A DNA stretch of 64,000 bases from Desulfonatronospira thiodismutans ASO3-1 (lineage in GTDB: Bacteria; Desulfobacterota; Desulfovibrionia; Desulfovibrionales; Desulfonatronovibrionaceae). Position numbers and translations under genes: made by a program. Positions 1-64,000 of this stretch are shown one piece after another; positions within the stretch are counted from its first letter, which is position 1; every line of letters starts with the position of its first letter. The stretch covers positions 1,043,658 to 1,107,657 of the forward strand of contig NZ_ACJN02000001.1 in NCBI RefSeq assembly GCF_000174435.1. The letters run 5' to 3'. Under the pieces are notes generated by a model, which was not told where the DNA came from, searched no databases, and saw nothing but the letters and a program-made list of their open reading frames with translations.

Positions 1-23
1 ACCACTAAAAAAGGGGATTGAAT

Positions 24-803
24 ATGCTGCAAGCAATTAATCAGGGAAAGTCGAATTTCTACAAACGATACGTAGGACATAGAGAGAAAGGAGAAAGAGT
101 CTCAGAAGAAGATGAACTCACCTCCTTGATTTTAGGACCGTTAGAGTTAATCCCTGGTCATTTATCCGCAATTTTTTGGGGAACTCTCTTGTCTGAATTC
201 AAAATTCCATCCGTGCCCAGCAATTTTCCTGAAAAAGCTGAGATTGCTTTTTGGAAATCTCGGAAAAATTTTATGACAGGAAAACCCATTGAACCGGACA
301 TTGTCGTGGATTTAAAGTGGCCAAGCGGAGAATCATTTTTGCTGTTAATTGAGATGAAATGGCATTCACCCCTGAGCGGGAAAGATCAATTACAAATTCA
401 GTGGACAGAGTTTCTATCAGAGGAAGAACGTAGCAAAGCACTCCATTTATTTATTGCCCCTGAAACAAGTGAAGCATCGAAGGCCAGACGAGCCAGAGAT
501 GTTTGGTCAGGCAGGTTGTTGGCTATAAGCTGGTTCGACATTCTTTGTATTCTCCAAGATAAAATCAGAAAGAGAGATCCAGTTTATGAGCCGCTCATGC
601 CTTGGATGACACAAGTAGTAGCCTTGCTTGATAAGCTTGGTATCCGACCATTTCGTGGATTCAAAAATTTGAAATTGCCAGAATATAGTATTTCCAAAGA
701 ATCAAAGCATTTATTTTGGAATGGTTTTATAGGATTCACTTATCTGGCTCAGCCAGCATTGATTACCACAAATGACCAAATATTTTTTAACAACAAGGAG
801 TAA
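24..803 (+). CDS. PD-(D/E)XK nuclease-like protein
   Basis: A 259-residue protein read from the ATG at 24, which has an AAGGGG ribosome site at 11-16; a TTG two codons upstream is a less likely start. The core shows the restriction-endonuclease-like pattern: an acidic residue in 'PDIVVDL' (about residues 91-97) followed by the beta strand 'LLLIEMKW' (about residues 107-114), whose E-x-K gives the D...ExK catalytic set. A following 'DQLQIQW' helix fits nuclease families that act on DNA. The next gene starts four bases after the stop, so the two are probably co-translated. The first 2.5 kb is clearly more AT-rich than the genes that follow, which suggests recent transfer. The exact family, substrate and cleavage specificity cannot be read from the sequence. 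Confidence 0.6.
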   Translation: MLQAINQGKSNFYKRYVGHREKGERVSEEDELTSLILGPLELIPGHLSAIFWGTLLSEFKIPSVPSNFPEKAEIAFWKSRKNFMTGKPIEPDIVVDLKWPSGESFLLLIEMKWHSPLSGKDQLQIQWTEFLSEEERSKALHLFIAPETSEASKARRARDVWSGRLLAISWFDILCILQDKIRKRDPVYEPLMPWMTQVVALLDKLGIRPFRGFKNLKLPEYSISKESKHLFWNGFIGFTYLAQPALITTNDQIFFNNKE

Positions 804-806
804 ATC

Positions 807-1466
807 ATGTCTCAAGAGAACATCGGCATTTCTATCCATCAAAGCGTAAAAATGATTGAGCAGGCAGGACGTGAAATTGACAGCTTATCAGAGCTTATCC
901 AGCGGGAAATTGAAAATTCAATATCATCAGATCTTCCCAATTTATGTAAAGTAGTAGAATCTTGGAGTGAAAACTTAAGCGAACGTAACGATGACTATGG
1001 ATGGGTTCTTACTGATTATGCATTTTCATTGGGTTTAGGGCAAATTAGGAAAGGAACACCAACTACTGCCAGATGGTTAGGGATTCAGATAAGCCTTGCA
1101 GGAGATGGCATGTGCTCTGAGGTTGTAAAAAATGAGCAGCCTCTTGTGCATATAAATTTATGGGACCATCCTGTCAGTTTTGATGAAGAGATATACATGG
1201 GGCCAGAACTGGAAAGTACAGATGTGCAATTAATTGACAATGTCCTTTTTGATTGGACTTCAGAAGAAAAGTTCTGGCAGGATAAGGTATGGACCTACAG
1301 CCTGTTTTTAACCAGCCTGAATACTATAGAAGACATCAGAAAGAAAATAGTTCAGCCAGTTACTGAACTTATGAAAGGTGCATCACCAGAACAAGCAGGT
1401 CTAACTGAAATTGAAGGTGTAGTCAGATATAACAAGATAGTTGAAAATCATTATGATGTTGCCTGA
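807..1466 (+). CDS. Uncharacterised partner of the upstream nuclease-like gene
   Basis: A 219-residue soluble, acidic protein with no signal peptide, membrane segment or motif I recognise. The N-terminal 70 residues look helical and could form a coiled coil; the rest alternates strands and helices. An AAGGAG ribosome site at 795-800 lies inside the end of the preceding gene, and only three bases separate that stop from this ATG, so the two form a two-gene unit. It shares the AT-rich composition of its neighbour. Pairing of a nuclease-like protein with an unknown helical partner is common in defence modules or toxin-antitoxin pairs, but that role is inference only. Confidence 0.6.
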   Translation: MSQENIGISIHQSVKMIEQAGREIDSLSELIQREIENSISSDLPNLCKVVESWSENLSERNDDYGWVLTDYAFSLGLGQIRKGTPTTARWLGIQISLAGDGMCSEVVKNEQPLVHINLWDHPVSFDEEIYMGPELESTDVQLIDNVLFDWTSEEKFWQDKVWTYSLFLTSLNTIEDIRKKIVQPVTELMKGASPEQAGLTEIEGVVRYNKIVENHYDVA

Positions 1467-1471
1467 TTGCC

Positions 1472-1594
1472 ATGACTCACAGCCTCTCAAAATCTAAAAT
1501 CCTTTCCGGAATCCAGTGTCCGAAAAGACTCTGGCTGGAGGTTCATAAGCCTGATCTGCTGGAGTATGCTTATACCCTGTTACGTTACAGGTAA
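1472..1594 (+). pseudogene. Duplicated 5' fragment of the DUF2779 gene
   Basis: Bases 1472-1568 match 2778-2874, the first 97 bases of the downstream Cas4-like/DUF2779 gene, with about six differences. The fragment begins precisely at the same ATG and encodes the same first 32 residues (start 'MTHSLSKSKILSGIQCPKRL'), then diverges into eight unrelated codons and a stop at 1592. The nuclease-like gene at 1618-2526 lies between the fragment and the complete gene. This is the pattern left when a gene arrives by recombination and a piece of the target start is duplicated. It also supports 2778, not 2751, as the true start of the complete copy. Confidence 0.85.
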
Positions 1595-1617
1595 TCGTTA
1601 AACTTTTGGAGGGGGCC

Positions 1618-2526
1618 ATGAAAATTAGATATATCAAACTTGGCTTGAATGGAGAGTGGGAAGAAGAGTGTATCTTAAAAGATCAAACTCTTCGACTAGG
1701 ATACCAAAGCTCAAAGCATCAAGAATCCTTAAGAGGTGACTGGGAAGCTGTTAGAGATTATTGGCTTAAAGTCAGGGATGGAAACCAACGTAGTGCATCA
1801 AGAGATCTCAACCAAATTAGAGATTTTTATGAACTTAAGAAAACAGATATTTGGGTTACTTTCTATAGTCGCAAGCTTTACTGGTGTCATGCTGAGGAAG
1901 ATGTCCATGAGCTTAATGACGGTACTAGGATCAGAAGAGTAATTGGCTCCTGGAGCTGCAAGGATAAAAAAGGAAATCTGCTTACAATAGAGAATATCGA
2001 CGGAAGGATAACAAAGGTTCAAGGTTACCAGGGCACTATTTGCGCGGTTGAACTTCCCGAATACCTCTTAAGAAAAATTAACGGTGATGTGCAGCCGGAA
2101 ATTCAGGCAACTATAGATTCATTGGCGGACTTGAAGCAAAGAGTCGAAGAACTCATCAAAGGACTGTGGTGGAAAGATTTTGAACTTTTGGTCGATTTGA
2201 TTTTTTCACAATCTGGGTGGCAACGCGTTTCTGTATTAGGGAAAGATCAAAAAAGTCTTGATCTTGATTTATTCTCCCCAGTGACACAAAAACGTGCTTT
2301 CGTCCAGGTTAAGTCCAGTACCAATATTAGCGACCTTCAGTATTATCAAGAAGAATTCAACAAATCCGACCATGACGAGATGTATTTTGTTTACCACACT
2401 TTTACTGGAGATCCTGAGCAACTGCCTAATAATAATCCAAAAGTATCAATATGGGATGTTTCACGAATTGCAGATCTCGTTATAAATGCTGGACTAGTCA
2501 GGTGGCTATTAACGAAAAGAAGCTAA
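1618..2526 (+). CDS. Restriction-endonuclease-like (Mrr/PD-(D/E)XK type) protein
   Basis: 302 residues from the ATG at 1618, which has a GGAGGGG ribosome site at 1608-1614; a TTG at 1606 is in frame but inside that site. The C-terminal third carries 'LDLDLFSPVTQKRAFVQVKS': an aspartate followed by a strand ending in Q-V-K, the D...(E/Q)xK arrangement of Mrr-type nucleases. It is preceded by 'WKDFELLVDLIFSQSGW', the helix that typically opens this fold. The N-terminal 170 residues are unfamiliar and may recognise the target. The gene is AT-rich and sits between two copies of the 5' end of the next gene, so it looks like an inserted cargo gene. A type IV-like (modification-dependent) role is possible but unproven. 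Confidence 0.6.
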   Translation: MKIRYIKLGLNGEWEEECILKDQTLRLGYQSSKHQESLRGDWEAVRDYWLKVRDGNQRSASRDLNQIRDFYELKKTDIWVTFYSRKLYWCHAEEDVHELNDGTRIRRVIGSWSCKDKKGNLLTIENIDGRITKVQGYQGTICAVELPEYLLRKINGDVQPEIQATIDSLADLKQRVEELIKGLWWKDFELLVDLIFSQSGWQRVSVLGKDQKSLDLDLFSPVTQKRAFVQVKSSTNISDLQYYQEEFNKSDHDEMYFVYHTFTGDPEQLPNNNPKVSIWDVSRIADLVINAGLVRWLLTKRS

Positions 2527-2777
2527 CAACTGCCTGTGCATGCTCATCTTTTCTCCTAGGTGTCTTAAAGCCGGACTCCAAGGCAGGATATAAAGGCATG
2601 GAATATCTTGAAAAGACTAGCTAATGTGGACTTTTCACATAACCCAACAAATAAAGGGTTATTGGCAGTATTTCATCGACAAGTCATTAATAAACAATAC
2701 GCCATTACAGACTGCAGATCGTCAATTATGATTACAATTCCCCAGGACAAGTGAACAATAAAGGCTCTCCATCCGCT

Positions 2778-4235
2778 ATGACTCACAGACTCTCAAAATC
2801 CAAAATTCTTTCTGGAATCCAGTGCCCGAAAAGACTCTGGCTGGAGGTTCATAAGTCTGATCTGCTGGAGTATGATCAAAACACCCTGGCCAGGATGCAA
2901 ACAGGCCATAAGGTCGGTGAGATAGCCTGCCAGTATCTGGCCCCGGGCGGAGTGTATGTTGGTTTGGAAGAGGGCTTTGGACACGCCCTGAAGCTTACCA
3001 GAGAGCATCTTGATTCATCTGATCTGCCCATTTATGAAGCCACGTTTGTCCATGACCAGGTCATTGTGCGCACAGACATTGTCCTTCCAGGAAAGTCAGG
3101 GCTCAAGATGATCGAGGTCAAATCATCCACCAGTGTCAAGGATTATCATATCTGGGACTGCGCTGTTCAATCCTGGGTCCTGCAGGGAGCAGGCCGTCCC
3201 GTGCTGGAGATAGAGATGGCGGTTATAGATTCTTCTTTTGTTTATCCAGGAAAAGGAGATTACCAGGGTCTTCTAAGGACCGAGGATGTGACAAAGGCAG
3301 CCTTTGAAATGCGGACTCAGGTTGAAGGCTGGGTCGGGCAATTCCTGAAAACCCTCCAAGAGCCGATCCCGGCCATTGAGATGGGAGACCATTGCCGGTC
3401 TCCTTTTGAATGCCCGTTCATGGATTTCTGCTCGCCTGCCAACAGACCTGGATATCCCCTCCAATGCCTTCCACGAGTCAGTACTCAGTTACGCCAGGAG
3501 CTCATCCAGGAAGGGTTCGATGACATCCGTGATATTCCAGAGGGCAGGCTGACCAACCCCAATCATGAACGGGTCAGGAGGATCACCCTGTCTGGTGAGG
3601 CTGAATTTATGCCGGAAAAGGCCGTCCATATTAAAGCTTTTCCTTACCCCAGATATTTTCTTGATTTTGAGACCGCTCAATTAGCCGTTCCTGTCTGGGA
3701 GGGAACAAGACCATACCAGCAACTGCCCTTTCAATGGTCATGTCACATACAGGACAGACCCGGCCAGATCCGGCACGAGGAGTTCCTTGACCTTACCGGA
3801 GATCCTCCCATGAGAGGCTTTGCCCAGTCTTTACTGCTGGTTTGCCAGGAGGCCGGGCCGATATTTGTATACGGCAGTTTTGAAAAAACCATCATCCATG
3901 GACTGATTCAGCACTTACCCGACCTTGCCGGTTCTCTTCAGGCCTTGTCGGACCGGGTAGTGGACCTGCTCCCGGTTATGAGACAATGCTACTATCATCC
4001 GGAAATGCGCGGAAGCTGGTCTTTAAAGGCTGCCCTGCCATGCATTGCTCCTGACTTGGATTACTCCGCCCTGCCGGGAATCCATGACGGGGGCCAGGCC
4101 CAGGAGGCCTATGCTGAAGCTGTTGCGCCCGGCACAACACCGGAGCGCAAAGAGGAACTGCGAAGGGGGCTGACAGCTTACTGTGAAATGGATACTCTGG
4201 CCTTGGTGAGGATTGTTGAGAATCTAACTTTTTGA
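2778..4235 (+). CDS. Cas4-like nuclease fused to a DUF2779 domain
   Basis: 485 residues from the ATG at 2778; this start is preferred over the GTG at 2751 because the duplicated fragment at 1472 begins at the same codon. The N-terminal half looks like a Cas4/RecB-family nuclease: 'GIQCPKRLWL' supplies the first cysteine, 'VRTDIV' and 'KMIEVKSS' the D...ExK site, and 'CRSPFECPFMDFC' the later cysteines of a probable Fe-S cluster. The C-terminal half matches DUF2779, with 'YFLDFET' and later acidic residues resembling a DEDD-type 3'-5' exonuclease fold. No cas genes or CRISPR array are nearby, so this is a stand-alone member and its role (repair or defence) is unknown. Confidence 0.75.
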   Translation: MTHRLSKSKILSGIQCPKRLWLEVHKSDLLEYDQNTLARMQTGHKVGEIACQYLAPGGVYVGLEEGFGHALKLTREHLDSSDLPIYEATFVHDQVIVRTDIVLPGKSGLKMIEVKSSTSVKDYHIWDCAVQSWVLQGAGRPVLEIEMAVIDSSFVYPGKGDYQGLLRTEDVTKAAFEMRTQVEGWVGQFLKTLQEPIPAIEMGDHCRSPFECPFMDFCSPANRPGYPLQCLPRVSTQLRQELIQEGFDDIRDIPEGRLTNPNHERVRRITLSGEAEFMPEKAVHIKAFPYPRYFLDFETAQLAVPVWEGTRPYQQLPFQWSCHIQDRPGQIRHEEFLDLTGDPPMRGFAQSLLLVCQEAGPIFVYGSFEKTIIHGLIQHLPDLAGSLQALSDRVVDLLPVMRQCYYHPEMRGSWSLKAALPCIAPDLDYSALPGIHDGGQAQEAYAEAVAPGTTPERKEELRRGLTAYCEMDTLALVRIVENLTF

Positions 4236-4244
4236 ACTGAAAGC

Positions 4245-4652
4245 TCAATTTTTCCACTGATGATCTCGGTCTTCAATATAAGTCAGGGTGAGGCAGTTTG
4301 TGCCCTCCCTTGAAAAAGGCCTCTTGGTGCTCAGAAGTTCCTTCATAACCCAGCCTTGGGGTGTCTTCATCCTGCTTGTGTATGCGATATAATTCGGTGT
4401 TCTTTCAGTGAAGATTCTTTCCCATTTTGTCTCGATCTGGTCAGTCTTCCAGATTTGTTCAGGGTCAGGGATGAATATTATGCCGGATCTGGAGAACTGC
4501 TTGCCTGCCATGAACCTGTGTCTTAAAAGCCAGCCGCCTGGAAGTTTTTTGACATGGGTTATTTCGTGATCCGACAGGACAAAATTGCCTTTACTCCTGT
4601 TAGACCAGATCTTGGTCCAGAATTTTTCTTTGGTCTTTTTCTCCTGATTCAT
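4245..4652 (-). CDS. Small uncharacterised protein downstream of the tandem AAA ATPase
   Basis: 135 residues, basic and rich in aromatic residues, with no signal peptide or membrane segment. The ATG at 4652 follows the AAA ATPase stop by about 44 bases and has a GGGGGTAA-type ribosome site, so it is probably in the same operon. It ends tail-to-tail with the DUF2779 gene, nine bases apart. I do not recognise the family. As the only partner of the ATPase it could be an adaptor or effector of that machine. Confidence 0.55.
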   Translation of the reverse strand: MNQEKKTKEKFWTKIWSNRSKGNFVLSDHEITHVKKLPGGWLLRHRFMAGKQFSRSGIIFIPDPEQIWKTDQIETKWERIFTERTPNYIAYTSRMKTPQGWVMKELLSTKRPFSREGTNCLTLTYIEDRDHQWKN

Positions 4653-4696
4653 GTTACCCCCCTGCCGGGTTATTAAAGGTTTACCCGGCTTTACTT

Positions 4697-6913
4697 TTAA
4701 AATCCCAGCCTCTTGATGCCTTCATGTTTGTCTTTCATCCGCGTCTCAAGTTCCAGGGCCTGGATCAGGCCTGCGTGAGAAAGCTCCGACCCGGGCAGTA
4801 GTCTGTACCTGTCCCTGACCACCCGGAAATCCCCGGGAGTAAGCCTGCTTATGCCTTTCACCAGGTCCATCTCACCCCTGGTAGGTTCATTTTCCAGCAG
4901 GGGGCAGATAATCTTCCGGTAGAATATCTGCCTCCCCCGGGGATGAAGGTAATCAAACTCCACCTTGAACAGGAAGCGGCGAAGCGCGGCCCTGTCCACC
5001 CAGGAATAGTTGTTGGTGGTGCAGATCAGAATACCTTTAAACCTTTCCATGCGGACCAAAAATTCATTAACCATGTTCACTTCCCAGGATCTCTGGGCCA
5101 TGTTTCTTGAGGACAGAAAAGAATCAACTTCTTCAAAGACCAGTATGCTCTCATCCCTGGCCGCATCCTGAAAAGCGTCGGCGATATTTCGCTCATTCAT
5201 GCCAACGTAAGGGTCCAGGATATCGCTTGGGTATTTGATCAGCAGTTCACGGTCCAGCTTTTGGCCCAGGTATCTGACAAGCTCACTTTTTCCAGTGCCC
5301 GGAGGACCGTAGAAGAGAGTATTGATTCCAAAAGCTTCTTGTGATCCGGACATATTCCGGCTGAACTTCTCCATCCTGCTTGTAAAGTCTTCAAGGTCAG
5401 CCTTGAAGTTCAGTCCTTCCAGGGAATAATCCTTCTGAAGACTTTCGTTGGGCTCGGGCCTGATTCCGTCATGCAGCAGGTCCTGGTAGGCATCCAAGGA
5501 CCGGCGCACCGCAGCGTAAAACCCGTGCCTGTTCCCGGCCAGTTCCCTGGAATTAATTACGGCGGTATTCATGGCCCCGGGGGTGACGTCGTAGTCCCTG
5601 GCCAGGGTCTGGATCTGTTTTTTGGTCATCAGGGGGGCGGCCATGTTCTGATCAAGGACAGTGTTCCACAAGGCCGTTCTCTTGGAACGGTTGAATTTTT
5701 TAAACCCAAGACTGAAGGAAAATCTGCGCTTGGTGGACTCCTGGATATCCTCCACGTGGTTGGTTATCCACAAAGCCCTGATTCCGGGTCTATCCATGAA
5801 CCTGTTCAGCCACCCCTTGTCTCTGACCTCACCCTTTTGAAAAAAGGAAGACCCTGTTTCAAGAAGGGATTCGGCCTCGTCCACGATCATCAGTGCCCCC
5901 TGGCCTTCATTAGTGATATTGACGCAGGCCTGGACAGCTTTACGCAAACCATGGCCGCTGTTGTCCTCTGGATGCACTATTTCATAAGCAGGGCAGTTGA
6001 TCTTATGAGCTATGGCCCTGGCAAATGTGGTTTTTCCTGTGCCTGGGGAGCCGTACAGGAGGATATGAACCGGGGTGTTTCGCTTCTCCTTTAGCAGACC
6101 AAGAAGATGATGGATTGTTTCAGCAGGCAGAAGATGATGTTTGAGGTTAATAAAATCCTCGGCAGCCTTGACGAAATAGTTTGAGTTCAACCTGTGTGCT
6201 TTACCCTGGGCCAGAGTCCGGCTGATGTCTTCATCCAGATCCAGAAGATTGAAGTTGCGGCGCAGCAGACCCAGCTCAAACAATTGACCAGACATCGCTT
6301 CCTGGAGCTGGGAGTAGTTCAGCCCAAGGGCTCCGGCCAGGTATTTGCGGCCCGCGTAAGCCTGGCTGTCGAGATGTTCTGAAAAATAATCATCAAAAGG
6401 CTTATGCACCCCCGTCAGGAAGATAAACAGAATAAGTTCTGACTCATGTTCTGACAGCCTGAAAGTCTCCTGGATGGAGGCCAGATTTTCCAGGATGGGA
6501 CAATTAGGCTCCTGAACTGAGGACAGGTACTCATCAAGGATGATTTTGACACCCTTCAGGATATGGCCATGATGTCTCGGCTGGGTTGCCTCCAGAGCGC
6601 TGACCAGAAAGTCAACCTCCTTCCAGGCCTCAACCGTGTGAAATGTGTGGGCTCTGACCTCTCCAAGAATGCGCTCTTTTTCTTTTGTGCCCAGTCTCGA
6701 CATGAGCAGGTTTTTCAGTTCCTGGCTCCCGGCCACTATCCAATTGACGAATTCAAGGGCCGGTTCATCCATTCTCTTCATCATTTCGAGTGTTCTTCTC
6801 ATGTACACAGCCGACTTCTGCCTGATGAAAAAATCGTCCGCGTCCATTTTGAAAACACTTTCAGGTGCTCTCTCAAAGATCTGAGGTCTGCTTTCTCCCC
6901 CCGGCCCTGGCAT
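4697..6913 (-). CDS. Tandem AAA ATPase
   Basis: 738 residues with two complete AAA modules. Module 1 has Walker A 'GSPGTGKTT' near residue 291 and Walker B 'ALMIVDEAE' near 343. Module 2 has Walker A 'GPPGTGKS' near 537 and Walker B 'ILVFEEVDS' near 596, where glutamate replaces the usual aspartate. The first 280 residues are helical and unassigned. This is the COG0464-like architecture of ring ATPases that remodel proteins. The start is supported by AAAGGAGG seven bases upstream. The gene is divergent from the WYL regulator at 7037, across 123 bases containing a palindrome, which suggests the regulator controls it. Substrate and pathway are unknown. Confidence 0.75.
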   Translation of the reverse strand: MPGPGGESRPQIFERAPESVFKMDADDFFIRQKSAVYMRRTLEMMKRMDEPALEFVNWIVAGSQELKNLLMSRLGTKEKERILGEVRAHTFHTVEAWKEVDFLVSALEATQPRHHGHILKGVKIILDEYLSSVQEPNCPILENLASIQETFRLSEHESELILFIFLTGVHKPFDDYFSEHLDSQAYAGRKYLAGALGLNYSQLQEAMSGQLFELGLLRRNFNLLDLDEDISRTLAQGKAHRLNSNYFVKAAEDFINLKHHLLPAETIHHLLGLLKEKRNTPVHILLYGSPGTGKTTFARAIAHKINCPAYEIVHPEDNSGHGLRKAVQACVNITNEGQGALMIVDEAESLLETGSSFFQKGEVRDKGWLNRFMDRPGIRALWITNHVEDIQESTKRRFSFSLGFKKFNRSKRTALWNTVLDQNMAAPLMTKKQIQTLARDYDVTPGAMNTAVINSRELAGNRHGFYAAVRRSLDAYQDLLHDGIRPEPNESLQKDYSLEGLNFKADLEDFTSRMEKFSRNMSGSQEAFGINTLFYGPPGTGKSELVRYLGQKLDRELLIKYPSDILDPYVGMNERNIADAFQDAARDESILVFEEVDSFLSSRNMAQRSWEVNMVNEFLVRMERFKGILICTTNNYSWVDRAALRRFLFKVEFDYLHPRGRQIFYRKIICPLLENEPTRGEMDLVKGISRLTPGDFRVVRDRYRLLPGSELSHAGLIQALELETRMKDKHEGIKRLGF

Positions 6914-6966
6914 GACTCCTCCTTTTGTTGAGGCTGCTTATTGGGGCTGGAATTGCCAGCCGATAT

Positions 6967-6986
6967 CTGTTAACGGATATTAACAG
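6967..6986. promoter_or_regulatory. Inverted repeat in the AAA/WYL divergent promoter region
   Basis: CTGTTAA-6-TTAACAG, a perfect 7-bp inverted repeat, sits in the 123-base gap between the divergent AAA ATPase and WYL genes. A second, shorter pair (TGAC/GTCA) lies about 10 bases further on. WYL/HTH regulators commonly bind such sites next to their own gene, so this is a candidate operator. Confidence 0.4.
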
Positions 6987-7036
6987 GCTATAGTGACGTT
7001 TCTGGTCATATGTCTGAAACAATACCGGGGTGAGTT

Positions 7037-8035
7037 GTGAGGGGAAGAAATATTGTCCAGCTTCTAAGGGCCGTGGATTTGCTCAGCCAGCCGGGAGGCA
7101 GCACCATAAACCGCATGTCGGAAGCCCTGGATATCGACCGCAGGAGCGTTTACCGGCTCCTGGACATCATCCAGGCTCTGGGTTTTCCGGTTTATGACGA
7201 TATCCAGGAAATGGGCAGGGAAAAACTATGGAAAATGGATGCAGATTATGTATTGAAACTTCCCAACATCACTCTGCCCGATGTCCGGCTCAACCTTTCC
7301 GAAATCCTGGCCCTGCACCTTTTAAGGACCGAAGCCTCAATCTATGCGGGCACAGAAATTGAGGCCAGGATTGAGGCGGCCTTTTCCAAGCTGGCCCTTT
7401 TTACGCCAAAAGACTTTCAGGACCGGATTGGAAAGCTCAAGACCCTTTTTGTCTCCTCAGGAAAGTTGACCAAGGATTACACCGGCAAGGAGGAGATAAT
7501 CGATACCCTGGCCAGGGCCATGCTTAATCAGAAGACCTGCGTGATCAGCTATTTTTCATTTGTGGATGAGACCCTCAAGAGATTTCGTGTTGATCCCCTG
7601 CATTTTTTCGAGAGCAGCGGCGGGCTTTATCTGTTTGTGAGGGCCACCAGGTTCGGTGATATCCGCATTCTGGCGGTGGAGCGCATTGAATCCCTGGAAG
7701 AGCTGGGAGACTCGTTTGATTATCCGGGCGACTTTGATCCCAATGCTAAACTGTCCATGGCCTTTGACATGGTGTATGATGACCCCATGGAGCTTGAGGT
7801 GGTCTTTTCCCCGGGCCAGGCCAAGTATATCAGGGAAAGGAGGTTCTCCCCCAGTCAGGAGATAATTGACAATCCAGACGGCAGCGTGACCTTGAAGATG
7901 AGCACTTCAGGCTGGTTTGACGTCAAGAAATGGCTGCTTGGTTTCGGCGCTGAGGCTGTTGTGGTCAGGCCAGTGAAATTGAGGGATGAGATGATTGAAG
8001 AGATGGAGGCTGCTCTGGAAAGGTATGTGAAGTAG
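7037..8035 (+). CDS. HTH-WYL transcriptional regulator
   Basis: 332 residues from a GTG start. Residues about 5-55 form a winged HTH ('MSEALDIDRRSVYRLLDIIQ' is the helix-turn-helix). Residues about 145-240 form a WYL domain with the usual 'VDPLHFFESSGGLYLFVRA' strand, and the C-terminal 90 residues look like the WCX extension ('WFDVKKWLLGFGAEAVVV'). WYL regulators sense nucleic acids or nucleotides and often silence defence loci (BrxR, CapW), which is established for related families. This one is divergent from the tandem AAA ATPase and probably controls that unit and itself. A role in the BREX operon 8 kb away cannot be excluded but has no positional support. Confidence 0.8.
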   Translation: MRGRNIVQLLRAVDLLSQPGGSTINRMSEALDIDRRSVYRLLDIIQALGFPVYDDIQEMGREKLWKMDADYVLKLPNITLPDVRLNLSEILALHLLRTEASIYAGTEIEARIEAAFSKLALFTPKDFQDRIGKLKTLFVSSGKLTKDYTGKEEIIDTLARAMLNQKTCVISYFSFVDETLKRFRVDPLHFFESSGGLYLFVRATRFGDIRILAVERIESLEELGDSFDYPGDFDPNAKLSMAFDMVYDDPMELEVVFSPGQAKYIRERRFSPSQEIIDNPDGSVTLKMSTSGWFDVKKWLLGFGAEAVVVRPVKLRDEMIEEMEAALERYVK

Positions 8036-8051
8036 AACATGGCTTCGCTGG

Positions 8052-10400
8052 CTATTTCATATTCTTCCCGAATACGGTGTCCTTGGCCTGCTGGAATTCT
8101 TCAGGATAATTAGCCTTCAGGAATGCCGTCTGATAAGAAATCATGGCATAAGCAATACTGTGGGCTTTCAAGTATCCATATGGACCTGCTTGCTTCATCA
8201 TATCAAAGATCTGCTCTGCTGTTTTAACAGGAACATTATTTTTTTGCATTGCGCCTTTTATAAACTTTTCTTTCTGCTGTATCAGCGCTTCGGGCTTCTT
8301 CCCGACCAGGTTTTTTGCCAGTATTTCAGCATCTTCAAGGGAAAATCCAGCAATTTTATGAGCAATTGTCATCACCTGCTCATGGTAGATTATCATGCCA
8401 TGGGTTTCCTTAAGAATATCCGCCAATTCAGCATGAGCATACTCAGCCGCAACCCGACCATGCCTGCGCTTAATAAAGTTACTCAGCATTCCGCTCACCA
8501 AAGGGCCCGGCCTGTAAAGGGCAAGCATAGCTGCCAGGTCTTCCAGACGCTCTGGCTTTAATTCCCTCAGGTATTGCCGAAAACCATCGCCTTCCAATTG
8601 GAATGCCCCGTCTGTGTGACCCTGCTCTATAAGGACAAAGGTCTTTGCGTCATCTAATGGCAGACTATCCATGTCTGGAGCTTGTTTTTGGCTGGCTTTG
8701 ATCAGATCCAGGGTGCGGCTAATCAGGCTCAGATATTTCAGGCCCAGCAAATCAAACCCTGGGAAGCCCAGCCTTTCCAGGTCGTTATAGTCATATTGAG
8801 CAATAAGTTCATGGTTTCTGCCCCTGTATAAAGGCAGATAATCCTGTAAATTTTCATTGGATATCACTATTCTTGCCGCATGGCTGGTAATATGACGTAT
8901 CAACCCCTCAAGCCTTGTGCAGATATCAAAACACCTCTGCATCTTTTCATTGTCATTCATTATGCTGCGCAAAGCTGGTTCCATTTCCATGGCTTTACTG
9001 ATGGTCATGCCCGGTTCCTGGGGAATAAGCTGGATAATCCGTTCTGCCTGTTCCGGACTTATTCCTATAACCAAGCTCACATCTCTGAAAACTGTTCTGG
9101 CTCTCATGCATATAAAAACAGAAATGTATACCACACTGTTCTGACCGTATTTTTCAAACACATAATCAAAAACTTCTTGCCGGCGCTCCTGACATAAATC
9201 CACATCAATATCCACAACACCTGCTCGTTTAGTATTACAGAATCTTTCAAAATGAAGTTTATGCAGAATCGGGTCAATGCCGGTAATCCCAAGGGCATAA
9301 GCTGTCATGCAGCCCGGAGCTGAACCCCGGCCAGGCCCAACAGCGATACCCCTGCTCCTTGCCCACGCAACATAGTCATAAACCACAAGAAAATACCAAG
9401 ACTTGCCTTGTTCGCAGAGAATTTTCAATTCTTTATCAAGCCGGGTGAAATATTTTTCCCTGTCAACTTTGTAAGGCAGAGTGGCCAGCTTTTCATCAAG
9501 GCCGTTGAGGGCCAGAGCAGTAAGTTCCTTATCAAGGGTATCTTCAATAGTCGGCTTATATCTTGGCAGGTGTCTTTTCGGGGAATCCAGATCAAGGTTG
9601 CATTGCTCAACGATTTTGTGGACATTTTCCAGGGCGGTGGGACAATAGGAGAACTCCTTTTCCATTTCTTCAGGTGACTTGAAATACAGCTCTCTTGTGT
9701 CCAGATTATCCAGGTCTTGTTCATCAAGACGTTCCGCATTTTTGATGCACTTTAATACTGCATGTGCTTCAGCATCCTGGGGAGTGAGATATCTGCAATC
9801 ATTGGCAGCCACAATGGGCAAGCCTGTCTTTTCGGACAGTTCCATCAATCTGTCATTAACCTCTGCCTGTTCATTATATCCGCTTGCCTCAAGCTCAAGA
9901 TAAAATCTGTCCGGATAAATCCGGGCATATTGCATTGCTGCTTCAAGGCCTTGATCAAAACCTTTTGCCCGAAGCAGATACTGGACCTCTCCTTTCAGGC
10001 AGGCTGAAAGAGCAATGATGCCGTCTGAATATTTCTGAAGCATATCCTTATCCACCCGGGGCTTGTAGTAAAAACCCTGCAACCAGCCGGCACTGACCAG
10101 TTTGACCAGATTATGGTATCCACGCAGGTCCATAGCCAGCAGCACCAGATGATAATTGAATTTGTCCCGGTCAGTAACTTTTCCGGGAACCAGGTTGATC
10201 TCACAGCCTATGATGGGCTTTATGCCGTATTCCCGGGCCGCTGAGTACAATTTCATGGCCCCATAAAGGTTGCCGCTGTCAGTAATGCTTACAGCAGGCA
10301 TTTTATACTCAGCAGCTTTGGAGCAAAGCTCCTCAATCCTTATGCATCCTTCAAACAGACTGTATTCGGTATGACAGTGCAGATGTGCAAATTCTGACAT
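8052..10400 (-). CDS. Short DNA polymerase III alpha subunit-like protein
   Basis: 782 residues, against about 1,100-1,200 for replicative DnaE. The N-terminal PHP domain begins 'HLHCHTEYSLFEG'. The palm has 'VGPGRGSAPG', the catalytic pair 'VDIDVDL', and the third aspartate in 'FDLLGLK'; fingers follow to 'SYQTAFLKANYPEEF'. The protein then stops: the HhH DNA-binding, OB-fold and tau-binding domains are missing. All residues I can check in the polymerase site are intact and there are no internal stops. A GGGAGGT ribosome site precedes the ATG. It ends 16 bases from the convergent WYL gene with no terminator. It may be a dedicated accessory polymerase or a recently truncated second dnaE copy; it is unlikely to be the replicase. 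Confidence 0.7.
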   Translation of the reverse strand: MSEFAHLHCHTEYSLFEGCIRIEELCSKAAEYKMPAVSITDSGNLYGAMKLYSAAREYGIKPIIGCEINLVPGKVTDRDKFNYHLVLLAMDLRGYHNLVKLVSAGWLQGFYYKPRVDKDMLQKYSDGIIALSACLKGEVQYLLRAKGFDQGLEAAMQYARIYPDRFYLELEASGYNEQAEVNDRLMELSEKTGLPIVAANDCRYLTPQDAEAHAVLKCIKNAERLDEQDLDNLDTRELYFKSPEEMEKEFSYCPTALENVHKIVEQCNLDLDSPKRHLPRYKPTIEDTLDKELTALALNGLDEKLATLPYKVDREKYFTRLDKELKILCEQGKSWYFLVVYDYVAWARSRGIAVGPGRGSAPGCMTAYALGITGIDPILHKLHFERFCNTKRAGVVDIDVDLCQERRQEVFDYVFEKYGQNSVVYISVFICMRARTVFRDVSLVIGISPEQAERIIQLIPQEPGMTISKAMEMEPALRSIMNDNEKMQRCFDICTRLEGLIRHITSHAARIVISNENLQDYLPLYRGRNHELIAQYDYNDLERLGFPGFDLLGLKYLSLISRTLDLIKASQKQAPDMDSLPLDDAKTFVLIEQGHTDGAFQLEGDGFRQYLRELKPERLEDLAAMLALYRPGPLVSGMLSNFIKRRHGRVAAEYAHAELADILKETHGMIIYHEQVMTIAHKIAGFSLEDAEILAKNLVGKKPEALIQQKEKFIKGAMQKNNVPVKTAEQIFDMMKQAGPYGYLKAHSIAYAMISYQTAFLKANYPEEFQQAKDTVFGKNMK

Positions 10401-10636
10401 GGTTCTACCTCCCTTTGCGCTTAGACAACATTTTGATTCTGGCGGTTTTATGGTTTGAAAAAAGCATAAGTGCTCAGGACCTTTGGTATTGACTACCCAG
10501 CCAGCATTTATTCACTGAGAAAAAATCCATTGCTTCCTTGCTTGGGGCTGAGTATAACAGGCAGGTATGACAAAAGTGGTCATATTAAGATTTTTTTTGA
10601 AGAATTATTGCTCAAAACTTTTAGACTGGGGTTTTG

Positions 10637-11014
10637 ATGAATATTATCAGTTCCTCCGATATGGAGATTTACCGGAAATCCGCCAGAAAAAGGCTGCAGG
10701 CTCTCCGTGAAAGCAGGCGCATCCGGCATGAACATGCCTGGGATGTGGCTCGCAGGGCTGCATCTCTGTTAAGAGAGCACTTTGCAGCTTCTCGTGTTGT
10801 AGTGTTCGGTTCCCTGTTACGTCCGGAAGTGTTTGATGAACGTTCTGACGTGGATCTGGCGGTCTGGGGAGTGGCAGATGAAAAGTACCTCCGGGCGGTG
10901 GCCGCAGTAACCGCCCTGGACAAAGAAATCAGTGTGGACCTGATCAAGATGGAGCCAGGACTTCAGAGCAATACTGCCATCAGCAGTCAGGTAGAAACGG
11001 GAGTGGAGATATGA
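10637..11014 (+). CDS. MNT-type nucleotidyltransferase antitoxin
   Basis: 125 residues from the ATG at 10637. It has the minimal nucleotidyltransferase signature: 'VVVFGSLLRP' (G-S at residues 58-59) followed by 'SDVDLAV' (D-x-D at 71-73). The family (MntA) neutralises HEPN ribonucleases, in characterised cases by AMPylating them. The stop overlaps the start of the HEPN gene in an ATGA, the usual layout of these pairs. The N-terminal 40 residues are basic and helical, longer than in the smallest MNT proteins. Confidence 0.75.
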   Translation: MNIISSSDMEIYRKSARKRLQALRESRRIRHEHAWDVARRAASLLREHFAASRVVVFGSLLRPEVFDERSDVDLAVWGVADEKYLRAVAAVTALDKEISVDLIKMEPGLQSNTAISSQVETGVEI

Positions 11015-11505
11015 AACTGGAGACCGGCTCTTACCAGGCCCTGGCGGGAAGACTGCAAATGAGGATACAGGATTTGGACCTGGTGGTGCAGCGGATTGCC
11101 CTTTTGATGACAAAGGCTGAAGAAACCGCTGATGATGGCTACCTGGACGGAGTGGCCCTCAATCTACACAGCTTTTATACCGGGATGGAATCCTGCTTTG
11201 AGGAGATTGCCCGCACAATTGATGGGGCTTTACCTTCCGGATCCAATTGGCATCAGGAATTGCTTCAGCAGATGTCCGCCGACTTGAGGGATTTGCGTCC
11301 TGCGGTTATCAGGCGCAGTACCAGAGATTGCTTAGACGAGTACCGGGCTTTTCGCCATCTGGTCAGAAACGTCTACACCTTCAACCTCAAGCCGGAAAGG
11401 CTGAAATATCTGGCTTCAGATGCAGGGACATGTTTTGAAGACTGCAAGCAGGATATAGAGAGTTTTTTAGGCTTTCTACGAGCTTTATCTCAACAATCTG
11501 ATTAG
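11011..11505 (+). CDS. HepT-like HEPN ribonuclease toxin
   Basis: 164 residues, all-helical, translationally coupled to the MNT gene by a four-base overlap. The region 'EYRAFRHLVRNVYTFNL' (about residues 110-126) is the conserved patch of HepT-like proteins and contains the arginine/histidine cluster expected for the RNase site, although the textbook R-x(4-6)-H spacing is not exact. The pair is probably a toxin-antitoxin or abortive-infection module acting on RNA. It follows a 236-base gap from dnaE and is likely transcribed alone with its antitoxin. Confidence 0.65.
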   Translation: MKLETGSYQALAGRLQMRIQDLDLVVQRIALLMTKAEETADDGYLDGVALNLHSFYTGMESCFEEIARTIDGALPSGSNWHQELLQQMSADLRDLRPAVIRRSTRDCLDEYRAFRHLVRNVYTFNLKPERLKYLASDAGTCFEDCKQDIESFLGFLRALSQQSD

Positions 11506-11710
11506 CAGCTTGCAAGTATCACCACAGCGACACTTTATTGAAAATGAAAGGGGACTGATTCTTTTGCTGCCGTGTAGTCCGGCTGTTTTGTGGTTTGAGG
11601 TCGGCAAAAGTGCCTGTCCCCAGTGGCCGATGACGCTCCGCATAAGCGGCTGGCAATAGAGCTTAGCCGATAGCCTTGCCAAGTTGATGGGGTTATGAGC
11701 TTATTTCGTA

Positions 11711-11846
11711 ATAGTTTAGCTATTTACATGTTGCACGGGGACTGGCTCTCCCAGCCCTTGATTTATTAAGTCTGTGTTTTACATCAACAACAAAACAAGG
11801 GCTGGGGTGCCTGTCCCCTGCTTTCCTTAGAAAAGGGCTAAACTAT
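11711..11846. repeat. 136-bp palindromic mini-element
   Basis: The ends ATAGTTTAGC (11711-11720) and GCTAAACTAT (11837-11846) are perfect 10-bp inverted repeats. Nested inside is a second pair: GGGGACTGGC and CCAGCCCTTG on the left face CAAGGGCTGG and GCCTGTCCCC on the right. The arrangement is MITE-like. The element abuts the stop codon of the nuclease gene that follows; its last base is the first base of the TCA (stop on the minus strand). The bases upstream (11506-11710) hold more GGGGACTG/CCTGTCCCC-type repeats and no gene I can support. Confidence 0.55.
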
Positions 11847-12865
11847 CACCTTATTTCAAGGTACGTATTCAACTCCTTTGCTAAGTTTTCAGCCTCATCT
11901 TTTGAGAGATATGGAACCTTAATTGTCCGAGCCCAGAAAAAACTCATTCCTGTAATTTCAGAGACCATCCCAAACGGCATAGCCTTTATAGTTTGTCCTT
12001 TCTTTGGAACTGGTGTGATGAATTCAACATCCCGATAAGAAGTTGCGTCGTCCGGTGAATTTATGCTGCCCTTCTTAACTCGGCCGGCAGCGACAAGACC
12101 TGTCCATCTGTGTGAAAAGAAAACGATATCACCGGGGTAAACGTATTCAACAAACCGTTTCGCACCCCCAAAGGCAGCCACCCGATTATTTTCCATCATG
12201 TACCAAATTGCATCCTCGTCCCAGCTCCTGTTGGTATCGAACAATACTCCCTTTTCATGACCAGGATTAATATGGCGATCATAAGGTAAGGTGAAAAACT
12301 CGAAATATTTCTCATCATTTATTTCATAAATTCTATACGGAAGAAACTTGATTGAAATGCCTTGATGTTTCCAGTAATCAACAGCATTGATCAGGTTATC
12401 GTCAGCGGCACTGCCAATTATGATCAGATGTTGTTTTTTGTTCAGTTCCTTTGCATCTAAGGGCTGCTCAAGCTTGAATGCCTCCTTATGCGCCAGGGGC
12501 AAGTCGCTGCTACTGTTGGAGTACTGGTTGAATTTTTGCTGAAGCGTAGAAAACGTCCATTGTCCTGCATCTTGTGCATATCGCAAAGCTTGATAAACGG
12601 CTCCTTCGCCTGCCGCACCCCCCTTTAATTCAAAAATAATGAGTTCACCTTTTTTGTTTAATGCGTAAATATCAGCTTCAGATTGATATTGTCGTTCCTG
12701 GAATATTGGCATTAAGCCGCCATCTTCAAAAAGAATATCCAGAATGCTCTCAGCAATTAGCTCCTCCAGGTCTTTTTCTAAACTACCAAAGCTTGAAAAA
12801 TCCTTGAATGCTACAGGGTCTATTCTGTCGAAATTACCGTGGGTTGATCGTAGTTTGTATAGCAT
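11846..12865 (-). CDS. NucS-like nuclease with PUA/EVE-like C-terminal domain
   Basis: 339 residues. An N-terminal helical segment ('LEELIAESILDILFE') and 'EADIYALNKKGELIIFELKG' form the acidic and E-x-K strands of a NucS/DUF91-type PD-(D/E)XK fold (about residues 30-90). Residues 215-330 ('YPGDIVFFSHRWTGLVAAGRV' region) have the beta-rich pattern of a PUA/EVE-like domain, a fold that reads modified bases. The combination suggests a modification-dependent nuclease, which is inference. The start is supported by AAGGAGGAGA upstream. The stop codon lies at the edge of the palindromic element at 11711-11846, so the 3' end may have been trimmed by that insertion. Confidence 0.55.
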   Translation of the reverse strand: MLYKLRSTHGNFDRIDPVAFKDFSSFGSLEKDLEELIAESILDILFEDGGLMPIFQERQYQSEADIYALNKKGELIIFELKGGAAGEGAVYQALRYAQDAGQWTFSTLQQKFNQYSNSSSDLPLAHKEAFKLEQPLDAKELNKKQHLIIIGSAADDNLINAVDYWKHQGISIKFLPYRIYEINDEKYFEFFTLPYDRHINPGHEKGVLFDTNRSWDEDAIWYMMENNRVAAFGGAKRFVEYVYPGDIVFFSHRWTGLVAAGRVKKGSINSPDDATSYRDVEFITPVPKKGQTIKAMPFGMVSEITGMSFFWARTIKVPYLSKDEAENLAKELNTYLEIR

Positions 12866-13212
12866 TGGTTATCTCCTCCTTTTTAAACTTGAGATTTCAA
12901 ATTTCCTGGCTCTTTGTTTCTGGTTGTAAGCTTTTCATCCGGGCGGCCCGGGACTGAACCTGCGAGTAACTGTCTTTAAAGTGGAGCCTGCATCCTGCAG
13001 GCTATTTAATGCCAGGCGGCTGGAAGCCGCCTCCACATTTTGTGATGGAAAAAACAACGAAACAGACTCAGCCTTGGATTTTGCAAAGGATTGTCAATAT
13101 ATCAGTAAGAACCACATGCTCAAGATTCACTTTTATCACAAAAAGTTGGCTGCATGCTTGGCAGTATGATCAATAACCCACAACCATTTCTCCATCCCTG
13201 ATTATTATATTT
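12866..13212. other. Intergenic region with a REP-like hairpin
   Basis: No gene supported. Bases 12979-13036 form a hairpin unit: GTGGAG and CTCCAC are the outer arms, with inner palindromes GCCTGCATCCTGCAGGC and GGCGGCTGGAAGCCGCC. This looks like a REP/BIME unit of the type common in Desulfobacterota intergenic DNA. Confidence 0.45.
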
Positions 13213-13397
13213 CTGCTTCCTGACCACTGATTCCTGACTCTTGTCCCCTGCCCCCTGATTCCTGTCTCCTGATCCCTGATCCCTGTCTCCTGATCCCTGA
13301 TCCCTGTCTCCTGATCCCTGATCCCTGTCTCCTGACTCCTGTCCCCTGTCTCCTGTCTCCTGTCCCCTGATCCCTGATCCCTGTCTCCTGACTCCTG
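13213..13397. repeat. Degenerate heptamer tandem repeat
   Basis: About 185 bases made of 7-base units alternating between TCCCTGA, TCCTGAC/TCCTGTC and CCCCTGT variants, with higher-order 21-base blocks such as CTGATCCCTGATCCCTGTCTC. The open frames across it are repeat artefacts, giving arginine/glutamine/glycine-rich peptides. There are no spacers, so it is not a CRISPR array. It separates the nuclease region from the CARF-like remnant. Confidence 0.85.
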
Positions 13398-13520
13398 CCC
13401 ATTACATATTTTCAAATTGATTTTGAAAAATACCATTTCTATTCCGTAATCATAATACAGCATCAAAAAATACAACCTGAGCACAAACCCAGGCTGAAAC
13501 TTTTCAGGTGGTGTTGTAAT

Positions 13521-13921
13521 ATGAATAACGTTCTGGTCTGCCTTTGTCACAATAATCATCGCCATATTGCCGGGATTATCCATCTAATTGGATTAAATCC
13601 TGATCATTCCCAGCTGCCTCTAAGAGTTCATATTGTGTGCACCGCAGCAGGATTCAGTCTGCTGAAAAATTCTATTTTTACAGATAATGATGGATGGCTC
13701 TGGGAATTAAGAAATAGTTTTCCAAATGATAAAATTTTGATCTCACATGAAAATATCCATTTAATTCAACAAGGAAACAGAACTGTTCATGACATCTCAT
13801 CCAAAGACAGTTCACAAGCCGCAGCCGAAGCAATTCATTCCCTGATCAATAATCTTTGCAGCACAAAACAAGGCCGGATCTATTCAGTCATGTCTCCAGG
13901 AAATATGATCCCTTGTTCTTT
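13521..13921 (+). pseudogene. Truncated CARF-like (NE0113-family-like) protein
   Basis: The first 134 codons of a longer frame. The layout resembles the CRISPR-associated NE0113 family (TIGR02584): an opening strand 'NVLVCLCHNN', then 'LRVHIVCTAAG', then 'NIHLIQ...VHDI' and a helix 'AAAEAIHSLINNL' before 'IYSVMSPGNM'. That family has a CARF/Rossmann fold that binds cyclic oligoadenylate. From 13922 the frame runs into the end of the RAYT element, so the remaining codons to 14117 are not native and the C-terminus is lost. No cas genes or array are in the window. The family call rests on motif order only. Confidence 0.4.
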
Positions 13922-13944
13922 GGGGTCGGACCTAACCATCATCC

Positions 13945-14821
13945 TTAAATATCAGGATAAATATCCCAAAATAGCCTATTTTCGGAGCTTAGAAGCCCCA
14001 TTTTACCCTCAAAAACATCATTGTAAGCCGATACAGGTTCTTTCAGTGCGTACATCCCTGACTTGCCTACTTCATGAACCCTGCGGCCGCAAGCTCTGCC
14101 GCCAAGCATTTCCTTGACCTTTTCGACAAAATCTTTGCAGCCCACTGCAACACCTTCAGTCCAGTCGGCTTGCCTTGGAGTTCTCTCATCCAATGTTGTC
14201 TGAACCCATCCAGACTAAATCCCTGATAAACCATCATCGATATCCAGGAGTTTTTGCAAGAGATCCCTGTTGATAAACCGGCATCTTTGCTGGGGCTCGA
14301 CTATTTCAGGGTATCCCCCGTGACTCCACTCATTGGGATGCTTAACCACTCTGGACCTGACCATATTCAAGTCTATATAGACCAGACATCGAACAAGGTG
14401 TTCATCAACATCCACTGCTGTAGCGTGATACCTGTCTTCCCAGAAAGCCCCCTTACGCTTCTTCCTTTGATTGTATTCCTGGCCTGTCCTGCCAGCTATC
14501 AATTGTAGCGATCTGGGTATAGCATCTTTGTCTTCATGACCGTGTACCGGCAAGTGAATATGACCTGTCCCGTTAAATTTTTACCCCGTGAAGCTTTCTT
14601 TTGCTTTACTGGGGCCGAAGGACAGCGCAGCGCATTTAACTGGGATTCGAGGTAACCGTATAGTTCAATACCTGTAGCCCATACCTTTTTTTGGCTTCAA
14701 ACAACCATTTTACCCATGTGCTACGGTCCTTGGCGAATTTAAGCAAGAATTCCTTTTTATGGCATCTATGGGTAATATGCCATACATGATCAGGCAAAAA
14801 ATATCTGTTGGCTCTGGGCAT
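13945..14821 (-). pseudogene. REP-associated tyrosine transposase (RAYT), broken
   Basis: The N-terminus 'MPRANRYFLPDHVWHITHRC' and 'YGLQVLNYTVTSN' are typical RAYT (Y1_Tnp) motifs. The HUH motif follows as 'HIHLPV', but an 82-base insertion (14563-14644) separates it from 'TSN' and shifts the frame. Downstream 'GAFWEDRYHATAV' and 'YIDLNMVR' hold the catalytic-tyrosine region. An in-frame TAG at 14215-14217 then interrupts the C-terminal domain ('WTEGVAVGCKDFVEKVK' to 'ENRLFW'). RAYTs are HUH single-strand transposases that mobilise REP hairpins. With two independent lesions this copy is inactive. Confidence 0.85.
14563..14644. repeat. 82-bp palindromic insertion inside the RAYT HUH motif
   Basis: Its ends are near-inverted repeats: TCCCGTTAAAT on the left against ATTTAACTGGG on the right. 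Removing it joins 'TSN' directly to 'HIHL', restoring the expected RAYT motif. It is too short to encode anything and looks like a REP- or MITE-type insertion. Confidence 0.6.
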
Positions 14822-14946
14822 ATTTGCTTACAACTGGTTTTTGAGCATCGAAATGGGCGTTCTAAGGCCAATTTTAGACTATATAGAGGATATTTATACA
14901 ATCAACTCAATAACTTGATTAGGTCCGACCCCAAATCTTCCTGATT

Positions 14947-15371
14947 CCGGTCTTTTTTCCAGTGAATATTGGGCTTGTCCCGGAGAATGCCTGCCCCCTT
15001 TTTGCTAAAGCGGGCCTGCCCCGCAACCCAATAAAGAAAAGAGCTTTTTTGACAGGATTAACAGGATTAAGAGATTGATTAAGAGAAAAATTATTTTGTC
15101 CTGGCCGGAAGCCAGGCCAAAAAGTTATCCTGCGGAACGTGTCAATCCTGTTAATCCTGTCTAAATTTCTTGTTTTTTGTGACAGGGTTTCTACGATAAG
15201 TCACTAACGTCGCCTATGGTCATGAAGGGGCGGATGTTCAGACGGACACCATCGTTGAGGTCCGGGTTCCAGCCTATGGGCTGTTTTTCAAGGGGTTTCC
15301 AACGGACAAATATATCGTATGGATTTTCTCCCTCGAGTATCAACTCAAGTTTCTTTTTCAGGCTCTCTGCC
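14947..15371 (-). pseudogene. Duplicated 3' fragment of pglX, split by an E2 element
   Basis: Bases 14947-15008 match 22661-22722, and 15205-15371 match 22720-22886, both in pglX, at roughly 90-95% identity. The two halves were once continuous: pglX reads TTTTTGCTGACGTCGCC where the copy has TTTTTGCTAA, then a 199-base element, then CTAACGTCGCC. The fragment encodes about 75 residues near the pglX C-terminus and cannot function alone. Its upstream end is fused in frame to an ADP-ribosylglycohydrolase start. Confidence 0.85.
15005..15207. repeat. E2 element, copy 1
   Basis: Starts CTAAAGCGGGC followed by a short hairpin and GCAACCCA. Ends TTTTTTGTGACAGGG, then GATAAGTCACTAA. Both boundaries are known exactly because the flanking pglX duplicate shows the unoccupied site, and CTAA is present at each end. 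The interior holds a long palindrome, GACAGGATTAACAGGATT (15051-15068) paired with AATCCTGTTAATCCTGTC about 80 bases later. There is no coding capacity. The ends are not inverted repeats of each other. Confidence 0.7.
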
Positions 15372-15553
15372 AGGCACAGGGCCATGGAGGTATCATCAGT
15401 CCACTGGCCCGGACGCAGATTAAACGGTCCTCCCCCGACCATATCTCTGAGTGGTTCAAAACCGCCCCTGGGCATGAACTCTACAGTGGTGCCCACGGCA
15501 TCACCGGCAGCCAGGCCTGCAAGGCAGCCCCGGAATCTGTCTTGTGTGGTCAT
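15191..15553 (-). pseudogene. Chimera: ADP-ribosylglycohydrolase N-terminus fused to pglX C-terminal fragment
   Basis: Codons 1-60 are the start of a DraG/ARH-type ADP-ribosylglycohydrolase: '[20 protein letters not shown]' and the metal-binding 'WTDDTSMA'. After 'LCLAESL' the frame switches into the PglX duplicate ('[20 protein letters not shown]') and then ends in the E2 element. The junction falls where both parents encode A-E-S-L, a microhomology of about a dozen bases. The protein lacks most of the hydrolase and should be inactive. The parent differs from the complete family member at 32240-33013. Confidence 0.85.
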
Positions 15554-15622
15554 GATTAATCAGGAGATCCAATATATATTATTACGTGTATCTGAGCCAG
15601 GCTACAGCCTCACTCTTTGGAT

Positions 15623-15706
15623 TTATAAGCGATTTTTTTGCCCTGTGTAGTAATTAATAGCATCATCAAGCTCCATATCAGCCGGCGGTAAAAGATGAAC
15701 GTTCAT
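15623..15706 (-). pseudogene. Truncated ParE/RelE-type toxin
   Basis: A 27-codon frame, 'MNVHLLPPADMELDDAINYY' and a few residues more, which is the typical beginning of a ParE/RelE-family toxin. It overlaps the antitoxin stop in an ATGA (15703-15706), the normal layout of such pairs. A TAA at 15623 ends it after the first helix. The remaining two-thirds is gone, replaced by sequence leading to the chimeric hydrolase start. Confidence 0.6.
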
Positions 15707-15915
15707 TTTTTATATCTTTGCCTGATTTCGTTCATACTTACAGGATTTATCCTGCCTTCTTTATAGGCTTGATAACGCCGCTCCGACTCTTCAATCCATT
15801 TTTGTTCTACTTCGGGGTCGGGTTTGTCCAGGCTGTCAAAAATAAACTCGGCTAAACGCACTCGCTCAACTTCATTGAGTGCCAGAATTTTTTCTTTTAT
15901 TTCTTTTGTAACCAT
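15703..15915 (-). CDS. Addiction-module antitoxin (TIGR02574-like)
   Basis: A 70-residue acidic protein with the family signature 'ILALNEVERVRLAEFIFDSL', followed by 'EVEQKWIEESERRYQAYKEG'. These proteins pair with ParE/RelE toxins encoded immediately downstream. Here the toxin is only a 27-codon stub, so the antitoxin is an orphan and may serve as an anti-addiction factor or simply be decaying. AGGTTCAC precedes the ATG at 15915. Confidence 0.7.
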   Translation of the reverse strand: MVTKEIKEKILALNEVERVRLAEFIFDSLDKPDPEVEQKWIEESERRYQAYKEGRINPVSMNEIRQRYKK

Positions 15916-16074
15916 GTGAACCTCGATTAATTTTCAAGACAAGATTTTGATTGCACAATAGTCTTTCTCTTGATGGATACCTGAAAAAAACTGGGCCTAA
16001 AAAGTGATGGTTTCCTTATTTTCCCATGTGTCAGGATAGATGTCGCCTCGGAGAATAGACGTTTAGAACTGCTT

Positions 16075-16166
16075 TTTCCACATCAAAATGGCGGTTCTAA
16101 GACTCAAAATCAAGCAAAAAACGAGCTCTTATCAAATATTTTCAATATATTGGCTGGGTCCGCCCC
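16075..16166 (+). repeat. Solo RAYT-type REP
   Basis: Resembles the right arm of the RAYT element: it has AATGGCGGTTCTAAG against AATGGGCGTTCTAAG, an AT-rich middle, and the end GGGTCCGCCCC against GGTCCGACCCC. It has no gene. It lies downstream of the BREX operon. Confidence 0.5.
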
Positions 16167-16187
16167 GAACAACAAACTTATATCATC

Positions 16188-16271
16188 CTACGACAGATTG
16201 GATTTTATCTTCTTCTCAGCGTCAAAAAGAATCCTTTCCAGGTGCTCATTTAATTCATTATGATCCATCAT
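16188..16271 (-). CDS. 27-residue ORF after brxL
   Basis: An ATG at 16271 has a near-perfect ribosome site (TAAGGAGGT) and encodes 27 residues, opening 'MMDHNELNEHLERILFDAEK', before a TAG at 16188. It follows brxL by about 60 bases on the same strand and is directly upstream of a REP. The strong ribosome site argues for translation. It may be a small protein or the surviving start of a longer gene cut by the REP. I recognise no family. Confidence 0.35.
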   Translation of the reverse strand: MMDHNELNEHLERILFDAEKKIKSNLS

Positions 16272-16331
16272 ACCTCCTTATTCGGCTATAAGGTATGTTT
16301 TTTTGTGATGTGTTGTAATAATGAATGAACA

Positions 16332-18377
16332 TTAATCCGCAATAGCCTTCATAAAAGCATCCCTGGCGTCAGAGTAAAATTGAATGTCTATTTTGGTGGC
16401 CATGTCGTCTGAGAGGTCGATGAGCTGACGGCGGCAGGATACAGGCATGAGCAGGGCCACAGCCCCCTTTTCCACTGCAATTTCGGCCATGGATACAGCA
16501 TTGTGTATGGGCTCTATAGATCCGCCGAGATTAATTTCGCCGCATATGACCAGTCCTCCCCGGACACTTTTTCTTACCAGAGAAGTGCACAGGGCAATCA
16601 GGGCCGGTACGCCCAGCTTCGCTCCGGACCTGGCAGCATCAAAGGCCCTTAGCTGCACAGTATACTCATGGCTTCTGGGGTCCTTGTCCCCAACCAGCTG
16701 GGCGGCTCTGGAATACAGGTTCTGCTCTGCATAGCCCATGCTTTCCTTGAATGCAGGCGGTACTGGCTTGTTTAGAATTTTAATCCCGGATCCAGGACCG
16801 GAGTTGACTTCTACCCTGTAAAGGCCTGGATTTTCATTTTCTATTCCCGGGCTTATGGCCCAGACCTGTCCGGGCTCCAAGGGATCGGCCCCGATACTGT
16901 TTTCGCTGTGCAGTTCCGGAGTAGACACAAATTTTTCCACTCCATCAGTTCCGATGGTGTAGCTGAAATGGGTATTTCTGTATTCGGCAGCACCAATGCG
17001 TTTTTGTTGTTCCTTGATCCTGCGCCTGCTCTCCAGGGCTATCTGAGTGGCCCACTCCAGCTCCTCATCGGGGATTTCCAAAGGATCCTGGGGGTACAGG
17101 AGCTTGAGTAATCCGCTTATGGTCTTGTTGACAGCATTGCTGTCCCGTCCGGAAAGGGCTCCCCCGAAAAACACTCTGTTCTGCAAAAGGTTGACCCGGC
17201 TTTCATCCCGAAGTCTGCTCCAGCATTCAGACAGAAAATCGCTTACCAGGCCGAAATGGTCGGTAAGATATTTTTTGCTGATTTTGGGAATATCCCAGCC
17301 GGGCAGATAGGCGTGCAGGCGATCCATAAAGGCCGTGTCGTCCCGCATTTCCTGGGGCATGGGACCAAACAGGTGCCCGATACGCTGCTGGTGTTCAACA
17401 TCCACTTCAAAATTACCCACCATGACAATGGAGCCGTCAGCCCTGATGCTGTCCCTGCCGCGACTGAACTCCCCGGACTCCATGTACCCCTTCATGATGT
17501 TTACTCCGTCCTTTTGATCAAAGGAGATGCCGGAGATTTCATCAAAGCAGACCACATCGTACTGGCATACCAGGCCTCGCTGACCAGTGCCCATATGGAC
17601 GAACATCCTGGCCACTGTGGCCTTGCCCCCGGAAATAAGATGGGCATAGGGCGATACCTGCTGAAAAAGGTGGCTTTTTCCTGTGCCCCTGGGACCCAGC
17701 TCCACCATATTGTAGTTGCGTTCCACAAAGGGAACCATCCTGAGCATAAAGGCGTTTTTTTGTCTCGGGGAGAGGGTGGAGGCCTCTAAACCAATGGAGC
17801 GCAGCAGAAAGTCTTTCCATTCTTCCGTGCTGAAATGTTTTCTGGCTTCAGCCAGATGGTCCAATACGTCCCTCTGGGAGAGCTGGATCTCTCGCAGGGC
17901 CTCGACTCCGAAAGGCCGTCCGTTTTTTTCCTGGGCAATATACGGGTCATAGCTCAGGGTAATTTCTGCGTAGAAGCCGCCGGTAAGCATTCTTTCATTC
18001 TTTATCACCAGCTCGGGATCAATGCGCACATCTGTCAGCCTCAGGCTGGGCAGTGCAGTTATATAAGAATCTGTTCTGGCATCCAACCTTGCGGTTATGG
18101 AGTCAATAATCTTGACCTGTCCAGCCTCCTTGGCCCTGGCCTTGAAAAGTTCTTCCTCGCCGGCCTTAACGGTCCTTGATTTGAGCTGCTTCTGGACAAT
18201 TTCCAGGCCTTCCTCTATCTCTTCCCATTCCACACTGGCGCAATAACGCCCCAGCAGAAACTCCACCACATAGGTGGGCACTGGAAACTGCCTGCTGAAA
18301 GTACGCACCAGATCTTTGCGTACCAAGTATCCATCAAGGACCTGGGAAGCCTTCTTGTCCAGATAGTCAAGTTCCAT
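16332..18377 (-). CDS. brxL: BrxL, Lon-like protease/ATPase of type 1 BREX
   Basis: 681 residues. Walker A 'GPRGTGKSHL' lies near residue 231 and Walker B 'VVCFDEISG' near 279. The C-terminal Lon-protease-like domain contains 'RSGAKLGVPAL' (region of the catalytic serine) and 'GEINLGGSIEPI' followed by 'VEKGAVALLMP' (lysine region). BrxL is the last core gene of type 1 BREX; known members form DNA-binding hexamer/dodecamer rings. It starts 15 bases after pglZ and closes the operon. All core motifs are present, so it is probably functional. Confidence 0.9.
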   Translation of the reverse strand: MELDYLDKKASQVLDGYLVRKDLVRTFSRQFPVPTYVVEFLLGRYCASVEWEEIEEGLEIVQKQLKSRTVKAGEEELFKARAKEAGQVKIIDSITARLDARTDSYITALPSLRLTDVRIDPELVIKNERMLTGGFYAEITLSYDPYIAQEKNGRPFGVEALREIQLSQRDVLDHLAEARKHFSTEEWKDFLLRSIGLEASTLSPRQKNAFMLRMVPFVERNYNMVELGPRGTGKSHLFQQVSPYAHLISGGKATVARMFVHMGTGQRGLVCQYDVVCFDEISGISFDQKDGVNIMKGYMESGEFSRGRDSIRADGSIVMVGNFEVDVEHQQRIGHLFGPMPQEMRDDTAFMDRLHAYLPGWDIPKISKKYLTDHFGLVSDFLSECWSRLRDESRVNLLQNRVFFGGALSGRDSNAVNKTISGLLKLLYPQDPLEIPDEELEWATQIALESRRRIKEQQKRIGAAEYRNTHFSYTIGTDGVEKFVSTPELHSENSIGADPLEPGQVWAISPGIENENPGLYRVEVNSGPGSGIKILNKPVPPAFKESMGYAEQNLYSRAAQLVGDKDPRSHEYTVQLRAFDAARSGAKLGVPALIALCTSLVRKSVRGGLVICGEINLGGSIEPIHNAVSMAEIAVEKGAVALLMPVSCRRQLIDLSDDMATKIDIQFYSDARDAFMKAIAD

Positions 18378-18392
18378 GTCTTATCCCCAATA

Positions 18393-20765
18393 TCAGCCGC
18401 CGATGATGGTCGAAGTCTGAGAAATCAGCTGGCCTTCAGCATTGATCAGTACGATATGAGCCTCCTGGCCCTCAAACTGTTCATCCTCCACCACGACCGA
18501 AGCAGAGCCATCCTTTTTCAAAAGTTTGAGCTTGAGCACCAGGCTGGATGAAGCCTCTCCAGGGCTGGTACGCACGTCCAGCCATAAATCCTGGGTCCAC
18601 CCCTCAACGACGACTGTGCAACGCAAACCCTTCCATACCACATCCATCAACTGCAGTGATTCTTCCGCCCGGGCAGCAGGTCCGGCAAAGACGGTTAGCT
18701 TCAACAGAAGGCATTCCTGCAGGCTCAAGCCTCCGTGAGAATACTCATCATTCCTGCGAAAACAGCTTATGCCATCAGCCAGGGCAAAATGTCTGTCTGG
18801 ATTCCAGTACCAGGGGTACAGATTTTCATCTGTGTCCGCCCCGGACTTGATGACCGCGCACCGGCTCCATTTGGTCTGGGTCAAGGCCCTGGGCAGTTCA
18901 ATCTTGGGCAGTCCACCGGGGAGCAAAAGCCAGCCGTGATCGGTCACCACCCTGATGGCTGTCCAGCCGGCTTGAATAAGGTCCTCGATGCGATCCCTGA
19001 CTTCCCTGAGCAGGCGATCCACATGAGCGGACAGTTTCCATCCCCATTCGTGGCCTTCATGGTCAATGTCTCCAAATTCAACCCACAATTTTTTGACCTC
19101 CAGTTCTGAAATCCGGGGCAAAGGGTCATTCTGCCTGCAAACGGTCCACTGGTTTTCCTGAAGGAGTTTTTTAAAGTGATGCGCTGTGCACGGTTCGAAG
19201 TTTTCCTGCGAAGCCTGGGCAGCAGAAATGTGTCCGGCTACCGGGGAGGCTGCCGGCTTTCCTGTGGCTGTGACGCTTGGCAGAGCCGCCCAGCCAAGCT
19301 GCCTGGATACACTGATACCTTTTTCTTCCAGCAGCGTCTGCAAACGCCTGGCGCAGTCGAAACGCAGTCCATCCACAAACAGACAGCATTCAAAATATAC
19401 TTCCTGTTCTTCCTGCACATGGCTTACGGAATGTTCTTTCAGCCACAACCGCTGTAAATGTCGGGAACTTTCCTGAGACCAGGGCAGGTAGACCGTTCTC
19501 AGAGCAGAACTGAGGGCTTCAAAATCCTCCTGTCTGTGGACACAGGCCAGGGCTCTTAAAAGAGCATCGTCTGCTTCCCAGCCCCAGTCAGAATATCCAG
19601 CAGCCAGATCAGATAATGTCCCAGCAGCCAGGGTATTCCTGGTGACTTCGGCCATTACAGCCAGGTGCTTCAAAGACATGGCCAGGGGAGACAAGCCCAG
19701 TTCAGCCCAGACGTAATTGCGCCGCGAGGCATGAATCTTTTCCAGCTCGATTATTTCCTGTCTGGCATTATGGGCTGGCAGTTCCTTCAGACCAGAGAGA
19801 TTTTCTCTCAGGTTTTTCTCCTGTTGTTCGTTCCATTGCGGCCAACCTGGAAATTCGCCGCCTACATACCACATAAGAGACCCTGCCGGCGGCCTGCATT
19901 TTCTTATCTGCCCGGGGATACCCGGATATCTGTGCGGTGCTTCCCTGTATCTGGACCAGACGGAACGCCACTGGTTTTTCTGTTGGGCCAGGTTGTGGGC
20001 TGCTGTAAGCACGCCCTGTTTTTGAGGGTCAAATCCAAACTGGGACTTGCAGACCTGGACGAATGCTTCCCAATGGTTTTTATCCAGCCTGTTTCTAAAA
20101 TCGTCCGGGGCGCTGATCCATTGCAAAAGATCGCGAACAGGGTCACCACCGGAAAGAAGATTGTGGAAATAGTCTTTATCCAGCCGCTTGCACTCAAGCA
20201 GGTCCACATCTTCGTCAAGCAAGGGCATAAGCGCTGTACGGATGGCTCTTTTGGTCTCACTGTCCCGGGCTACATCCAGGCCGAGACCTCCCTGGTCCGA
20301 TTTGAGGAAAGCCAGAATGGTCCAGTCTTTGGCATTGACCTGGGACCAGATGACCCCCCGGTACTGCAGCTCAGCCAGGGGCTTTAAGGAATCCGGACAG
20401 CTCTCTACTGCCCTCAAATCCTGCCGGCTTACTCCCGGCAGATAAATGACAGGTGTAGCACCGCTGTGAACAACAGGAAATTGTGAGTTCAGGGATTCAG
20501 ATACAGGGGCATCACAAACCTGCTCTACATTCGCGCTGGAAAAAAGAATTACGCATCTAAGCCAGATGGCTGGGCCGGTACGCTGTTCAGGGCTGTATTT
20601 TCCAAGAACGAAAAGCTCGGGCATTTCCTGCAGAAGCCTGTTCACAGCCGGTTCCCATTGTCTGTCCCAATCCGGCCATAATATGCAGGACGGAGCAGCC
20701 TGAACTTCGGGGTTATACAGGGCTGCATCCCGAATGGAGCGCAAGATGTGGTCTATTACTCGCAT
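18393..20765 (-). CDS. pglZ: PglZ, alkaline-phosphatase-fold protein of BREX
   Basis: 790 residues from the ATG at 20765 ('MRVIDHILRSIRDAAL'), a better start than the frame opening at 20807, which lies inside the preceding gene. The phosphatase-superfamily core shows 'CLFVDGLRFDCARRL' (metal-binding aspartates, about residue 465) and 'VVTDHGWLLLPGG' (D-H metal ligands, about residue 609). The upstream DUF4276 stop is five bases before this ATG. PglZ is the signature protein of all BREX types and is required for host methylation in studied systems. Confidence 0.9.
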   Translation of the reverse strand: MRVIDHILRSIRDAALYNPEVQAAPSCILWPDWDRQWEPAVNRLLQEMPELFVLGKYSPEQRTGPAIWLRCVILFSSANVEQVCDAPVSESLNSQFPVVHSGATPVIYLPGVSRQDLRAVESCPDSLKPLAELQYRGVIWSQVNAKDWTILAFLKSDQGGLGLDVARDSETKRAIRTALMPLLDEDVDLLECKRLDKDYFHNLLSGGDPVRDLLQWISAPDDFRNRLDKNHWEAFVQVCKSQFGFDPQKQGVLTAAHNLAQQKNQWRSVWSRYREAPHRYPGIPGQIRKCRPPAGSLMWYVGGEFPGWPQWNEQQEKNLRENLSGLKELPAHNARQEIIELEKIHASRRNYVWAELGLSPLAMSLKHLAVMAEVTRNTLAAGTLSDLAAGYSDWGWEADDALLRALACVHRQEDFEALSSALRTVYLPWSQESSRHLQRLWLKEHSVSHVQEEQEVYFECCLFVDGLRFDCARRLQTLLEEKGISVSRQLGWAALPSVTATGKPAASPVAGHISAAQASQENFEPCTAHHFKKLLQENQWTVCRQNDPLPRISELEVKKLWVEFGDIDHEGHEWGWKLSAHVDRLLREVRDRIEDLIQAGWTAIRVVTDHGWLLLPGGLPKIELPRALTQTKWSRCAVIKSGADTDENLYPWYWNPDRHFALADGISCFRRNDEYSHGGLSLQECLLLKLTVFAGPAARAEESLQLMDVVWKGLRCTVVVEGWTQDLWLDVRTSPGEASSSLVLKLKLLKKDGSASVVVEDEQFEGQEAHIVLINAEGQLISQTSTIIGG

Positions 20766-20770
20766 ATGTT

Positions 20771-21442
20771 TTATCCTGCTGTGATCTTTTCTATACGGGA
20801 CAGCCAATCATGAAATAGAGGACATTCCTTGCGGATAATATCCAACCCTATTTCCAGAGCGGCCAAAAGGCCATGAAGGGGTTTTTCATACTCAGAACAC
20901 AGTTTTTGTATGCGCTTGCTGGGTGCAAATTCATATCTGTCGTTAATTTCTTCAGGTGAATTGAACTGATCTCTAATTTTCAAAAAATGCTGCGTAAGTT
21001 TTTGGTGGTACATTCCCCGAGCCATGGCAGCAGGGTCACTGAAAAGCAACCCTTCGAATTCATGCATCTGCACGTATGGGATAAAACGGCGCATAGGTTC
21101 AGGTCCAAGCTTTTCTTCCAGATGCTCAGATATTGACATAATCACGCAGTTGAATTTCTGTTCGTGGTCATTGTATTTCCCTGCCTCTGATTTGCCGGGA
21201 AAGTCTCCAGGCAGACCGTAATAATCAAAAAATGTAGTGCAATAGGCTGCTTTATCTCCGAGCAGCTTGTTTCGAATATCTTTGTATAGCCTTTCAAAAC
21301 GAAGATTTCCCCCCTTGTGACCAGGTTTACCGATGAGGGCAGGTTGAGCCAGGACATTTATGGAGGCCAGTGAGTGTACAAGCAATTCGTTGACGAAACG
21401 TTCCTCGGTTTGCCCCTCGCATATGACATGCACCCGGATCAT
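20771..21442 (-). CDS. DUF4276 Toprim-like protein inserted in the BREX operon
   Basis: 223 residues from the ATG at 21442, overlapping the ATPase stop by four bases (ATGA). Toprim-like landmarks are present: the N-terminal acidic strand 'VICEGQTEERFVNELL', then 'TTFFDYYGLPGDFPG', then 'YVQMHEFEGLLFSDP', all typical of DUF4276. Related Toprim-like DUF4435 proteins (AriB of PARIS) are tRNA nucleases released by a partner ABC-type ATPase, and OLD nucleases combine both parts in one chain. The partner ATPase is directly upstream. A nuclease effector role is inferred from this architecture. Confidence 0.75.
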   Translation of the reverse strand: MIRVHVICEGQTEERFVNELLVHSLASINVLAQPALIGKPGHKGGNLRFERLYKDIRNKLLGDKAAYCTTFFDYYGLPGDFPGKSEAGKYNDHEQKFNCVIMSISEHLEEKLGPEPMRRFIPYVQMHEFEGLLFSDPAAMARGMYHQKLTQHFLKIRDQFNSPEEINDRYEFAPSKRIQKLCSEYEKPLHGLLAALEIGLDIIRKECPLFHDWLSRIEKITAG

Positions 21443-22554
21443 GAGCGTGGCCTCCCACCCAGGATATTCTTTTCCCACAGTTCTCCTATGGAATAATCTT
21501 CCAGCCAGGAAATGAACTCTTCTTGATTATAACGATTAAAAACAGTGGCCTCTTGCTTGCGCTCAACTACCACTAGATCGTTAATGGAAAATTCGTTTAC
21601 CAGAGGCACTGACTGGGTGGATACAATAACCTGCATTCGCTTGGATGCCGAGCGAAACATGGAACCCAGCAGGGAGATGGCATAAGGGTGCAGTCCCAGC
21701 TCCGGTTCATCGATGATGATTGTCGATGGTGGGTCAGGCTGCAAAAGAGCGGTAGCCAGACAGATAAAGCGAAGAGACCCGTCCGAAAGTTGGCTGGGCC
21801 AAAAGGCGTAGTCACTATCCTTTTGCTTCCACAACAGGCGGATCTGCTTTTCCTCAGAGGGCAAAGTCTGAGGTTTGAAGGTAAAGTCATCAAAAAAGGG
21901 AATGACCAGTTGGATGGTTTTGCGTATTTGCTGGTAAATATTCGGATGTTCCTCTGCCATGCGGTATAAGAAGGCAGCCAGATTGGATGCGTCCGGACGC
22001 AGGTAATCATTGTCGTGCAGAGCCCCCAGGCGCTTCATTCCGGCTGTGTCACTGGTATCATGGAAATGAAATACCTTCCAGCTGGAAATGGAGCTGTAGC
22101 AGTAATCTGCTGTTGAGCCAGGTTTGCATGTATTATAGTATTCTTTTAGTTTTGCCTCTGAATGTCCAGAACCTAAGTCCGTCCAGGAAGGACCGTAATA
22201 AGGTCCCTGGAAAAACAGTTTTTCTTTTGCAAAGGAAAACCCTCCTTCCACCGTTGGTTCCAGAGAAAACATGTAACCGTTTAATGCAAACTCGATAAAG
22301 GACTCCAGCCGGGTTGTCTCCTTGACCCCAAAGCTCATTATACGATCCGCCGAGCCCTTGATGCGGGTCCATTTCTGCAGCCTCCCTTCCACCATCTCGC
22401 CCAACATATGAAAATAGGTCATCAGATTGCTTTTGCCCGCACCATTGGAACCAATAAACACGTTCAGCATGCCCAGGGGAAAGCGATCCATGTTCTGGAT
22501 GGACATGAAGCCCTTGATAGTCAGGTAATCAATAGACTTTTTAGTTGTACTCAT
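21439..22554 (-). CDS. AAA/ABC-type ATPase paired with DUF4276
   Basis: 371 residues. Walker A 'GSNGAGKSN' is at residues 35-43 and the ABC-type Walker B 'IIIDEPELGLHP' is near 283, followed by 'QVIVSTQSVPLV' (H-loop region with glutamine in place of histidine). This is the AAA_15/AAA_21 fold of OLD, RecF and PARIS AriA. The start overlaps the pglX stop by 14 bases, and the stop overlaps the DUF4276 start. It is thus locked into the BREX operon between pglX and pglZ, a position that is not part of the canonical type 1 order. Confidence 0.8.
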   Translation of the reverse strand: MSTTKKSIDYLTIKGFMSIQNMDRFPLGMLNVFIGSNGAGKSNLMTYFHMLGEMVEGRLQKWTRIKGSADRIMSFGVKETTRLESFIEFALNGYMFSLEPTVEGGFSFAKEKLFFQGPYYGPSWTDLGSGHSEAKLKEYYNTCKPGSTADYCYSSISSWKVFHFHDTSDTAGMKRLGALHDNDYLRPDASNLAAFLYRMAEEHPNIYQQIRKTIQLVIPFFDDFTFKPQTLPSEEKQIRLLWKQKDSDYAFWPSQLSDGSLRFICLATALLQPDPPSTIIIDEPELGLHPYAISLLGSMFRSASKRMQVIVSTQSVPLVNEFSINDLVVVERKQEATVFNRYNQEEFISWLEDYSIGELWEKNILGGRPRS

Positions 22555-25500
22555 TATTATTTCCCCTGGACTTGAATTTTTCCTGCAGGTTCAAATGGTG
22601 ATCATTGATACGTTCGCCTTTGAATAAATGATACCAGGGAGCGGACTGGACATCCTTGCCCCGGTCTTTGTTCCACTTGATATTTGGTTTGTCCCGGAGA
22701 ATGCCTGCCCCCTTTTTGCTGACGTCGCCTACAGTCATGAAGGGCCGGATGTTCAGACGGACACCATCGTTGAGGTCCGGGTTCCAGCCTATGGGCTGCT
22801 TCTCAATAGGTTTCCAGCGGACAAATATATCGTATGGATTTTCTCCCTCGAGTATCAGCTCAAGTTTCTTTTTCAGACTCTCTGCCGCAGCCAGCTTTTC
22901 CTCTGCTGCGTCCACACCCTCGGACACGGCCTGTTTCTGACGGGCGATCCAGTCGCCCAGATAGGTATAGGTCAGGGTTTCCAGGTTTTTGAAGTCCAGC
23001 CGGTGGTAGTTGACCAGGGCGGAAAATCCGTCGCGCAGGCCATCCCAGATATGCCAGATAAAGGGGCGGTGATGGAAAAGCCGGCAATGCTGGGCAAAAA
23101 ACTTATCCCTGAGCCAGCTTTCCAGGGTCTTTCCGGCGTTACCAGCCTCAGTCAGGAGCTGGTTCAGGATATTGTTGGACCATTCACTGCCGTAAGATCT
23201 GACCAGGATTTCAAAAAGCCTGTCTGCTGCTGCCGCCTCTCCGCGCACAGGAGGTATGCAGACAATGCCGTCTTCATCAGCCAAGGGCAAAAGCTCACCT
23301 GCTTTCTGCACCCACCAGCGCTGTTCATCAGCCAGTTCCATTTCCGGATCCAGCTCAGCCGGCCAGCGGTAACCCAGAAGTCTGGCTACAGCGACATGCA
23401 GGACATTTGCTTCAATGCGCAGGGGGCCATGAGCGGTCCACTTCTTGTCCTCATCCCAGATCACAGAACCGCAGGGATGGCCATGGAATATCCACTGGGT
23501 GGGGTCATCAGAATAGGGCTGAGGCAGGCCATGTGGGTACTCTTCCTGGGCTACTTTGGACCAGTGGTTGAGGTCAAATTCAAACTTTTCAAAATAACCA
23601 TTATCAACGCTCAAAGCTTGATTAGTTTCTTCAGCTACTTTTTTCAGAGTGCTGGACTTTGCAAAAGACAAAAAAAATGATAAGTTAACTTTGAATTTGG
23701 GTATTATTACTGGCACTAAACTATGAAAATAGTCTCCACAATATATTGCTGGAGAGAGCGATCCAACCCGATCAATTGCTATACCCCATTTCCCCCAAGC
23801 ATCTTTACCTCTTAATGCTCCAGTTTTAAGCTCACCCGTTGTAATTCGGACATCGACCAAGTTGTGCCTACCCCCATATAAAGATCTACCATGACTCGGC
23901 GCTTGAAGCAGTTGCCAATATGTATAATTATCTGAATTCTGAATAAACTCCCAAAACAATCTCTTTAAACGTAAATCATCTCCTGTTGTTAAACCCTGGA
24001 AGCAATTTGCGAAATCCCTAACAATCCCAAATCTAGATCTATTTCCAAGCTTTATTGTCGCGTCAGGATTATCTAGTTGCTTTACTTGCTCAACAGAGTT
24101 AATATCCATCTCATAAATCTGCTTGGCCTTTTCCTGGGCTGGGTGAAAATCACTTACATCCAGGCCTCTAATCATATTGGAATGTGCGTCCTGTAGCATA
24201 TCTTTTTTGAGCATGAGGGTGGAAGGCTTTTCAATCTTCAGGCTTCTGCTGATGCTTAGAAGTATCGCCTTAACTACCTCCCCGCTGATGGTTTCAAAAG
24301 CCCCTGGCCCCAGCCTGGCTATCAACTGCCAAACATCCTGTTTTAGCAGCTTTTCCCGGAATTTTTTATAGCTGGTCAGAAAAAGCCAATTTTGAGGAAA
24401 TACAGCGGAAACATTGCCGCTGCTGACACCTTGTCTTCTATCCTGGCCTTGATTGACTAAATTATTGTTGATGCAGAATTCAAGACATCTATCCAGAAAT
24501 ACAGTGGCCAGGTCGTTCTTGGCTTCCTTGTAGTATTCCTGGCAGAATTCCTTAAGAGCCTCATCCTGTTTGCCTCTGGCCAGATAAGGCACATTAGTCA
24601 CCACAAAATGATATTTTTCAGCCAGAAGGGTTGTAGCCTTGGCAATGCCCTGAGCCACAACTCCCATTTCGAACTTCTCGTAGTCGCCCTTTTCCCGGCT
24701 CATGATTTTTTGAACCAGTTCAAGAGCTCGCTGGTAGTTTTCCCGGGTCCAGTAGCTTTGTTCGGCGATTCTTGTTGGATTGAGAAGTGAACCCAGGACC
24801 GGAGCGTTTTTAAACATGTCATACATCTGATCCAGGGTATAACGCAGTTTCACATCCCCATTTGCCAGGTTCAACCACTCCTCTTTCCGGGCATTAATGG
24901 CCAGGCCGGAGCAGGCCAGGTTGAGCTCTGGCAGTGGCCGGTATCCGCCTGCACCGGGATAAGTCCAGGCAGCCAGGGCCAGGGAGAAGGCTGCCAGCTG
25001 GACGCAGCGCTGATCGATTTCCAGGCCGTGGATGTTTTCGGCAAGCACCTTGTCCACGGCTTCCCGGGCTGAAAGGCCCTCCAGTTCCATGCGCATGGGC
25101 ACAAGCATAAGAAACTGGGCTATTAGGAAGTGACCGGACCCACAGCATGGATCCAGGGTTTTGAATCCTTTGAGGGTATCCGGCCAGTTATCAAAAGTGC
25201 CTCCTGCCGGAGTCCAGGAGCTCTCGTCATCTTTTACAAAACGCAGATAGGAAAGAGTAAATCCCGGGCGGCTGAAAAAGACCCGCAGCTCATCCTCGCT
25301 TTGAGCATTCTGGAGCATGTTACGAGCTTCCACTGCTGGCTGGTCACTGCCCTCTGAGCACATTTTAACCCACCAGGCCCCCAAGGAGTTATCCAGGAGA
25401 AAGGCGACCATGTACGGTTCAGTAAAAAGCTGGGTGACAGCCGGAAGCTCTTTGGCACCTATTTTGACCTCTGAGGCATTGACCTCCTCTTTCTTGCGGG

Positions 25501-26074
25501 ACTGCCAGAACTGATAAACCCAACCCAGGGAATCAGAAGCTGTAAAAACCTCCCGGGGCAAGTCCTCCACCAGGCGCTCCAGCCTTTGCTGGTTTTCCGG
25601 GGGCAGGGTCAATTCGAATACCGGAGAGTCGGGACGAAATATCTGAGGCAGCATGCGGGCGGCATAGCGGGAAGCCAGCTCCCAGCCGTTGGTGGCACCT
25701 TCGTCCGCAGCCAGGTCCTGGCACTCTTCAAGGGTGATGGACACCGGTTCCACCGGGTCCGGATATATAAGCAGGTTGTTTTCCGCCAGGTAGCGGGCAA
25801 AGAGCATACGGTGCCAGTGCTCATATGCAACTTCTTCAATGAGGCGGTCTATCTCCTGCTCTCCCTTGGCGTTGCGCCCATTGCCCAGGTGCCTGGCGTG
25901 CGCCCGCAGCTTGCGACGCAGCACACGGTCTTCTTTGCTCAGGTGTTTATAAGGGGCAGCTTCCTGGACCCCAAGCTGCTCCAGAGCAGATACAGCTCCG
26001 GCCTCGGCTTCCTGCCTGGCCCGCTCAATGGTTCTTTCCAGCCTGCTGCGCAAGGCTTTTTCCAGAGGGTGCAT
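22541..26074 (-). CDS. pglX: PglX adenine-specific methyltransferase of BREX
   Basis: 1,177 residues, the usual size. S-adenosylmethionine motif 'LDPCCGSGHFL' lies near residue 310 and the catalytic motif 'VVTNVPYL' near 495; N-V-P-Y is the BREX-type variant of NPPY. The enzyme N6-methylates adenine in a non-palindromic site to mark self. The target-recognition region (about residues 600-900) is AT-richer than the rest, which suggests specificity swapping. Its 3' end (22661-22886) is also present as a degraded copy at 14947-15371. It starts 28 bases after the brxC stop. Confidence 0.92.
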   Translation of the reverse strand: MHPLEKALRSRLERTIERARQEAEAGAVSALEQLGVQEAAPYKHLSKEDRVLRRKLRAHARHLGNGRNAKGEQEIDRLIEEVAYEHWHRMLFARYLAENNLLIYPDPVEPVSITLEECQDLAADEGATNGWELASRYAARMLPQIFRPDSPVFELTLPPENQQRLERLVEDLPREVFTASDSLGWVYQFWQSRKKEEVNASEVKIGAKELPAVTQLFTEPYMVAFLLDNSLGAWWVKMCSEGSDQPAVEARNMLQNAQSEDELRVFFSRPGFTLSYLRFVKDDESSWTPAGGTFDNWPDTLKGFKTLDPCCGSGHFLIAQFLMLVPMRMELEGLSAREAVDKVLAENIHGLEIDQRCVQLAAFSLALAAWTYPGAGGYRPLPELNLACSGLAINARKEEWLNLANGDVKLRYTLDQMYDMFKNAPVLGSLLNPTRIAEQSYWTRENYQRALELVQKIMSREKGDYEKFEMGVVAQGIAKATTLLAEKYHFVVTNVPYLARGKQDEALKEFCQEYYKEAKNDLATVFLDRCLEFCINNNLVNQGQDRRQGVSSGNVSAVFPQNWLFLTSYKKFREKLLKQDVWQLIARLGPGAFETISGEVVKAILLSISRSLKIEKPSTLMLKKDMLQDAHSNMIRGLDVSDFHPAQEKAKQIYEMDINSVEQVKQLDNPDATIKLGNRSRFGIVRDFANCFQGLTTGDDLRLKRLFWEFIQNSDNYTYWQLLQAPSHGRSLYGGRHNLVDVRITTGELKTGALRGKDAWGKWGIAIDRVGSLSPAIYCGDYFHSLVPVIIPKFKVNLSFFLSFAKSSTLKKVAEETNQALSVDNGYFEKFEFDLNHWSKVAQEEYPHGLPQPYSDDPTQWIFHGHPCGSVIWDEDKKWTAHGPLRIEANVLHVAVARLLGYRWPAELDPEMELADEQRWWVQKAGELLPLADEDGIVCIPPVRGEAAAADRLFEILVRSYGSEWSNNILNQLLTEAGNAGKTLESWLRDKFFAQHCRLFHHRPFIWHIWDGLRDGFSALVNYHRLDFKNLETLTYTYLGDWIARQKQAVSEGVDAAEEKLAAAESLKKKLELILEGENPYDIFVRWKPIEKQPIGWNPDLNDGVRLNIRPFMTVGDVSKKGAGILRDKPNIKWNKDRGKDVQSAPWYHLFKGERINDHHLNLQEKFKSRGNNNEYN

Positions 26075-26101
26075 GTTATGCTCCAGGCATGATACGTTAA
26101 A

Positions 26102-29100
26102 TTACCCCGGAATTACCGGTCCGCTTTTTAATTGCTCCAACAGTTTTTTCCTGGCCTGGGTCAGCCACTCGTCCACGTCCTGTTCTGTCTTGAGGATAGA
26201 AGAAGGCAAGGCAACCTCTTGAACCTCCGGCTCCAGCATCCTGGCCGCCTCCATCAGCATCTGACTGTATCGTCCAGGCATGGCGGCAATGCGGTCTTTC
26301 AAGGCTGATATGCCTGCTGTGTTCAATGTATTCAGGATGGAATCGGTGCTGTCTAACTGAATAGAGGGGATGGACGCTTCCACAAGTCCTTGCTGATTGC
26401 GCAGCTCGTGGCGCTGTTCGCGGGCGAGCCTGTGCCAGTTTTCATCTTTTTCCAGCCGGGCCTCACCCTTTTCCCATTCCTGATCCCATGCCTGTTTCAG
26501 CCTGTTCAGTTCCTGGCGCAAAACCTGGGTCAGACTGGAGATGAGGGGTTCCACCAGGTCCGGCTCTTCCAGGAGCTGCCTGTTCTGCTCCACTGCCTGG
26601 ACCTGAGTGAGAATTATCTCTGCATCCTCAACGGGATGCGCATAATGGGACAGGTTTTTGAGAACCCTCCACTGGGGCATGCGCCGGGAAATACCCTGGG
26701 AGAGGTCTGACCAGGTGTCAATGTGCCTGCTCAGCTCGTCCCTGAGATTATAAATGGCCAGGAGCTGTTCATTGCCTGAAGAGAGGCGGATATCTTCCAG
26801 GAAAGAGGTGTCCGGGGGCTCGGGCATGGGAGGTTCGCCTCCGGCTGAGCTGGCCAGTTCACTTAGTTTCTGCAGAAATTCGGGTACGTGGGAGAGCTCT
26901 TCTCCCGGTTTCGAGCTGATGCCCATCTTTTGAAAGAGCTTTCGTATCTGGATACGCTGGGGCGTGGTCACAGTGGCTGATTCCACCTTGAAAACAGCCT
27001 TGCCGATGGCTTTTCGCTCCAGTTCCCTGGGGTGGACAGTATTGCCCCGTTCATCTTCAGCCCGGACCAGGCCGGCCACCAGGAGCACCTGCAGGCCGCC
27101 GTCCACAGCATCCCTGGGCCAGCCGTATTCCGGAGACTCAAAACGGTTTCTGATCTCTGCTCCCCGCTTACCTCCGGCTATGTATCCAAGTATGGCCTTG
27201 CATACCGGATTGGTGGCAGGTTCGCCCTCAAACCCCACGGCTTTGAGGGCATCGGGTGAACCCTTACCGGCGTTGGAATAGACCTTTTCCCACCCGGTGT
27301 GGTCAGCCAGATCAAACTGGGGGTAAAGTCTTTTCAGGCTGTTTTCGGCAGCTTCAATAATCATTTCCTGTAAATTGCCGCCAAGTATTTCCGTACCCCC
27401 GGCCTGAAAAACCCTGGCTCCGGAAAAGGCATCATCCAGAAGCTCGTTGATCCTTATTTCACTGTTGTCCATAATTGTCTTTATGGCTGCTCTGGCTTCT
27501 ATGCCCTCTGATGTACCTGGGTTGCCCCGTTTGTCCAGGGTGGCTGCAGCAGCCTTGCAGCTTAGAAGGTTCCTTCTCAGGTCATCGGCGGAGCGCTTGG
27601 GTATAAAGACAAAGATGGTCGGTGACTTGTTTCCAGCCTCCCTGGCCTCGGCCCTGATGGAGTTTTCATCGGTTTCCCATCCGTGCCTGATCCAGAGACA
27701 GATTCTCTGGGCACAGTCAGCAGGCAAGGAAGGCTCAAATACCGGATGAATATTGCGGGCAACCTTGGAACTGCCGTGCAGCAGGGAAAGCCGTCCAGTA
27801 ATCTCCCCAAATTTGCGCCGGATGCGATCTTCTCTTTCGGCTTCCACACGATGAGTTTCGTTGGCCAGCTGGTGGAACTGATTCTGAAACTCATCATTCC
27901 AGGCAGCGCTTTCCTCGGTCTGGATGCGATACTCCTGGCCCACCTTCATGAGCAGGCTGCAATCATCAAGGAGTCCGGGGAGTCTGCTGCGCAACCCGCC
28001 GCTGCCCTGGGCTATATCTTCGACAAGCAGGTCAGCCAGTGTGTCTGGTTCGCTTTTGATGCCCAGTGCCTGATTGGCAGCAGTTAATTTGTTCAACAGG
28101 AAGATAAGGCCGCAGGCCCGCGCGGTCAGCCTCTCATCATCATTGCCGCTGTGCCAGCGCATTATTTTTTCATGCACCTTGCGCGGCAGAATCCTGGCCT
28201 GAAGAAGCCTTTCAGCGGCATCAAAAAAGAGATAATCCGCCGGAATGACATTGCCTAAGGGGTGGTCCAGGTTGGTCTGAATGGCTTTATGTATCATGCT
28301 CAGCTGGTTGCGCAGCTGACTGTCGGTGCCGGTTTGATCCAGTACCCTGAGCGTATTTTCCCAGAAGCGGCGTCTAACAGGAAGGATAGGGTAGTCTTTG
28401 GTCAGAGCATCGATGTCTTCATGCATGTGCCCTATGGCAGTACCGGACAGGTGTCTGGAAATCTCGCCAAGGTTTTTGTGCATAGCCTGCTCTATCACCG
28501 GAATGGCATTGGAGTCCTTGGCCAGGACAGTCTGGCGTATAACGGTTTCCACGTCTGCATCAGACAGTTCAACCCTGATGGTAAACCGCCCTTCCAGTTT
28601 TTTAAGGTTGGTTGTGCCGGTTATTGCTGTCTGGCCGGTTCCTATGAATAAAAGCTTGCCGCCTATACCCTTGCAGCAGGACTCGACCACTTCCTGTACT
28701 TCCATGGAGCGTTGACTGCTGTCTCCGATAAACTGCTGAATCTCGTCCAGGACGACAAGGGTCAGCGGAAACTTCTTTTCCCTGGTCAAAGCCTTGCTGA
28801 TGGTCTTGAGCATATCGTCATTGGAGATGTCCTCAACATTAGGGAAAAGATTAATCAAGGTTTCCACGCAGGAAGAGGGGGACGGAAAATGGTGCGGCTT
28901 GACTCTGGTAAGGGCCTGATGCAGACCTTCAGCCACATAAAAATTGTCCAGTTCTTCATCCCAGTTGTGGCCTTCCTCTTCAACTATGGAACGGACCTGG
29001 TCATAAATCCCTTCCCGTTTGAGCCAGATGACGAAACTGGCTACCGGATATTTTGGGGGCAGTCCCACAGACTTGAAGATGATTCGCAGCAAAGCCAGGC

Positions 29101-29545
29101 GGACACTGCCTCTTGCACCAGCGCCCAGGGTGCCCGATGCAGCATGCAGGCCTCCTTGTCTTTTGCCCTGAACATTTAATTCTTTCAGGTGAGTGCGTAT
29201 AGAATCCGGCAGCCTGGCTATGCCTCTGGCAGTGGCTCCATCAGGAAAAACAGTATCGGTCCAGAGGGATTTGAGGATTTTGACCAGGTGAGATTTGCCG
29301 CAGCCGAAAAAACCACTGATCCAGACTCCTGGCTGTTCCGGAGCACCCTGGTCAATATTTCGCAGATAGGAATGCAGAATCTGCTCCAGACCCTTTTCGT
29401 ACTGCCCGTCGCAGACAAAGGTTTCCATCTCGTAGCGCAGAACTTTCAGCGCATCTGGAGTGGTATCCTCGTCAACCTTGGCTACTCCCTGGTTGACCAA
29501 CGACCAGGTGGAAGGATCCTTAAAATAGACCTGGCGATTGAGCAT
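26102..29545 (-). CDS. brxC: BrxC P-loop ATPase of BREX
   Basis: 1,147 residues. Opens 'LNRQVYFKDPSTWSLVNQG', typical of BrxC. Walker A 'SGFFGCGKSHLVKIL' is at residues 77-91 and Walker B 'LTLVVLDEIQQF' near 275. Long coiled segments fill the C-terminal third. BrxC is essential for BREX defence and probably a DNA-translocating or scaffold ATPase; its mechanism is unsettled. The ribosome site TTTAGGAGG precedes the ATG and is shared with the edge of an E2 element that separates it from brxB. Confidence 0.92.
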   Translation of the reverse strand: MLNRQVYFKDPSTWSLVNQGVAKVDEDTTPDALKVLRYEMETFVCDGQYEKGLEQILHSYLRNIDQGAPEQPGVWISGFFGCGKSHLVKILKSLWTDTVFPDGATARGIARLPDSIRTHLKELNVQGKRQGGLHAASGTLGAGARGSVRLALLRIIFKSVGLPPKYPVASFVIWLKREGIYDQVRSIVEEEGHNWDEELDNFYVAEGLHQALTRVKPHHFPSPSSCVETLINLFPNVEDISNDDMLKTISKALTREKKFPLTLVVLDEIQQFIGDSSQRSMEVQEVVESCCKGIGGKLLFIGTGQTAITGTTNLKKLEGRFTIRVELSDADVETVIRQTVLAKDSNAIPVIEQAMHKNLGEISRHLSGTAIGHMHEDIDALTKDYPILPVRRRFWENTLRVLDQTGTDSQLRNQLSMIHKAIQTNLDHPLGNVIPADYLFFDAAERLLQARILPRKVHEKIMRWHSGNDDERLTARACGLIFLLNKLTAANQALGIKSEPDTLADLLVEDIAQGSGGLRSRLPGLLDDCSLLMKVGQEYRIQTEESAAWNDEFQNQFHQLANETHRVEAEREDRIRRKFGEITGRLSLLHGSSKVARNIHPVFEPSLPADCAQRICLWIRHGWETDENSIRAEAREAGNKSPTIFVFIPKRSADDLRRNLLSCKAAAATLDKRGNPGTSEGIEARAAIKTIMDNSEIRINELLDDAFSGARVFQAGGTEILGGNLQEMIIEAAENSLKRLYPQFDLADHTGWEKVYSNAGKGSPDALKAVGFEGEPATNPVCKAILGYIAGGKRGAEIRNRFESPEYGWPRDAVDGGLQVLLVAGLVRAEDERGNTVHPRELERKAIGKAVFKVESATVTTPQRIQIRKLFQKMGISSKPGEELSHVPEFLQKLSELASSAGGEPPMPEPPDTSFLEDIRLSSGNEQLLAIYNLRDELSRHIDTWSDLSQGISRRMPQWRVLKNLSHYAHPVEDAEIILTQVQAVEQNRQLLEEPDLVEPLISSLTQVLRQELNRLKQAWDQEWEKGEARLEKDENWHRLAREQRHELRNQQGLVEASIPSIQLDSTDSILNTLNTAGISALKDRIAAMPGRYSQMLMEAARMLEPEVQEVALPSSILKTEQDVDEWLTQARKKLLEQLKSGPVIPG

Positions 29546-29554
29546 TCATTCCTC

Positions 29555-29779
29555 CTAAAGCAGGCTATGCCTGCAACCCATTTTTTCTCACGCAAAGACG
29601 CGAAGATCGCAAAGTAAGAAATTTATCTTTGCGTTATGTATGGCAACATTCAACCGGGCCTGCTCCTCAGTATAGATTGCGGGCACGGTGTAAACTCCCC
29701 TCCTTAGCCAAGGAGGGGTCGGGGGTGGTTGTATGAGATCCCTTCCTTTTTTATGACAGGGTCTCAGGAGTAAGTCTAA
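29555..29779. repeat. E2 element, copy 2, between brxB and brxC
   Basis: Begins CTAAAGCAGGC with the hairpin AGCAGGCTATGCCTGC, then GCAACCCA. Ends TTTTATGACAGGGTC, then AGGAGTAAGTCTAA. It has CTAA at both ends. Read on the minus strand, CTAA is TTAG: one copy supplies the TAG stop of brxB and the other the start of the TTTAGGAGG ribosome site of brxC. The element therefore enlarges the gap without damaging either gene. The interior contains ACGCAAAGACGCGAAGATCG-type sequence and no gene. Confidence 0.7.
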
Positions 29780-30330
29780 AGACTTGCATCTGCGGTCAAA
29801 GGCACCGCCAGATAATTCCATCCGTCATAACCATCCAGGAGCCTGTAATTGTTGTTTTCATAGCTACCAGGAAAAAGGACCACTAATCTGCCTGCAACTA
29901 TTGATGACAGGCTGTCGACAACATCGCGGACTTTGGAAAACCCGAATAATGAGCCTACACCCATCAGAGTGACCACTGAATTGTCGTCGATATTGTTTTT
30001 CTCATAGAATTCGGCAAAGGACCGGGTAATATGTTGCTGATAGTTTTCCGGGAGAAGAGTCTTGAGCAAGTCCGGATTCTGGAAGTATTTTCCGGCATAT
30101 TTTTGGGACAGCATCCAGCAGGCAAAGGATTCAGTTAAATCGAAGAGGTACCAGTCGTGTCCTGCCTGTCTTGTGGCAAGTTCAAACTCGTCAATCCTGG
30201 CCCTGATCTTAAGTTCTTCAGCCTCATTGTAGACACAGAATATTATCCTCTGAGCCGGGGCTTCATCTCTGCGCCAGGGTATGGAAATATAATTACTGTA
30301 GACTTCAATAAGCTGTTTGGTTCTGCTCAT
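29776..30330 (-). CDS. brxB: BrxB (DUF1788) of BREX
   Basis: 184 residues with the DUF1788 pattern: 'QRIIFCVYNEAEELKIRARI', 'WYLFDLTESFACWML' and the C-terminal 'YDGWNYLAVPLT'. The start lies 26 bases inside the end of brxA, so translation is coupled. BrxB is a small core protein required for BREX defence, of unknown biochemical role. The stop codon TAG lies within the CTAA edge of an E2 element; the protein length is still normal for the family. Confidence 0.88.
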   Translation of the reverse strand: MSRTKQLIEVYSNYISIPWRRDEAPAQRIIFCVYNEAEELKIRARIDEFELATRQAGHDWYLFDLTESFACWMLSQKYAGKYFQNPDLLKTLLPENYQQHITRSFAEFYEKNNIDDNSVVTLMGVGSLFGFSKVRDVVDSLSSIVAGRLVVLFPGSYENNNYRLLDGYDGWNYLAVPLTADASL

Positions 30331-31141
30331 TTAGCCGCTCTGTTTCTGTTGGTGTAATTAATCCAGGGAACTGTACCTCGATGACCTCTCCGATATTTTT
30401 AAACACCATCCACCCACGGCGCGAACTTTCCCTGGCCAGTTCGAGTCCCTGTTCTACGGAGCAATCCAGGATGTTGAAGAAATCGCAGGCAAACAGAGAC
30501 TGTCCCCGCAGGCCGCTGATATGCCCCAGCAAAAGGGCGTAGGCTATGCTGCCGGGAGTTGCCTGAACGCTGGTGCGGACCTTGTTGTACTTTCCACGCA
30601 GATGCCCGGATTTTGTCCAGGACGAGGCCAGGTTTTGTGCAGCTGATTTCAGGGTGGCCCGGCTGAAACAGTCTTGTCTGTGGGAATCTATAAATTCCTC
30701 CAGATCTTCTCTTTTTAAGGTGTTTCCTGGTGGAGTTTTCAGGATAAATGTGGAGCTAAGCCGCAGGAGGGGGTCCCTACAGCAGGCACAAAGTATGGCC
30801 AGTAATGCCCTGCCTTCATTATCGCGCTTCCAGAAATGGAGCATGTTGCGAAATATGAATATACCGGGGTCCAGTCCGTACAGGCTGCTCAGGTGGTTGA
30901 AGGTGATGGTCCTGGTCTTGCCTGACCTCTTGCCCAGACAATTATCGTTGACAACGGCCTGCCTGTAATCGGGTTTTCCTGCTTCCGGATTGTCGATATA
31001 TGACAAGAGCGCTTTCAGATCCTGAAGCATAATAGTTCTGGCGGTATGAACACCGCCTCCATGGAGGCGAAAACCCATCCTGGCCAAAACCGTTTTATGC
31101 GGGTCTGTAATTGTGCCGGGCATAACCTGCTTGTTCAGCAT
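30305..31141 (-). CDS. brxA: BrxA (DUF1819) of BREX
   Basis: 278 residues from the ATG at 31141 ('MLNKQVMPGTITDPHKTVLA'). A TTG at 31207 is in frame but would start inside a putative -35 element, so the internal ATG is preferred. The body fits DUF1819: 'HFWKRDNEGRALLAILCACC' and the C-terminal 'RRGWMVFKNIGEVIEVQFPG'. BrxA is a small helical DNA-binding protein and the first gene of type 1 BREX operons. This puts the operon promoter immediately upstream. Confidence 0.85.
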   Translation of the reverse strand: MLNKQVMPGTITDPHKTVLARMGFRLHGGGVHTARTIMLQDLKALLSYIDNPEAGKPDYRQAVVNDNCLGKRSGKTRTITFNHLSSLYGLDPGIFIFRNMLHFWKRDNEGRALLAILCACCRDPLLRLSSTFILKTPPGNTLKREDLEEFIDSHRQDCFSRATLKSAAQNLASSWTKSGHLRGKYNKVRTSVQATPGSIAYALLLGHISGLRGQSLFACDFFNILDCSVEQGLELARESSRRGWMVFKNIGEVIEVQFPGLITPTETERLNEQNQTAY

Positions 31142-31178
31142 AGACCATTTTCCAGGATACTTTAAGTTAAAAAGCAGG

Positions 31179-31207
31179 AGATTATGAGTAAGAAGGTCAA
31201 AAGTCAA
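31179..31207 (-). promoter_or_regulatory. Candidate promoter of the BREX operon
   Basis: On the minus strand TTGACT (31207-31202) is followed after 17 bases by TAATCT (31184-31179), with an overlapping CATAAT two bases earlier. The -35 matches well and the -10 only moderately. It would give a leader of about 30 bases before the brxA ATG. No operator-like palindrome is obvious. Confidence 0.3.
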
Positions 31208-31332
31208 TTTATTAAGGACTTGTTTTTCAGAAGAATTCGGCCAGATATATGCTGAGCAACTGTTTGATGATTATTGTTTTTACATACAACGCCATGCTTG
31301 CCCAGACTGTTTTCGGGGCAATCCCTGGCCTT

Positions 31333-31624
31333 TTATTTGTCGAGGCAGGCCGGGCTGCCCTGCACCCAGGTAAGATGAAGGGACACACCGGAACGAGAAC
31401 CTGCTGAATTCAAGCTGTCTTTGCTTGCGCTGCCACCCATAAGTTCGGCAAAAGCTGCATAGTCCTGGAAGCCTTCATGGGACTGGCTGAAGGAGTGAAC
31501 CAGCATTAGAGCATGCTGAGTGTTGAATCTCTGGGCCTCAATGAGGGCTGATGCTGTGCGGTGCAAAAGCTGATAGCGGATGGAGTGGGGGCCTGCGTCC
31601 AGCTCAAGCAGCCTTAGTGTTCTT
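31333..31624 (-). pseudogene. C-terminal remnant of an unidentified gene
   Basis: A coherent frame of about 95 codons ending at 31333, with 'LELDAGPHSIRYQLLHRTAS' leading into 'QHALMLVHSFSQSHEGFQDY'. It looks like the conserved C-terminal part of a small DUF (DUF6946-like), but I am unsure. Its upstream end runs straight into a RAYT-type REP at 31627, so the N-terminus is missing. It lies 126 bases upstream of the brxA frame. Confidence 0.35.
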
Positions 31625-31626
31625 CC

Positions 31627-31720
31627 GGGTCGGACTTAAATATTTATCTGATTTTACATGAGATACATCCCCAAAATAGCTTTTTTTGGGCTTAAACAGC
31701 CCTTTTCGGCCTCTAAATGA
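31627..31720 (-). repeat. Solo RAYT-type REP
   Basis: Begins GGGTCGGACTTAAATATTTATC and continues CCCCAAAATAGCTTTTTTTG, then GCCTCTAAATG. It follows the same order as the left arm of the RAYT element at 13922 (GGGTCGGACC, then ATAAATATCCC, then AAAATAGCC). It truncates the gene remnant at 31333-31624. The remaining 270 bases up to the E1 element hold nothing I can support. Confidence 0.5.
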
Positions 31721-31990
31721 GAGTTGTAAGGTCCTGGAGCCAACAGCAATGCTTTCTGACCAGTCCGGATTTCGCTTCGCTTTATAACCAATTGCTTCAT
31801 CAATCCAAGAGGAATAATCCAGAGTCAGATGTTTTTGTCTGTACCACCGAAAAGTTCGAGCAGCTTTTAGTGAGTTCTGGAATAAGAGAACCTGCCGTTA
31901 CTGGGACCTGACCCTGCCACCTCATCCAGAGACTGACCTTCATTGATCACCCGCCGGATTTGCCGTAGAAGCTCAATATACTAGATCCTG

Positions 31991-32166
31991 GGTAACCATT
32001 CAGGGGGCATATTCCGGCCCGGGGACAGTCCCCGCGACACCTTTCCTGCACAAAGACAAAAATTACATGCGCAGATTTTTTTGAATCTGCATAGATATTC
32101 TTAGCGGGGGACAGTCCCCAGGCCTGGTGCCAGGGACTAAAACTGAGTACCCCCTGAATGCTTACG
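31991..32166. repeat. E1 MITE-like element, copy A
   Basis: 176 bp. The terminal inverted repeats GGTAACCATTCAGGGGG and CCCCCTGAATGCTTACG differ at a few positions. A perfect target duplication ATCCTG flanks it (31985-31990 and 32167-32172). Inside are two GGGGACAGTCCCC palindromes in CCCGGGGACAGTCCCCGCG and GGGGGACAGTCCCCAGG contexts. There is no coding capacity, and the transposase that moves it is not in the window. Confidence 0.8.
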
Positions 32167-32239
32167 ATCCTGCCTGTTTCCGGGATCAATTGCAGGCCCT
32201 TTAAACAACTGTGATGTTGCAAAAAACTTATGGGTTGAG

Positions 32240-33013
32240 TTAATCACTGCAATAACGCTGCATAAATGTTTGCGTTATGTCTCTTAGTCGATCATCCAGA
32301 ATCCTGTATACCCGAACCTGAATATCTTCAGGCACGCCTTTGTAGAAGGTCTGGGCGATCCCGCCGGTTATGCAGGTCAGGGTATCACTGTCCCCTCCAA
32401 GGGATACAGCTGTACGCAGGGCGTCCTCAAATCCGCTGGAGTCAATAAAGGCCCGCACAGCCTGGGGAACGGTCCCCTGTGACGACACATCGAACTGGTA
32501 TGTGGGGCGGATTTCATCCACATGCCGATTCAGGTCGTAACCAAACTCATTTTCTATGTACGTCTTTATCTCATCCCTGGTTTTGCCCTGCCTGGCCAGA
32601 AATATTGCCGCTGCTGTTGCCTGCCCGCCCTTGATCCCTTCCGGGTGATTGTGAGTGACTTCTGTATATTCTCGAGCCTTTTTAAGCACAGTATCCAGGT
32701 CATCATAAGCGAACCCCACCGGGCTGATGCGCATGGCGGCCCCGTTTCCCCAGCTGTTGTAAGGGCCAAGCCCTGGATTTTTCGCCCACTTATGAAAGCT
32801 TCCCCCGTAGCCTGCTCCTGGATACCATTTGTAGAATCGCCTCATGTTTTCATCATAAGGCCTTCCAGTCATGATGGTATCTGCAAGGGCCACGGTCAGG
32901 ACGGTATCGTCAGTAAAGAAGCTGCGCGAGGTGAACAGATCAAAATCCTTGGTCTTGATGTTGTCCCACTCGTAAACCGATCCGACAATATCTCCGGCAA
33001 TGGCTCCAATCAT
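32240..33013 (-). CDS. ADP-ribosylglycohydrolase family protein
   Basis: 257 residues, complete. N-terminal 'MIGAIAGDIVGSVYEW', the metal-binding 'FFTDDTVLTVALA' (T-D-D), and the C-terminal 'SLGGDSDTLTCITGGIAQ' (G-D-S-D-T) are the family's dinuclear-metal residues. Enzymes of this family remove ADP-ribose from proteins, small molecules or nucleic acids. No ADP-ribosyltransferase partner is adjacent. The last 311 bases of this locus (32247-32557) are duplicated at 35462-35772. It lies between an E1 and an E2 element. Confidence 0.85.
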   Translation of the reverse strand: MIGAIAGDIVGSVYEWDNIKTKDFDLFTSRSFFTDDTVLTVALADTIMTGRPYDENMRRFYKWYPGAGYGGSFHKWAKNPGLGPYNSWGNGAAMRISPVGFAYDDLDTVLKKAREYTEVTHNHPEGIKGGQATAAAIFLARQGKTRDEIKTYIENEFGYDLNRHVDEIRPTYQFDVSSQGTVPQAVRAFIDSSGFEDALRTAVSLGGDSDTLTCITGGIAQTFYKGVPEDIQVRVYRILDDRLRDITQTFMQRYCSD

Positions 33014-33049
33014 TTATCCCCTCTCCTTGTTGCGAGAAACATTGCTTCG

Positions 33050-33374
33050 CTAAAGCGGGCTACACCCTCAACCAAAAAAATAAAGAAACCTTAACCGCCC
33101 GTTCTCCCGCCCATGGCGGGATCACTCAAGACGCAAAGGTCGCAAAGGAAGGCAAGAAGATTTTTTTCATTTGCCGGGTGTTCGGCAAATGAAAAGGCAG
33201 CTTGTCCAAAACCGTGTCCCGGTTTTGGACAATACCCCTGTGCTTCACGTCTTTAACTTTGCGTACTTAGCGCCTGGCCTGCCACGCGTCCTGCCACGCT
33301 TTCCTGCCACGCCTCATAGCGTGGTTCGCGTGGTTCTTGTTTTTTATGACAGGGTCTGAGGAGTAAGTCACTAA
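33050..33374. repeat. E2 element, copy 3
   Basis: Starts CTAAAGCGGGCTACACCCTC. Ends TTTTTTATGACAGGGTCTGA, then GGAGTAAGTCACTAA, nearly identical to copy 1 over the last 36 bases. CTAA is at both ends. The interior (about 290 bases) holds short hairpins, for example TTTGCCGGGTGTTCGGCAAA and GTCCAAAACCGTGTCCCGGT. There is no gene. It lies just upstream of the ADP-ribosylglycohydrolase start. Confidence 0.65.
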
Positions 33375-33542
33375 CGGTCATATGCAAGTCAATCAGACCA
33401 GTCAGGTGGAACAGACCGACCGCCGGGAGCATTGCCGGATAGAAAGATATTTTTGCTACCGGTGGAAACCACCAACTTGTGCCCCAAGAAAAAAGGTGGG
33501 GTCAATTGGAGTTGTTGAACAATGGAGCACCCCCCCCCATGT

Positions 33543-33893
33543 TCATTTGCCGGTATCGCGGACAACCTCGGCTTGCTGGTCGCCTCTGTCCTGATGGATG
33601 GAAATTGATTTTTTCAAGGGCACTGTCTGCAGATCTACTCCCAGCGCCCGGATGACTCTCAGTACAGTATCATACCTGGGCTTTGCCCCTGATTTTAACG
33701 CCTTGTACAGGCTCTCGCGGCCCAGGCCGGCATCTTTCGCCAGGTCTGTCATTCCGCGTGCCTTTGCTACGTCGCCTACAGCAGTCAAGAAGACGCTGGG
33801 GTCTTCATCTTCAAGTGCTGCATTCAGGTATTCGGCAATGACTTCTTCACTGTCGAGATACTCCGCTGCATCGAATTTTGCCAATTTAGTCAT
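33543..33893 (-). CDS. HTH addiction-module antitoxin (TIGR02684-like)
   Basis: 116 residues. The start 'KFDAAEYLDSEEVIAEYLNA', 'FLTAVGDVAKARGMTDLAKD' and an HTH 'AGLGRESLYKALKSG' are diagnostic of the antidote that pairs with Gp49/HigB-like toxins. The C-terminal 25 residues extend past the usual end of the family. The original toxin stop overlaps its ATG by eight bases. Because the toxin is disrupted, this antitoxin is now unpaired. Confidence 0.8.
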   Translation of the reverse strand: MTKLAKFDAAEYLDSEEVIAEYLNAALEDEDPSVFLTAVGDVAKARGMTDLAKDAGLGRESLYKALKSGAKPRYDTVLRVIRALGVDLQTVPLKKSISIHQDRGDQQAEVVRDTGK

Positions 33894-34265
33894 CGTATAT
33901 CCCCCGGTATTTTACAGCCAACTCACGGGCTTTCTTGATGTCTTTTTTTTGGCTCGAATTATCGCCACCGCACAACAGAAGATACACAAACCTCCCTTCT
34001 CTTGTGAAATAAATCCTATAGCCCGGACGTAACCATTCAGGGGGCAGTTACCGGCCACCTGCCACCACCGAGGTCCCCCCTGAATGGTTACGCCCGGACC
34101 ATAACTGATTCTCACCTCTGAGACACGCTTCCCAACAGACTCGCAGTCTCCGAAATTGCCCGCCTCTGCAGAGCGGATACGAGCAATTATGCGGGCTTTT
34201 CCCAGCGGATCCCGGAGCCTTTTCAGCCAGTTGTCAAACTCTTGCGTTCGCAGGAAAATGTACAT
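33886..34265 (-). pseudogene. Gp49/HigB-like toxin interrupted by an E1 MITE
   Basis: Removing 71 bases (one 7-base target copy plus the 64-base element) restores an uninterrupted 102-codon gene. It reads 'RTQEFDNWLKRLRDPLGKAR' to 'VSEVRISYGPG', then 'YRIYFTREGRFVYLLLCGGD' and 'DIKKARELAVKY', exactly the expected TIGR02683 toxin. The restored stop overlaps the antitoxin ATG by eight bases. In its present form the frame shifts after 'SYGPG' and the toxin's C-terminal strands are lost, so it should be inactive. Confidence 0.92.
34029..34092. repeat. E1 MITE, copy B, inside a toxin gene
   Basis: 64-65 bp (one base at the left edge is ambiguous). The ends GTAACCATTCAGGGGG and CCCCCTGAATGGTTACG are perfect inverted repeats. 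The target CCCGGAC is present on both sides (34022-34028, 34093-34099). It is the shortest copy, lacking the GGGGACAGTCCCC interior of copies A and C. Its insertion breaks the toxin at 33886-34265. Confidence 0.9.
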
Positions 34266-34421
34266 TTTAATCAAAGTATCTATTTGGATACAGGGTGTCA
34301 AGAATGAAGGTGAGGTTTATCTGTCTTCACGCTGAAAACGATAAAAATCAGGCAGATAGAAGCTTCTGGATCTCTGCTGACATATATTATGCTGTCCGGC
34401 CTGGTTCTTATCCATCAACGC

Positions 34422-34718
34422 TCAATGTGCTCCAGCAGGTTTATAAGGCTTAACAATAATTTCCGGCTTTTTCTGACGCATTTTGCAAACATCAAATCCT
34501 GCCTGCATCCGGAGCAGCATATCCATGCTGACTCCAAATGCTTTTTCAATACGGTAGGCCATCTCTGGAGACAGAGAGGTCTTCTGGTTGACCAGGGCAG
34601 ACAAGGTGGCCCTGCGAACCCCCAGCAAACCAGCCGCTTCTGAAATGGACAGATTCAAGGAATCCAGGACCTCTGCTTTAACAAACAGCCCTGGATGAGG
34701 CGGATTTTTCATGGGCAT
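34422..34718 (-). CDS. higA: HigA-family antitoxin
   Basis: 98 residues from the ATG at 34718, supported by AAAGGAG seven bases upstream. It has the HigA signature 'NPPHPGLFVKAEVLDSLNLS', an XRE HTH 'ISEAAGLLGVRRATLSALVN', and 'LSPEMAYRIEKAFGVSMDML'. The toxin gene precedes it by 13 bases, the toxin-first order typical of higBA. HigA represses its own operon and blocks HigB. Confidence 0.85.
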   Translation of the reverse strand: MPMKNPPHPGLFVKAEVLDSLNLSISEAAGLLGVRRATLSALVNQKTSLSPEMAYRIEKAFGVSMDMLLRMQAGFDVCKMRQKKPEIIVKPYKPAGAH

Positions 34719-34731
34719 ATCAAAACTCCTT

Positions 34732-35016
34732 TCAATGATAATCCTCAAAATTGATCAGATGAATATTGTTTCCTTTAAGATAAAACGTTATCCGCATATT
34801 ACCGGTTACAGTGATTGCATACTCTCCTTTCCGGTCACCTTTCAGTGGATGCAGTTTCCAGCCTGGAACTGAGGCAACCTGTGACAGATCGCCAGCAAAC
34901 TCTAATGCTGCCAGGATATTTTTGATTTTGACTACATGCTGATTCGGCAAACCACTGGGATCATCGTTTTCATATAGTTTTTTCAAACCTTTATGCTTGA
35001 AACTGACGATATTCAT
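34732..35016 (-). CDS. higB: HigB-family RelE-fold toxin
   Basis: 94 residues, 'SFKHKGLKKLYENDDPSGLP' to 'YAITVTGNMRITFYLKGNNI' and the C-terminal 'INFEDYH', matching HigB/plasmid-maintenance killer proteins that cleave mRNA at the ribosome. It is complete, with its antitoxin directly downstream, so this is the one apparently intact RelE-fold pair in the cluster. Confidence 0.85.
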   Translation of the reverse strand: MNIVSFKHKGLKKLYENDDPSGLPNQHVVKIKNILAALEFAGDLSQVASVPGWKLHPLKGDRKGEYAITVTGNMRITFYLKGNNIHLINFEDYH

Positions 35017-35078
35017 TTTAATCCGTACGCTAATACAGTACGCCGGTCAATAGCCGATTTGTTTAATGAACCTGCTGG

Positions 35079-35360
35079 TCATGCGCACGTAGAATTCTCG
35101 TTCCAAGGATCATATGCCTGCTGCGTGCGCAGCCAGATCCACGGCCCGTTACCGGCAAACCTGCCGATTCTCAGGGCCATCTCAGTTGTAACAGGATGCG
35201 TACAGGCCAGTATCCGATGCAGCTGCTGCCGGGAAACATTCAGCCTCCTGGCTGCTTCACTGACACTCAGGCCAAGATTTTTCAACACATCTTCGCGCAG
35301 TAATTCCCCCGGATGAACCGGGGCTCTCTTCAATGGACGCCGGACAATATATTCCTGCAT
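35079..35360 (-). CDS. Orphan HigA-like antitoxin
   Basis: 93 residues: 'RAPVHPGELLREDVLKNLGL', the HTH 'VSEAARRLNVSRQQLHRILA', and 'VTTEMALRIGRF'. The last residues ('NENSTCA') differ from the usual ending, suggesting a slightly altered C-terminus. Immediately upstream lies only the tail of a HigB toxin (35369-35422), so it has no functional partner. Confidence 0.75.
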   Translation of the reverse strand: MQEYIVRRPLKRAPVHPGELLREDVLKNLGLSVSEAARRLNVSRQQLHRILACTHPVTTEMALRIGRFAGNGPWIWLRTQQAYDPWNENSTCA

Positions 35361-35368
35361 AATTCACC

Positions 35369-35422
35369 TCAATGGTACTGTTCAAGATCCACTCTCAACG
35401 CCTGACCCTCCTGCCATTCAAT
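35369..35422 (-). pseudogene. C-terminal remnant of a HigB-type toxin
   Basis: Seventeen codons, 'IEWQEGQALRVDLEQYH', end eight bases before the HigA-like ATG. Position and the terminal '(D)..YH' match the end of HigB toxins. The rest of the toxin is replaced by the duplicated ADP-ribosylglycohydrolase segment. Confidence 0.45.
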
Positions 35423-35768
35423 CATCTATCAAAATCCACCAGGTTTTGTGGCGGTTTTTGGCTGCAATAACGCTGCATAAATGATTGTGTTATGCCTCTT
35501 AGTGGATCATCCAGAATCCTGTATACCCGAACCTGAATATCTTCAGGCACGCCTTTGTAGAAGGCCTGGGCGATCCCTCCGGTTATGCAGGTCAGGGTAT
35601 CGCTGTCCCCTCCAAGGGATACAGCTGTGCGCAGGGCATCCTCAAAACCGCTGGAGTCAATAAAGGCCCGCACAGCCTGGGGAACGGTCCCCTGTGACGA
35701 CACATCGAACTGGTATGTAGGACGGATTTCATCCACATGCCGATTCAGGTCGTAACCAAACTCATTTT
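35422..35768 (-). pseudogene. Duplicated C-terminal part of the ADP-ribosylglycohydrolase
   Basis: Bases 35462-35772 match 32247-32557 at roughly 95%. The frame encodes the last 100 residues, including 'SLGGDSDTLTCITGGIAQ', with the stop changed so that 12 extra residues ('KPPQNLVDFDR') follow. The N-terminal metal-binding half is missing, so it should be inactive. It lies between two truncated toxin-antitoxin genes and apparently replaced parts of both. Confidence 0.9.
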
Positions 35769-35915
35769 CTATAGCTGTATCGCTTCTTTTACATTGGCAA
35801 GCGCAGCTTCATAGGAATCTCCATGAGCCATGCACCCTGGCAGTTCAGGCACTTCTGCTGGATAATCCTGGTCTTCTTTGCTCCAGTAAATGATTGTTTC
35901 ATACTTAAACATCAT
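35769..35915 (-). pseudogene. Truncated HicB-like antitoxin
   Basis: Forty-eight codons: 'MFKYETIIYWSKEDQDYPAE' followed by 'VPELPGCMAHGDSYEAALAN' and 'VKEAIQL', the canonical HicB N-terminal domain. The TAG at 35769 lies at the join with the duplicated hydrolase segment. The C-terminal DNA-binding part is missing, and no HicA toxin is adjacent. Confidence 0.8.
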
Positions 35916-35946
35916 TCATCCCCATTAGTAAAAGCCATTTTCTTTT

Positions 35947-36162
35947 TTAATCAAAACTGGTGTCGGCCTGGAATTTATGTTCATGGTCGTTGGGGACTTG
36001 AAAGGGCCAAAAATATCCGGACAGACGATAATACCCAATGTACTGTAGATAGTGAAAGGCACGTGATGGATCTTGAATTAACAGTCCACGTCTTGAGAGG
36101 AGTTTGATCTGTTCTTCAAGACTTAAGGCAGGCTTATCTAAAAATTTTCGGGGACTGGACAT
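35947..36162 (-). pseudogene. N-terminal fragment of an Abi_2-family protein
   Basis: 71 residues, 'DKPALSLEEQIKLLSRRGLL' and 'HYLQYIGYYRLSGYFWPFQ', which is the start of Abi_2 (AbiD/AbiF-like) abortive-infection proteins, normally about 300 residues. It stops after 'ADTSFD', just where the long helical HEPN-like part should begin. The stretch from 36163 to 36361 has no gene, only a terminator-like ACCCGCCTGGTGCGC hairpin with flanking T/A runs. Confidence 0.7.
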
Positions 36163-36361
36163 AAAAAAACCCGCCTGGTGCGCTTTCTAAAAAAAGAAGA
36201 GGCGTGACGGGTATTGTTGATTTACAATCATTCATCACGGCCACGCTTGTCAAGGAAATTTTTTCAACTCTCCCGCATTCGAGACAACATTCTGCCTACA
36301 GCCGGATAACCGGGACGGTCTCCGAGAATTATGCGCAGACCCTGTAATGCCCAATGCCTTT

Positions 36362-36718
36362 TCACCACTCCCCGTCACGCACTTCACGCACCAGGCGCAG
36401 GACTGCATGGTCGGGCATGTTTTTCAGGTTTCTTATAAGTTCGGCAAAGAGCTCCGGGCGGCTGCGGATGACTTCCTGGACTTCTGAGGAGACCTTGCCG
36501 GCCAGGGCCAGAAGCAGGTCCGGGTTTTCCCCCAGCTCCCCGGCCAGAGAGATTATCTTCGCCTCGGACAGAGGCACAGGCCAGCCCCGCTCAATCCTGC
36601 TCAAATAGGACGGCTCAACGCTGATTCTCCCTGCCACCTGGCGCAAGGAGTACTTCTTGTCGGTTTTTTTCAGTTCAAGGCGCTTTTCACGGACATATGA
36701 TCCAAAAGGTGTTTCCAT
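36362..36718 (-). CDS. XRE-family transcriptional regulator
   Basis: 118 residues from the ATG at 36718 ('METPFGSYVREKRLELKK'); an upstream ATG at 36745 is also in frame. The HTH is 'YSLRQVAGRISVEPSYLSRI'. The C-terminal 'ALAGKVSSEVQEVIRSRPEL' and 'DHAVLRLVREVRDGEW' are typical of XRE regulators that accompany ImmA/IrrE or HipA-like partners. No partner is visible here; the neighbour downstream is the Abi_2 fragment. Confidence 0.75.
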   Translation of the reverse strand: METPFGSYVREKRLELKKTDKKYSLRQVAGRISVEPSYLSRIERGWPVPLSEAKIISLAGELGENPDLLLALAGKVSSEVQEVIRSRPELFAELIRNLKNMPDHAVLRLVREVRDGEW

Positions 36719-36924
36719 AAGTCCATTGTGGACTCCATAATACACGAAGTCAAGGTTTTTTTAAAAAATCCGCCCACCCGATATAAAAATGGATACGTTT
36801 CCCTGAGTTCATGATCTTCATGCCCTTCCATGGTGAAATATTTTCTGCTCTGGAAGTGTACTGCCTGTGATGCAGGGGAAAACTGCGCTTAATGGCTTAT
36901 GAGCCGGAGTTTCTGTAAAAATCA

Positions 36925-37626
36925 TCATTGCTCACTGGCATCCTTTAGTCTCTTTTCCAGTTCGGCTATGAGATCGTTTATGGATTGAGCAGAAGTTCCG
37001 GTCTCTTTAGCCAGTTCCTTGACCTGGTCGGCTATCACCGAAAACCCCTTCCCGGCCTCCCCGGCCCTGCCGGCCTCCAGCCTGGCATTTAAGCCCAGGG
37101 TTTTCAGGGCCTGCAGAAGATGTAGAATATTCTTGGTTTCCTTGATGATTTTTTTGCTGAGTTCTCCGACCTGCTCCATGCTTTTGCGGCGCTCAATCTC
37201 CTGAAGACGGTCGCTTATATCCACCACAACGCCTTCAAGGTATTCCACCTGCCCTTCCTGGTTGTATACTGCTCCCCCATGTTCGTTGACCCACATCTCC
37301 TTTCCGTTGAAACAGATTATCCGGTAATCCACAGCCCAGTTTTTTCTGGCCTTTATGCCTTTTTCTATAGCTGTATCAACTTTTGGAACATCATCAGGAT
37401 GAATCAGGGAAACATAAGAGGTTTTGCGGTTGTAAAGCAGATCCTTCTGTGCGTAACCGGTGATCATCTCCACCATTCCCACCAAAACAAGCATGGTATA
37501 TTGTTCGTCATTACGGCAGCGAAACATGAAACCATTCATCCGGCCGGCAATGCTTTCATAAGCTTTTGCCAGCTCCCGGGCTTCTTTGATGCCCTGTTCC
37601 TGCTGCAGACCCCCGTTTTCAACCAT
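36925..37626 (-). CDS. Soluble PAS protein with a short chemoreceptor-like signalling tip
   Basis: 233 residues from the ATG at 37626 (GGGGG just upstream); a GTG at 37689 is an alternative. A PAS domain spans about residues 40-140 ('IHPDDVPKVDTAIEKG', 'YLEGVVVDISDR'). It is followed by 'LGLNARLEAGRAGEAGKGFS' and 'VIADQVKELAKET', the hairpin tip of methyl-accepting proteins. There is no membrane segment, no methylation helices of normal length and no HAMP, so it is a miniature cytoplasmic sensor. Its input ligand is unknown. Confidence 0.7.
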   Translation of the reverse strand: MVENGGLQQEQGIKEARELAKAYESIAGRMNGFMFRCRNDEQYTMLVLVGMVEMITGYAQKDLLYNRKTSYVSLIHPDDVPKVDTAIEKGIKARKNWAVDYRIICFNGKEMWVNEHGGAVYNQEGQVEYLEGVVVDISDRLQEIERRKSMEQVGELSKKIIKETKNILHLLQALKTLGLNARLEAGRAGEAGKGFSVIADQVKELAKETGTSAQSINDLIAELEKRLKDASEQ

Positions 37627-37842
37627 AACACCCCCATTCCATAAATTTTCAAAAGCAGGATCACCGGCCCGGGCTTCAACACCCGACACCCTTGCTGTTT
37701 CCGGCCCTTCTCTGAAAATATAAACTTAAAACCATTGGACCTGCAACCCCATGCTTAAAAGCCGCCTGTATGATGCGCCTGCAGAAAAGACTATCCGCAG
37801 GCGCATCAGAAGGCTGTCTCAGCCTGTTGCTTGAGGCATGCA

Positions 37843-38295
37843 TCAGATCAGTATGTTGAATACGCTGATGACCTTTTCCCAATCCTGGGGCTTGGGGTTT
37901 TTAAGTTCCGGATTGACGGCCTTGAACATCTTGGCCAGGGCGACTGTTATGGCTCCTGTAAGCTCGGGCAGGGCATTTTCCACCTCGGAGCTGTAATCCA
38001 GTTTGAGCTTGGGCAGGGTGGCCAGTTGTTCAAGAATGGGTTCCAGGTTAAGGGTTTCGTCATACTCGCGCACTTCCCTTAACTGCTCCTTAAAGGCCAT
38101 GGTTATGGGCAGGTCATAAAACTGGATTACATCCCTGCCGTTGGCCTGGGCGGTAACCACGCCCATCTCCAGCATGTCGTGCATTTTTTGATTTACTACT
38201 TCATAAAGCCTTTTAAGATCGCTTTTATCCATATCCAGGCCTGCGGCATTACGAAAAAGAGCTTCGAACTTCTTTCCTCCGAATATCTGAGTCAT
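37843..38295 (-). CDS. DUF1931 bacterial double histone-fold protein
   Basis: 150 residues. 'KFEALFRNAAGLDMDKSDLK' and 'ANGRDVIQFYDLPITMAF', then a second repeat ending 'LKNPKPQDWEKVISVFNILI', match the bacterial DUF1931 family. Two histone folds in one chain form a pseudodimer (known structures are from Aquifex and Thermus). Whether it compacts DNA in this host is unknown. GGAGG precedes the ATG at 38295. No neighbour shares an obvious function. Confidence 0.85.
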   Translation of the reverse strand: MTQIFGGKKFEALFRNAAGLDMDKSDLKRLYEVVNQKMHDMLEMGVVTAQANGRDVIQFYDLPITMAFKEQLREVREYDETLNLEPILEQLATLPKLKLDYSSEVENALPELTGAITVALAKMFKAVNPELKNPKPQDWEKVISVFNILI

Positions 38296-38423
38296 AACTT
38301 CGCTCCTCCTTTTTCATTATTTACAGGTCACTTACCACATTGCTGACCTGTATGCGCATCTTGTACAATAAACAGGTCCCGAAATCAGTCAAATCCGGCA
38401 AAATTCATTTGACTGTGCTTTGC

Positions 38424-38615
38424 CGTAACCATTCTAAGGTAACAATTCAGGGGACGCCGAAATCACGCCTCTGGCGTGACTGGGGACAGCCCCCGCGACA
38501 CTTTTCCCGCACAAAATTACAGGTGCTAAATTTGTTGAATCTGCACAATTATTACATAGCAGGGACAGTCCCCTGGCCTTGTGCCATTGATCACCCCCCC
38601 CCCTGAATGGTCACG
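38424..38615. repeat. E1 element, copy C
   Basis: 192 bp. The left end CGTAACCATTC is followed by a partial second copy GGTAACAATTCAGGGG; the right end is CCCCCTGAATGGTCACG. Flanks CTTTGC and CTTTAC are a likely, slightly diverged target duplication. The interior carries GGGGACAGCCCCCGCGACAC and GCAGGGACAGTCCCCTGG, like copy A. It fills most of the gap between the DUF1931 gene and the kinase at 38849; the rest of that gap holds nothing I recognise. Confidence 0.7.
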
Positions 38616-38848
38616 CTTTACCGGGTATAGAAATTCATAATTATGCCCGAAAAATCCTGTGGAATCCGATAGTTGCTTCAGTATTTGCCTGCAGGCCCCA
38701 CCCTGTTCAAAACATATTCAATTGACAAAAACATGCAAATATTCTTAAGATTACGGTAAAGATACAGTCACAAAGTTTATATTGAAAAATGACAAGCTGT
38801 CAGACAGCGGCGACCTGATGCCTGGGCAGTTGATATACCAAAGCAGAC

Positions 38849-40582
38849 ATGACACATCCAGAAAGCGATATAAAAACCTTTATTCCATCCCGCACCGCTC
38901 TTGTTTACGCTGTTCTGGCCGGACTGTGGATCGGCCTTTCCGACCGGGCGGTGGCCCTGCTGGTGGACGACCCGCAGCTTCTGATCCAGGTGCAGACCTA
39001 CAAAGGCTGGGCCTTTGTCCTGGTCACAGCAATCATCCTTTACTGTATCCTGAGACAGCAGGTCCTTTCCTGGGAAAAACGGACCCAGGACCTCATTGAC
39101 CGCGAAAAACAGTATCACTTTCTGGTGGATAAGTCTCCGCTGCCCATCTTCATCCAGACCGGCGGCAGTTTTTCCTACCTCAACAGCCAGGCCCTGAATC
39201 TTTTTAGAGCCTCCTCCCAGGAACAAATGCTGGGCAAACCGGTAATTGATCATGTCCATCCGGATTTCAGGGAAAAGGTCAAACAAAGAATCCAGTCCCT
39301 GAACCGGGATAAGCAGGAGGTCCCTGCTTTGGAACAGGTATTTACTACGATTGACGGAAAAAACGTAGACGTCAATGTGCAGGCCGTACCTTTCAATTTT
39401 CAGGGACAGGACGGGGCCGGGGTCTTTGTGCAGGACATAACCGGACACAAAAAAAACCAGGAACAGCTGCGGGCCTGGCATGATCTGATGCAGTACATAA
39501 TCCGCCATGACCCAAGTGCCATAGCCGTGCATGACCGGAATATGAACTATATCTATGTCAGCCAGAGATATCTGGATGATTACCAGGTAACACGGGATGT
39601 CATCGGCAGGCACCATTACGAGGTATTCCCGGAAATCCCTGACAAATGGCGGCAGGTGCATGCCAGGGCCCTGCAGGGAGAGGTCATCAGCTCTGACGAC
39701 GACCATTTTATCCGGCCCGACGGCAGCATCGACTACACCCGATGGCAGTGCCGGCCCTGGTATAAAGCTGACGGATCCATCGGCGGAATAGTCCTTTATA
39801 CCGAGGTGATAACCAGGCTTAAGCAGACTGAAATTCAGCTTAGAGAGCTGAACCAGAGCCTGGAACAGAAGGTGCGTGAACGTACCGCCCGCCTTGAAGA
39901 GCTGAACCGGGAACTGGAGGCCTTCAGTTATTCAGTTTCCCACGATCTGCGAGCTCCTTTGAGGAGTATTGACGGTTTCAGCCAGGCCCTTCTGGAAGAC
40001 TGCCACGACCAGTTAGATGATGAGGGCAAAGATTATCTGCAAAGGGTACGCAGCGCCACCCAGCGCATGGGACACCTCATCGACGAAATGCTAAAACTCT
40101 CCAGGATTTCCAAAGCCGAACTAAAGCCTTTGCCAGTGGACCTCTCACAACTGGCCCGCAAAGTATGCACTGAACTTTCCCAGGAAAATCCTGACCACCA
40201 CGTGGACATCCAGATTCAGGAGACACTGACAGCCCAGGCGGACCCGGCCCTTATGGAAATCCTTCTGGAAAACCTGCTCAGCAATGCCTGGAAGTTTACT
40301 AAGGACAATCCGGATGCCGCAATTGAAGTGGGCCAGAAAGTTCTGGATAGCCAGGAGGTGTTTTTCATAGCAGACAACGGGGCAGGGTTTGACATGCAGT
40401 ACGCCCAACAACTTTTCGCTCCCTTCAAACGGCTGCACTCAGCTGACAAGTATCCCGGAACCGGCATAGGCCTGGCCACCTGCGCCCGGATAGTCAAAAA
40501 ACACCAGGGTCGCATATGGGCCGATTCAGAACCGGAAAAAGGCACAACTTTTTTCTTTACTCTGGGCGGCGGGGAGAATTAG
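38849..40582 (+). CDS. Membrane PAS-PAS sensor histidine kinase
   Basis: 577 residues. Two membrane helices (about 17-37 and 48-67) are followed by PAS domains at about 80-200 and 210-330. A coiled coil leads to the HisKA box 'FSYSVSHDLRAPLRSIDGF' with the phospho-histidine near residue 370. ATP-binding boxes follow: 'NLLSNAWKFTKD' (N), 'IADNGAGFD' (G1) and 'GTGIGLATC' (G2). The type resembles kinases that phosphorylate the stand-alone Rcp1-like receiver encoded 41 bases downstream. The signal it senses is unknown. Confidence 0.85.
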   Translation: MTHPESDIKTFIPSRTALVYAVLAGLWIGLSDRAVALLVDDPQLLIQVQTYKGWAFVLVTAIILYCILRQQVLSWEKRTQDLIDREKQYHFLVDKSPLPIFIQTGGSFSYLNSQALNLFRASSQEQMLGKPVIDHVHPDFREKVKQRIQSLNRDKQEVPALEQVFTTIDGKNVDVNVQAVPFNFQGQDGAGVFVQDITGHKKNQEQLRAWHDLMQYIIRHDPSAIAVHDRNMNYIYVSQRYLDDYQVTRDVIGRHHYEVFPEIPDKWRQVHARALQGEVISSDDDHFIRPDGSIDYTRWQCRPWYKADGSIGGIVLYTEVITRLKQTEIQLRELNQSLEQKVRERTARLEELNRELEAFSYSVSHDLRAPLRSIDGFSQALLEDCHDQLDDEGKDYLQRVRSATQRMGHLIDEMLKLSRISKAELKPLPVDLSQLARKVCTELSQENPDHHVDIQIQETLTAQADPALMEILLENLLSNAWKFTKDNPDAAIEVGQKVLDSQEVFFIADNGAGFDMQYAQQLFAPFKRLHSADKYPGTGIGLATCARIVKKHQGRIWADSEPEKGTTFFFTLGGGEN

Positions 40583-40623
40583 AGTAACCAGGAACTCAAT
40601 CCAGGAAATATCAACGAGGCGGT

Positions 40624-41073
40624 ATGCAGCAAAAAACCATTCTTCTGGTGGAGGACAACCCTGATGATGTCCTGTTGACTCAGAGGGCCCTTAAAAAGAA
40701 CAATATTTCCAACGAACTTGTGGTGGCCAGAGACGGTGTAGAAGCCCTGGACTATCTCTTCGGCACCGGGGCCTGGCAGGGAAGAGACCTGAGTATCCAG
40801 CCGGTGGTGATACTGCTGGACCTGATGCTGCCGCGCCTTGACGGCATGGAGGTGTTGCGCCGTATCCGCGCCAGCGAGCTCACCAGTCTATTGCCTGTGG
40901 TAATACTCACCACTTCCAGGGAAGATCGGGACCGTCTGCAAACATACAGCCTGGGGGCCAACAGCTTTGTCCGCAAGCCGGTTGATTTTGAACAGTTTAT
41001 TGAAGCAGTCCGCCAACTGGGTCTTTACTGGCTGGTTCTAAACGAACCACCTCCAGCCCCAAAGGAGGCATGA
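40624..41073 (+). CDS. Stand-alone response-regulator receiver (Rcp1-like)
   Basis: 149 residues, a single receiver domain. '[20 protein letters not shown]', the phospho-acceptor in '[17 protein letters not shown]', the threonine in 'VVILTTS' and the lysine in 'SFVRKPV' are all present. There is no output domain, so it shuttles phosphate, presumably from the upstream kinase to the hybrid kinase whose start overlaps its stop. Confidence 0.88.
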
Positions 41074-42674
41074 TGTCTGAGTTGCGCGTTCTAATTGTTG
41101 AAGATTCTCATGACGATGTCCTTTTGATACTGAGAAATCTCAAAAAAGCAGGCTGGCAGGTTGCCCATGAAAATGTGCAGACTCAAGAGCACATGCGCCA
41201 GGCCCTGCAGTCCAGGCCCTGGGATCTCATTATCTCTGATCACGCCATGCCGGAAATGGATTCATTCAAGGCTCTGAACGTCCTTTATGAAAGCGGACTG
41301 GATCTGCCCTTCATCCTGGTCTCGGGCAGCATTGGCGAGGAAACCGCTGTGGAAGCCATGAAAGCCGGGGTCAACGACTACATCATGAAGGACAAGCTGG
41401 CCAGGCTGGCCCCGGCTGTCAGGCGCGAACTCAAAGAAGCCGAGAACCGCCGGGCGAAAAAAGAGGCCCACGAAGCCCTGGTGGCGGCCAAGGAGGCAGC
41501 AGAGGTGGCCAGCCGAGCCAAAAGTGAATTCCTGGCCAACATGAGCCACGAGATTCGCACTCCATTAAACGGCATTGTGGGCATGCTGCAGCTTCTCTCC
41601 TCCACCGGACTGGACACTGAGCAGGAGGAATACATCCGCCTGGGTCAATCAGCAGCTCAGCGCCTGACCAGGCTGCTCTCGGACATTCTGGACCTGTCCA
41701 GCATAGAGGCCGGCAGAATGTATATCCGGGAAAACCCCTTCAGCATCAGTCATGTATGCGAGTCCATTCATGACCTGTTCATAATTACTGCCAGGGAAAA
41801 GGGCATCCACTTTGATATTTCCCTGGACCCTCAGATACCCAAAAAAGTAATGGGAGATGCAACCAGGGTCAGCCAGATCCTTTTCAACCTGGTGGGCAAC
41901 GCTTTCAAATTTACGGATCAAGGCAGTATCAGCCTGGACATCAGGCTTGCTGAGCAGGAGCAGGACAGACTTCTACTGCATATATCCGTGGCTGATACCG
42001 GCACCGGCATTCCCCCTGACAAAATAAATGAACTGTTTCAGCCCTTTACCCAGGCAGACGGATCATACACCCGCAAATACCAGGGGGCCGGCCTGGGCCT
42101 GGTGGTGGTGCAACGCCTGCTGGATCTGCTGGAAGGCCGAATTGAGGTTGACAGTATAGTTGGACAGGGTACCACTATGCATGTATCCATGCCCTTGAAA
42201 ACCCTTCCAGAAGAGGATGCCGGTCTTCCCCTGCAAAAGGAGCAGGAACCCGGCCCGGGCAAAGCACTCAATATCCTGGTGGCTGAAGATGACCCCATGA
42301 ACCAGATCTTTATCAAAAATCTGCTGACAAAAGAGGGGCATAATGTAAGCATGGCCAAAAACGGCCGGGAAGCGGTGGAGCTTGTGCAGGAACACAGTTT
42401 TGACTGTGTACTCATGGACATTCAGATGCCGGTCATGACCGGAGTAGAGGCCACACGGGAAATAAGAAACCTGGGGGGAAACGGTTCCATCAGAAATGTG
42501 CAGATACCCATAATTGCAGTCACCGCCCACACCCAGCCTGGAGACAGGGAAAAATTCCTGGACGCCGGCATGGACGACTACCTGGGCAAACCTGTAAGCC
42601 TGGAAGACTTCCGCAACGTATTCAGGAAATTTTTCGGACCAGGGGTGGTGCAGGGACTCAAGTCTTCAGGATAA
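41070..42674 (+). CDS. Hybrid histidine kinase: REC-HisKA-HATPase-REC
   Basis: 534 residues, cytoplasmic. Receiver 1 has '[14 protein letters not shown]' and '[13 protein letters not shown]'. A helix '[20 protein letters not shown]' leads to the H-box '[20 protein letters not shown]', then '[13 protein letters not shown]' and '[12 protein letters not shown]'. Receiver 2 has '[16 protein letters not shown]'. No Hpt domain is present, so phosphotransfer must end on another protein. It overlaps the preceding receiver gene and starts either at ATG 41070 or the next codon. Confidence 0.88.
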
Positions 42675-42678
42675 TAAG

Positions 42679-42855
42679 ATGAATATGTATTTTGCTGTGT
42701 TTTTAATAGTTTTTCTGCTTGCAGGTCTGGCCTACAGTACCTACTCCTTCTCCCAGGGCAGATTTCTGGAAGGAATGTCCATATTTCCCTGGCTCATAGC
42801 CTGTTACTTTTTCGTCCAGGCCTGGGAAAGAAGAAACAGAAATGATGAAGAATAG
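42679..42855 (+). CDS. Small two-helix membrane protein
   Basis: 58 residues beginning four bases after the hybrid-kinase stop. Two hydrophobic helices ('FAVFLIVFLLAGLAYS' and 'FPWLIACYFFVQAWE') end in a charged tail 'RRNRNDEE'. The tight spacing and coherent topology make it a likely real gene, possibly an accessory to the phosphorelay. It ends about 12 bases before E1 copy D. Confidence 0.5.
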   Translation: MNMYFAVFLIVFLLAGLAYSTYSFSQGRFLEGMSIFPWLIACYFFVQAWERRNRNDEE

Positions 42856-42867
42856 ATGCTTCTCTAT

Positions 42868-42995
42868 GCCCTGGGGACTGTCCCCGCTATGTACTATCTT
42901 TGCAGGTTCACCCAACCTGGCGTTAGTCATATTTTAATTGTGCAGGAAAGGTGTCGCGGGGACTGTCCCCGGGCCGGCAGTCCCTGAATGCTTAC
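42868..42995. repeat. E1 element, copy D, degraded
   Basis: Reverse orientation. It has GGGGACTGTCCCCGC and GTCGCGGGGACTGTCCCCGG, then the right end CCCTGAATGCTTAC. The left terminal repeat is eroded. It lies between the small membrane protein and the glycosyltransferase and shares the AGGAAAGGTGTCGCGGGG stretch with the reverse complement of copy A. Confidence 0.6.
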
Positions 42996-43015
42996 CTGCC
43001 TTTGATGTAAATAAT

Positions 43016-44311
43016 CTACCTCTGCCCTCCTTCCTGCTTCAAAGCACTCACTGCTGCCTTAGTCTTGTGGGACAGCAGCTGCCACTGGGCCCGGATGCCT
43101 TTTAGCACCGAATCCCAGGAGACCAGCTCATGGGATGCCCAGGTATCTTTTTGCACAAAGGACTTTATGACCCTCTCATAAAGCCCGGCCATGCTCTCGG
43201 CGCTGCTTTCCCGGGAAAAGGATGCAGCAGTTTTCAGGGCGTTTTGCATCCACTCCTGCTGCCTGCTTTTATCCCCGGCAAACTCCTCTAAAGCCCCGGC
43301 AAACTCATGCTCAGAGCTTTGAGCATCCAGAAGCCGTCCGTTTTCACCGTCTCTTACCACCTCGCGAGTTCCGGATGCATCAAGGGCGATCACCGGATTG
43401 CCCGCGGCCATGGCCTCGGCAAGGACCATGCCCTGGGTCTCGGTGGTGGAGGAGAAAACAAAGACATCCATGGCCCGGTAGGCATCGGCAAGGTCCTGCC
43501 CGGTCTTCTGACCTGCCAGGACCAGCCTGTCCAAGACACCTTTTTCCTGAAAAATATCGCGGATGTCCTCCCTGCTGGGTCCGTCTCCCACCACCACAAA
43601 GACCGCTCCGGGGTCTTTTTGCAGGTAAAGAGCAACTGCCCGGCTCAGGTATTCCAGATTTTTTTCCGGAGCCAGGCGGCCCACATGGCCTATGATCAGG
43701 CGTGCTTTTTCCAGGCCGCATTCTTCTTTGAAGGCCTGACCATCTCCAGCAGCGAAGAAATCCAGGTCCACTCCGGTGGGAATGACTTCTATGGGCGCTT
43801 TGACCCCCCTTTCCTCAAGCATCAGGGCTATGCTTTCACTCGGGGCCACTACCATGCTGCACATGTTGGCATACATCGTTGAAAGCTCTACCACAAAACG
43901 CTTCATTTTCTCCGAATTCAGGGGAACATAGTGAGTATAGCGCTCATACAGGGTATGATGGGTAAAGACTAAGGGCAGGTCATGCTGCATGGCCATGCGC
44001 AGGGCGGAATCTCCCATTAAATAAGGATGGTGACTGTGGATTATATCCGGGCGGAACTTCTCCAGTTGCCTGTTGATGGTAAAAGGCAGCGGCAGACGCA
44101 CGGAAAAGTCGCTGCCGTTAAAATTCTGCAGGGCCGGCACCCGCAGAACCCGGCCCTCTTCCTCGACCCCCGGAGACAACCCCGGAAACGTGGGAGCGAT
44201 GACCAGCACCTCATGGCCCATTTTGCGCAGATCCTGTGCAAAGAAATCCACCGATCTGGCCACCCCGCCCACATGGGGAAGGTAAGTATTGGTAAACATG
44301 CATATTTTCAT
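43016..44311 (-). CDS. Family 4 glycosyltransferase
   Basis: 431 residues. N-terminal 'MFTNTYLPHVGGVARSV' is the GT4 acceptor-side opening. The C-terminal half has 'IGHVGRLAPEKNLEYLSRAV' and 'STTETQGMVLAEAMAAGNPV', containing the E-x7-E-like retaining motif. It resembles diacylglycerol/1,2-glucosyl transferases that use UDP- or GDP-sugars at the membrane. The upstream gene on the same strand is a glycoside-hydrolase-like protein, suggesting joint work in glycan or compatible-solute metabolism. Confidence 0.82.
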   Translation of the reverse strand: MKICMFTNTYLPHVGGVARSVDFFAQDLRKMGHEVLVIAPTFPGLSPGVEEEGRVLRVPALQNFNGSDFSVRLPLPFTINRQLEKFRPDIIHSHHPYLMGDSALRMAMQHDLPLVFTHHTLYERYTHYVPLNSEKMKRFVVELSTMYANMCSMVVAPSESIALMLEERGVKAPIEVIPTGVDLDFFAAGDGQAFKEECGLEKARLIIGHVGRLAPEKNLEYLSRAVALYLQKDPGAVFVVVGDGPSREDIRDIFQEKGVLDRLVLAGQKTGQDLADAYRAMDVFVFSSTTETQGMVLAEAMAAGNPVIALDASGTREVVRDGENGRLLDAQSSEHEFAGALEEFAGDKSRQQEWMQNALKTAASFSRESSAESMAGLYERVIKSFVQKDTWASHELVSWDSVLKGIRAQWQLLSHKTKAAVSALKQEGGQR

Positions 44312-44550
44312 GCTGCGTCCATTATTATAGTGTTCACAATAGCCTGTGCTGCCAGAAAAGTTTTGTCTTTTGTCTGTCTGGACATTCCATCAAACCTGAA
44401 GTGTGATTCGTACAGCACGCTGGATTTACTGCATATTTCTTGAAAACCAGTTACCGGGACGGGTTCATCACATAACAATCTGAAATTACTAATTTTTAAT
44501 TAACATATTAACATACTAACAATTAACTGATAACTGTTAACTCTTTGCCC

Positions 44551-46869
44551 CTATACCGGCAGAAGCTGCACAGGCCGGTCAAGGTCCGTAGTGCGTACTT
44601 CTTCAAAACCAGGCACAGCAATGGTGATATCGGGAAGACCATCTTTCCATGTGCCCTGTACCGACGCAAAATACTGCCCTTCTTCCCTGTAAAGTGCAAG
44701 ATCCACTGTTCCATAAGCAGTGGGAGCCGGACCAAAAGAAACCTCCTGTCCGGATGTTATCCATTCAGGGAAAACCCCGGAAAAAAGCACAAGACCGCCC
44801 TCTTCCTCCCGGACAAACATATTGCGCATCATCATTATCCATTCCGCTGCAGCCCAGCCGTGCTGCCCGTCGCCCATGCAGCCCCCTGCAGTAATGGGAT
44901 GTATGGCTTCGGGCCACTGCCCCGTGGGCGAGGCCATGTCAGCTACAGCCTCCACCAGGTCCCTGAACCCCGGCTCCTTGTGGCGCAGCAGGGTCTGGGC
45001 GATATCCAGGGTCAGGTAGGCGTTTATTCCGGAGTGGATCATATCCTGGAAAAATCCGCCCCGGTGAAAGCAGTTCTGCATGAGAAACCTGGCCGTATTG
45101 AGTATTTCAGTACTGCCCACCGGGTACAGCTGCAAAGGATAGTCCGCAACCAGCGAGCCAATGGCCCCGGCATCCATGCGCCGGTTGGGAGAGGCAGGGA
45201 TCGCTCCCTGTTTTCTACGTTCCGGGATGGAAGCTATACTCTTTTGTATATCCCGGTGATAACTGTCCGCGATCCGGGATATATATCCGGCCAGCCTCTC
45301 ATCCCCGCCCTTTTGTGCAATCCGGGCTGCTACGCGCAGTCCTGCCAGGCTCCAGAAGTTGTCCCAGTAATAATAATCATTGGGGCCCAGGTGTTCAGCG
45401 CTGAATCCTGCCGGAAGCAGCCCGGCATGCAACTGGTTTTTTGCACTGGTCATTCTTTTTCTGTCTATCCACTTAACCGCCTTTTCCATGGCCTTCCACC
45501 AGTCCCTGCTGATCCTGCCCCCGGTAAAGTCCTGGTACCGGCCCATGATCCAAAGCACCTGACCATTGGAATCCCACTCCCCTTCCTGGGAATGAAAATA
45601 GCCGCTATACTTCTGTCTCCCGGGAAAGCGATCCATCTGTACTTCAATACGTTCATCCAGCCCCAGGGCCAGCATGGCATTAAGCATGAGGCATGCGTCA
45701 CGAAACCAGAAACGCTTGTATGTATAAGGCCCGGGAACTACATCATCAGCCGATAGAAGCAAAATAGAACGAACAGCTGCGTCATATATAAACTGCATTT
45801 TTTTATCCGGAACATTCAAGGCTGCAGTGCCCTGCACCGATCGTTTCCAGGCTTCCCTGGAACTTGAAATGCGACCTGTTGTTCCGGCTTTTTCGCCCCC
45901 CAGGGGCACGGATATGTCCAGTTCCTGTTCAACACCTGGCTGCAGGCGGTAAAGGGCCGCACCCGTGGCCATGCCGGTGGGGCATTTGACCTTGTAAGAC
46001 TCCTGCATGTCATTTTCCTGGATTCCATGCAAAACATCGCCTTCCAGGTAATTTGCGTGCAGGATTTTTTCAGGCTGCCTTTCAAGAAAAACCGTATAAT
46101 CGCCGTTTATAAGCCAGCTGCAGGATTTTTCCCGAAACTCCAGTTTCTCCACAAACTGCACACCTTCAGGATTATAGGGACGGATACTCACCGCCAGCCA
46201 GGCATTGTCGCTGCTTTCGGCATTTATTCTGATTCTGGCCCGGGGAGCATTTTCTTCCACCTCTACCCGGGTTGTGCTGCGCAAATCCCTGCCCTGCCGT
46301 CTGACCTGTGTAGCCACCTCCAGGTCGGACTCCAGGCGCAACTCCTGGTCTGCCTGCTGAGCCCTGGAGGGCAGCAGATGCTCTCCGTCTTTATCCACAA
46401 TCCAGAAGTCCAGGGACCAGCCGTCAATGTGCGGGGTGACAAGGCCCCTGGGGTCCACAATGGGATAAAGGGGCAGATCCGGGTGGCCCACAGCTGTCCA
46501 GTTGCGGTGAGTGAGGTTGACGTGAGTGATGGAAAAGGCCCGGGGAATAAACGAAGAATCGTCGGGGTTGAACTGCTTTTGCACCCAGAAAGGCCAGACC
46601 CAGTCCAGGTTGTGTTGAATGGCCCTGGTGTTTATAAGCCCCCGGGCATGAAAAATTATGCCCGCACGCAAGAGTTCAATAGGCTCATTCACCTCCGAGG
46701 GCTGGGAGAATCTACGCATTCGGGCCATGAGCCTTATGGGATCGATGATGCCGTAGCTTCTGGCGGCCCGCCTTACAAAATATTTCCAGGGAAGCCAGCG
46801 TAAAATAAGCGCCTCCTTTGTTTTTTCAGAATCATTCCTGCTTGCATACAGCGCACGTAACCATTCCAT
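44551..46869 (-). CDS. Glycoside-hydrolase-like (alpha/alpha)6-barrel protein
   Basis: 772 residues, no signal peptide. A beta-rich N-terminal half (about 1-330) is followed by a helical toroid with 'GPYTYKRFWFRDACLMLNAM', 'GYFHSQEGEWDSNGQVLWIM' and 'SPTGQWPEAIHPITAGGCMG', the pattern of debranching/trehalase-type (GH15/GH63-like) enzymes. Acidic residues in 'FRDA', 'EWDSNG' and 'WPEA' are catalytic candidates. The exact family and substrate are not recognised. A 240-base gap rich in AACATATTAAC-type repeats separates it from the glycosyltransferase. Confidence 0.65.
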   Translation of the reverse strand: MEWLRALYASRNDSEKTKEALILRWLPWKYFVRRAARSYGIIDPIRLMARMRRFSQPSEVNEPIELLRAGIIFHARGLINTRAIQHNLDWVWPFWVQKQFNPDDSSFIPRAFSITHVNLTHRNWTAVGHPDLPLYPIVDPRGLVTPHIDGWSLDFWIVDKDGEHLLPSRAQQADQELRLESDLEVATQVRRQGRDLRSTTRVEVEENAPRARIRINAESSDNAWLAVSIRPYNPEGVQFVEKLEFREKSCSWLINGDYTVFLERQPEKILHANYLEGDVLHGIQENDMQESYKVKCPTGMATGAALYRLQPGVEQELDISVPLGGEKAGTTGRISSSREAWKRSVQGTAALNVPDKKMQFIYDAAVRSILLLSADDVVPGPYTYKRFWFRDACLMLNAMLALGLDERIEVQMDRFPGRQKYSGYFHSQEGEWDSNGQVLWIMGRYQDFTGGRISRDWWKAMEKAVKWIDRKRMTSAKNQLHAGLLPAGFSAEHLGPNDYYYWDNFWSLAGLRVAARIAQKGGDERLAGYISRIADSYHRDIQKSIASIPERRKQGAIPASPNRRMDAGAIGSLVADYPLQLYPVGSTEILNTARFLMQNCFHRGGFFQDMIHSGINAYLTLDIAQTLLRHKEPGFRDLVEAVADMASPTGQWPEAIHPITAGGCMGDGQHGWAAAEWIMMMRNMFVREEEGGLVLFSGVFPEWITSGQEVSFGPAPTAYGTVDLALYREEGQYFASVQGTWKDGLPDITIAVPGFEEVRTTDLDRPVQLLPV

Positions 46870-47345
46870 GAACTGTTTCTGTCGGTTCTGTAAAAATAAG
46901 TATTTTCAGGCACTCCATGCAAGAGCTTTTTGGCAGCCGAACCAGACAGATCAGGATCTGCAATATCATGCTGTTACCCTGAATCCGTGAAGTATACTTT
47001 TTTCGACATATATCCTTGCAGGCTCCGGGGTTTGGCAAAAAGGCCGTCCCGCACTTACTTTTGCGATTTCTGCCCAACTTTCAAATCAAGATTTGCCAGA
47101 AAGTAAGTGCGGGATCTGAGCGACTTAGGCAGACTTAATCAAAATCCTTTAATTATCTGATTTAACTTGTATAAGTATTTTGAAGTTCATGCAGCATGTT
47201 AGACCGGGCAAGGCCCGGATTTTGATTTAGTCTGCCTTGGAGTGAGTTTTTGCGGCCTTTTTGACAAATTTCGGAGCCTGCTTTCACGGATTCAGGTGCT
47301 ACCTTAAAAATTTTGTGAACCTATCCAATCCGGCCTTGCACAACA
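46870..47345. other. Gene-free region with two long inverted repeats
   Basis: CCCGCACTTACTTT (47048-47061) is matched by AAAGTAAGTGCGGG (47100-47113), a perfect 14-bp pair around a 38-base loop. A separate 109-bp unit (47128-47236) has ends GGCAGACTTAATCAAAATCC and GGATTTTGATTTAGTCTGCC, a 19/20 inverted match, and looks like a small MITE. No coding sequence is supported. Confidence 0.6.
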
Positions 47346-47363
47346 AGTGCAATCAATTGCACT
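47346..47363. promoter_or_regulatory. Candidate enhancer site for a sigma-54 activator
   Basis: AGTGCAAT-CA-ATTGCACT is a perfect 8-bp palindrome with a 2-bp centre, about 60-80 bases upstream of the sigma-54 promoter at 47424. That distance is normal for sites bound by bacterial enhancer-binding proteins such as ZraR. No enhancer-binding protein gene is in the window. Confidence 0.5.
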
Positions 47364-47423
47364 ACCACTTTGATCTGACTGCACCTTTACTGTTAACATA
47401 CTGAAATATAAACATTATTTTTT

Positions 47424-47439
47424 TGGCATCACCCTTGCA
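47424..47439 (+). promoter_or_regulatory. Sigma-54 promoter of the ZraP-like gene
   Basis: TGGCATCACCCTTGCA fits the TGGCAC-N5-TTGCA consensus with one mismatch. GG and GC are separated by exactly ten bases, as required for -24/-12 promoters. It would start transcription about 30 bases before the ribosome site CAGGAGG of the gene at 47479. Confidence 0.75.
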
Positions 47440-47478
47440 AATATCTAATCAAATTCAATTTTAACACAGGAGGTTTTT

Positions 47479-47946
47479 ATGTCAGGAAAAGTTTACACAG
47501 GATTTGCAGTTGCTTTGTTGGCGGTTCTTCTTTTGGCTTCGGCAGCTATGGCCCAGCAGCAGGGCAGATGGTCCGATGAGGCCAGACCGGGAGCGGCATG
47601 GTCCCAGCTGGACGAAGAACAGCAGCAGGAACTCTGGGAGCAGAGAAAGGCTTACCAGGAAAAGGTATACCCAGTTAGGCAGATGAAAAAGGCCAGAAAT
47701 GCCGAACTAAACGCTGAACTGGCTTCCCAGGATCCGGATCAGGGCAGGATAGAGGAGCTTAAGAGCGAACTGATCCAACTGAACCAGGAGCTTTTTGAAA
47801 CCCGCCTGGAGCACAGGATTGAACACAGGCAGGAATATGGTGCATGCCCGGGCATGAGGGGTGAATTGAGAAGCCAAGGACCCCGGGACCGGGGTGACAG
47901 AGGTCAGGGAGCCAGAGGCCAGGGCGGCCAGGGACGCGGCTGGTAA
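47479..47946 (+). CDS. ZraP/Spy-like periplasmic protein
   Basis: 155 residues with a Sec signal peptide ('YTGFAVALLAVLLLASAAMA', cleavage after A-M-A). The mature part is helical and charged ('EEQQQELWEQRKAYQEKVYP') with the LTxxQ-like arrangement seen in CpxP/Spy/ZraP chaperones, followed by a Gly/Arg/Gln-rich tail from residue 125. In E. coli zraP is driven by sigma-54 and ZraR; the sigma-54 site and palindrome upstream match that scheme. It probably buffers zinc or envelope stress. Confidence 0.75.
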   Translation: MSGKVYTGFAVALLAVLLLASAAMAQQQGRWSDEARPGAAWSQLDEEQQQELWEQRKAYQEKVYPVRQMKKARNAELNAELASQDPDQGRIEELKSELIQLNQELFETRLEHRIEHRQEYGACPGMRGELRSQGPRDRGDRGQGARGQGGQGRGW

Positions 47947-47969
47947 GGTAAAATAAACTGACCCAAAAA

Positions 47970-48001
47970 GGGCGGCAACAGGTTTGCCGCCCTTTTTTTT
48001 G
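47970..48001. terminator. Intrinsic terminator after the ZraP-like gene
   Basis: GGGCGGCA, a 7-base loop, then TGCCGCCC and nine T residues. It is preceded by AAAAA, so it may also terminate the convergent polyferredoxin gene ending at 48014. Confidence 0.85.
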
Positions 48002-48013
48002 TCAAACCACTCT

Positions 48014-48772
48014 TTATCCCGACTGTACAGCCGGATGCTCCTGGCCCTTAACCTGTTTTGAAGCATCTTCATGCACCCCGAACTGCAGGGCATTGGTGGG
48101 ACAGGCACCTACACAGCGCATGCAGCGCATGCAGCTGGTTGAGACCTGTGCAGGCTCTTTTCTGTCTTTGACCTGTGCGATGGCCGGTTCCAGGATACCG
48201 CCCAGGGGGCACTGCCTGGCGCAGGTATGACAACTCTTGCAACTGGTATCTATACGCATCTGGTAACGCCCCTTTTTACCAATGAGAGCGCCCAGAACGC
48301 CCCAGGGGCATATATGCGAGCAAAAACTCCTGGGATGATACAGGCCTCCAAGTATTGTGGCCAGGCTGACCTGCACTCCCATCATGCCGATGGGCACCAG
48401 CCAGACCCAGGCCGAGCCCTGCACATTCCAGTGCACAAAGGCAAACGCGGTTAAAAAAACAAAAGTAAACCCATAGCCAAACCACCTGTGGTTCAATATC
48501 CCCGGCAGTTTTCTATAACGCGAAAACCTGCTCACCCCGTGATCTATCCAGGCACCGTTGGGGCAGATCCATCCGCAGAAGACCCGGCCGGCAAATAAAG
48601 CCGCCAGGAGAGCCCCCAGAACAAAAAGGATATTAAAATAATAAACGCCAAGCCCCAAAAGCAGCGCCGACAGAAGCACCGCAAAAAGCTGGGTGGTGTT
48701 GCGGACGTTTTGAAACATGGATTTGGCCTGGGTGCAGGCCGTGCCTTTGGATTGCTTGTCTGCTTTACTCAT
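48014..48772 (-). CDS. NapH-like membrane polyferredoxin
   Basis: 252 residues. Four or so membrane helices are interspersed with 'GRVFCGWICPNGAW' and 'SFCSHICPWGVL', the paired C-x(3)-C-P motifs of the NapH/RdxA/CcoG group. Two soluble 4Fe-4S clusters follow: 'CKSCHTCARQCP' and 'CMRCMRCVGACP'. Such proteins pass electrons from the quinone pool or take part in metal-cluster assembly. The ribosome site AAAGGAGA precedes the ATG. The upstream gene is a rhodanese regulator on the same strand, 68 bases away, so the two may respond to the same sulfur or redox signal. Confidence 0.82.
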   Translation of the reverse strand: MSKADKQSKGTACTQAKSMFQNVRNTTQLFAVLLSALLLGLGVYYFNILFVLGALLAALFAGRVFCGWICPNGAWIDHGVSRFSRYRKLPGILNHRWFGYGFTFVFLTAFAFVHWNVQGSAWVWLVPIGMMGVQVSLATILGGLYHPRSFCSHICPWGVLGALIGKKGRYQMRIDTSCKSCHTCARQCPLGGILEPAIAQVKDRKEPAQVSTSCMRCMRCVGACPTNALQFGVHEDASKQVKGQEHPAVQSG

Positions 48773-48840
48773 ATTTATCTCCTTTTAATTTTTCATGCTG
48801 AACAAAAAGTTTTCTGTCCTCTGCTATCTGGTCTCCGGGC

Positions 48841-49503
48841 TTATCGTTCCAGCTGCAGTCCATGCATCTTCCACTCGTGTACTCCGTCCCTGATGCGTAC
48901 AGCTTCAAAACCCTTTGAACGAAGAAGCTCTACAGCCCTGCTGGCCAGCAGGCAGTAAGGACCACGGCAGTAGGCCACAATTTTGTTTTCCGGCGATATT
49001 TCCTGAATACGCTCTTCCAGTTCATTCAGGGGAACAGAAACTGCTCCGGGGATATGCCCGGCAGCGTATTCCTGGGCAGGGCGCACATCTAAGACAGTGA
49101 TGCTTCCCTCCCTGGCCCGCTGCATGAGAAGAGATCTGTCCACCTCTTCTAAGTAGGGATCGTTTTCTGCAACCTTGCGCATTAAACGCTCAAAATCGGC
49201 CAGCCTGGCCTCAGCCAGACTGCACATGGTCTGGAAAAACTCACACACCTTCTGGTCCCCCACACTGTAAATCACCTGTTTGCCTTGTTTTTCCACCTCT
49301 ACAAGCTGAGCCTGCCTGAGTACCTGCAGATGCCTGGAAGCATTGGCAACACTCAACCCTGACTCACAGGCCAGTACCTCCACGCTCCTGGGGCCCTGCC
49401 GCAGAAGATCCAGCAGCTCAAGCCTTTTGGGGCTGGAAATGGCCTTTCCCACCCTGGCCAGCTGCTCGTAAATCCTGTCTTTGGTCTCTACCGTATCTTC
49501 CAT
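48841..49503 (-). CDS. ArsR-type regulator with a rhodanese domain
   Basis: 220 residues from the ATG at 49503 (GGGAGGG upstream); a TTG at 49521 is in frame but weaker. The winged HTH ('LACESGLSVANASRHLQVLR') lies at about residues 15-85. The rhodanese domain (about 115-220) has the active-site loop 'VAYCRGPYCLLASRAV' with its catalytic cysteine. This ArsR-rhodanese fusion is known as a sulfur- or persulfide-responsive repressor type. A perfect palindrome lies 27-46 bases upstream of the start. It probably represses itself and the polyferredoxin downstream. Confidence 0.85.
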   Translation of the reverse strand: MEDTVETKDRIYEQLARVGKAISSPKRLELLDLLRQGPRSVEVLACESGLSVANASRHLQVLRQAQLVEVEKQGKQVIYSVGDQKVCEFFQTMCSLAEARLADFERLMRKVAENDPYLEEVDRSLLMQRAREGSITVLDVRPAQEYAAGHIPGAVSVPLNELEERIQEISPENKIVAYCRGPYCLLASRAVELLRSKGFEAVRIRDGVHEWKMHGLQLER

Positions 49504-49529
49504 GCAACCCTCCCGGCACAAAATTAAAC

Positions 49530-49549
49530 ATTCAATTGATCGATTGAAT
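49530..49549. promoter_or_regulatory. ArsR-type operator
   Basis: ATTCAAT-TGATCG-ATTGAAT, a perfect 7-bp inverted repeat with a 6-bp centre, just upstream of the ArsR-rhodanese gene. Spacing and AT-rich arms match ArsR/SmtB operators, pointing to autoregulation. Confidence 0.65.
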
Positions 49550-49687
49550 ATTTTAAGAAAGCTTGCTTGTCAAGCAAAAAAACCTGAGACTTAAACTATT
49601 GCTGATGGTCATGGAAAAACAAAAAATCAAGGCGGGTGAAAATCCGGTTGACATCCGGCAGATGAAGTCGTAATAATTTATTTTTTA

Positions 49688-49764
49688 CGGGATGTAGCGC
49701 AGTCTGGGAGCGCACCTGAATGGGGTTCAGGGGGTCGCAGGTTCAAATCCTGCCATCCCGACCA
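49688..49764 (+). tRNA. tRNA-Pro(GGG)
   Basis: 77 bases forming a full cloverleaf. The acceptor arm CGGGATG pairs with CATCCCG, followed by A and an encoded CCA. The anticodon arm CCTGA/TCAGG has loop ATGGGGT, giving anticodon GGG. The T arm GCAGG-TTCAAAT-CCTGC is perfect. The gene sits at the boundary between ordinary genes and the second accessory block. Confidence 0.95.
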
Positions 49765-49774
49765 GAGATATCAA

Positions 49775-49808
49775 GGGGTTACGGTGAAAATCGTAACCCC
49801 ATTTTTTG
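49775..49808 (+). terminator. Terminator after tRNA-Pro
   Basis: GGGGTTACGGTGAAAATCGTAACCCC folds with an 8-bp GGGGTTAC...GTAACCCC stem plus a partial extension, followed by ATTTTTT. It starts 11 bases after the encoded CCA. Confidence 0.8.
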
Positions 49809-50178
49809 TGGATTTAGGATTTGTCCCCGCTTTGTCCCCAAAAAAATTCACACGGCTCTCTGCGCATCATGTCTTTTTTTTTATCGTTTCCCCCTCTTAT
49901 GTAGCATATGTTGCTCCAAGACTTCGGCATTTTTTGCCTCTAAACGTTATGTAGCCGAAAGCGTTTGAACCCGTACCTTACCCTGGGTTTTGGCTTAGAG
50001 GGGCCTCTACGGGGCTCCTGTGGCCTTTAATGGGCACTCAAACTTTGCTTGTTTGCCCCAGATAGCTTGATAGCTCCCGGGAAATCTGCCAGATCTTCAC
50101 TTTATTCCTATTGAAAACTTACCAAAAATCTTTTATTCGAGACCCACTCCCTACCATAAATAACACCAGGAGGCGGTA
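49809..50178. other. Gene-free region at the tRNA side of the second island
   Basis: Contains the direct TTTGTCCCC repeat in GATTTGTCCCCGCTTTGTCC and short frames that match nothing I know. Some of it could be the tail of a lost integrase gene on the minus strand, but I cannot support that. A ribosome site AGGAGG at its right end serves the gene at 50179. Confidence 0.3.
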
Positions 50179-50367
50179 ATGCCTGAAAACGGCGGTGACC
50201 CTAAGACCCAAGCAGTTACTTGGGATGAAATTGCCTACTCAAATATGATTCAGCACGAGGCTCTGATCTCCCTGCTTCTGGAAAAGGGAGTAATCACCAA
50301 AGAAGAATACCTGGACAGGGTCAGACAGATCACCGAGGAGCTCCAGGACAGGAAAAAAGGTCAGTAA
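50179..50367 (+). CDS. Small 'ITKEEYL' protein, left copy
   Basis: 62 residues. The C-terminal half 'NMIQHEALISLLLEKGVITK' and 'EEYLDRVRQITEEL' resembles a SHOCT-like short helical module. An AGGAGG ribosome site precedes it. A paralogue is encoded on the minus strand at the right edge of the window (from 63992). The next gene begins eight bases later. Function unknown. Confidence 0.65.
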   Translation: MPENGGDPKTQAVTWDEIAYSNMIQHEALISLLLEKGVITKEEYLDRVRQITEELQDRKKGQ

Positions 50368-50374
50368 GGTTTTT

Positions 50375-50989
50375 ATGTCCCATCCAGCTCGCAGATCAAT
50401 ACGCCTTCCCGCAGTTGTAATTCTTGTTGTCCTGACAGCAGTTATTGCTGCCTTGGTCACTCTCCTGGTTGCCAGACTTTGGATATTCCAGCCCGAAGTC
50501 TCTCCCGTGGTGCTGGATTCTCAGGAACAGGCTGAATTAGATCAAAAAGTGAAAGCCCTTACTGACAAATCCCAACTCTACGATGAAAGACCCGATGACC
50601 GGGTAATCTACCTCACCGAACGTGAGCTCAATGCCATAGTCGCCAGAGACCCGGACCTTGCCAACCGAGCATCTTTCAGTCTCTCTGAAGAAACAATATC
50701 AGCGATCCTGCTTGTTGATATGCCTGAGGATGTGCCTGGCATTGGCGGGCAAACTGTGGAGATATCTGCAGGCCTCCGTGTCGGGCATGCAGACGGAAGA
50801 CCAACTGTTATCCTTGAAGGAATCAGTGTGATGGGCGTGCCCATACCTTCGGCCTGGCTGGGAGGCTGGAAGGGAAAGGATCTGGTCCAGGCTGATGGCC
50901 CAGGCGGTGGAGTGTGGGATATATTCAGTGAAGGAGTTAAAGACCTGCGGGTAGAGGATGGCAGACTTAGGATTGAACTGGAAGAGTGA
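50375..50989 (+). CDS. Single-pass membrane protein of unknown function
   Basis: 204 residues. An N-terminal basic stretch and one membrane helix (about 10-33, 'AVVILVVLTAVIAALVTLL') anchor a soluble domain of about 165 residues. That domain has alternating strands ('VYLTERELNAIVARDPDLA' region) and looks lipid-binding or LEA/YpmS-like. It is co-transcribed with its neighbours at eight- and one-base spacing. It has no recognised catalytic motif. Confidence 0.6.
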   Translation: MSHPARRSIRLPAVVILVVLTAVIAALVTLLVARLWIFQPEVSPVVLDSQEQAELDQKVKALTDKSQLYDERPDDRVIYLTERELNAIVARDPDLANRASFSLSEETISAILLVDMPEDVPGIGGQTVEISAGLRVGHADGRPTVILEGISVMGVPIPSAWLGGWKGKDLVQADGPGGGVWDIFSEGVKDLRVEDGRLRIELEE

Positions 50990-50990
50990 T

Positions 50991-51500
50991 ATGCTGCAGC
51001 GCAAAATATTCGAAAAGATAGTCTCCGGCGGCCAGACCGGTGCCGATCAAGGTGCTCTGGATGCTGCTCTTGAGTTAGAATATTCTTGCGGAGGCTGGTG
51101 TCCCAAAGCCAGAAAATCTGAAGCTGGCCCTATACCTGCGAAATACCCTCTTCGGGAGCATTCTTCGTCTGAGTACAAGAGCCGAACAGAAGCCAATGTG
51201 ATGGATTCTGACGGCACTCTGATATTTTTTTACGGTGAGCCAGAAGGTGGAACAGCGCTGACAGTCAAGCTGGCCCAGAAACACGGCAGACCATATTATC
51301 TTTTTGATCTGGACAATCATGCCCTGAATCAGGACCCGGAGATTATCTGGAAATGGGGGCTTGACCACAATGTTTATACCCTGAACGTGGCTGGTCCCAG
51401 GGAGAGCAAAAATCCAGGCACACAAGTACTGGTCAAAACTGCGATGATGCTGCTGCTGGAACATGCCAAGAAATGCTATCCAGTTGTAGAGGAGCAGTGA
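50991..51500 (+). CDS. YpsA-related SLOG-family protein, left copy
   Basis: 169 residues from the ATG at 50991, one base after the preceding stop. 'EKIVSGGQTGADQGALDAAL' and 'GGWCPKARKSEAGPIP' are hallmarks of the molybdenum-carrier-like / cpYpsA branch of the SLOG superfamily, which binds nucleotides or nucleotide-derived ligands. 'NVAGPRESKNPGTQ' is the second conserved loop. A close paralogue (about two-thirds identical by eye) is encoded in opposite orientation at 62849-63358. Confidence 0.8.
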   Translation: MLQRKIFEKIVSGGQTGADQGALDAALELEYSCGGWCPKARKSEAGPIPAKYPLREHSSSEYKSRTEANVMDSDGTLIFFYGEPEGGTALTVKLAQKHGRPYYLFDLDNHALNQDPEIIWKWGLDHNVYTLNVAGPRESKNPGTQVLVKTAMMLLLEHAKKCYPVVEEQ

Positions 51501-51642
51501 TTTTGCTTAGCTAACCTAGGCTTTTTCGTCTGGCATAAGTATCCAGGCTCCTACATTATCAAATGCCGCAGCCTTGTCAAAAAATGGAGCTAACTCATAG
51601 TTTCTTGAATAAAGATTCCAGTTACATGCAAAAGGAGAGCTT

Positions 51643-52320
51643 ATGAAAGAAGAAGAAAAAGAAGACAAATGGCGGAAATGGCTCGCAATGCAAAATAAAG
51701 ATGAAATCGCATTGTGGTATAAAGCCACGGATTTTGAAGAGAAATACTTTGGCGATATGAATCTGGATGATTTTGAAGAAGAACTGAGTGGAAAAGAAAC
51801 GTGGATTGGCGGTAAATGGGTAAAAGTTAAGCGTGATTTTTATACCGAGTTTGGCATTACATTGGGAAGGTGGCGTTTTATCATTGTCAAAAAGCCAAAG
51901 GGTTATGCTGGAAAATGTTTTCCCAAAAGCTGTACTATAAAGATTGCGGAAGAATATAAAGACAACGATATAGTTCTTCTTCATGAAATGATTCATGCTT
52001 TTGAATGTATGCTTTTTAAGCATGAATTCTTTTTCCAATATGTTTTAATAAAACTTTACAAAAAGCTGTCAGAGCAAGTGCCTAATCTCGATGAGCTATT
52101 AATGTTTGATCAGCATGTAGACAGTATTGTTCACAGCCCACTTTTTTGCTTGAAGTCGATTGATCTAGACTTAAGGCTCAATCAAGAAATAGGAACCACT
52201 TATGCTTACGAAAGAGAAGAGTTGTTTAGACCCGATAATGGCGAGGAAGGTAACTTTGATACCTTAGACTTAGATAAAATGAAAGTCTTAATGGCGAAAA
52301 AGTATTTCGGTGAAAAATAA
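51643..52320 (+). CDS. HExxH putative metallopeptidase-like protein
   Basis: 225 residues, AT-rich and lysine-rich compared with its neighbours. 'IVLLHEMIHAFECM' (about residues 110-123) provides an H-E-x-x-H zinc motif in the context typical of SprT/gluzincin-like proteins, preceded by a strand 'CTIKIAEEY'. Third-ligand candidates lie further on but cannot be fixed. AAAGGAGAG precedes the ATG. The gene looks recently acquired. A peptidase role is inferred from the motif alone. Confidence 0.55.
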   Translation: MKEEEKEDKWRKWLAMQNKDEIALWYKATDFEEKYFGDMNLDDFEEELSGKETWIGGKWVKVKRDFYTEFGITLGRWRFIIVKKPKGYAGKCFPKSCTIKIAEEYKDNDIVLLHEMIHAFECMLFKHEFFFQYVLIKLYKKLSEQVPNLDELLMFDQHVDSIVHSPLFCLKSIDLDLRLNQEIGTTYAYEREELFRPDNGEEGNFDTLDLDKMKVLMAKKYFGEK

Positions 52321-53202
52321 TTGTCTCATATAATATCTATTTTGAGCTCGCGGGAAAATGTTGTGCTTGGTCAAAAGACCTTTCTTTCCGCCATCCTTCT
52401 TTTCTTGCTGGCTTTCTTTTCCCCACCAGCACACTCCCAGATCACCGTCACTGCTATTGACGTTGGCCAGGGGGATTGTGTCTTGATTCAGTCAGATACC
52501 CATAAAATCCTGATTGATGCCGGCTGGGGCTACAATGACGTAGCTGACTATCTGGCCGGCAGGGATATATTCCGTATAGACAAGGTGGTGGCTACCCACG
52601 GCCACGCAGACCATATCGGGGGACTGGTTGGGGTTTTGCAGCGAAAGGACGTGGATAAAGTACTGTATAACGGTCAGACACATACTACGAACACATTTGA
52701 GAAATTCATTGATGCCATAGCTGAATCCGAGGCAGCCTACCACGAGCCATCCAGAGGGGAATCTTTTGAGCTTGGAGACATGACCTTGAAAATCCTGCAC
52801 CCGGAAAGGTCCGCAGCTGATTACGAGGGTCATCTGCACGATATGAATATTGTGGTCCGGATTGAATACGGAGATTTTGCTGCGATAACCTCCGGAGATA
52901 TTGAGCAGGATAGAGAGCTGGAGATCCTGGAGTCGGGAGTGGATGTCTCAGCCCAGGTCTTGGAGCTGGGCCATCATGGCTCCAGCACATCCAGCCACCC
53001 TGACTGGATAGAAGCTGTGGACCCTGAACTTGCTATATGGCAGGCTGGCGAGGATAATCAGTATGGGCATCCACATGACGAAACGCTGTCCACCCTGGAA
53101 CGACTGGGAATAGAAACCATAGGCACCGCTACACACGGAACCATAACCATCACGGCCCAAAGTGACGGAAGTTTTGAGGTTGAGAGCCAGAGAGTGCCAT
53201 AA
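52321..53202 (+). CDS. Secreted MBL-fold (ComEC/Rec2-like) hydrolase
   Basis: 293 residues from a TTG directly after the previous stop; a GTG near 52366 is an alternative that would still keep the signal peptide ('LSAILLFLLAFFSPPAHS'). The metallo-beta-lactamase core has 'VVATHGHADHIGGL' (metal ligands near residue 91), 'AITSGDIEQD' and 'LGHHGSSTSS'. Family members degrade extracellular DNA or other substrates. An in-frame TAA at 53200 cuts off an HhH domain encoded in the same frame just downstream. Confidence 0.8.
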   Translation: MSHIISILSSRENVVLGQKTFLSAILLFLLAFFSPPAHSQITVTAIDVGQGDCVLIQSDTHKILIDAGWGYNDVADYLAGRDIFRIDKVVATHGHADHIGGLVGVLQRKDVDKVLYNGQTHTTNTFEKFIDAIAESEAAYHEPSRGESFELGDMTLKILHPERSAADYEGHLHDMNIVVRIEYGDFAAITSGDIEQDRELEILESGVDVSAQVLELGHHGSSTSSHPDWIEAVDPELAIWQAGEDNQYGHPHDETLSTLERLGIETIGTATHGTITITAQSDGSFEVESQRVP

Positions 53203-53409
53203 GAAAAATCTGCTCAACCACAAGACTATTGTGTTGACCTCAACCAGGCAGACAAATCAGAACTTACTCAGATTATTCATATTGGCGAAAGCCGTGCTCA
53301 AGCTATAAAACAGGGTCGCTTGGCAAAATGTCGGGGGGTTACTGAAATTAGGGGGATCGGTCAGGGTCGACTTCTGGATATCAAAGAACAAGGACTGGTT
53401 TGTGAGTAA
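53203..53409 (+). pseudogene. HhH (ComEA-like) C-terminal domain severed from the MBL gene
   Basis: In the same frame as the MBL gene, 68 codons continue past the TAA at 53200-53202 to a second stop at 53407. 'CVDLNQADKSELTQIIHIGE' and 'ALKxG'-like 'RAQAIKQGR', then 'VTEIRGIGQGRLLDIK', are a helix-hairpin-helix pair as in ComEA. It has no own start or ribosome site. The second stop overlaps the GTG of the DUF3006 gene, the layout expected if the whole MBL-HhH protein were once read through. Confidence 0.8.
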
Positions 53410-53641
53410 GCAGTATGTCGTCATAGACGTGATATCAACTGATATGGCAACGCTTTTGATTGGTGAGGAAGAAAAGGAGTGGGTAGTAAGGGTGGATGAA
53501 CTGCCTGAGGGCTCCAAGGAAGGTGACTGGTTGATACTGGATGATACGGGCAATTTATTACCTGCGCCTGAGAAGACCACGGAGAGAAGGCATAAGATTC
53601 GGAGCAAGCTGGAAAGGTTAAGAACATCATACAAGCAATAG
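53402..53641 (+). CDS. DUF3006-family protein
   Basis: 79 residues from a GTG. 'QYVVIDVISTDMATLLIGEE' and 'LPEGSKEGDWLIL' match DUF3006, a small beta-barrel regularly encoded beside ComEC-like MBL proteins. It overlaps the end of the HhH frame by eight bases, implying ancient translational coupling to it. Function unknown. Confidence 0.75.
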   Translation: MSKQYVVIDVISTDMATLLIGEEEKEWVVRVDELPEGSKEGDWLILDDTGNLLPAPEKTTERRHKIRSKLERLRTSYKQ

Positions 53642-53693
53642 CTGCATCTTTACCTTGTTATTAATTTAAGGTTTCGTAAAGAAGGGGATTAAC

Positions 53694-53951
53694 ATGGAAG
53701 AATTATTTTTAAGTGCTTCCGTAATTATAGTTTTATTAATAGTTCTATTAGCCCTATTGATAGCCATTTTAATAGCTCCATTGTTAATATGGAGAAACAC
53801 AAACAGAACGAATAGGTTGTTAGTTTTAATTGCTCTACAGTCTGGAGTACCCCCCAAGCATGTAAAAGAAGTTTATAGAATGCCAGGGTCTGACATGTCA
53901 TCAGTTTTTAATAAACTGGAAATTGACAACGATTTTTCTTTCAAAAAATGA
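53694..53951 (+). CDS. Small single-helix membrane protein
   Basis: 85 residues. One long hydrophobic segment (about 6-34, isoleucine/leucine-rich) is followed by a basic soluble tail of 50 residues ending 'DFSFKK'. AAGGGGAT precedes the ATG. It is AT-rich. I do not recognise it; it is just upstream of hsdM but transcribed in the same direction with a 50-base gap. Confidence 0.5.
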   Translation: MEELFLSASVIIVLLIVLLALLIAILIAPLLIWRNTNRTNRLLVLIALQSGVPPKHVKEVYRMPGSDMSSVFNKLEIDNDFSFKK

Positions 53952-54000
53952 TTGTGTTTAAGTTAAATAAATTATGCATGAAACAAGAGAGTGAGCATAA

Positions 54001-55551
54001 ATGAACCGCAATGGAAACCAAGTTGAAGCTCGACTCTGGGCTGCTGCCGATGAGCTGAGAGCCAATTCCAAGCTGAAACCTTCAGAGTACTCTGTCCCTG
54101 TCCTGGGGCTGGTGTTTTTGAGGTACGCCGACCATAAATTCAAAGCCGCAGCCAAGGAATTAGAATGTTCTGGAGGTGGGAGACGGAAAATCGGTCCGGC
54201 AGATTATCATGCCAGAGGTGTCGTATATCTTCCAGAAAAAGCTCGTTTTTCATACCTGATACAACTTCCTGAAGGCTCCAACCTTGGAGCAGCAATAAAC
54301 GATGCCATGCGGGCCATTGAGGCTGAGAATACCGACCTCAGAGAAGTACTTCCTAAAACATACAACCGCTTTGAAAACTACCTGCTCAAAGAACTGCTTA
54401 AAACCATGAACTCTGTTCCAATGGATATTGAGGGCGATGCCTTTGGAAAAATCTATGAGTACTTCCTGGGTAACTTTGCCCGGGCCGAAGGGCAGAAGGG
54501 TGGAGAGTTTTTTACTCCAACTGCGATAGTCAAACTAATTGTCGGAATCATTGAGCCTTACCATGGTCGGATATATGACCCAGCCTGCGGTTCAGGTGGT
54601 ATGTTTGTACAAAGCGCTCACTTTGTAGAGGAGCACAGGAAAAATCCCGGATCTGAGCTAAGTATTTATGGCCAGGAGAAGGTGGCTGAAACAGTGCGCC
54701 TTGGGAAAATGAACTTGGCTGTTCATGGTCTGGGGGGAGATATCCGCCAGGGCAACGCTTATTACGAAGACCTGCATAACTCCAAGGCTAAATTCGAATA
54801 TGTCATGGCTAATCCGCCCTTCAACGTGGACCGGGTGGACAAGGACCGGCTCAAAGATGACCCCAGGTTCCCTTTTGGTTTACCCAAGCCAGACAATGCC
54901 AATTTTCTCTGGATTCAGATGTTCTACAGCGCTCTTAACGACAAAGGTAGAGCCGGATTTGTCATGGCGAACTCGGCATCAGATGCCCGTGGTTCTGAGC
55001 TAGATATCCGCAAGCAGCTTATCGAGTCCAACTCTGTTGACGTGATGGTGGCTGTAGGTTCCAACTTCTTTTATACTGTGACCTTGCCCTGTACCCTGTG
55101 GTTTCTGGATAGGGGTAAGAAAAACACTGACAGGGCAGACAAGGTCCTGTTCATTGATGCCCGGCATATTTATCGCCAGATAGACCGTGCTCACCGGGAC
55201 TGGACACCTGCTCAGATAGAGTTTCTTGCCAATATCGCCAGGCTGTACCGGAATGAGGAGCCTGAAAACCTGCATGACTCTCAGGGACTGATGGATGAAA
55301 ACTTTCCTGACGGGAAGTACGTGGACGTTCCCGGTCTGTGCAAGGGGGCTACTCTGGAGGACATAGAGGCCCAGGGGTGGAGCCTGAATCCAGGCAGATA
55401 CGTGGGTGTGGCTGCCAGGGAGGAAGAAGACTTTGACTTTAAGGAAAGGCTTGAAGAGCTAAACGAGGAACTGGAAGGTCTGAATGTCGAGGCCAGGGAG
55501 CTCGAAGAAAGGATTGCTGAGAATGTGGTTAGGTTGTTGGAGAAGGATTGA
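54001..55551 (+). CDS. hsdM: Type I restriction-modification methyltransferase subunit
   Basis: 516 residues. The N-terminal helical HsdM_N region ('[20 protein letters not shown]') precedes the adenine-N6 methylase core with '[14 protein letters not shown]' (AdoMet motif I near 193) and 'VMANPPFN' (catalytic motif IV near 270). A C-terminal coiled coil probably contacts HsdS. The stop shares one base with the hsdS ATG (TGATG). The type resembles type I systems with HsdM of about 500 residues. Confidence 0.92.
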
Positions 55552-56699
55552 TGCTCAGTCATTTTCAGCAATCGCCTCTAGAAGAAATAGTCAACTTTAA
55601 GACCGGAAAATTGAACTCAAATGCTGCTAAGCCAGACGGCAAGTATCCTTTTTTTACCTGTAGTCAAGAGACTTACAGGACAGATACTTGGTCATTTGAT
55701 GGGGAGTATGTGCTTCTTGCAGGTAACAATGCAGCGGGGGTTTACCCTTTGAAATATTTCAAAGGCAAATTTGATGTTTATCAGAGAACTTACGCCATTC
55801 GTAGTATTAATGAGACAAAATGCTTAACCCGGTATGTATACTATGCGCTTAGACTTCAGCTTGAGTTAATGAAAAGTATTTCCACTGGTGTGGCTACAAA
55901 ATTCTTAACAATGTCTTTGCTTAATAGAGCACAGATACCACTACCCCCCCTCCCCATCCAGCGCAAAATCGCCTCCATCCTCTCAGCCTATGATGACCTG
56001 ATTGAAAACAACCTGCGGCGGATAAAGATCCTGGAAGAGATGGCCCAGAACCTTTACCGGGAGTGGTTTGTCAAATTCCGCTTCCCAGGCCATGAAAAGG
56101 TCAGGCTTGTTGACTCTGAGCTGGGGAAGATTCCTGAAGGGTGGGAGGCTGTGAAGCTAGGGAATCTAGTTAAAGTCAGGAAAGGTCAAAATATAACAAA
56201 AAAAACTATTGTACCCGGTTCAATACCTGTAGTCGCAGGGGGAATCAAGCCTGCCTACTATCATAATACAGCAAACACTCAGCATCCAGTAGTTACTATA
56301 AGCGCTTCTGGGGCAAACGCGGGTTTTGTGAGTCTTTACCATGAGTATGTTTGGGCTTCTGATTGTTCGGTAATTGACAGAAGCACAACCGAGCATGTCT
56401 ATTTCTTCTATCTTCAGTTAAAAGAAAGACAGCATGAAGTAACTAGGCTGCAAAGAGGAGCTGCTCAACCGCATGTTTACCCTAAAGATTTGATGGAAAT
56501 TGTTGCAGTGGAGGCCCCCCCTCATATCCTAAACAGCTTTTCTGCAGAGGTATATCCATTACTACATATGGTTAGAAACTTATCTTTAAAAAACCGAATC
56601 CTTCGCCAAACCCGTGACCTTCTTTTGCCCAGACTCATATCTGGAGAACTGGATGTGTCCGAGCTGGATATCAATGTGCCGGAGGAGGCTAAAGCATGA
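55551..56699 (+). CDS. hsdS: Type I restriction-modification specificity subunit
   Basis: 382 residues from the ATG at 55551 (a TTG three bases earlier is also in frame). Two target-recognition domains: about 1-135, AT-richer than its surroundings, and about 190-330, each ending in a conserved helix ('IPLPPLPIQRKIASILSAYD' after the first). Composition changes at both TRDs are typical of recombined specificity genes. The recognised DNA site cannot be read. It overlaps the next gene by four bases. Confidence 0.9.
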   Translation: MLSHFQQSPLEEIVNFKTGKLNSNAAKPDGKYPFFTCSQETYRTDTWSFDGEYVLLAGNNAAGVYPLKYFKGKFDVYQRTYAIRSINETKCLTRYVYYALRLQLELMKSISTGVATKFLTMSLLNRAQIPLPPLPIQRKIASILSAYDDLIENNLRRIKILEEMAQNLYREWFVKFRFPGHEKVRLVDSELGKIPEGWEAVKLGNLVKVRKGQNITKKTIVPGSIPVVAGGIKPAYYHNTANTQHPVVTISASGANAGFVSLYHEYVWASDCSVIDRSTTEHVYFFYLQLKERQHEVTRLQRGAAQPHVYPKDLMEIVAVEAPPHILNSFSAEVYPLLHMVRNLSLKNRILRQTRDLLLPRLISGELDVSELDINVPEEAKA

Positions 56700-58954
56700 G
56701 CAAAACAGTATTCAATAAAGTAGACTATGACCTTGATTCGCTGGTCATGAGCATAGCCATTGGTGACATAGGGTTACCGGACATCCAGCGTCCTTTTGTT
56801 TGGAAAAACGCTAAGGTCCGTGACTTGTTTGATTCAATGTATAAAGGATATCCTGTTGGCTATTTCTTATTCTGGCACAACGGACTGGCGGCAGATTCAG
56901 CTCGAACCATAGGTACGGACAACAAGCAAAAACCTTCACGGCTAGTCATTGTAGATGGACAGCAGCGCTTAACCTCTCTTTACGCTGTTATCAAAAGTGT
57001 CCCTGTCTTGAGGGAAAACTTTGAAACAGAGTGCATTAAAATAGCCTTCAATCCTTTGGAAGAAAAATTCGAGGTCTCTGATGCGGCAATAATTCGGGAC
57101 AAGACTTTTATCCCTGACATATCAGTTTTGTGGAACGACAATACTGACCTTTTTGAGGTGGTGGAGAATTACCTGGAAGGATTAAACGTTTCGCGTGAAA
57201 TTACTCCTGAAGAGAACAAGGCTATAAAAAAGTCTATAAGTAGGCTGCAGGGTTTATTGAGCTTCCCATTCACTGCCTTGGAATTGCTGCCGGACGTCAA
57301 TGAAGAAGCCGTGTCAGATGTGTTTGTGAGGATCAACAGCAAGGGTACACCCCTAAACCAGGCCGACTTTATCTTGACCCTGATGTCAGTGTTCTGGGAT
57401 GAGGGCCGTTCTGAACTGGAACGTTTCTGCCGTGAATCAAGAAAGCCTTCCAAGGATAAAGCATCTCCATTCAATCACTTCATTGATCCGTCACCTGACC
57501 AGCTGCTTCGCGTGGCTGTGGGGGTGGCCTTTAAACGTGCCAGACTCAAGTATGTGTACTCGATACTTCGAGGTAAGGACCTGGAAACAGAAAAATTCAG
57601 TGATGAACTTCGGGATAAACAGTTTGCCCTGCTTAAAGATGCTCAGAGCAGGACATTGAATCTGCAATACTGGCATGACTTCATGAACTGCATCCGGCAG
57701 GCAGGATTCAGAAGCGGTAAGATGATTAGTTCCCAGAACAACCTGATATTCTCATATATCCTGTATCTTATCGGGCGGACTGAATATAAGGTTGAGGAGT
57801 TCGCCCTTCGCCGTTTGATTGCCCGCTGGTTTTTCATGTCAGCAGTAACAGGCCGTTTCAGCAGTTCCCCGGAATCGGCAATGGAATTCGACCTGGCACA
57901 ACTGAGAGAAGTTGCTTCCGCAGAGGACTTTGTAAAAAGGCTGAATCATGTGTGCGATATCACTCTGACAAATGACTTCTGGAACCTGACACTACCCAAC
58001 GACTTGGCTACCTCATCACCCCGAAGCCCGTCTCTATTTGCATATTATGCTGCTCTGGTGCTTCTGGATGCCCGGGCTTTATTTTCCCACAGCAAAGTAA
58101 CTGACATGCTGGACCCAGCCATAAAAGCCCATAAGTCTGCTGTAGAAAGACATCATCTTTTTCCCAAAGGGTACTTGAAGAAACAGGGTATCACTTCAGT
58201 CCGGGATACCAACCAAATCGCCAATTATGCCCTGGTAGAATGGGGGGACAACATAGATATATCAGACAAGTCACCTGCTGAGTATGCTCCGGAGATGTCG
58301 GAAAGATTTAAGCAGGAAAGACTTGAACGGATGTATCGAATGCATGCCCTGCCCTCAGGCTGGGAGCACATGAATTACCGGGATTTTCTGGAAAAACGCC
58401 GTGAACTAATGGCAAAGGTTATTGCTGAGGGTTACGCCACACTGCTCACTGGCGAAGCAGAAGAAGAGCTGGCAAAGGAAGAACTGGACCTGTCAAAAGT
58501 AGTGATGAACGGTGAATCCGATGACATTGAATTCAAGGCTTCACTTCGGGTTAATCTCCATACCGGCAGCAAGGACCCAAGAATCGAGCATGCTGTGCTC
58601 AAGACACTGGCAGCCTTTTTAAATACCAACGGAGGCACCCTGCTTGTTGGGGTGTCCGATGACGGCACCCCTGTGGGTATTCAGGTAGATGGCTTTGAAA
58701 ACGATGACAAGATGAGCCAGCACTTGGTGAACATTGTTAAATCCCGCCTGGGGGTATCGGCAATGACAAACATACATGCCCGCTTTGATGACCATGAAGA
58801 CAATCGAGTTATGGTCATAAAATGCGCAAAGGCTCCAACGCCAGTTTTTGTCAAAGAGGGTGACAGGGAAAGATTTTTTATCCGTACCGGACCGGCTACA
58901 ACTGAGCTTTCCCCGAGTCAGACCCAGGAATATATCAAACAAAGGTTCAATTAA
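56696..58954 (+). CDS. DUF262-HNH protein fused to an AlbA_2/Schlafen-like domain, inside the type I operon
   Basis: 752 residues. 'IVDGQQRLTSLYAV' (near residue 87) is the nucleotide-sensing D-G-Q-Q-R motif of DUF262 proteins (GmrS, SspE, BrxU). 'ERHHLFPKGYL' (near 484) with downstream asparagine/histidine residues is the HNH nuclease region. Residues about 605-750 ('DDIEFKASLRVN', 'NTNGGTLLVGVSDDG') form an AlbA_2 Schlafen-like domain. The start overlaps the hsdS stop (ATGA) and the stop shares a base with hsdR ATG. It is probably a modification-dependent or phosphorothioate-linked nuclease added to the type I operon. Confidence 0.85.
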   Translation: MSKTVFNKVDYDLDSLVMSIAIGDIGLPDIQRPFVWKNAKVRDLFDSMYKGYPVGYFLFWHNGLAADSARTIGTDNKQKPSRLVIVDGQQRLTSLYAVIKSVPVLRENFETECIKIAFNPLEEKFEVSDAAIIRDKTFIPDISVLWNDNTDLFEVVENYLEGLNVSREITPEENKAIKKSISRLQGLLSFPFTALELLPDVNEEAVSDVFVRINSKGTPLNQADFILTLMSVFWDEGRSELERFCRESRKPSKDKASPFNHFIDPSPDQLLRVAVGVAFKRARLKYVYSILRGKDLETEKFSDELRDKQFALLKDAQSRTLNLQYWHDFMNCIRQAGFRSGKMISSQNNLIFSYILYLIGRTEYKVEEFALRRLIARWFFMSAVTGRFSSSPESAMEFDLAQLREVASAEDFVKRLNHVCDITLTNDFWNLTLPNDLATSSPRSPSLFAYYAALVLLDARALFSHSKVTDMLDPAIKAHKSAVERHHLFPKGYLKKQGITSVRDTNQIANYALVEWGDNIDISDKSPAEYAPEMSERFKQERLERMYRMHALPSGWEHMNYRDFLEKRRELMAKVIAEGYATLLTGEAEEELAKEELDLSKVVMNGESDDIEFKASLRVNLHTGSKDPRIEHAVLKTLAAFLNTNGGTLLVGVSDDGTPVGIQVDGFENDDKMSQHLVNIVKSRLGVSAMTNIHARFDDHEDNRVMVIKCAKAPTPVFVKEGDRERFFIRTGPATTELSPSQTQEYIKQRFN

Positions 58955-61900
58955 TGACCCCCTCTGACTACTCAGAAAATACCTTGGTGGAACAGCCTGC
59001 CATTTCCATGCTTGATGAGTTGGGGTGGAAGACTTTTGATGCCTATAGTGAATTCGACCATGGCTCAAGCTCTCTTGGCCGGGAAAACAAGGGTGAGGCC
59101 ATCTTAAAAACAAGACTTCTGCAGGCCCTTCAGCAACTAAATCCCGATATCCCAGTTGAAGCGTTACAAGAGGTTATTACAGAGCTGAGCAAGGACCGCT
59201 CTCGCATGAGCCTGGCCGCCGCCAACAAAGAGATATACGAACTGATAAAACATGGCATGCGGGTCAGTGTTCCAAATACTGAGGATGAGGAAGAGAGGAT
59301 TGAATGGGTCAGGATTATTGACTGGGAAAATCCATTAAAAAATGATTTTCTGCTCTGTTCGCAGTTCTGGGTGACAGGAGAGATGCATACCCGCCGGGCG
59401 GACCTTGTTGGCTTTGTAAATGGGCTGCCCCTGGTTCTGATGGAACTGAAGGCTATTCATCGTCGTCTGGAAACTGCCTTTACCTGCAACCTGAGTGATT
59501 ACAAAGACACTATCCCCCATCTTTTCTGGACTAATGCGCTGATAATACTCTCCAATGGGAGCCAGAGCAGGGTCGGTAGCGTGACCGCAGGCTGGGAGTA
59601 CTTTTCAGAATGGAAGAAAATCGATGATGAGGAAGAACCTGGCAGGGTGTCTTTGGAGACAATGCTCAAAGGAGTATGCGAACCTTCCAGGCTTTTGGAA
59701 CTCGTGGAAAACTTCACCATATTTCAGGAAGTTCCAGGGGGGTTAATTAAGCTGATTGCAAAGAACCATCAGTACCTGGGAGTCAAAAACGCCATCAAGG
59801 CCCTGGAAAACATCCAGGAGCACAAGGGAAAGCTTGGAGTCTTCTGGCATACCCAGGGCAGTGGCAAAAGCATCTCCATGATTTTTTTTGCTCAGAAGGT
59901 CATGCGTAAGAGGCCGGGAAACTGGACGTTTGTAATAGTGACAGACCGCCATGAACTGGACATCCAGATTTATAAAAATTTTGTCTCAGCCGGTGTGGTT
60001 ACGGAGGGACGAGCCCAGGCTGAGAGTAGTCAGCACTTGCGCCAACTGCTTACCGAAGACCATCGTTATGTGTTCACCCTGATTCATAAGTTCCGCACTG
60101 AGAAAGGAGAGATTCACCCTGTCCTCTCCGAACGTGAAGACATCATAGTTATCACAGATGAGGCGCACAGGAGCCAGTATGATACTTTGGCCATGAACAT
60201 GCGCACCGCCCTGCCCAGAGCCTCTTTTCTGGCTTTTACAGGCACTCCCCTGATCGTCGGCGAGGAAAAGACCAGGGAGGTTTTTGGAGAGTATGTCAGC
60301 ATTTATGACTTTAAACAGTCTGTGGATGACGGGGCTACTGTTCCTCTGTACTACGAAAACCGGATACCAGAGCTGCAACTCAAAAATGAAGACCTCGACA
60401 AAGAGATGGAACGTATTCTTGAAGAAGCTGAGCTGGACGAAGAACAAGAGAAAAAGCTGGAGCGTGAATTTGCCCGTGAATACCACCTGATAACCCGGGA
60501 AGACAGGCTGGAAGCCATATCCAAAGACCTGGTCTCCCATTTCATAACCAGGGGATTTAGAGGCAAAGGCATGATGATTTGCATAGATAAGGCTACTGCC
60601 ATACGTATGTTCAATAAAGTGCAGAAATACTGGCAGGAGAAAATTAATTCCCTGGAAAAAGAACTTGTCCGGGCTGACAGCCAGAGTAAGGACGTTTTAT
60701 CAGAGCGTTTAAAATGGATGAAGGAAACCGACATGGCTGTGGTGGTCTCCCAGGGACAAAACGAAATTGGCGATATGGAGAAGAAGGGTCTGGATATTCG
60801 TCCTCACAGAAAACGCATTCTGGAAGAGGACCTGGAGAACAGGTTTAAGGACCCAGAGGACCCTTTCCGTCTGGTCTTTGTCTGTGCCATGTGGATGACC
60901 GGCTTTGATGTGCCTTCCTGCTCAACCCTCTACCTGGATAAGCCTATGCGCAATCACACCCTGATGCAGACTATAGCCAGGGCCAACAGAGTATATCCAG
61001 GAAAGGTCAGTGGGCTTATTGTGGATTACGCAGGAGTATTCCGTGACCTGGAAAAAGCTCTGGCCATTTATGGGGCCAGAGGTGGAAAAGATGACGGGAA
61101 TAGACCTGTTGAAGATAAGGCAGCTCTTCTGGAGGCCTTGAAGCAGTCCCTTCGGGAAACTGAAGAGTTTTGTAAGAGACATGGAGTTGACCTGGAACGT
61201 ATTGAACAGGCAGAAGGTTTTGGAAGAATAGGACTTTTGGATGATGCCCTCAAGGCTTTGGTCCCACCGGAACAATTAGAGAAGGCAGGCATAATCAATA
61301 GACAGGAAGACATGGATGATGCTGTTGAATCATTGGTGGGCTCAGAGGAAGCAAAACGCAAATATCTTGACTTGGCCAAGACTGTTGACAGGCTGTACAA
61401 GGCAGTACTTCCAGACCAAGAAGCCAAAGCTTTTTCAGTCAAGGTGGCCCCTATTCAGATTATTGCACAGAAAATTCGCAACCTGACTCCTCCAGCTGAT
61501 ATTTCTCTAGTCATGGGACAAGTAGAGGAACTGCTGGACCGTTCCATCAAGCCTGAAGGCTATGTCATGCCTGAGTCAACGCCAGACAACCCTGAAAACT
61601 TGATAGATCTGAGCGGAATTGATTTTGAAAAGTTGGCCGAACAGTTCAAAAAGGGCCGTAAAAAGACCATTAATGAAAAGCTTAAAGGCATGGTAGCAAG
61701 AAAGCTTATGATGATGGTCCGGCTTAACCGAACCCGCATAAATTACATGGAAAAGTTTCAAAAATTAATTGAGAAGTACAATGAAGGAAGCATGAACGCC
61801 GAGGAGTTTTTCCGTCAGCTTAAAGAGATTGTCAGAAGCTTAGACTTGGAGGAACAAAGAGCAGTATCCGAGAACCTGAGCGAAGAGGAACTTGCCTTGT

Positions 61901-62190
61901 TTGACCTTTTAACCAAGCCGGATTTGGAGCTAAGTGACTCAGACCGGAAGAAAGTGAAAGCTACCGCCAAAGAACTATTAACCAAACTCAAGACAGAAAA
62001 GCTGGTCCTGGACTGGCGCAAGCGTCAGCAGACCAGAGCTGAGGTGCGCATAACCATTGAAAAAATCCTGGACGAGGGGTTGCCCAGGGCCTTTACCCCG
62101 GAGTTGTTTGAACAAAAAACAACTGCTGTATATCAGCATGTATACGAGTCATATTATGGGGTTGGGCAAAGTGTGTATGCGGCGGCTTAA
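58954..62190 (+). CDS. hsdR: Type I restriction endonuclease/translocase subunit
   Basis: 1,078 residues. The nuclease domain has 'RRADLVGFVNGLPLVLMELK' (D...ExK, about residues 147-164). The motor has Walker A 'WHTQGSGKSISM' near 298 and motif II 'VITDEAHRSQYD' near 399, then 'AFTGTPL' and later helicase motifs to 'QTIARANRVYPGK'. A helical C-terminal third binds the methylase core. All motifs are intact. It is separated from hsdS by the DUF262 gene but coupled to it by a one-base stop/start overlap. Confidence 0.92.
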   Translation: MTPSDYSENTLVEQPAISMLDELGWKTFDAYSEFDHGSSSLGRENKGEAILKTRLLQALQQLNPDIPVEALQEVITELSKDRSRMSLAAANKEIYELIKHGMRVSVPNTEDEEERIEWVRIIDWENPLKNDFLLCSQFWVTGEMHTRRADLVGFVNGLPLVLMELKAIHRRLETAFTCNLSDYKDTIPHLFWTNALIILSNGSQSRVGSVTAGWEYFSEWKKIDDEEEPGRVSLETMLKGVCEPSRLLELVENFTIFQEVPGGLIKLIAKNHQYLGVKNAIKALENIQEHKGKLGVFWHTQGSGKSISMIFFAQKVMRKRPGNWTFVIVTDRHELDIQIYKNFVSAGVVTEGRAQAESSQHLRQLLTEDHRYVFTLIHKFRTEKGEIHPVLSEREDIIVITDEAHRSQYDTLAMNMRTALPRASFLAFTGTPLIVGEEKTREVFGEYVSIYDFKQSVDDGATVPLYYENRIPELQLKNEDLDKEMERILEEAELDEEQEKKLEREFAREYHLITREDRLEAISKDLVSHFITRGFRGKGMMICIDKATAIRMFNKVQKYWQEKINSLEKELVRADSQSKDVLSERLKWMKETDMAVVVSQGQNEIGDMEKKGLDIRPHRKRILEEDLENRFKDPEDPFRLVFVCAMWMTGFDVPSCSTLYLDKPMRNHTLMQTIARANRVYPGKVSGLIVDYAGVFRDLEKALAIYGARGGKDDGNRPVEDKAALLEALKQSLRETEEFCKRHGVDLERIEQAEGFGRIGLLDDALKALVPPEQLEKAGIINRQEDMDDAVESLVGSEEAKRKYLDLAKTVDRLYKAVLPDQEAKAFSVKVAPIQIIAQKIRNLTPPADISLVMGQVEELLDRSIKPEGYVMPESTPDNPENLIDLSGIDFEKLAEQFKKGRKKTINEKLKGMVARKLMMMVRLNRTRINYMEKFQKLIEKYNEGSMNAEEFFRQLKEIVRSLDLEEQRAVSENLSEEELALFDLLTKPDLELSDSDRKKVKATAKELLTKLKTEKLVLDWRKRQQTRAEVRITIEKILDEGLPRAFTPELFEQKTTAVYQHVYESYYGVGQSVYAAA

Positions 62191-62210
62191 ATATAAGTAA
62201 GGTTTTTCAA

Positions 62211-62507
62211 TTAAGGCTCAGGTATAGTATACTGGCCATCCCTGATCTCCACCTTCCCCAGGGCCAGCAGCTTCCTGACAGAGGGCCTCATGGTCTTGCT
62301 GGGGGCATCCAGCTGCATGCGCAGGAGCTTGTCATAGATCTGCAGGACGTTACGGGCCTGCTGCGCCTTATGGGGCTCCAGGAAGCGTATGCCATGGACT
62401 GTGACTTGCCCTTTGGAATCGAGTTCTACGTTCAGACGCAGGGACTGTAAGAATTTAAGCGGATCGAAGGGGGTGCGCATAAGTAAAATCCTGAGAGCAG
62501 GCCACAA
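62211..62507 (-). CDS. Small uncharacterised protein after HU
   Basis: 98 residues. A central helix-rich stretch ('QQARNVLQIYDKLLRMQLDA') is followed by 'MRPSVRKLLALGKVEIRDGQ', which could be a winged-helix-like fold. It starts ten bases after the HU stop and ends tail-to-tail with hsdR. It probably shares the HU transcript. Function unknown. Confidence 0.55.
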   Translation of the reverse strand: MWPALRILLMRTPFDPLKFLQSLRLNVELDSKGQVTVHGIRFLEPHKAQQARNVLQIYDKLLRMQLDAPSKTMRPSVRKLLALGKVEIRDGQYTIPEP

Positions 62508-62516
62508 GAAAAAGCA

Positions 62517-62789
62517 TCAGGATACAGCTTCTTTCAACTTCTTCCCCGGCTTGAACTTGGGCACCCGGGCAGCAGGGATATTGATCTCAGCGCCGGTTTG
62601 GGGATTGCGGCCGGTCCTTGGCTTTCTCTCTGCTACTGTGAATGTACCGAAGCCCGGCAGTGCTACCTGGTCGCCGTTCTTAAGCTGCTCGGAAATGATG
62701 TCCTCCACTCCATCCAAGGCCTTCTGGGCATCTGCCTTGGTCATTCCAGATTTCTGGGCAAGACTATCCACCATCTGTTTCTTGTTCAT
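62517..62789 (-). CDS. HU-family DNA-binding protein
   Basis: 90 residues, a complete HU/IHF fold: 'SLAQKSGMTKADAQKALDGV', the DNA-contacting arm 'GRNPQTGAEINIPAARVPKF' and 'PGKKLKEAV'. The R-N-P(Q)TG arm tip and K/R pattern are those of HU-beta-like proteins. AAAGGAGCC precedes the ATG. It bends and coats DNA; as an island-borne copy it may organise this element's DNA. Confidence 0.92.
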   Translation of the reverse strand: MNKKQMVDSLAQKSGMTKADAQKALDGVEDIISEQLKNGDQVALPGFGTFTVAERKPRTGRNPQTGAEINIPAARVPKFKPGKKLKEAVS

Positions 62790-62848
62790 AAAAGGCTCCT
62801 TTTTATCTTATTGGAATTGATGTGTAAAATAAGCAGGCTGGGAAAAAT

Positions 62849-63358
62849 CTATGCTTGCACCACTGGGTAGGACTTCCTGGCATGCTCCAGCAGCATAAAC
62901 ATGACGGTCTTGACCAGAACCTGGGTGTTAGGATGCTTACTCTCCCTTGGTCCTGCTACATTAAGGACATAGACATCACTCTCCAGCCCCCATTCCCAGA
63001 TAAAGTCTATATCTTTATTTAAAGGATCGTCTTCAAGATCACATACATACAATGGCTTTTCATGCTTGATTGCCATATTAAAGGTCAAGTTGGTGCCTCC
63101 GGTGGGCTTGCCGTAGGTAAAGATCATAGTTCCATCAGAGTCAATGACATTCTGCTTGTTCCGGACACGATAGTCTGCTGAGTCAAGTTCCTGGACAGGA
63201 TATTTAGCGGGTATTGGCCCAGCCTCGGATTTGCGGCCCTTGGGACACCAACCGCCACATGGATGACCAAGCTCCAAGGCAGCGTCCAGGGCTCCCAAAG
63301 CAGCTCCTGTCTGGCCGCCGGTAATTATTTTTTCGAATATCTTACGTTTTGTCATCAA
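62849..63358 (-). CDS. YpsA-related SLOG-family protein, right copy
   Basis: 169 residues, paralogous to 50991-51500: 'FEKIITGGQTGAALGALDAA' and 'GGWCPKGRKSEAGPIPAKYP', then 'NVAGPRESKHPNTQ'. A notable change is A-A in place of A-D in the 'GGQTGAD' loop, which may alter ligand binding. The start overlaps the stop of the preceding small secreted-protein gene by four bases. Confidence 0.8.
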   Translation of the reverse strand: MMTKRKIFEKIITGGQTGAALGALDAALELGHPCGGWCPKGRKSEAGPIPAKYPVQELDSADYRVRNKQNVIDSDGTMIFTYGKPTGGTNLTFNMAIKHEKPLYVCDLEDDPLNKDIDFIWEWGLESDVYVLNVAGPRESKHPNTQVLVKTVMFMLLEHARKSYPVVQA

Positions 63359-63675
63359 AGAGAATCTTCTCCCTGCTCCCTCATCTGCCTCTCGAACACC
63401 CGGCTTAAAACCGCCTGGCGCATGGATTCAAAGATGGCAATGCCGTCAGCTACTCCTATGTCTCCACGGTCTATCTTCTCACACAGGCCAATACGTAAGG
63501 CATGCAATGTTTGTACATTCAAGTCTCTGGGGTATTTTTGATTCATGGCCTCCCACTCAGCTAAAGCCTCTGGTTCATGGCAGAAGTTTTCAGGCTCCTC
63601 GGAGCCGGCTGGAGTGGCAAACAGGAAGATTGATAGGAACGGAAGAACAAAAAGGCTAAATGTCTTCATCTGCAT
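63355..63675 (-). CDS. Small secreted protein
   Basis: 106 residues with an N-terminal signal peptide ('TFSLFVLPFLSIFLFATPAG', cleavage near S-E-E). The mature part has two cysteines ('NFCHEPEALAEW' and 'GLCEKIDRGDIGVADGI') that could form a disulfide. The ATG lies 20 bases inside the end of the upstream gene. Unknown family. Confidence 0.55.
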   Translation of the reverse strand: MQMKTFSLFVLPFLSIFLFATPAGSEEPENFCHEPEALAEWEAMNQKYPRDLNVQTLHALRIGLCEKIDRGDIGVADGIAIFESMRQAVLSRVFERQMREQGEDSL

Positions 63676-63841
63676 CTCCTTCCCTCACGTACTGATCCCA
63701 CAGATCCTCGAAGATCAACCTGGTGGCATCCCCCAGTTCTCCATTGAGCGCTGCTTGCAGGATAAGGTGGTGGTGCTTGTCCAGGATGGCTCCCTGGTTT
63801 GTGGCTTGGAGGATAGTCAAGGCTTTTTCAGAGTCTGTCAT
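63656..63841 (-). CDS. Small acidic protein of unknown function
   Basis: 61 residues, helical: 'EKALTILQATNQGAILDKHH' and 'AALNGELGDATRLIFEDLWD'. It overlaps the secreted-protein gene by 20 bases and lies 31 bases after the partial gene at the right edge. It is supported mainly by its position in this tight unit. Confidence 0.45.
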   Translation of the reverse strand: MTDSEKALTILQATNQGAILDKHHHLILQAALNGELGDATRLIFEDLWDQYVREGDADEDI

Positions 63842-63872
63842 GGTGGTGGTTCCTGTGCATCTGCAGTGGATT

Positions 63873-64000
63873 TTATTTCGCCCGCCTTCCCTGGAGCTCC
63901 AGGGACACTCTCTTGACCTCCTCCAGGTATTCTTCCTTGGTGATTATACCCTTGGCAAAAAATAGGTTCAGCAAGGCCTCATGCTGGATCATGCTTGAAT
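63873..64000 (-). CDS. Small 'ITKEEYL' protein, right copy (partial)
   Basis: The last 42 codons of a gene running off the window. 'MIQHEALLNLFFAKGIITKE' and 'EYLEEVKRVSLEL' align with 50179-50367 over the whole conserved half. The start is outside the window. It heads a minus-strand unit with a small acidic protein, a secreted protein and the SLOG protein, mirroring the left-hand unit at 50179-51500. Confidence 0.7.
   Translation of the reverse strand, partial: SSMIQHEALLNLFFAKGIITKEEYLEEVKRVSLELQGRRAK

Follow-up and report, generated by a model that had tools for sequence, protein, structure and literature searches.

A short DnaE1 paralogue without C-terminal domains in a defence island of Desulfonatronospira thiodismutans

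We analysed a 64,000-nt stretch of the genome of Desulfonatronospira thiodismutans ASO3-1 (hereafter the window; contig NZ_ACJN02000001.1, positions 1,043,658 to 1,107,657), which contains a short dnaE gene (Table 1). A preliminary description of this DNA had reported an open frame of 782 residues without naming its strand; the frame proved exact, and the gene lies on the minus strand. The host genome (4.1 Mb, 5 contigs) contained three DnaE-type genes, namely the window copy, a second short copy ~36 kb from it, and a full-length DnaE of 1156 aa on another contig, so that a complete dnaE does exist elsewhere in the genome. The strong Shine-Dalgarno sequence ahead of the window copy was also kept ahead of the second paralogue and of a copy found in another genus (G010).

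Table 1. Genes and signals at the short dnaE locus and at related loci. Positions refer to the window unless a locus or contig is named.
Feature	Position	Strand	Remarks
DUF2779/Cas4-like protein	2751..4235	plus	80% identical paralogue near the second short dnaE
135-aa protein	4245..4652	minus	3' of the AAA gene; related proteins encoded at the second locus and on G010 contig C126
Double-AAA ATPase, weakly IetA-like	4697..6913	minus	
WYL/WCX regulator, BrxR-like architecture	7037..8035	plus	convergent; 16-base gap to the stop of dnaE
Short DnaE1 paralogue, 782 aa	8052..10400	minus	open frame, 782 codons
Shine-Dalgarno sequence GGGAGGT	10407..10413	minus	before the ATG of the short dnaE
MNT-type nucleotidyltransferase	10634..11014	plus	divergent from dnaE; common to the G010 copy
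HepT-like partner (PF20797)	11011..11505	plus	
Candidate defence nuclease, PADLOC PDC-S11 type, weak NucS similarity	11846..12865	minus	94% identical in G010
BREX type-1 genes	16332..26074	minus	mark the island
BrxL	16332..18377	minus	
PglZ	18393..20807	minus	
PglX	22541..26074	minus	
138-aa protein gene	L004:10482-10898	minus	after the second short dnaE
138-aa protein gene	G010 contig C126, ~19585-20001	minus	after the G010 short dnaE

In the 782-aa protein, Pfam recognized PHP (residues 6-172), DNA_pol3_alpha (292-553) and DNA_pol3_finger (557-721), and no domain C-terminal of the last. The best full-length DnaE model aligned through its positions 5-778 of 1146 with residues 3-772 of the window protein, bearing out the earlier estimate that about 370 C-terminal residues (HhH, OB, tau-binding) are absent. 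The protein thus consists of PHP (~1-275), palm and thumb (~276-556), fingers (~557-770) and an unrelated tail of 10 residues, and is devoid of (HhH)2, the clamp motif, the OB fold and the tau-binding domain (CTD). Its AlphaFold2 model had a mean pLDDT of 91.8 and superposed on Pol III alpha structures as far as E. coli residue 795 (Z 44-51), so that the fold of PHP, palm, thumb and most of the fingers is predicted to be intact.

Short copies were also found outside the host genome. The second copy of the host (775 aa from the conserved start) shared 67% identity with the window copy, and a third, of 779 aa and 88% identical, was present in G010, another genus of the same family; a fourth was found in G037, which belongs to another family. 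Since the homologue in another genus matched with E=0 in the same frame and with the same end point, the window gene is more than a chance observation. Among the window, second and G010 copies, homology ran through the motif YPEEF and stopped a few residues later, giving way to unrelated tails of at most ~10 residues, and the G037 copy terminated four residues past YPEEF, in the same alignment column as the others. No frame 3' of any of the four copies resembled the missing C-terminus, and the C-terminal half was found once per genome, only within full-length dnaE. A split gene or an intein was accordingly ruled out, as no C-terminal fragment occurs elsewhere in the genome, and so was an assembly or frameshift artefact, as independent genomes share the end point and no remnant follows in any frame. 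The preliminary description had also considered that the gene was trimmed at its junction with the convergent WYL gene. That gene does lie 16 bases away (stops at 8035 and 8052), but two relatives without a 3' WYL gene terminate at the same place and only the window copy adjoins WYL at its 3' end, indicating that this junction did not make the truncation.

The DNA match between the window and G010 took in dnaE, both MNT/HepT genes and a portion of the nuclease gene beyond them. The two short genes differed by a dS of 0.18, whereas the full-length genes of the same two genera differed by a dS of ~1.5, indicating that the short gene moved horizontally. A full-length DnaE occupying this locus between these flanks was not found; the 88% identical relative has one flank in common and is itself short. 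Profile searches were run on 297 genomes from the order and 395 from the phylum, and in each genome the two or three best candidates were scored; among the matches listed there was no further member of the short group. Intact short DnaE was present in at least three of ~700 genomes examined, and the family is rare. Two further genomes, both from one family, carried degenerate relatives, one of 485 aa with the polymerase core deleted (G033) and the other broken into pieces (G045). A phage origin was rejected, as none of the best 80 of 408 IMG/VR relatives was short where a frame could be extracted; the shortest, of 858 aa, ran off its contig, and the shortest complete one had ~917 aa. Likewise rejected was a plasmid origin: all three plasmid matches with an annotated dnaE that we examined were full-length, and for a fourth no gene was listed under the match.

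The active site had been described as intact, which holds for the three catalytic aspartates and not for the PHP ligands or for other invariant polymerase residues. The window DnaE retained the equivalents of E. coli D401, D403 and D555, as well as D405, and all three catalytic aspartates were kept in each of the three copies of its family. On the other hand, three of the nine PHP metal ligands, at the positions listed in PMC3666897, were replaced (D17E, H42S and H202R, numbered as in the full-length DnaE of this genome), so that positions 3, 4 and 9 read E, S and R in the window copy, the second paralogue and G010 alike. In the G037 copy, positions 3, 4 and 8 read N, F and N; the change at position 8 is the weakest of these, because N is found there in other PHP domains (PMC3666897). 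Thus, all four short copies had three ligands replaced, while all nine were kept in 37 of 37 aligned full-length sequences, and PMC3919608 and PMC3666897 describe these ligands as highly conserved in deltaproteobacterial DnaE1. In the polymerase part of the window copy, Gly stood in place of the invariant K that neighbours the third aspartate (E. coli K553), SAAG was changed to SAPG with the loss of one A, GFNKSH had lost its F and N, and the RR motif of the fingers was also altered. The set of invariant residues lost differed in part from copy to copy. The G037 copy had lost two of the three catalytic aspartates (D403 to E and D555 to T), positions that PMC3919608 describes as absolutely conserved across the whole C-family.

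These residues bear on the suggestion, made in the preliminary description, of a specialised polymerase tied to repair or defence. Such a putative enzyme would be distributive, lack proofreading, act independently of clamp and tau, and serve repair or gap filling during defence; the aspartates kept throughout the window's family suggest that these copies could still polymerise, and the predicted fold would allow it. However, the substitutions around the active site of the window copy and the catalytically dead G037 copy speak against catalysis as the shared function, and the PHP-Pol3-(HhH)2 core, which PMC3919608 describes as almost universal among C-family polymerases, is incomplete here. Also, as described before for dnaN, imuB and lexA, no such gene, imuA or other SOS partner was among the adjoining genes identified. 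We therefore regard a specialised polymerase as unlikely.

We built a tree from 766 core columns. The three short copies of the window's family formed a clade (100/100) attached to that family's own DnaE1, and the G037 copy attached, on a very long branch, to the DnaE1 of its own family (100/100). Forcing all short copies together was rejected (delta logL 63.7, AU p=0.0007). The sequences thus suggest that duplication and truncation of dnaE1 probably happened twice, and since similar stubs seem to have arisen twice, the recurrent loss of the C-terminal part was probably not accidental. The claim of two origins, as distinct from the question of function, would fall if a single ancient short DnaE had spread by transfer and been partly over-written by gene conversion, so that the families only look independent. 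When the fingers (residues 557-768, the last ~210) were taken alone, one short clade was not rejected and the logL difference was near zero, so that conversion at the 3' end is possible. However, residues 1-430 and residues 431-768 each disfavoured a single short clade, and the PHP part of the G037 copy shared 63% identity with the full-length DnaE of its own genome and 50% with the other short copies, making an origin common to all of them improbable.

Between the window and G010 copies, dS was 0.176 and dN 0.072, giving a dN/dS of 0.41, which is below 1 (Fisher p=4e-9); between the window and second copies dN/dS was 0.28. Over the same core, full-length DnaE gave 0.05-0.10, indicating that selection on the short gene is relaxed 3-5 fold relative to the replicase and yet clearly constrains it. 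At codons where the other two copies agree, the window copy had acquired 22 synonymous and 24 non-synonymous changes since its split from G010 (dN/dS ~0.3, a ratio calculated by hand), and no premature stop had arisen across 775-782 codons at dS of 0.18 and 0.78. The other suggestion of the preliminary description, a decaying duplicate, has to be weighed here. Under this explanation dnaE1 was duplicated and truncated and is being lost while hitch-hiking with selected neighbours in a mobile defence island, consistent with the relaxed selection, with the partly different invariant residues lost in each copy, with the degenerate G033 and G045 copies and with the aspartates missing from G037. The dN/dS well below neutral for the whole gene and for the window-specific changes, the frames free of stops, the conserved Shine-Dalgarno sequence and the end point identical in two lineages all point the other way. 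Given the intact frames, the measurable selection and the recurrent end point, the short DnaE is not just debris; slow decay is nonetheless a serious rival, even though we think it somewhat unlikely.

The defence neighbourhood noted earlier extends to the relatives that end at the same position: every short copy with readable flanks was located in a defence island, and the neighbours varied among the copies. PADLOC assigned the short DnaE to no family, while its neighbours did match. The WYL gene, the divergent double-AAA ATPase gene and the gene of the 135-aa protein occur as a trio twice in the genome, at window 4245-8035 and at G000:C1 999545-1003308 near the second dnaE copy, and are a candidate defence module of their own. 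WYL was rejected as a specific partner of dnaE, as its pairing with the AAA gene is seen at both loci and also where a genome has no short DnaE; it more likely belongs with the AAA gene. The DUF2779 protein and its paralogue (L004:1153-2610) form a pair in the same defence region, and window 1472-1567, similar to the N-terminus of such a protein, is perhaps the remnant of a third. Between the two dnaE loci lies another defence system (L005:4438-9065), comprising a helicase-like protein with strong ZacC similarity in PADLOC beside PLD-like and DUF6361 genes. Short repeated stretches of 88-100% identity were shared between window 14805-16174 and the region upstream at L004/L005, and are possibly repeat elements that aid shuffling of the island.

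Two further genes were associated with other copies. The 138-aa gene followed two of the three short copies of the window's family, the window copy being without it, and was present in none of the other genomes among 348 of the class. The proteins of the two loci were 75% identical with a dN/dS of 0.14; they matched nothing in Pfam or PHROG, had no IMG/VR or plasmid relative, and were modelled poorly (pLDDT 40). A metallo-beta-lactamase with an RMMBL domain was encoded 3.8 kb from the second copy and ~6 kb from the G010 copy. Of 297 genomes from the order, 4 encoded close homologues of it (at least 66%), and a short or degenerate DnaE was present in every one of these; the chance that three of four independently found genomes coincide out of 297 is ~4e-6, as calculated by hand with relatedness ignored. 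In G033 and G045 this gene adjoins the degenerate DnaE relative and is preceded by a nuclease-like gene. In G033 (L047:11039-14611) the three genes overlap on one strand, with the nuclease-like gene first, the metallo-beta-lactamase gene second and the degenerate DnaE last, and in G045 (L166:9364-11946) the first two are intact and DnaE is in pieces. The nuclease-like protein appeared PD-(D/E)XK-like by eye and had no Pfam match. A broader proposal, that bacteria repeatedly turned their own replicase subunit into an exonuclease-dead mimic consisting of PHP and polymerase core, detached from the replisome and acting in defence islands as a decoy or sensor for phage replication proteins with the 138-aa protein as partner and a metallo-beta-lactamase/PD-(D/E)XK module, is speculative, and we give it little weight.

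By descent the window protein belongs to the DnaE1 (Pol III alpha) group, forming with its relatives a clade on the family's own full-length DnaE1 (support 100). It is 50-60% identical to this parent over residues 1-768, shares the PHP-palm-thumb-fingers fold and keeps the three catalytic aspartates, and differs from it in having no complete PHP-Pol3-(HhH)2 core, no clamp motif, OB or CTD, an incomplete set of PHP ligands, lost invariant residues and an island location. DnaE2/ImuC of the SOS mutasome is likewise an accessory polymerase without the tau-binding domain and with a mostly degenerate PHP, but it keeps HhH and usually OB, whereas the window gene falls within its own family's DnaE1; with no mutasome gene identified nearby, it was not assigned to DnaE2/ImuC. 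Cyanobacteria have a split DnaE whose N-terminal fragment is of similar length to the window protein. The window protein differs in that it carries no intein and that no detached C-terminal fragment is encoded in its genome.

Extra, fast-evolving DnaE copies beside a normal replicative DnaE have been reported as DnaEX (Timinskas et al., PMC3919608); those described mostly have known architectures, or a UDG domain replacing OB and CTD, and none is described there with an end before (HhH)2. The same paper describes a second DnaE1 in Desulfococcus oleovorans, also a deltaproteobacterial second copy with an altered C-terminus (a Lar-like domain), but there only the CTD is replaced. More generally, the passages considered here of two Pol III alpha surveys (PMC3919608, PMC12926913) describe loss of CTD and OB, diverged extra copies (DnaEX) and domain swaps, and mention neither a DnaE ending before (HhH)2 nor a link to defence islands. 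In the literature, we found no description of DnaE in defence islands or of such a short family, and a survey devoted to WYL/BrxR-linked defence loci makes no mention of it.

Without (HhH)2, the clamp motif, OB and the tau-binding domain, and with a broken PHP site, the short DnaE is not a replicase. We propose, with a probability of about 0.4, that it is a DnaE derivative lacking the exonuclease and uncoupled from the replisome, which is retained in the defence island to mimic the replicase or act as a sensor, a function that we infer from its fold. The gene is a duplicate of its own family's dnaE1 from which (HhH)2, the clamp-binding motif, OB and the tau-binding domain, all of the sequence beyond the core fingers, have been lost, and it now travels between bacteria within defence islands. 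Its product would lack PHP proofreading as well as any way to join clamp, SSB or tau, and hence could not be a processive replicase; any leftover DNA synthesis would be distributive and error-prone. Instead, it may be kept for what its fold binds, either primer-template DNA or phage proteins that block replication by targeting DnaE. The link to phage is suggested by the location of the gene.

If this reading is right, the short DnaE is a concrete candidate case of a core replication protein that serves in defence. Paralogues that have dropped (HhH)2, apparently twice, that end at the same residue, that have once lost the catalytic aspartates and that are still under selection in islands suggest that the core of a replicase may be reused beyond replication.
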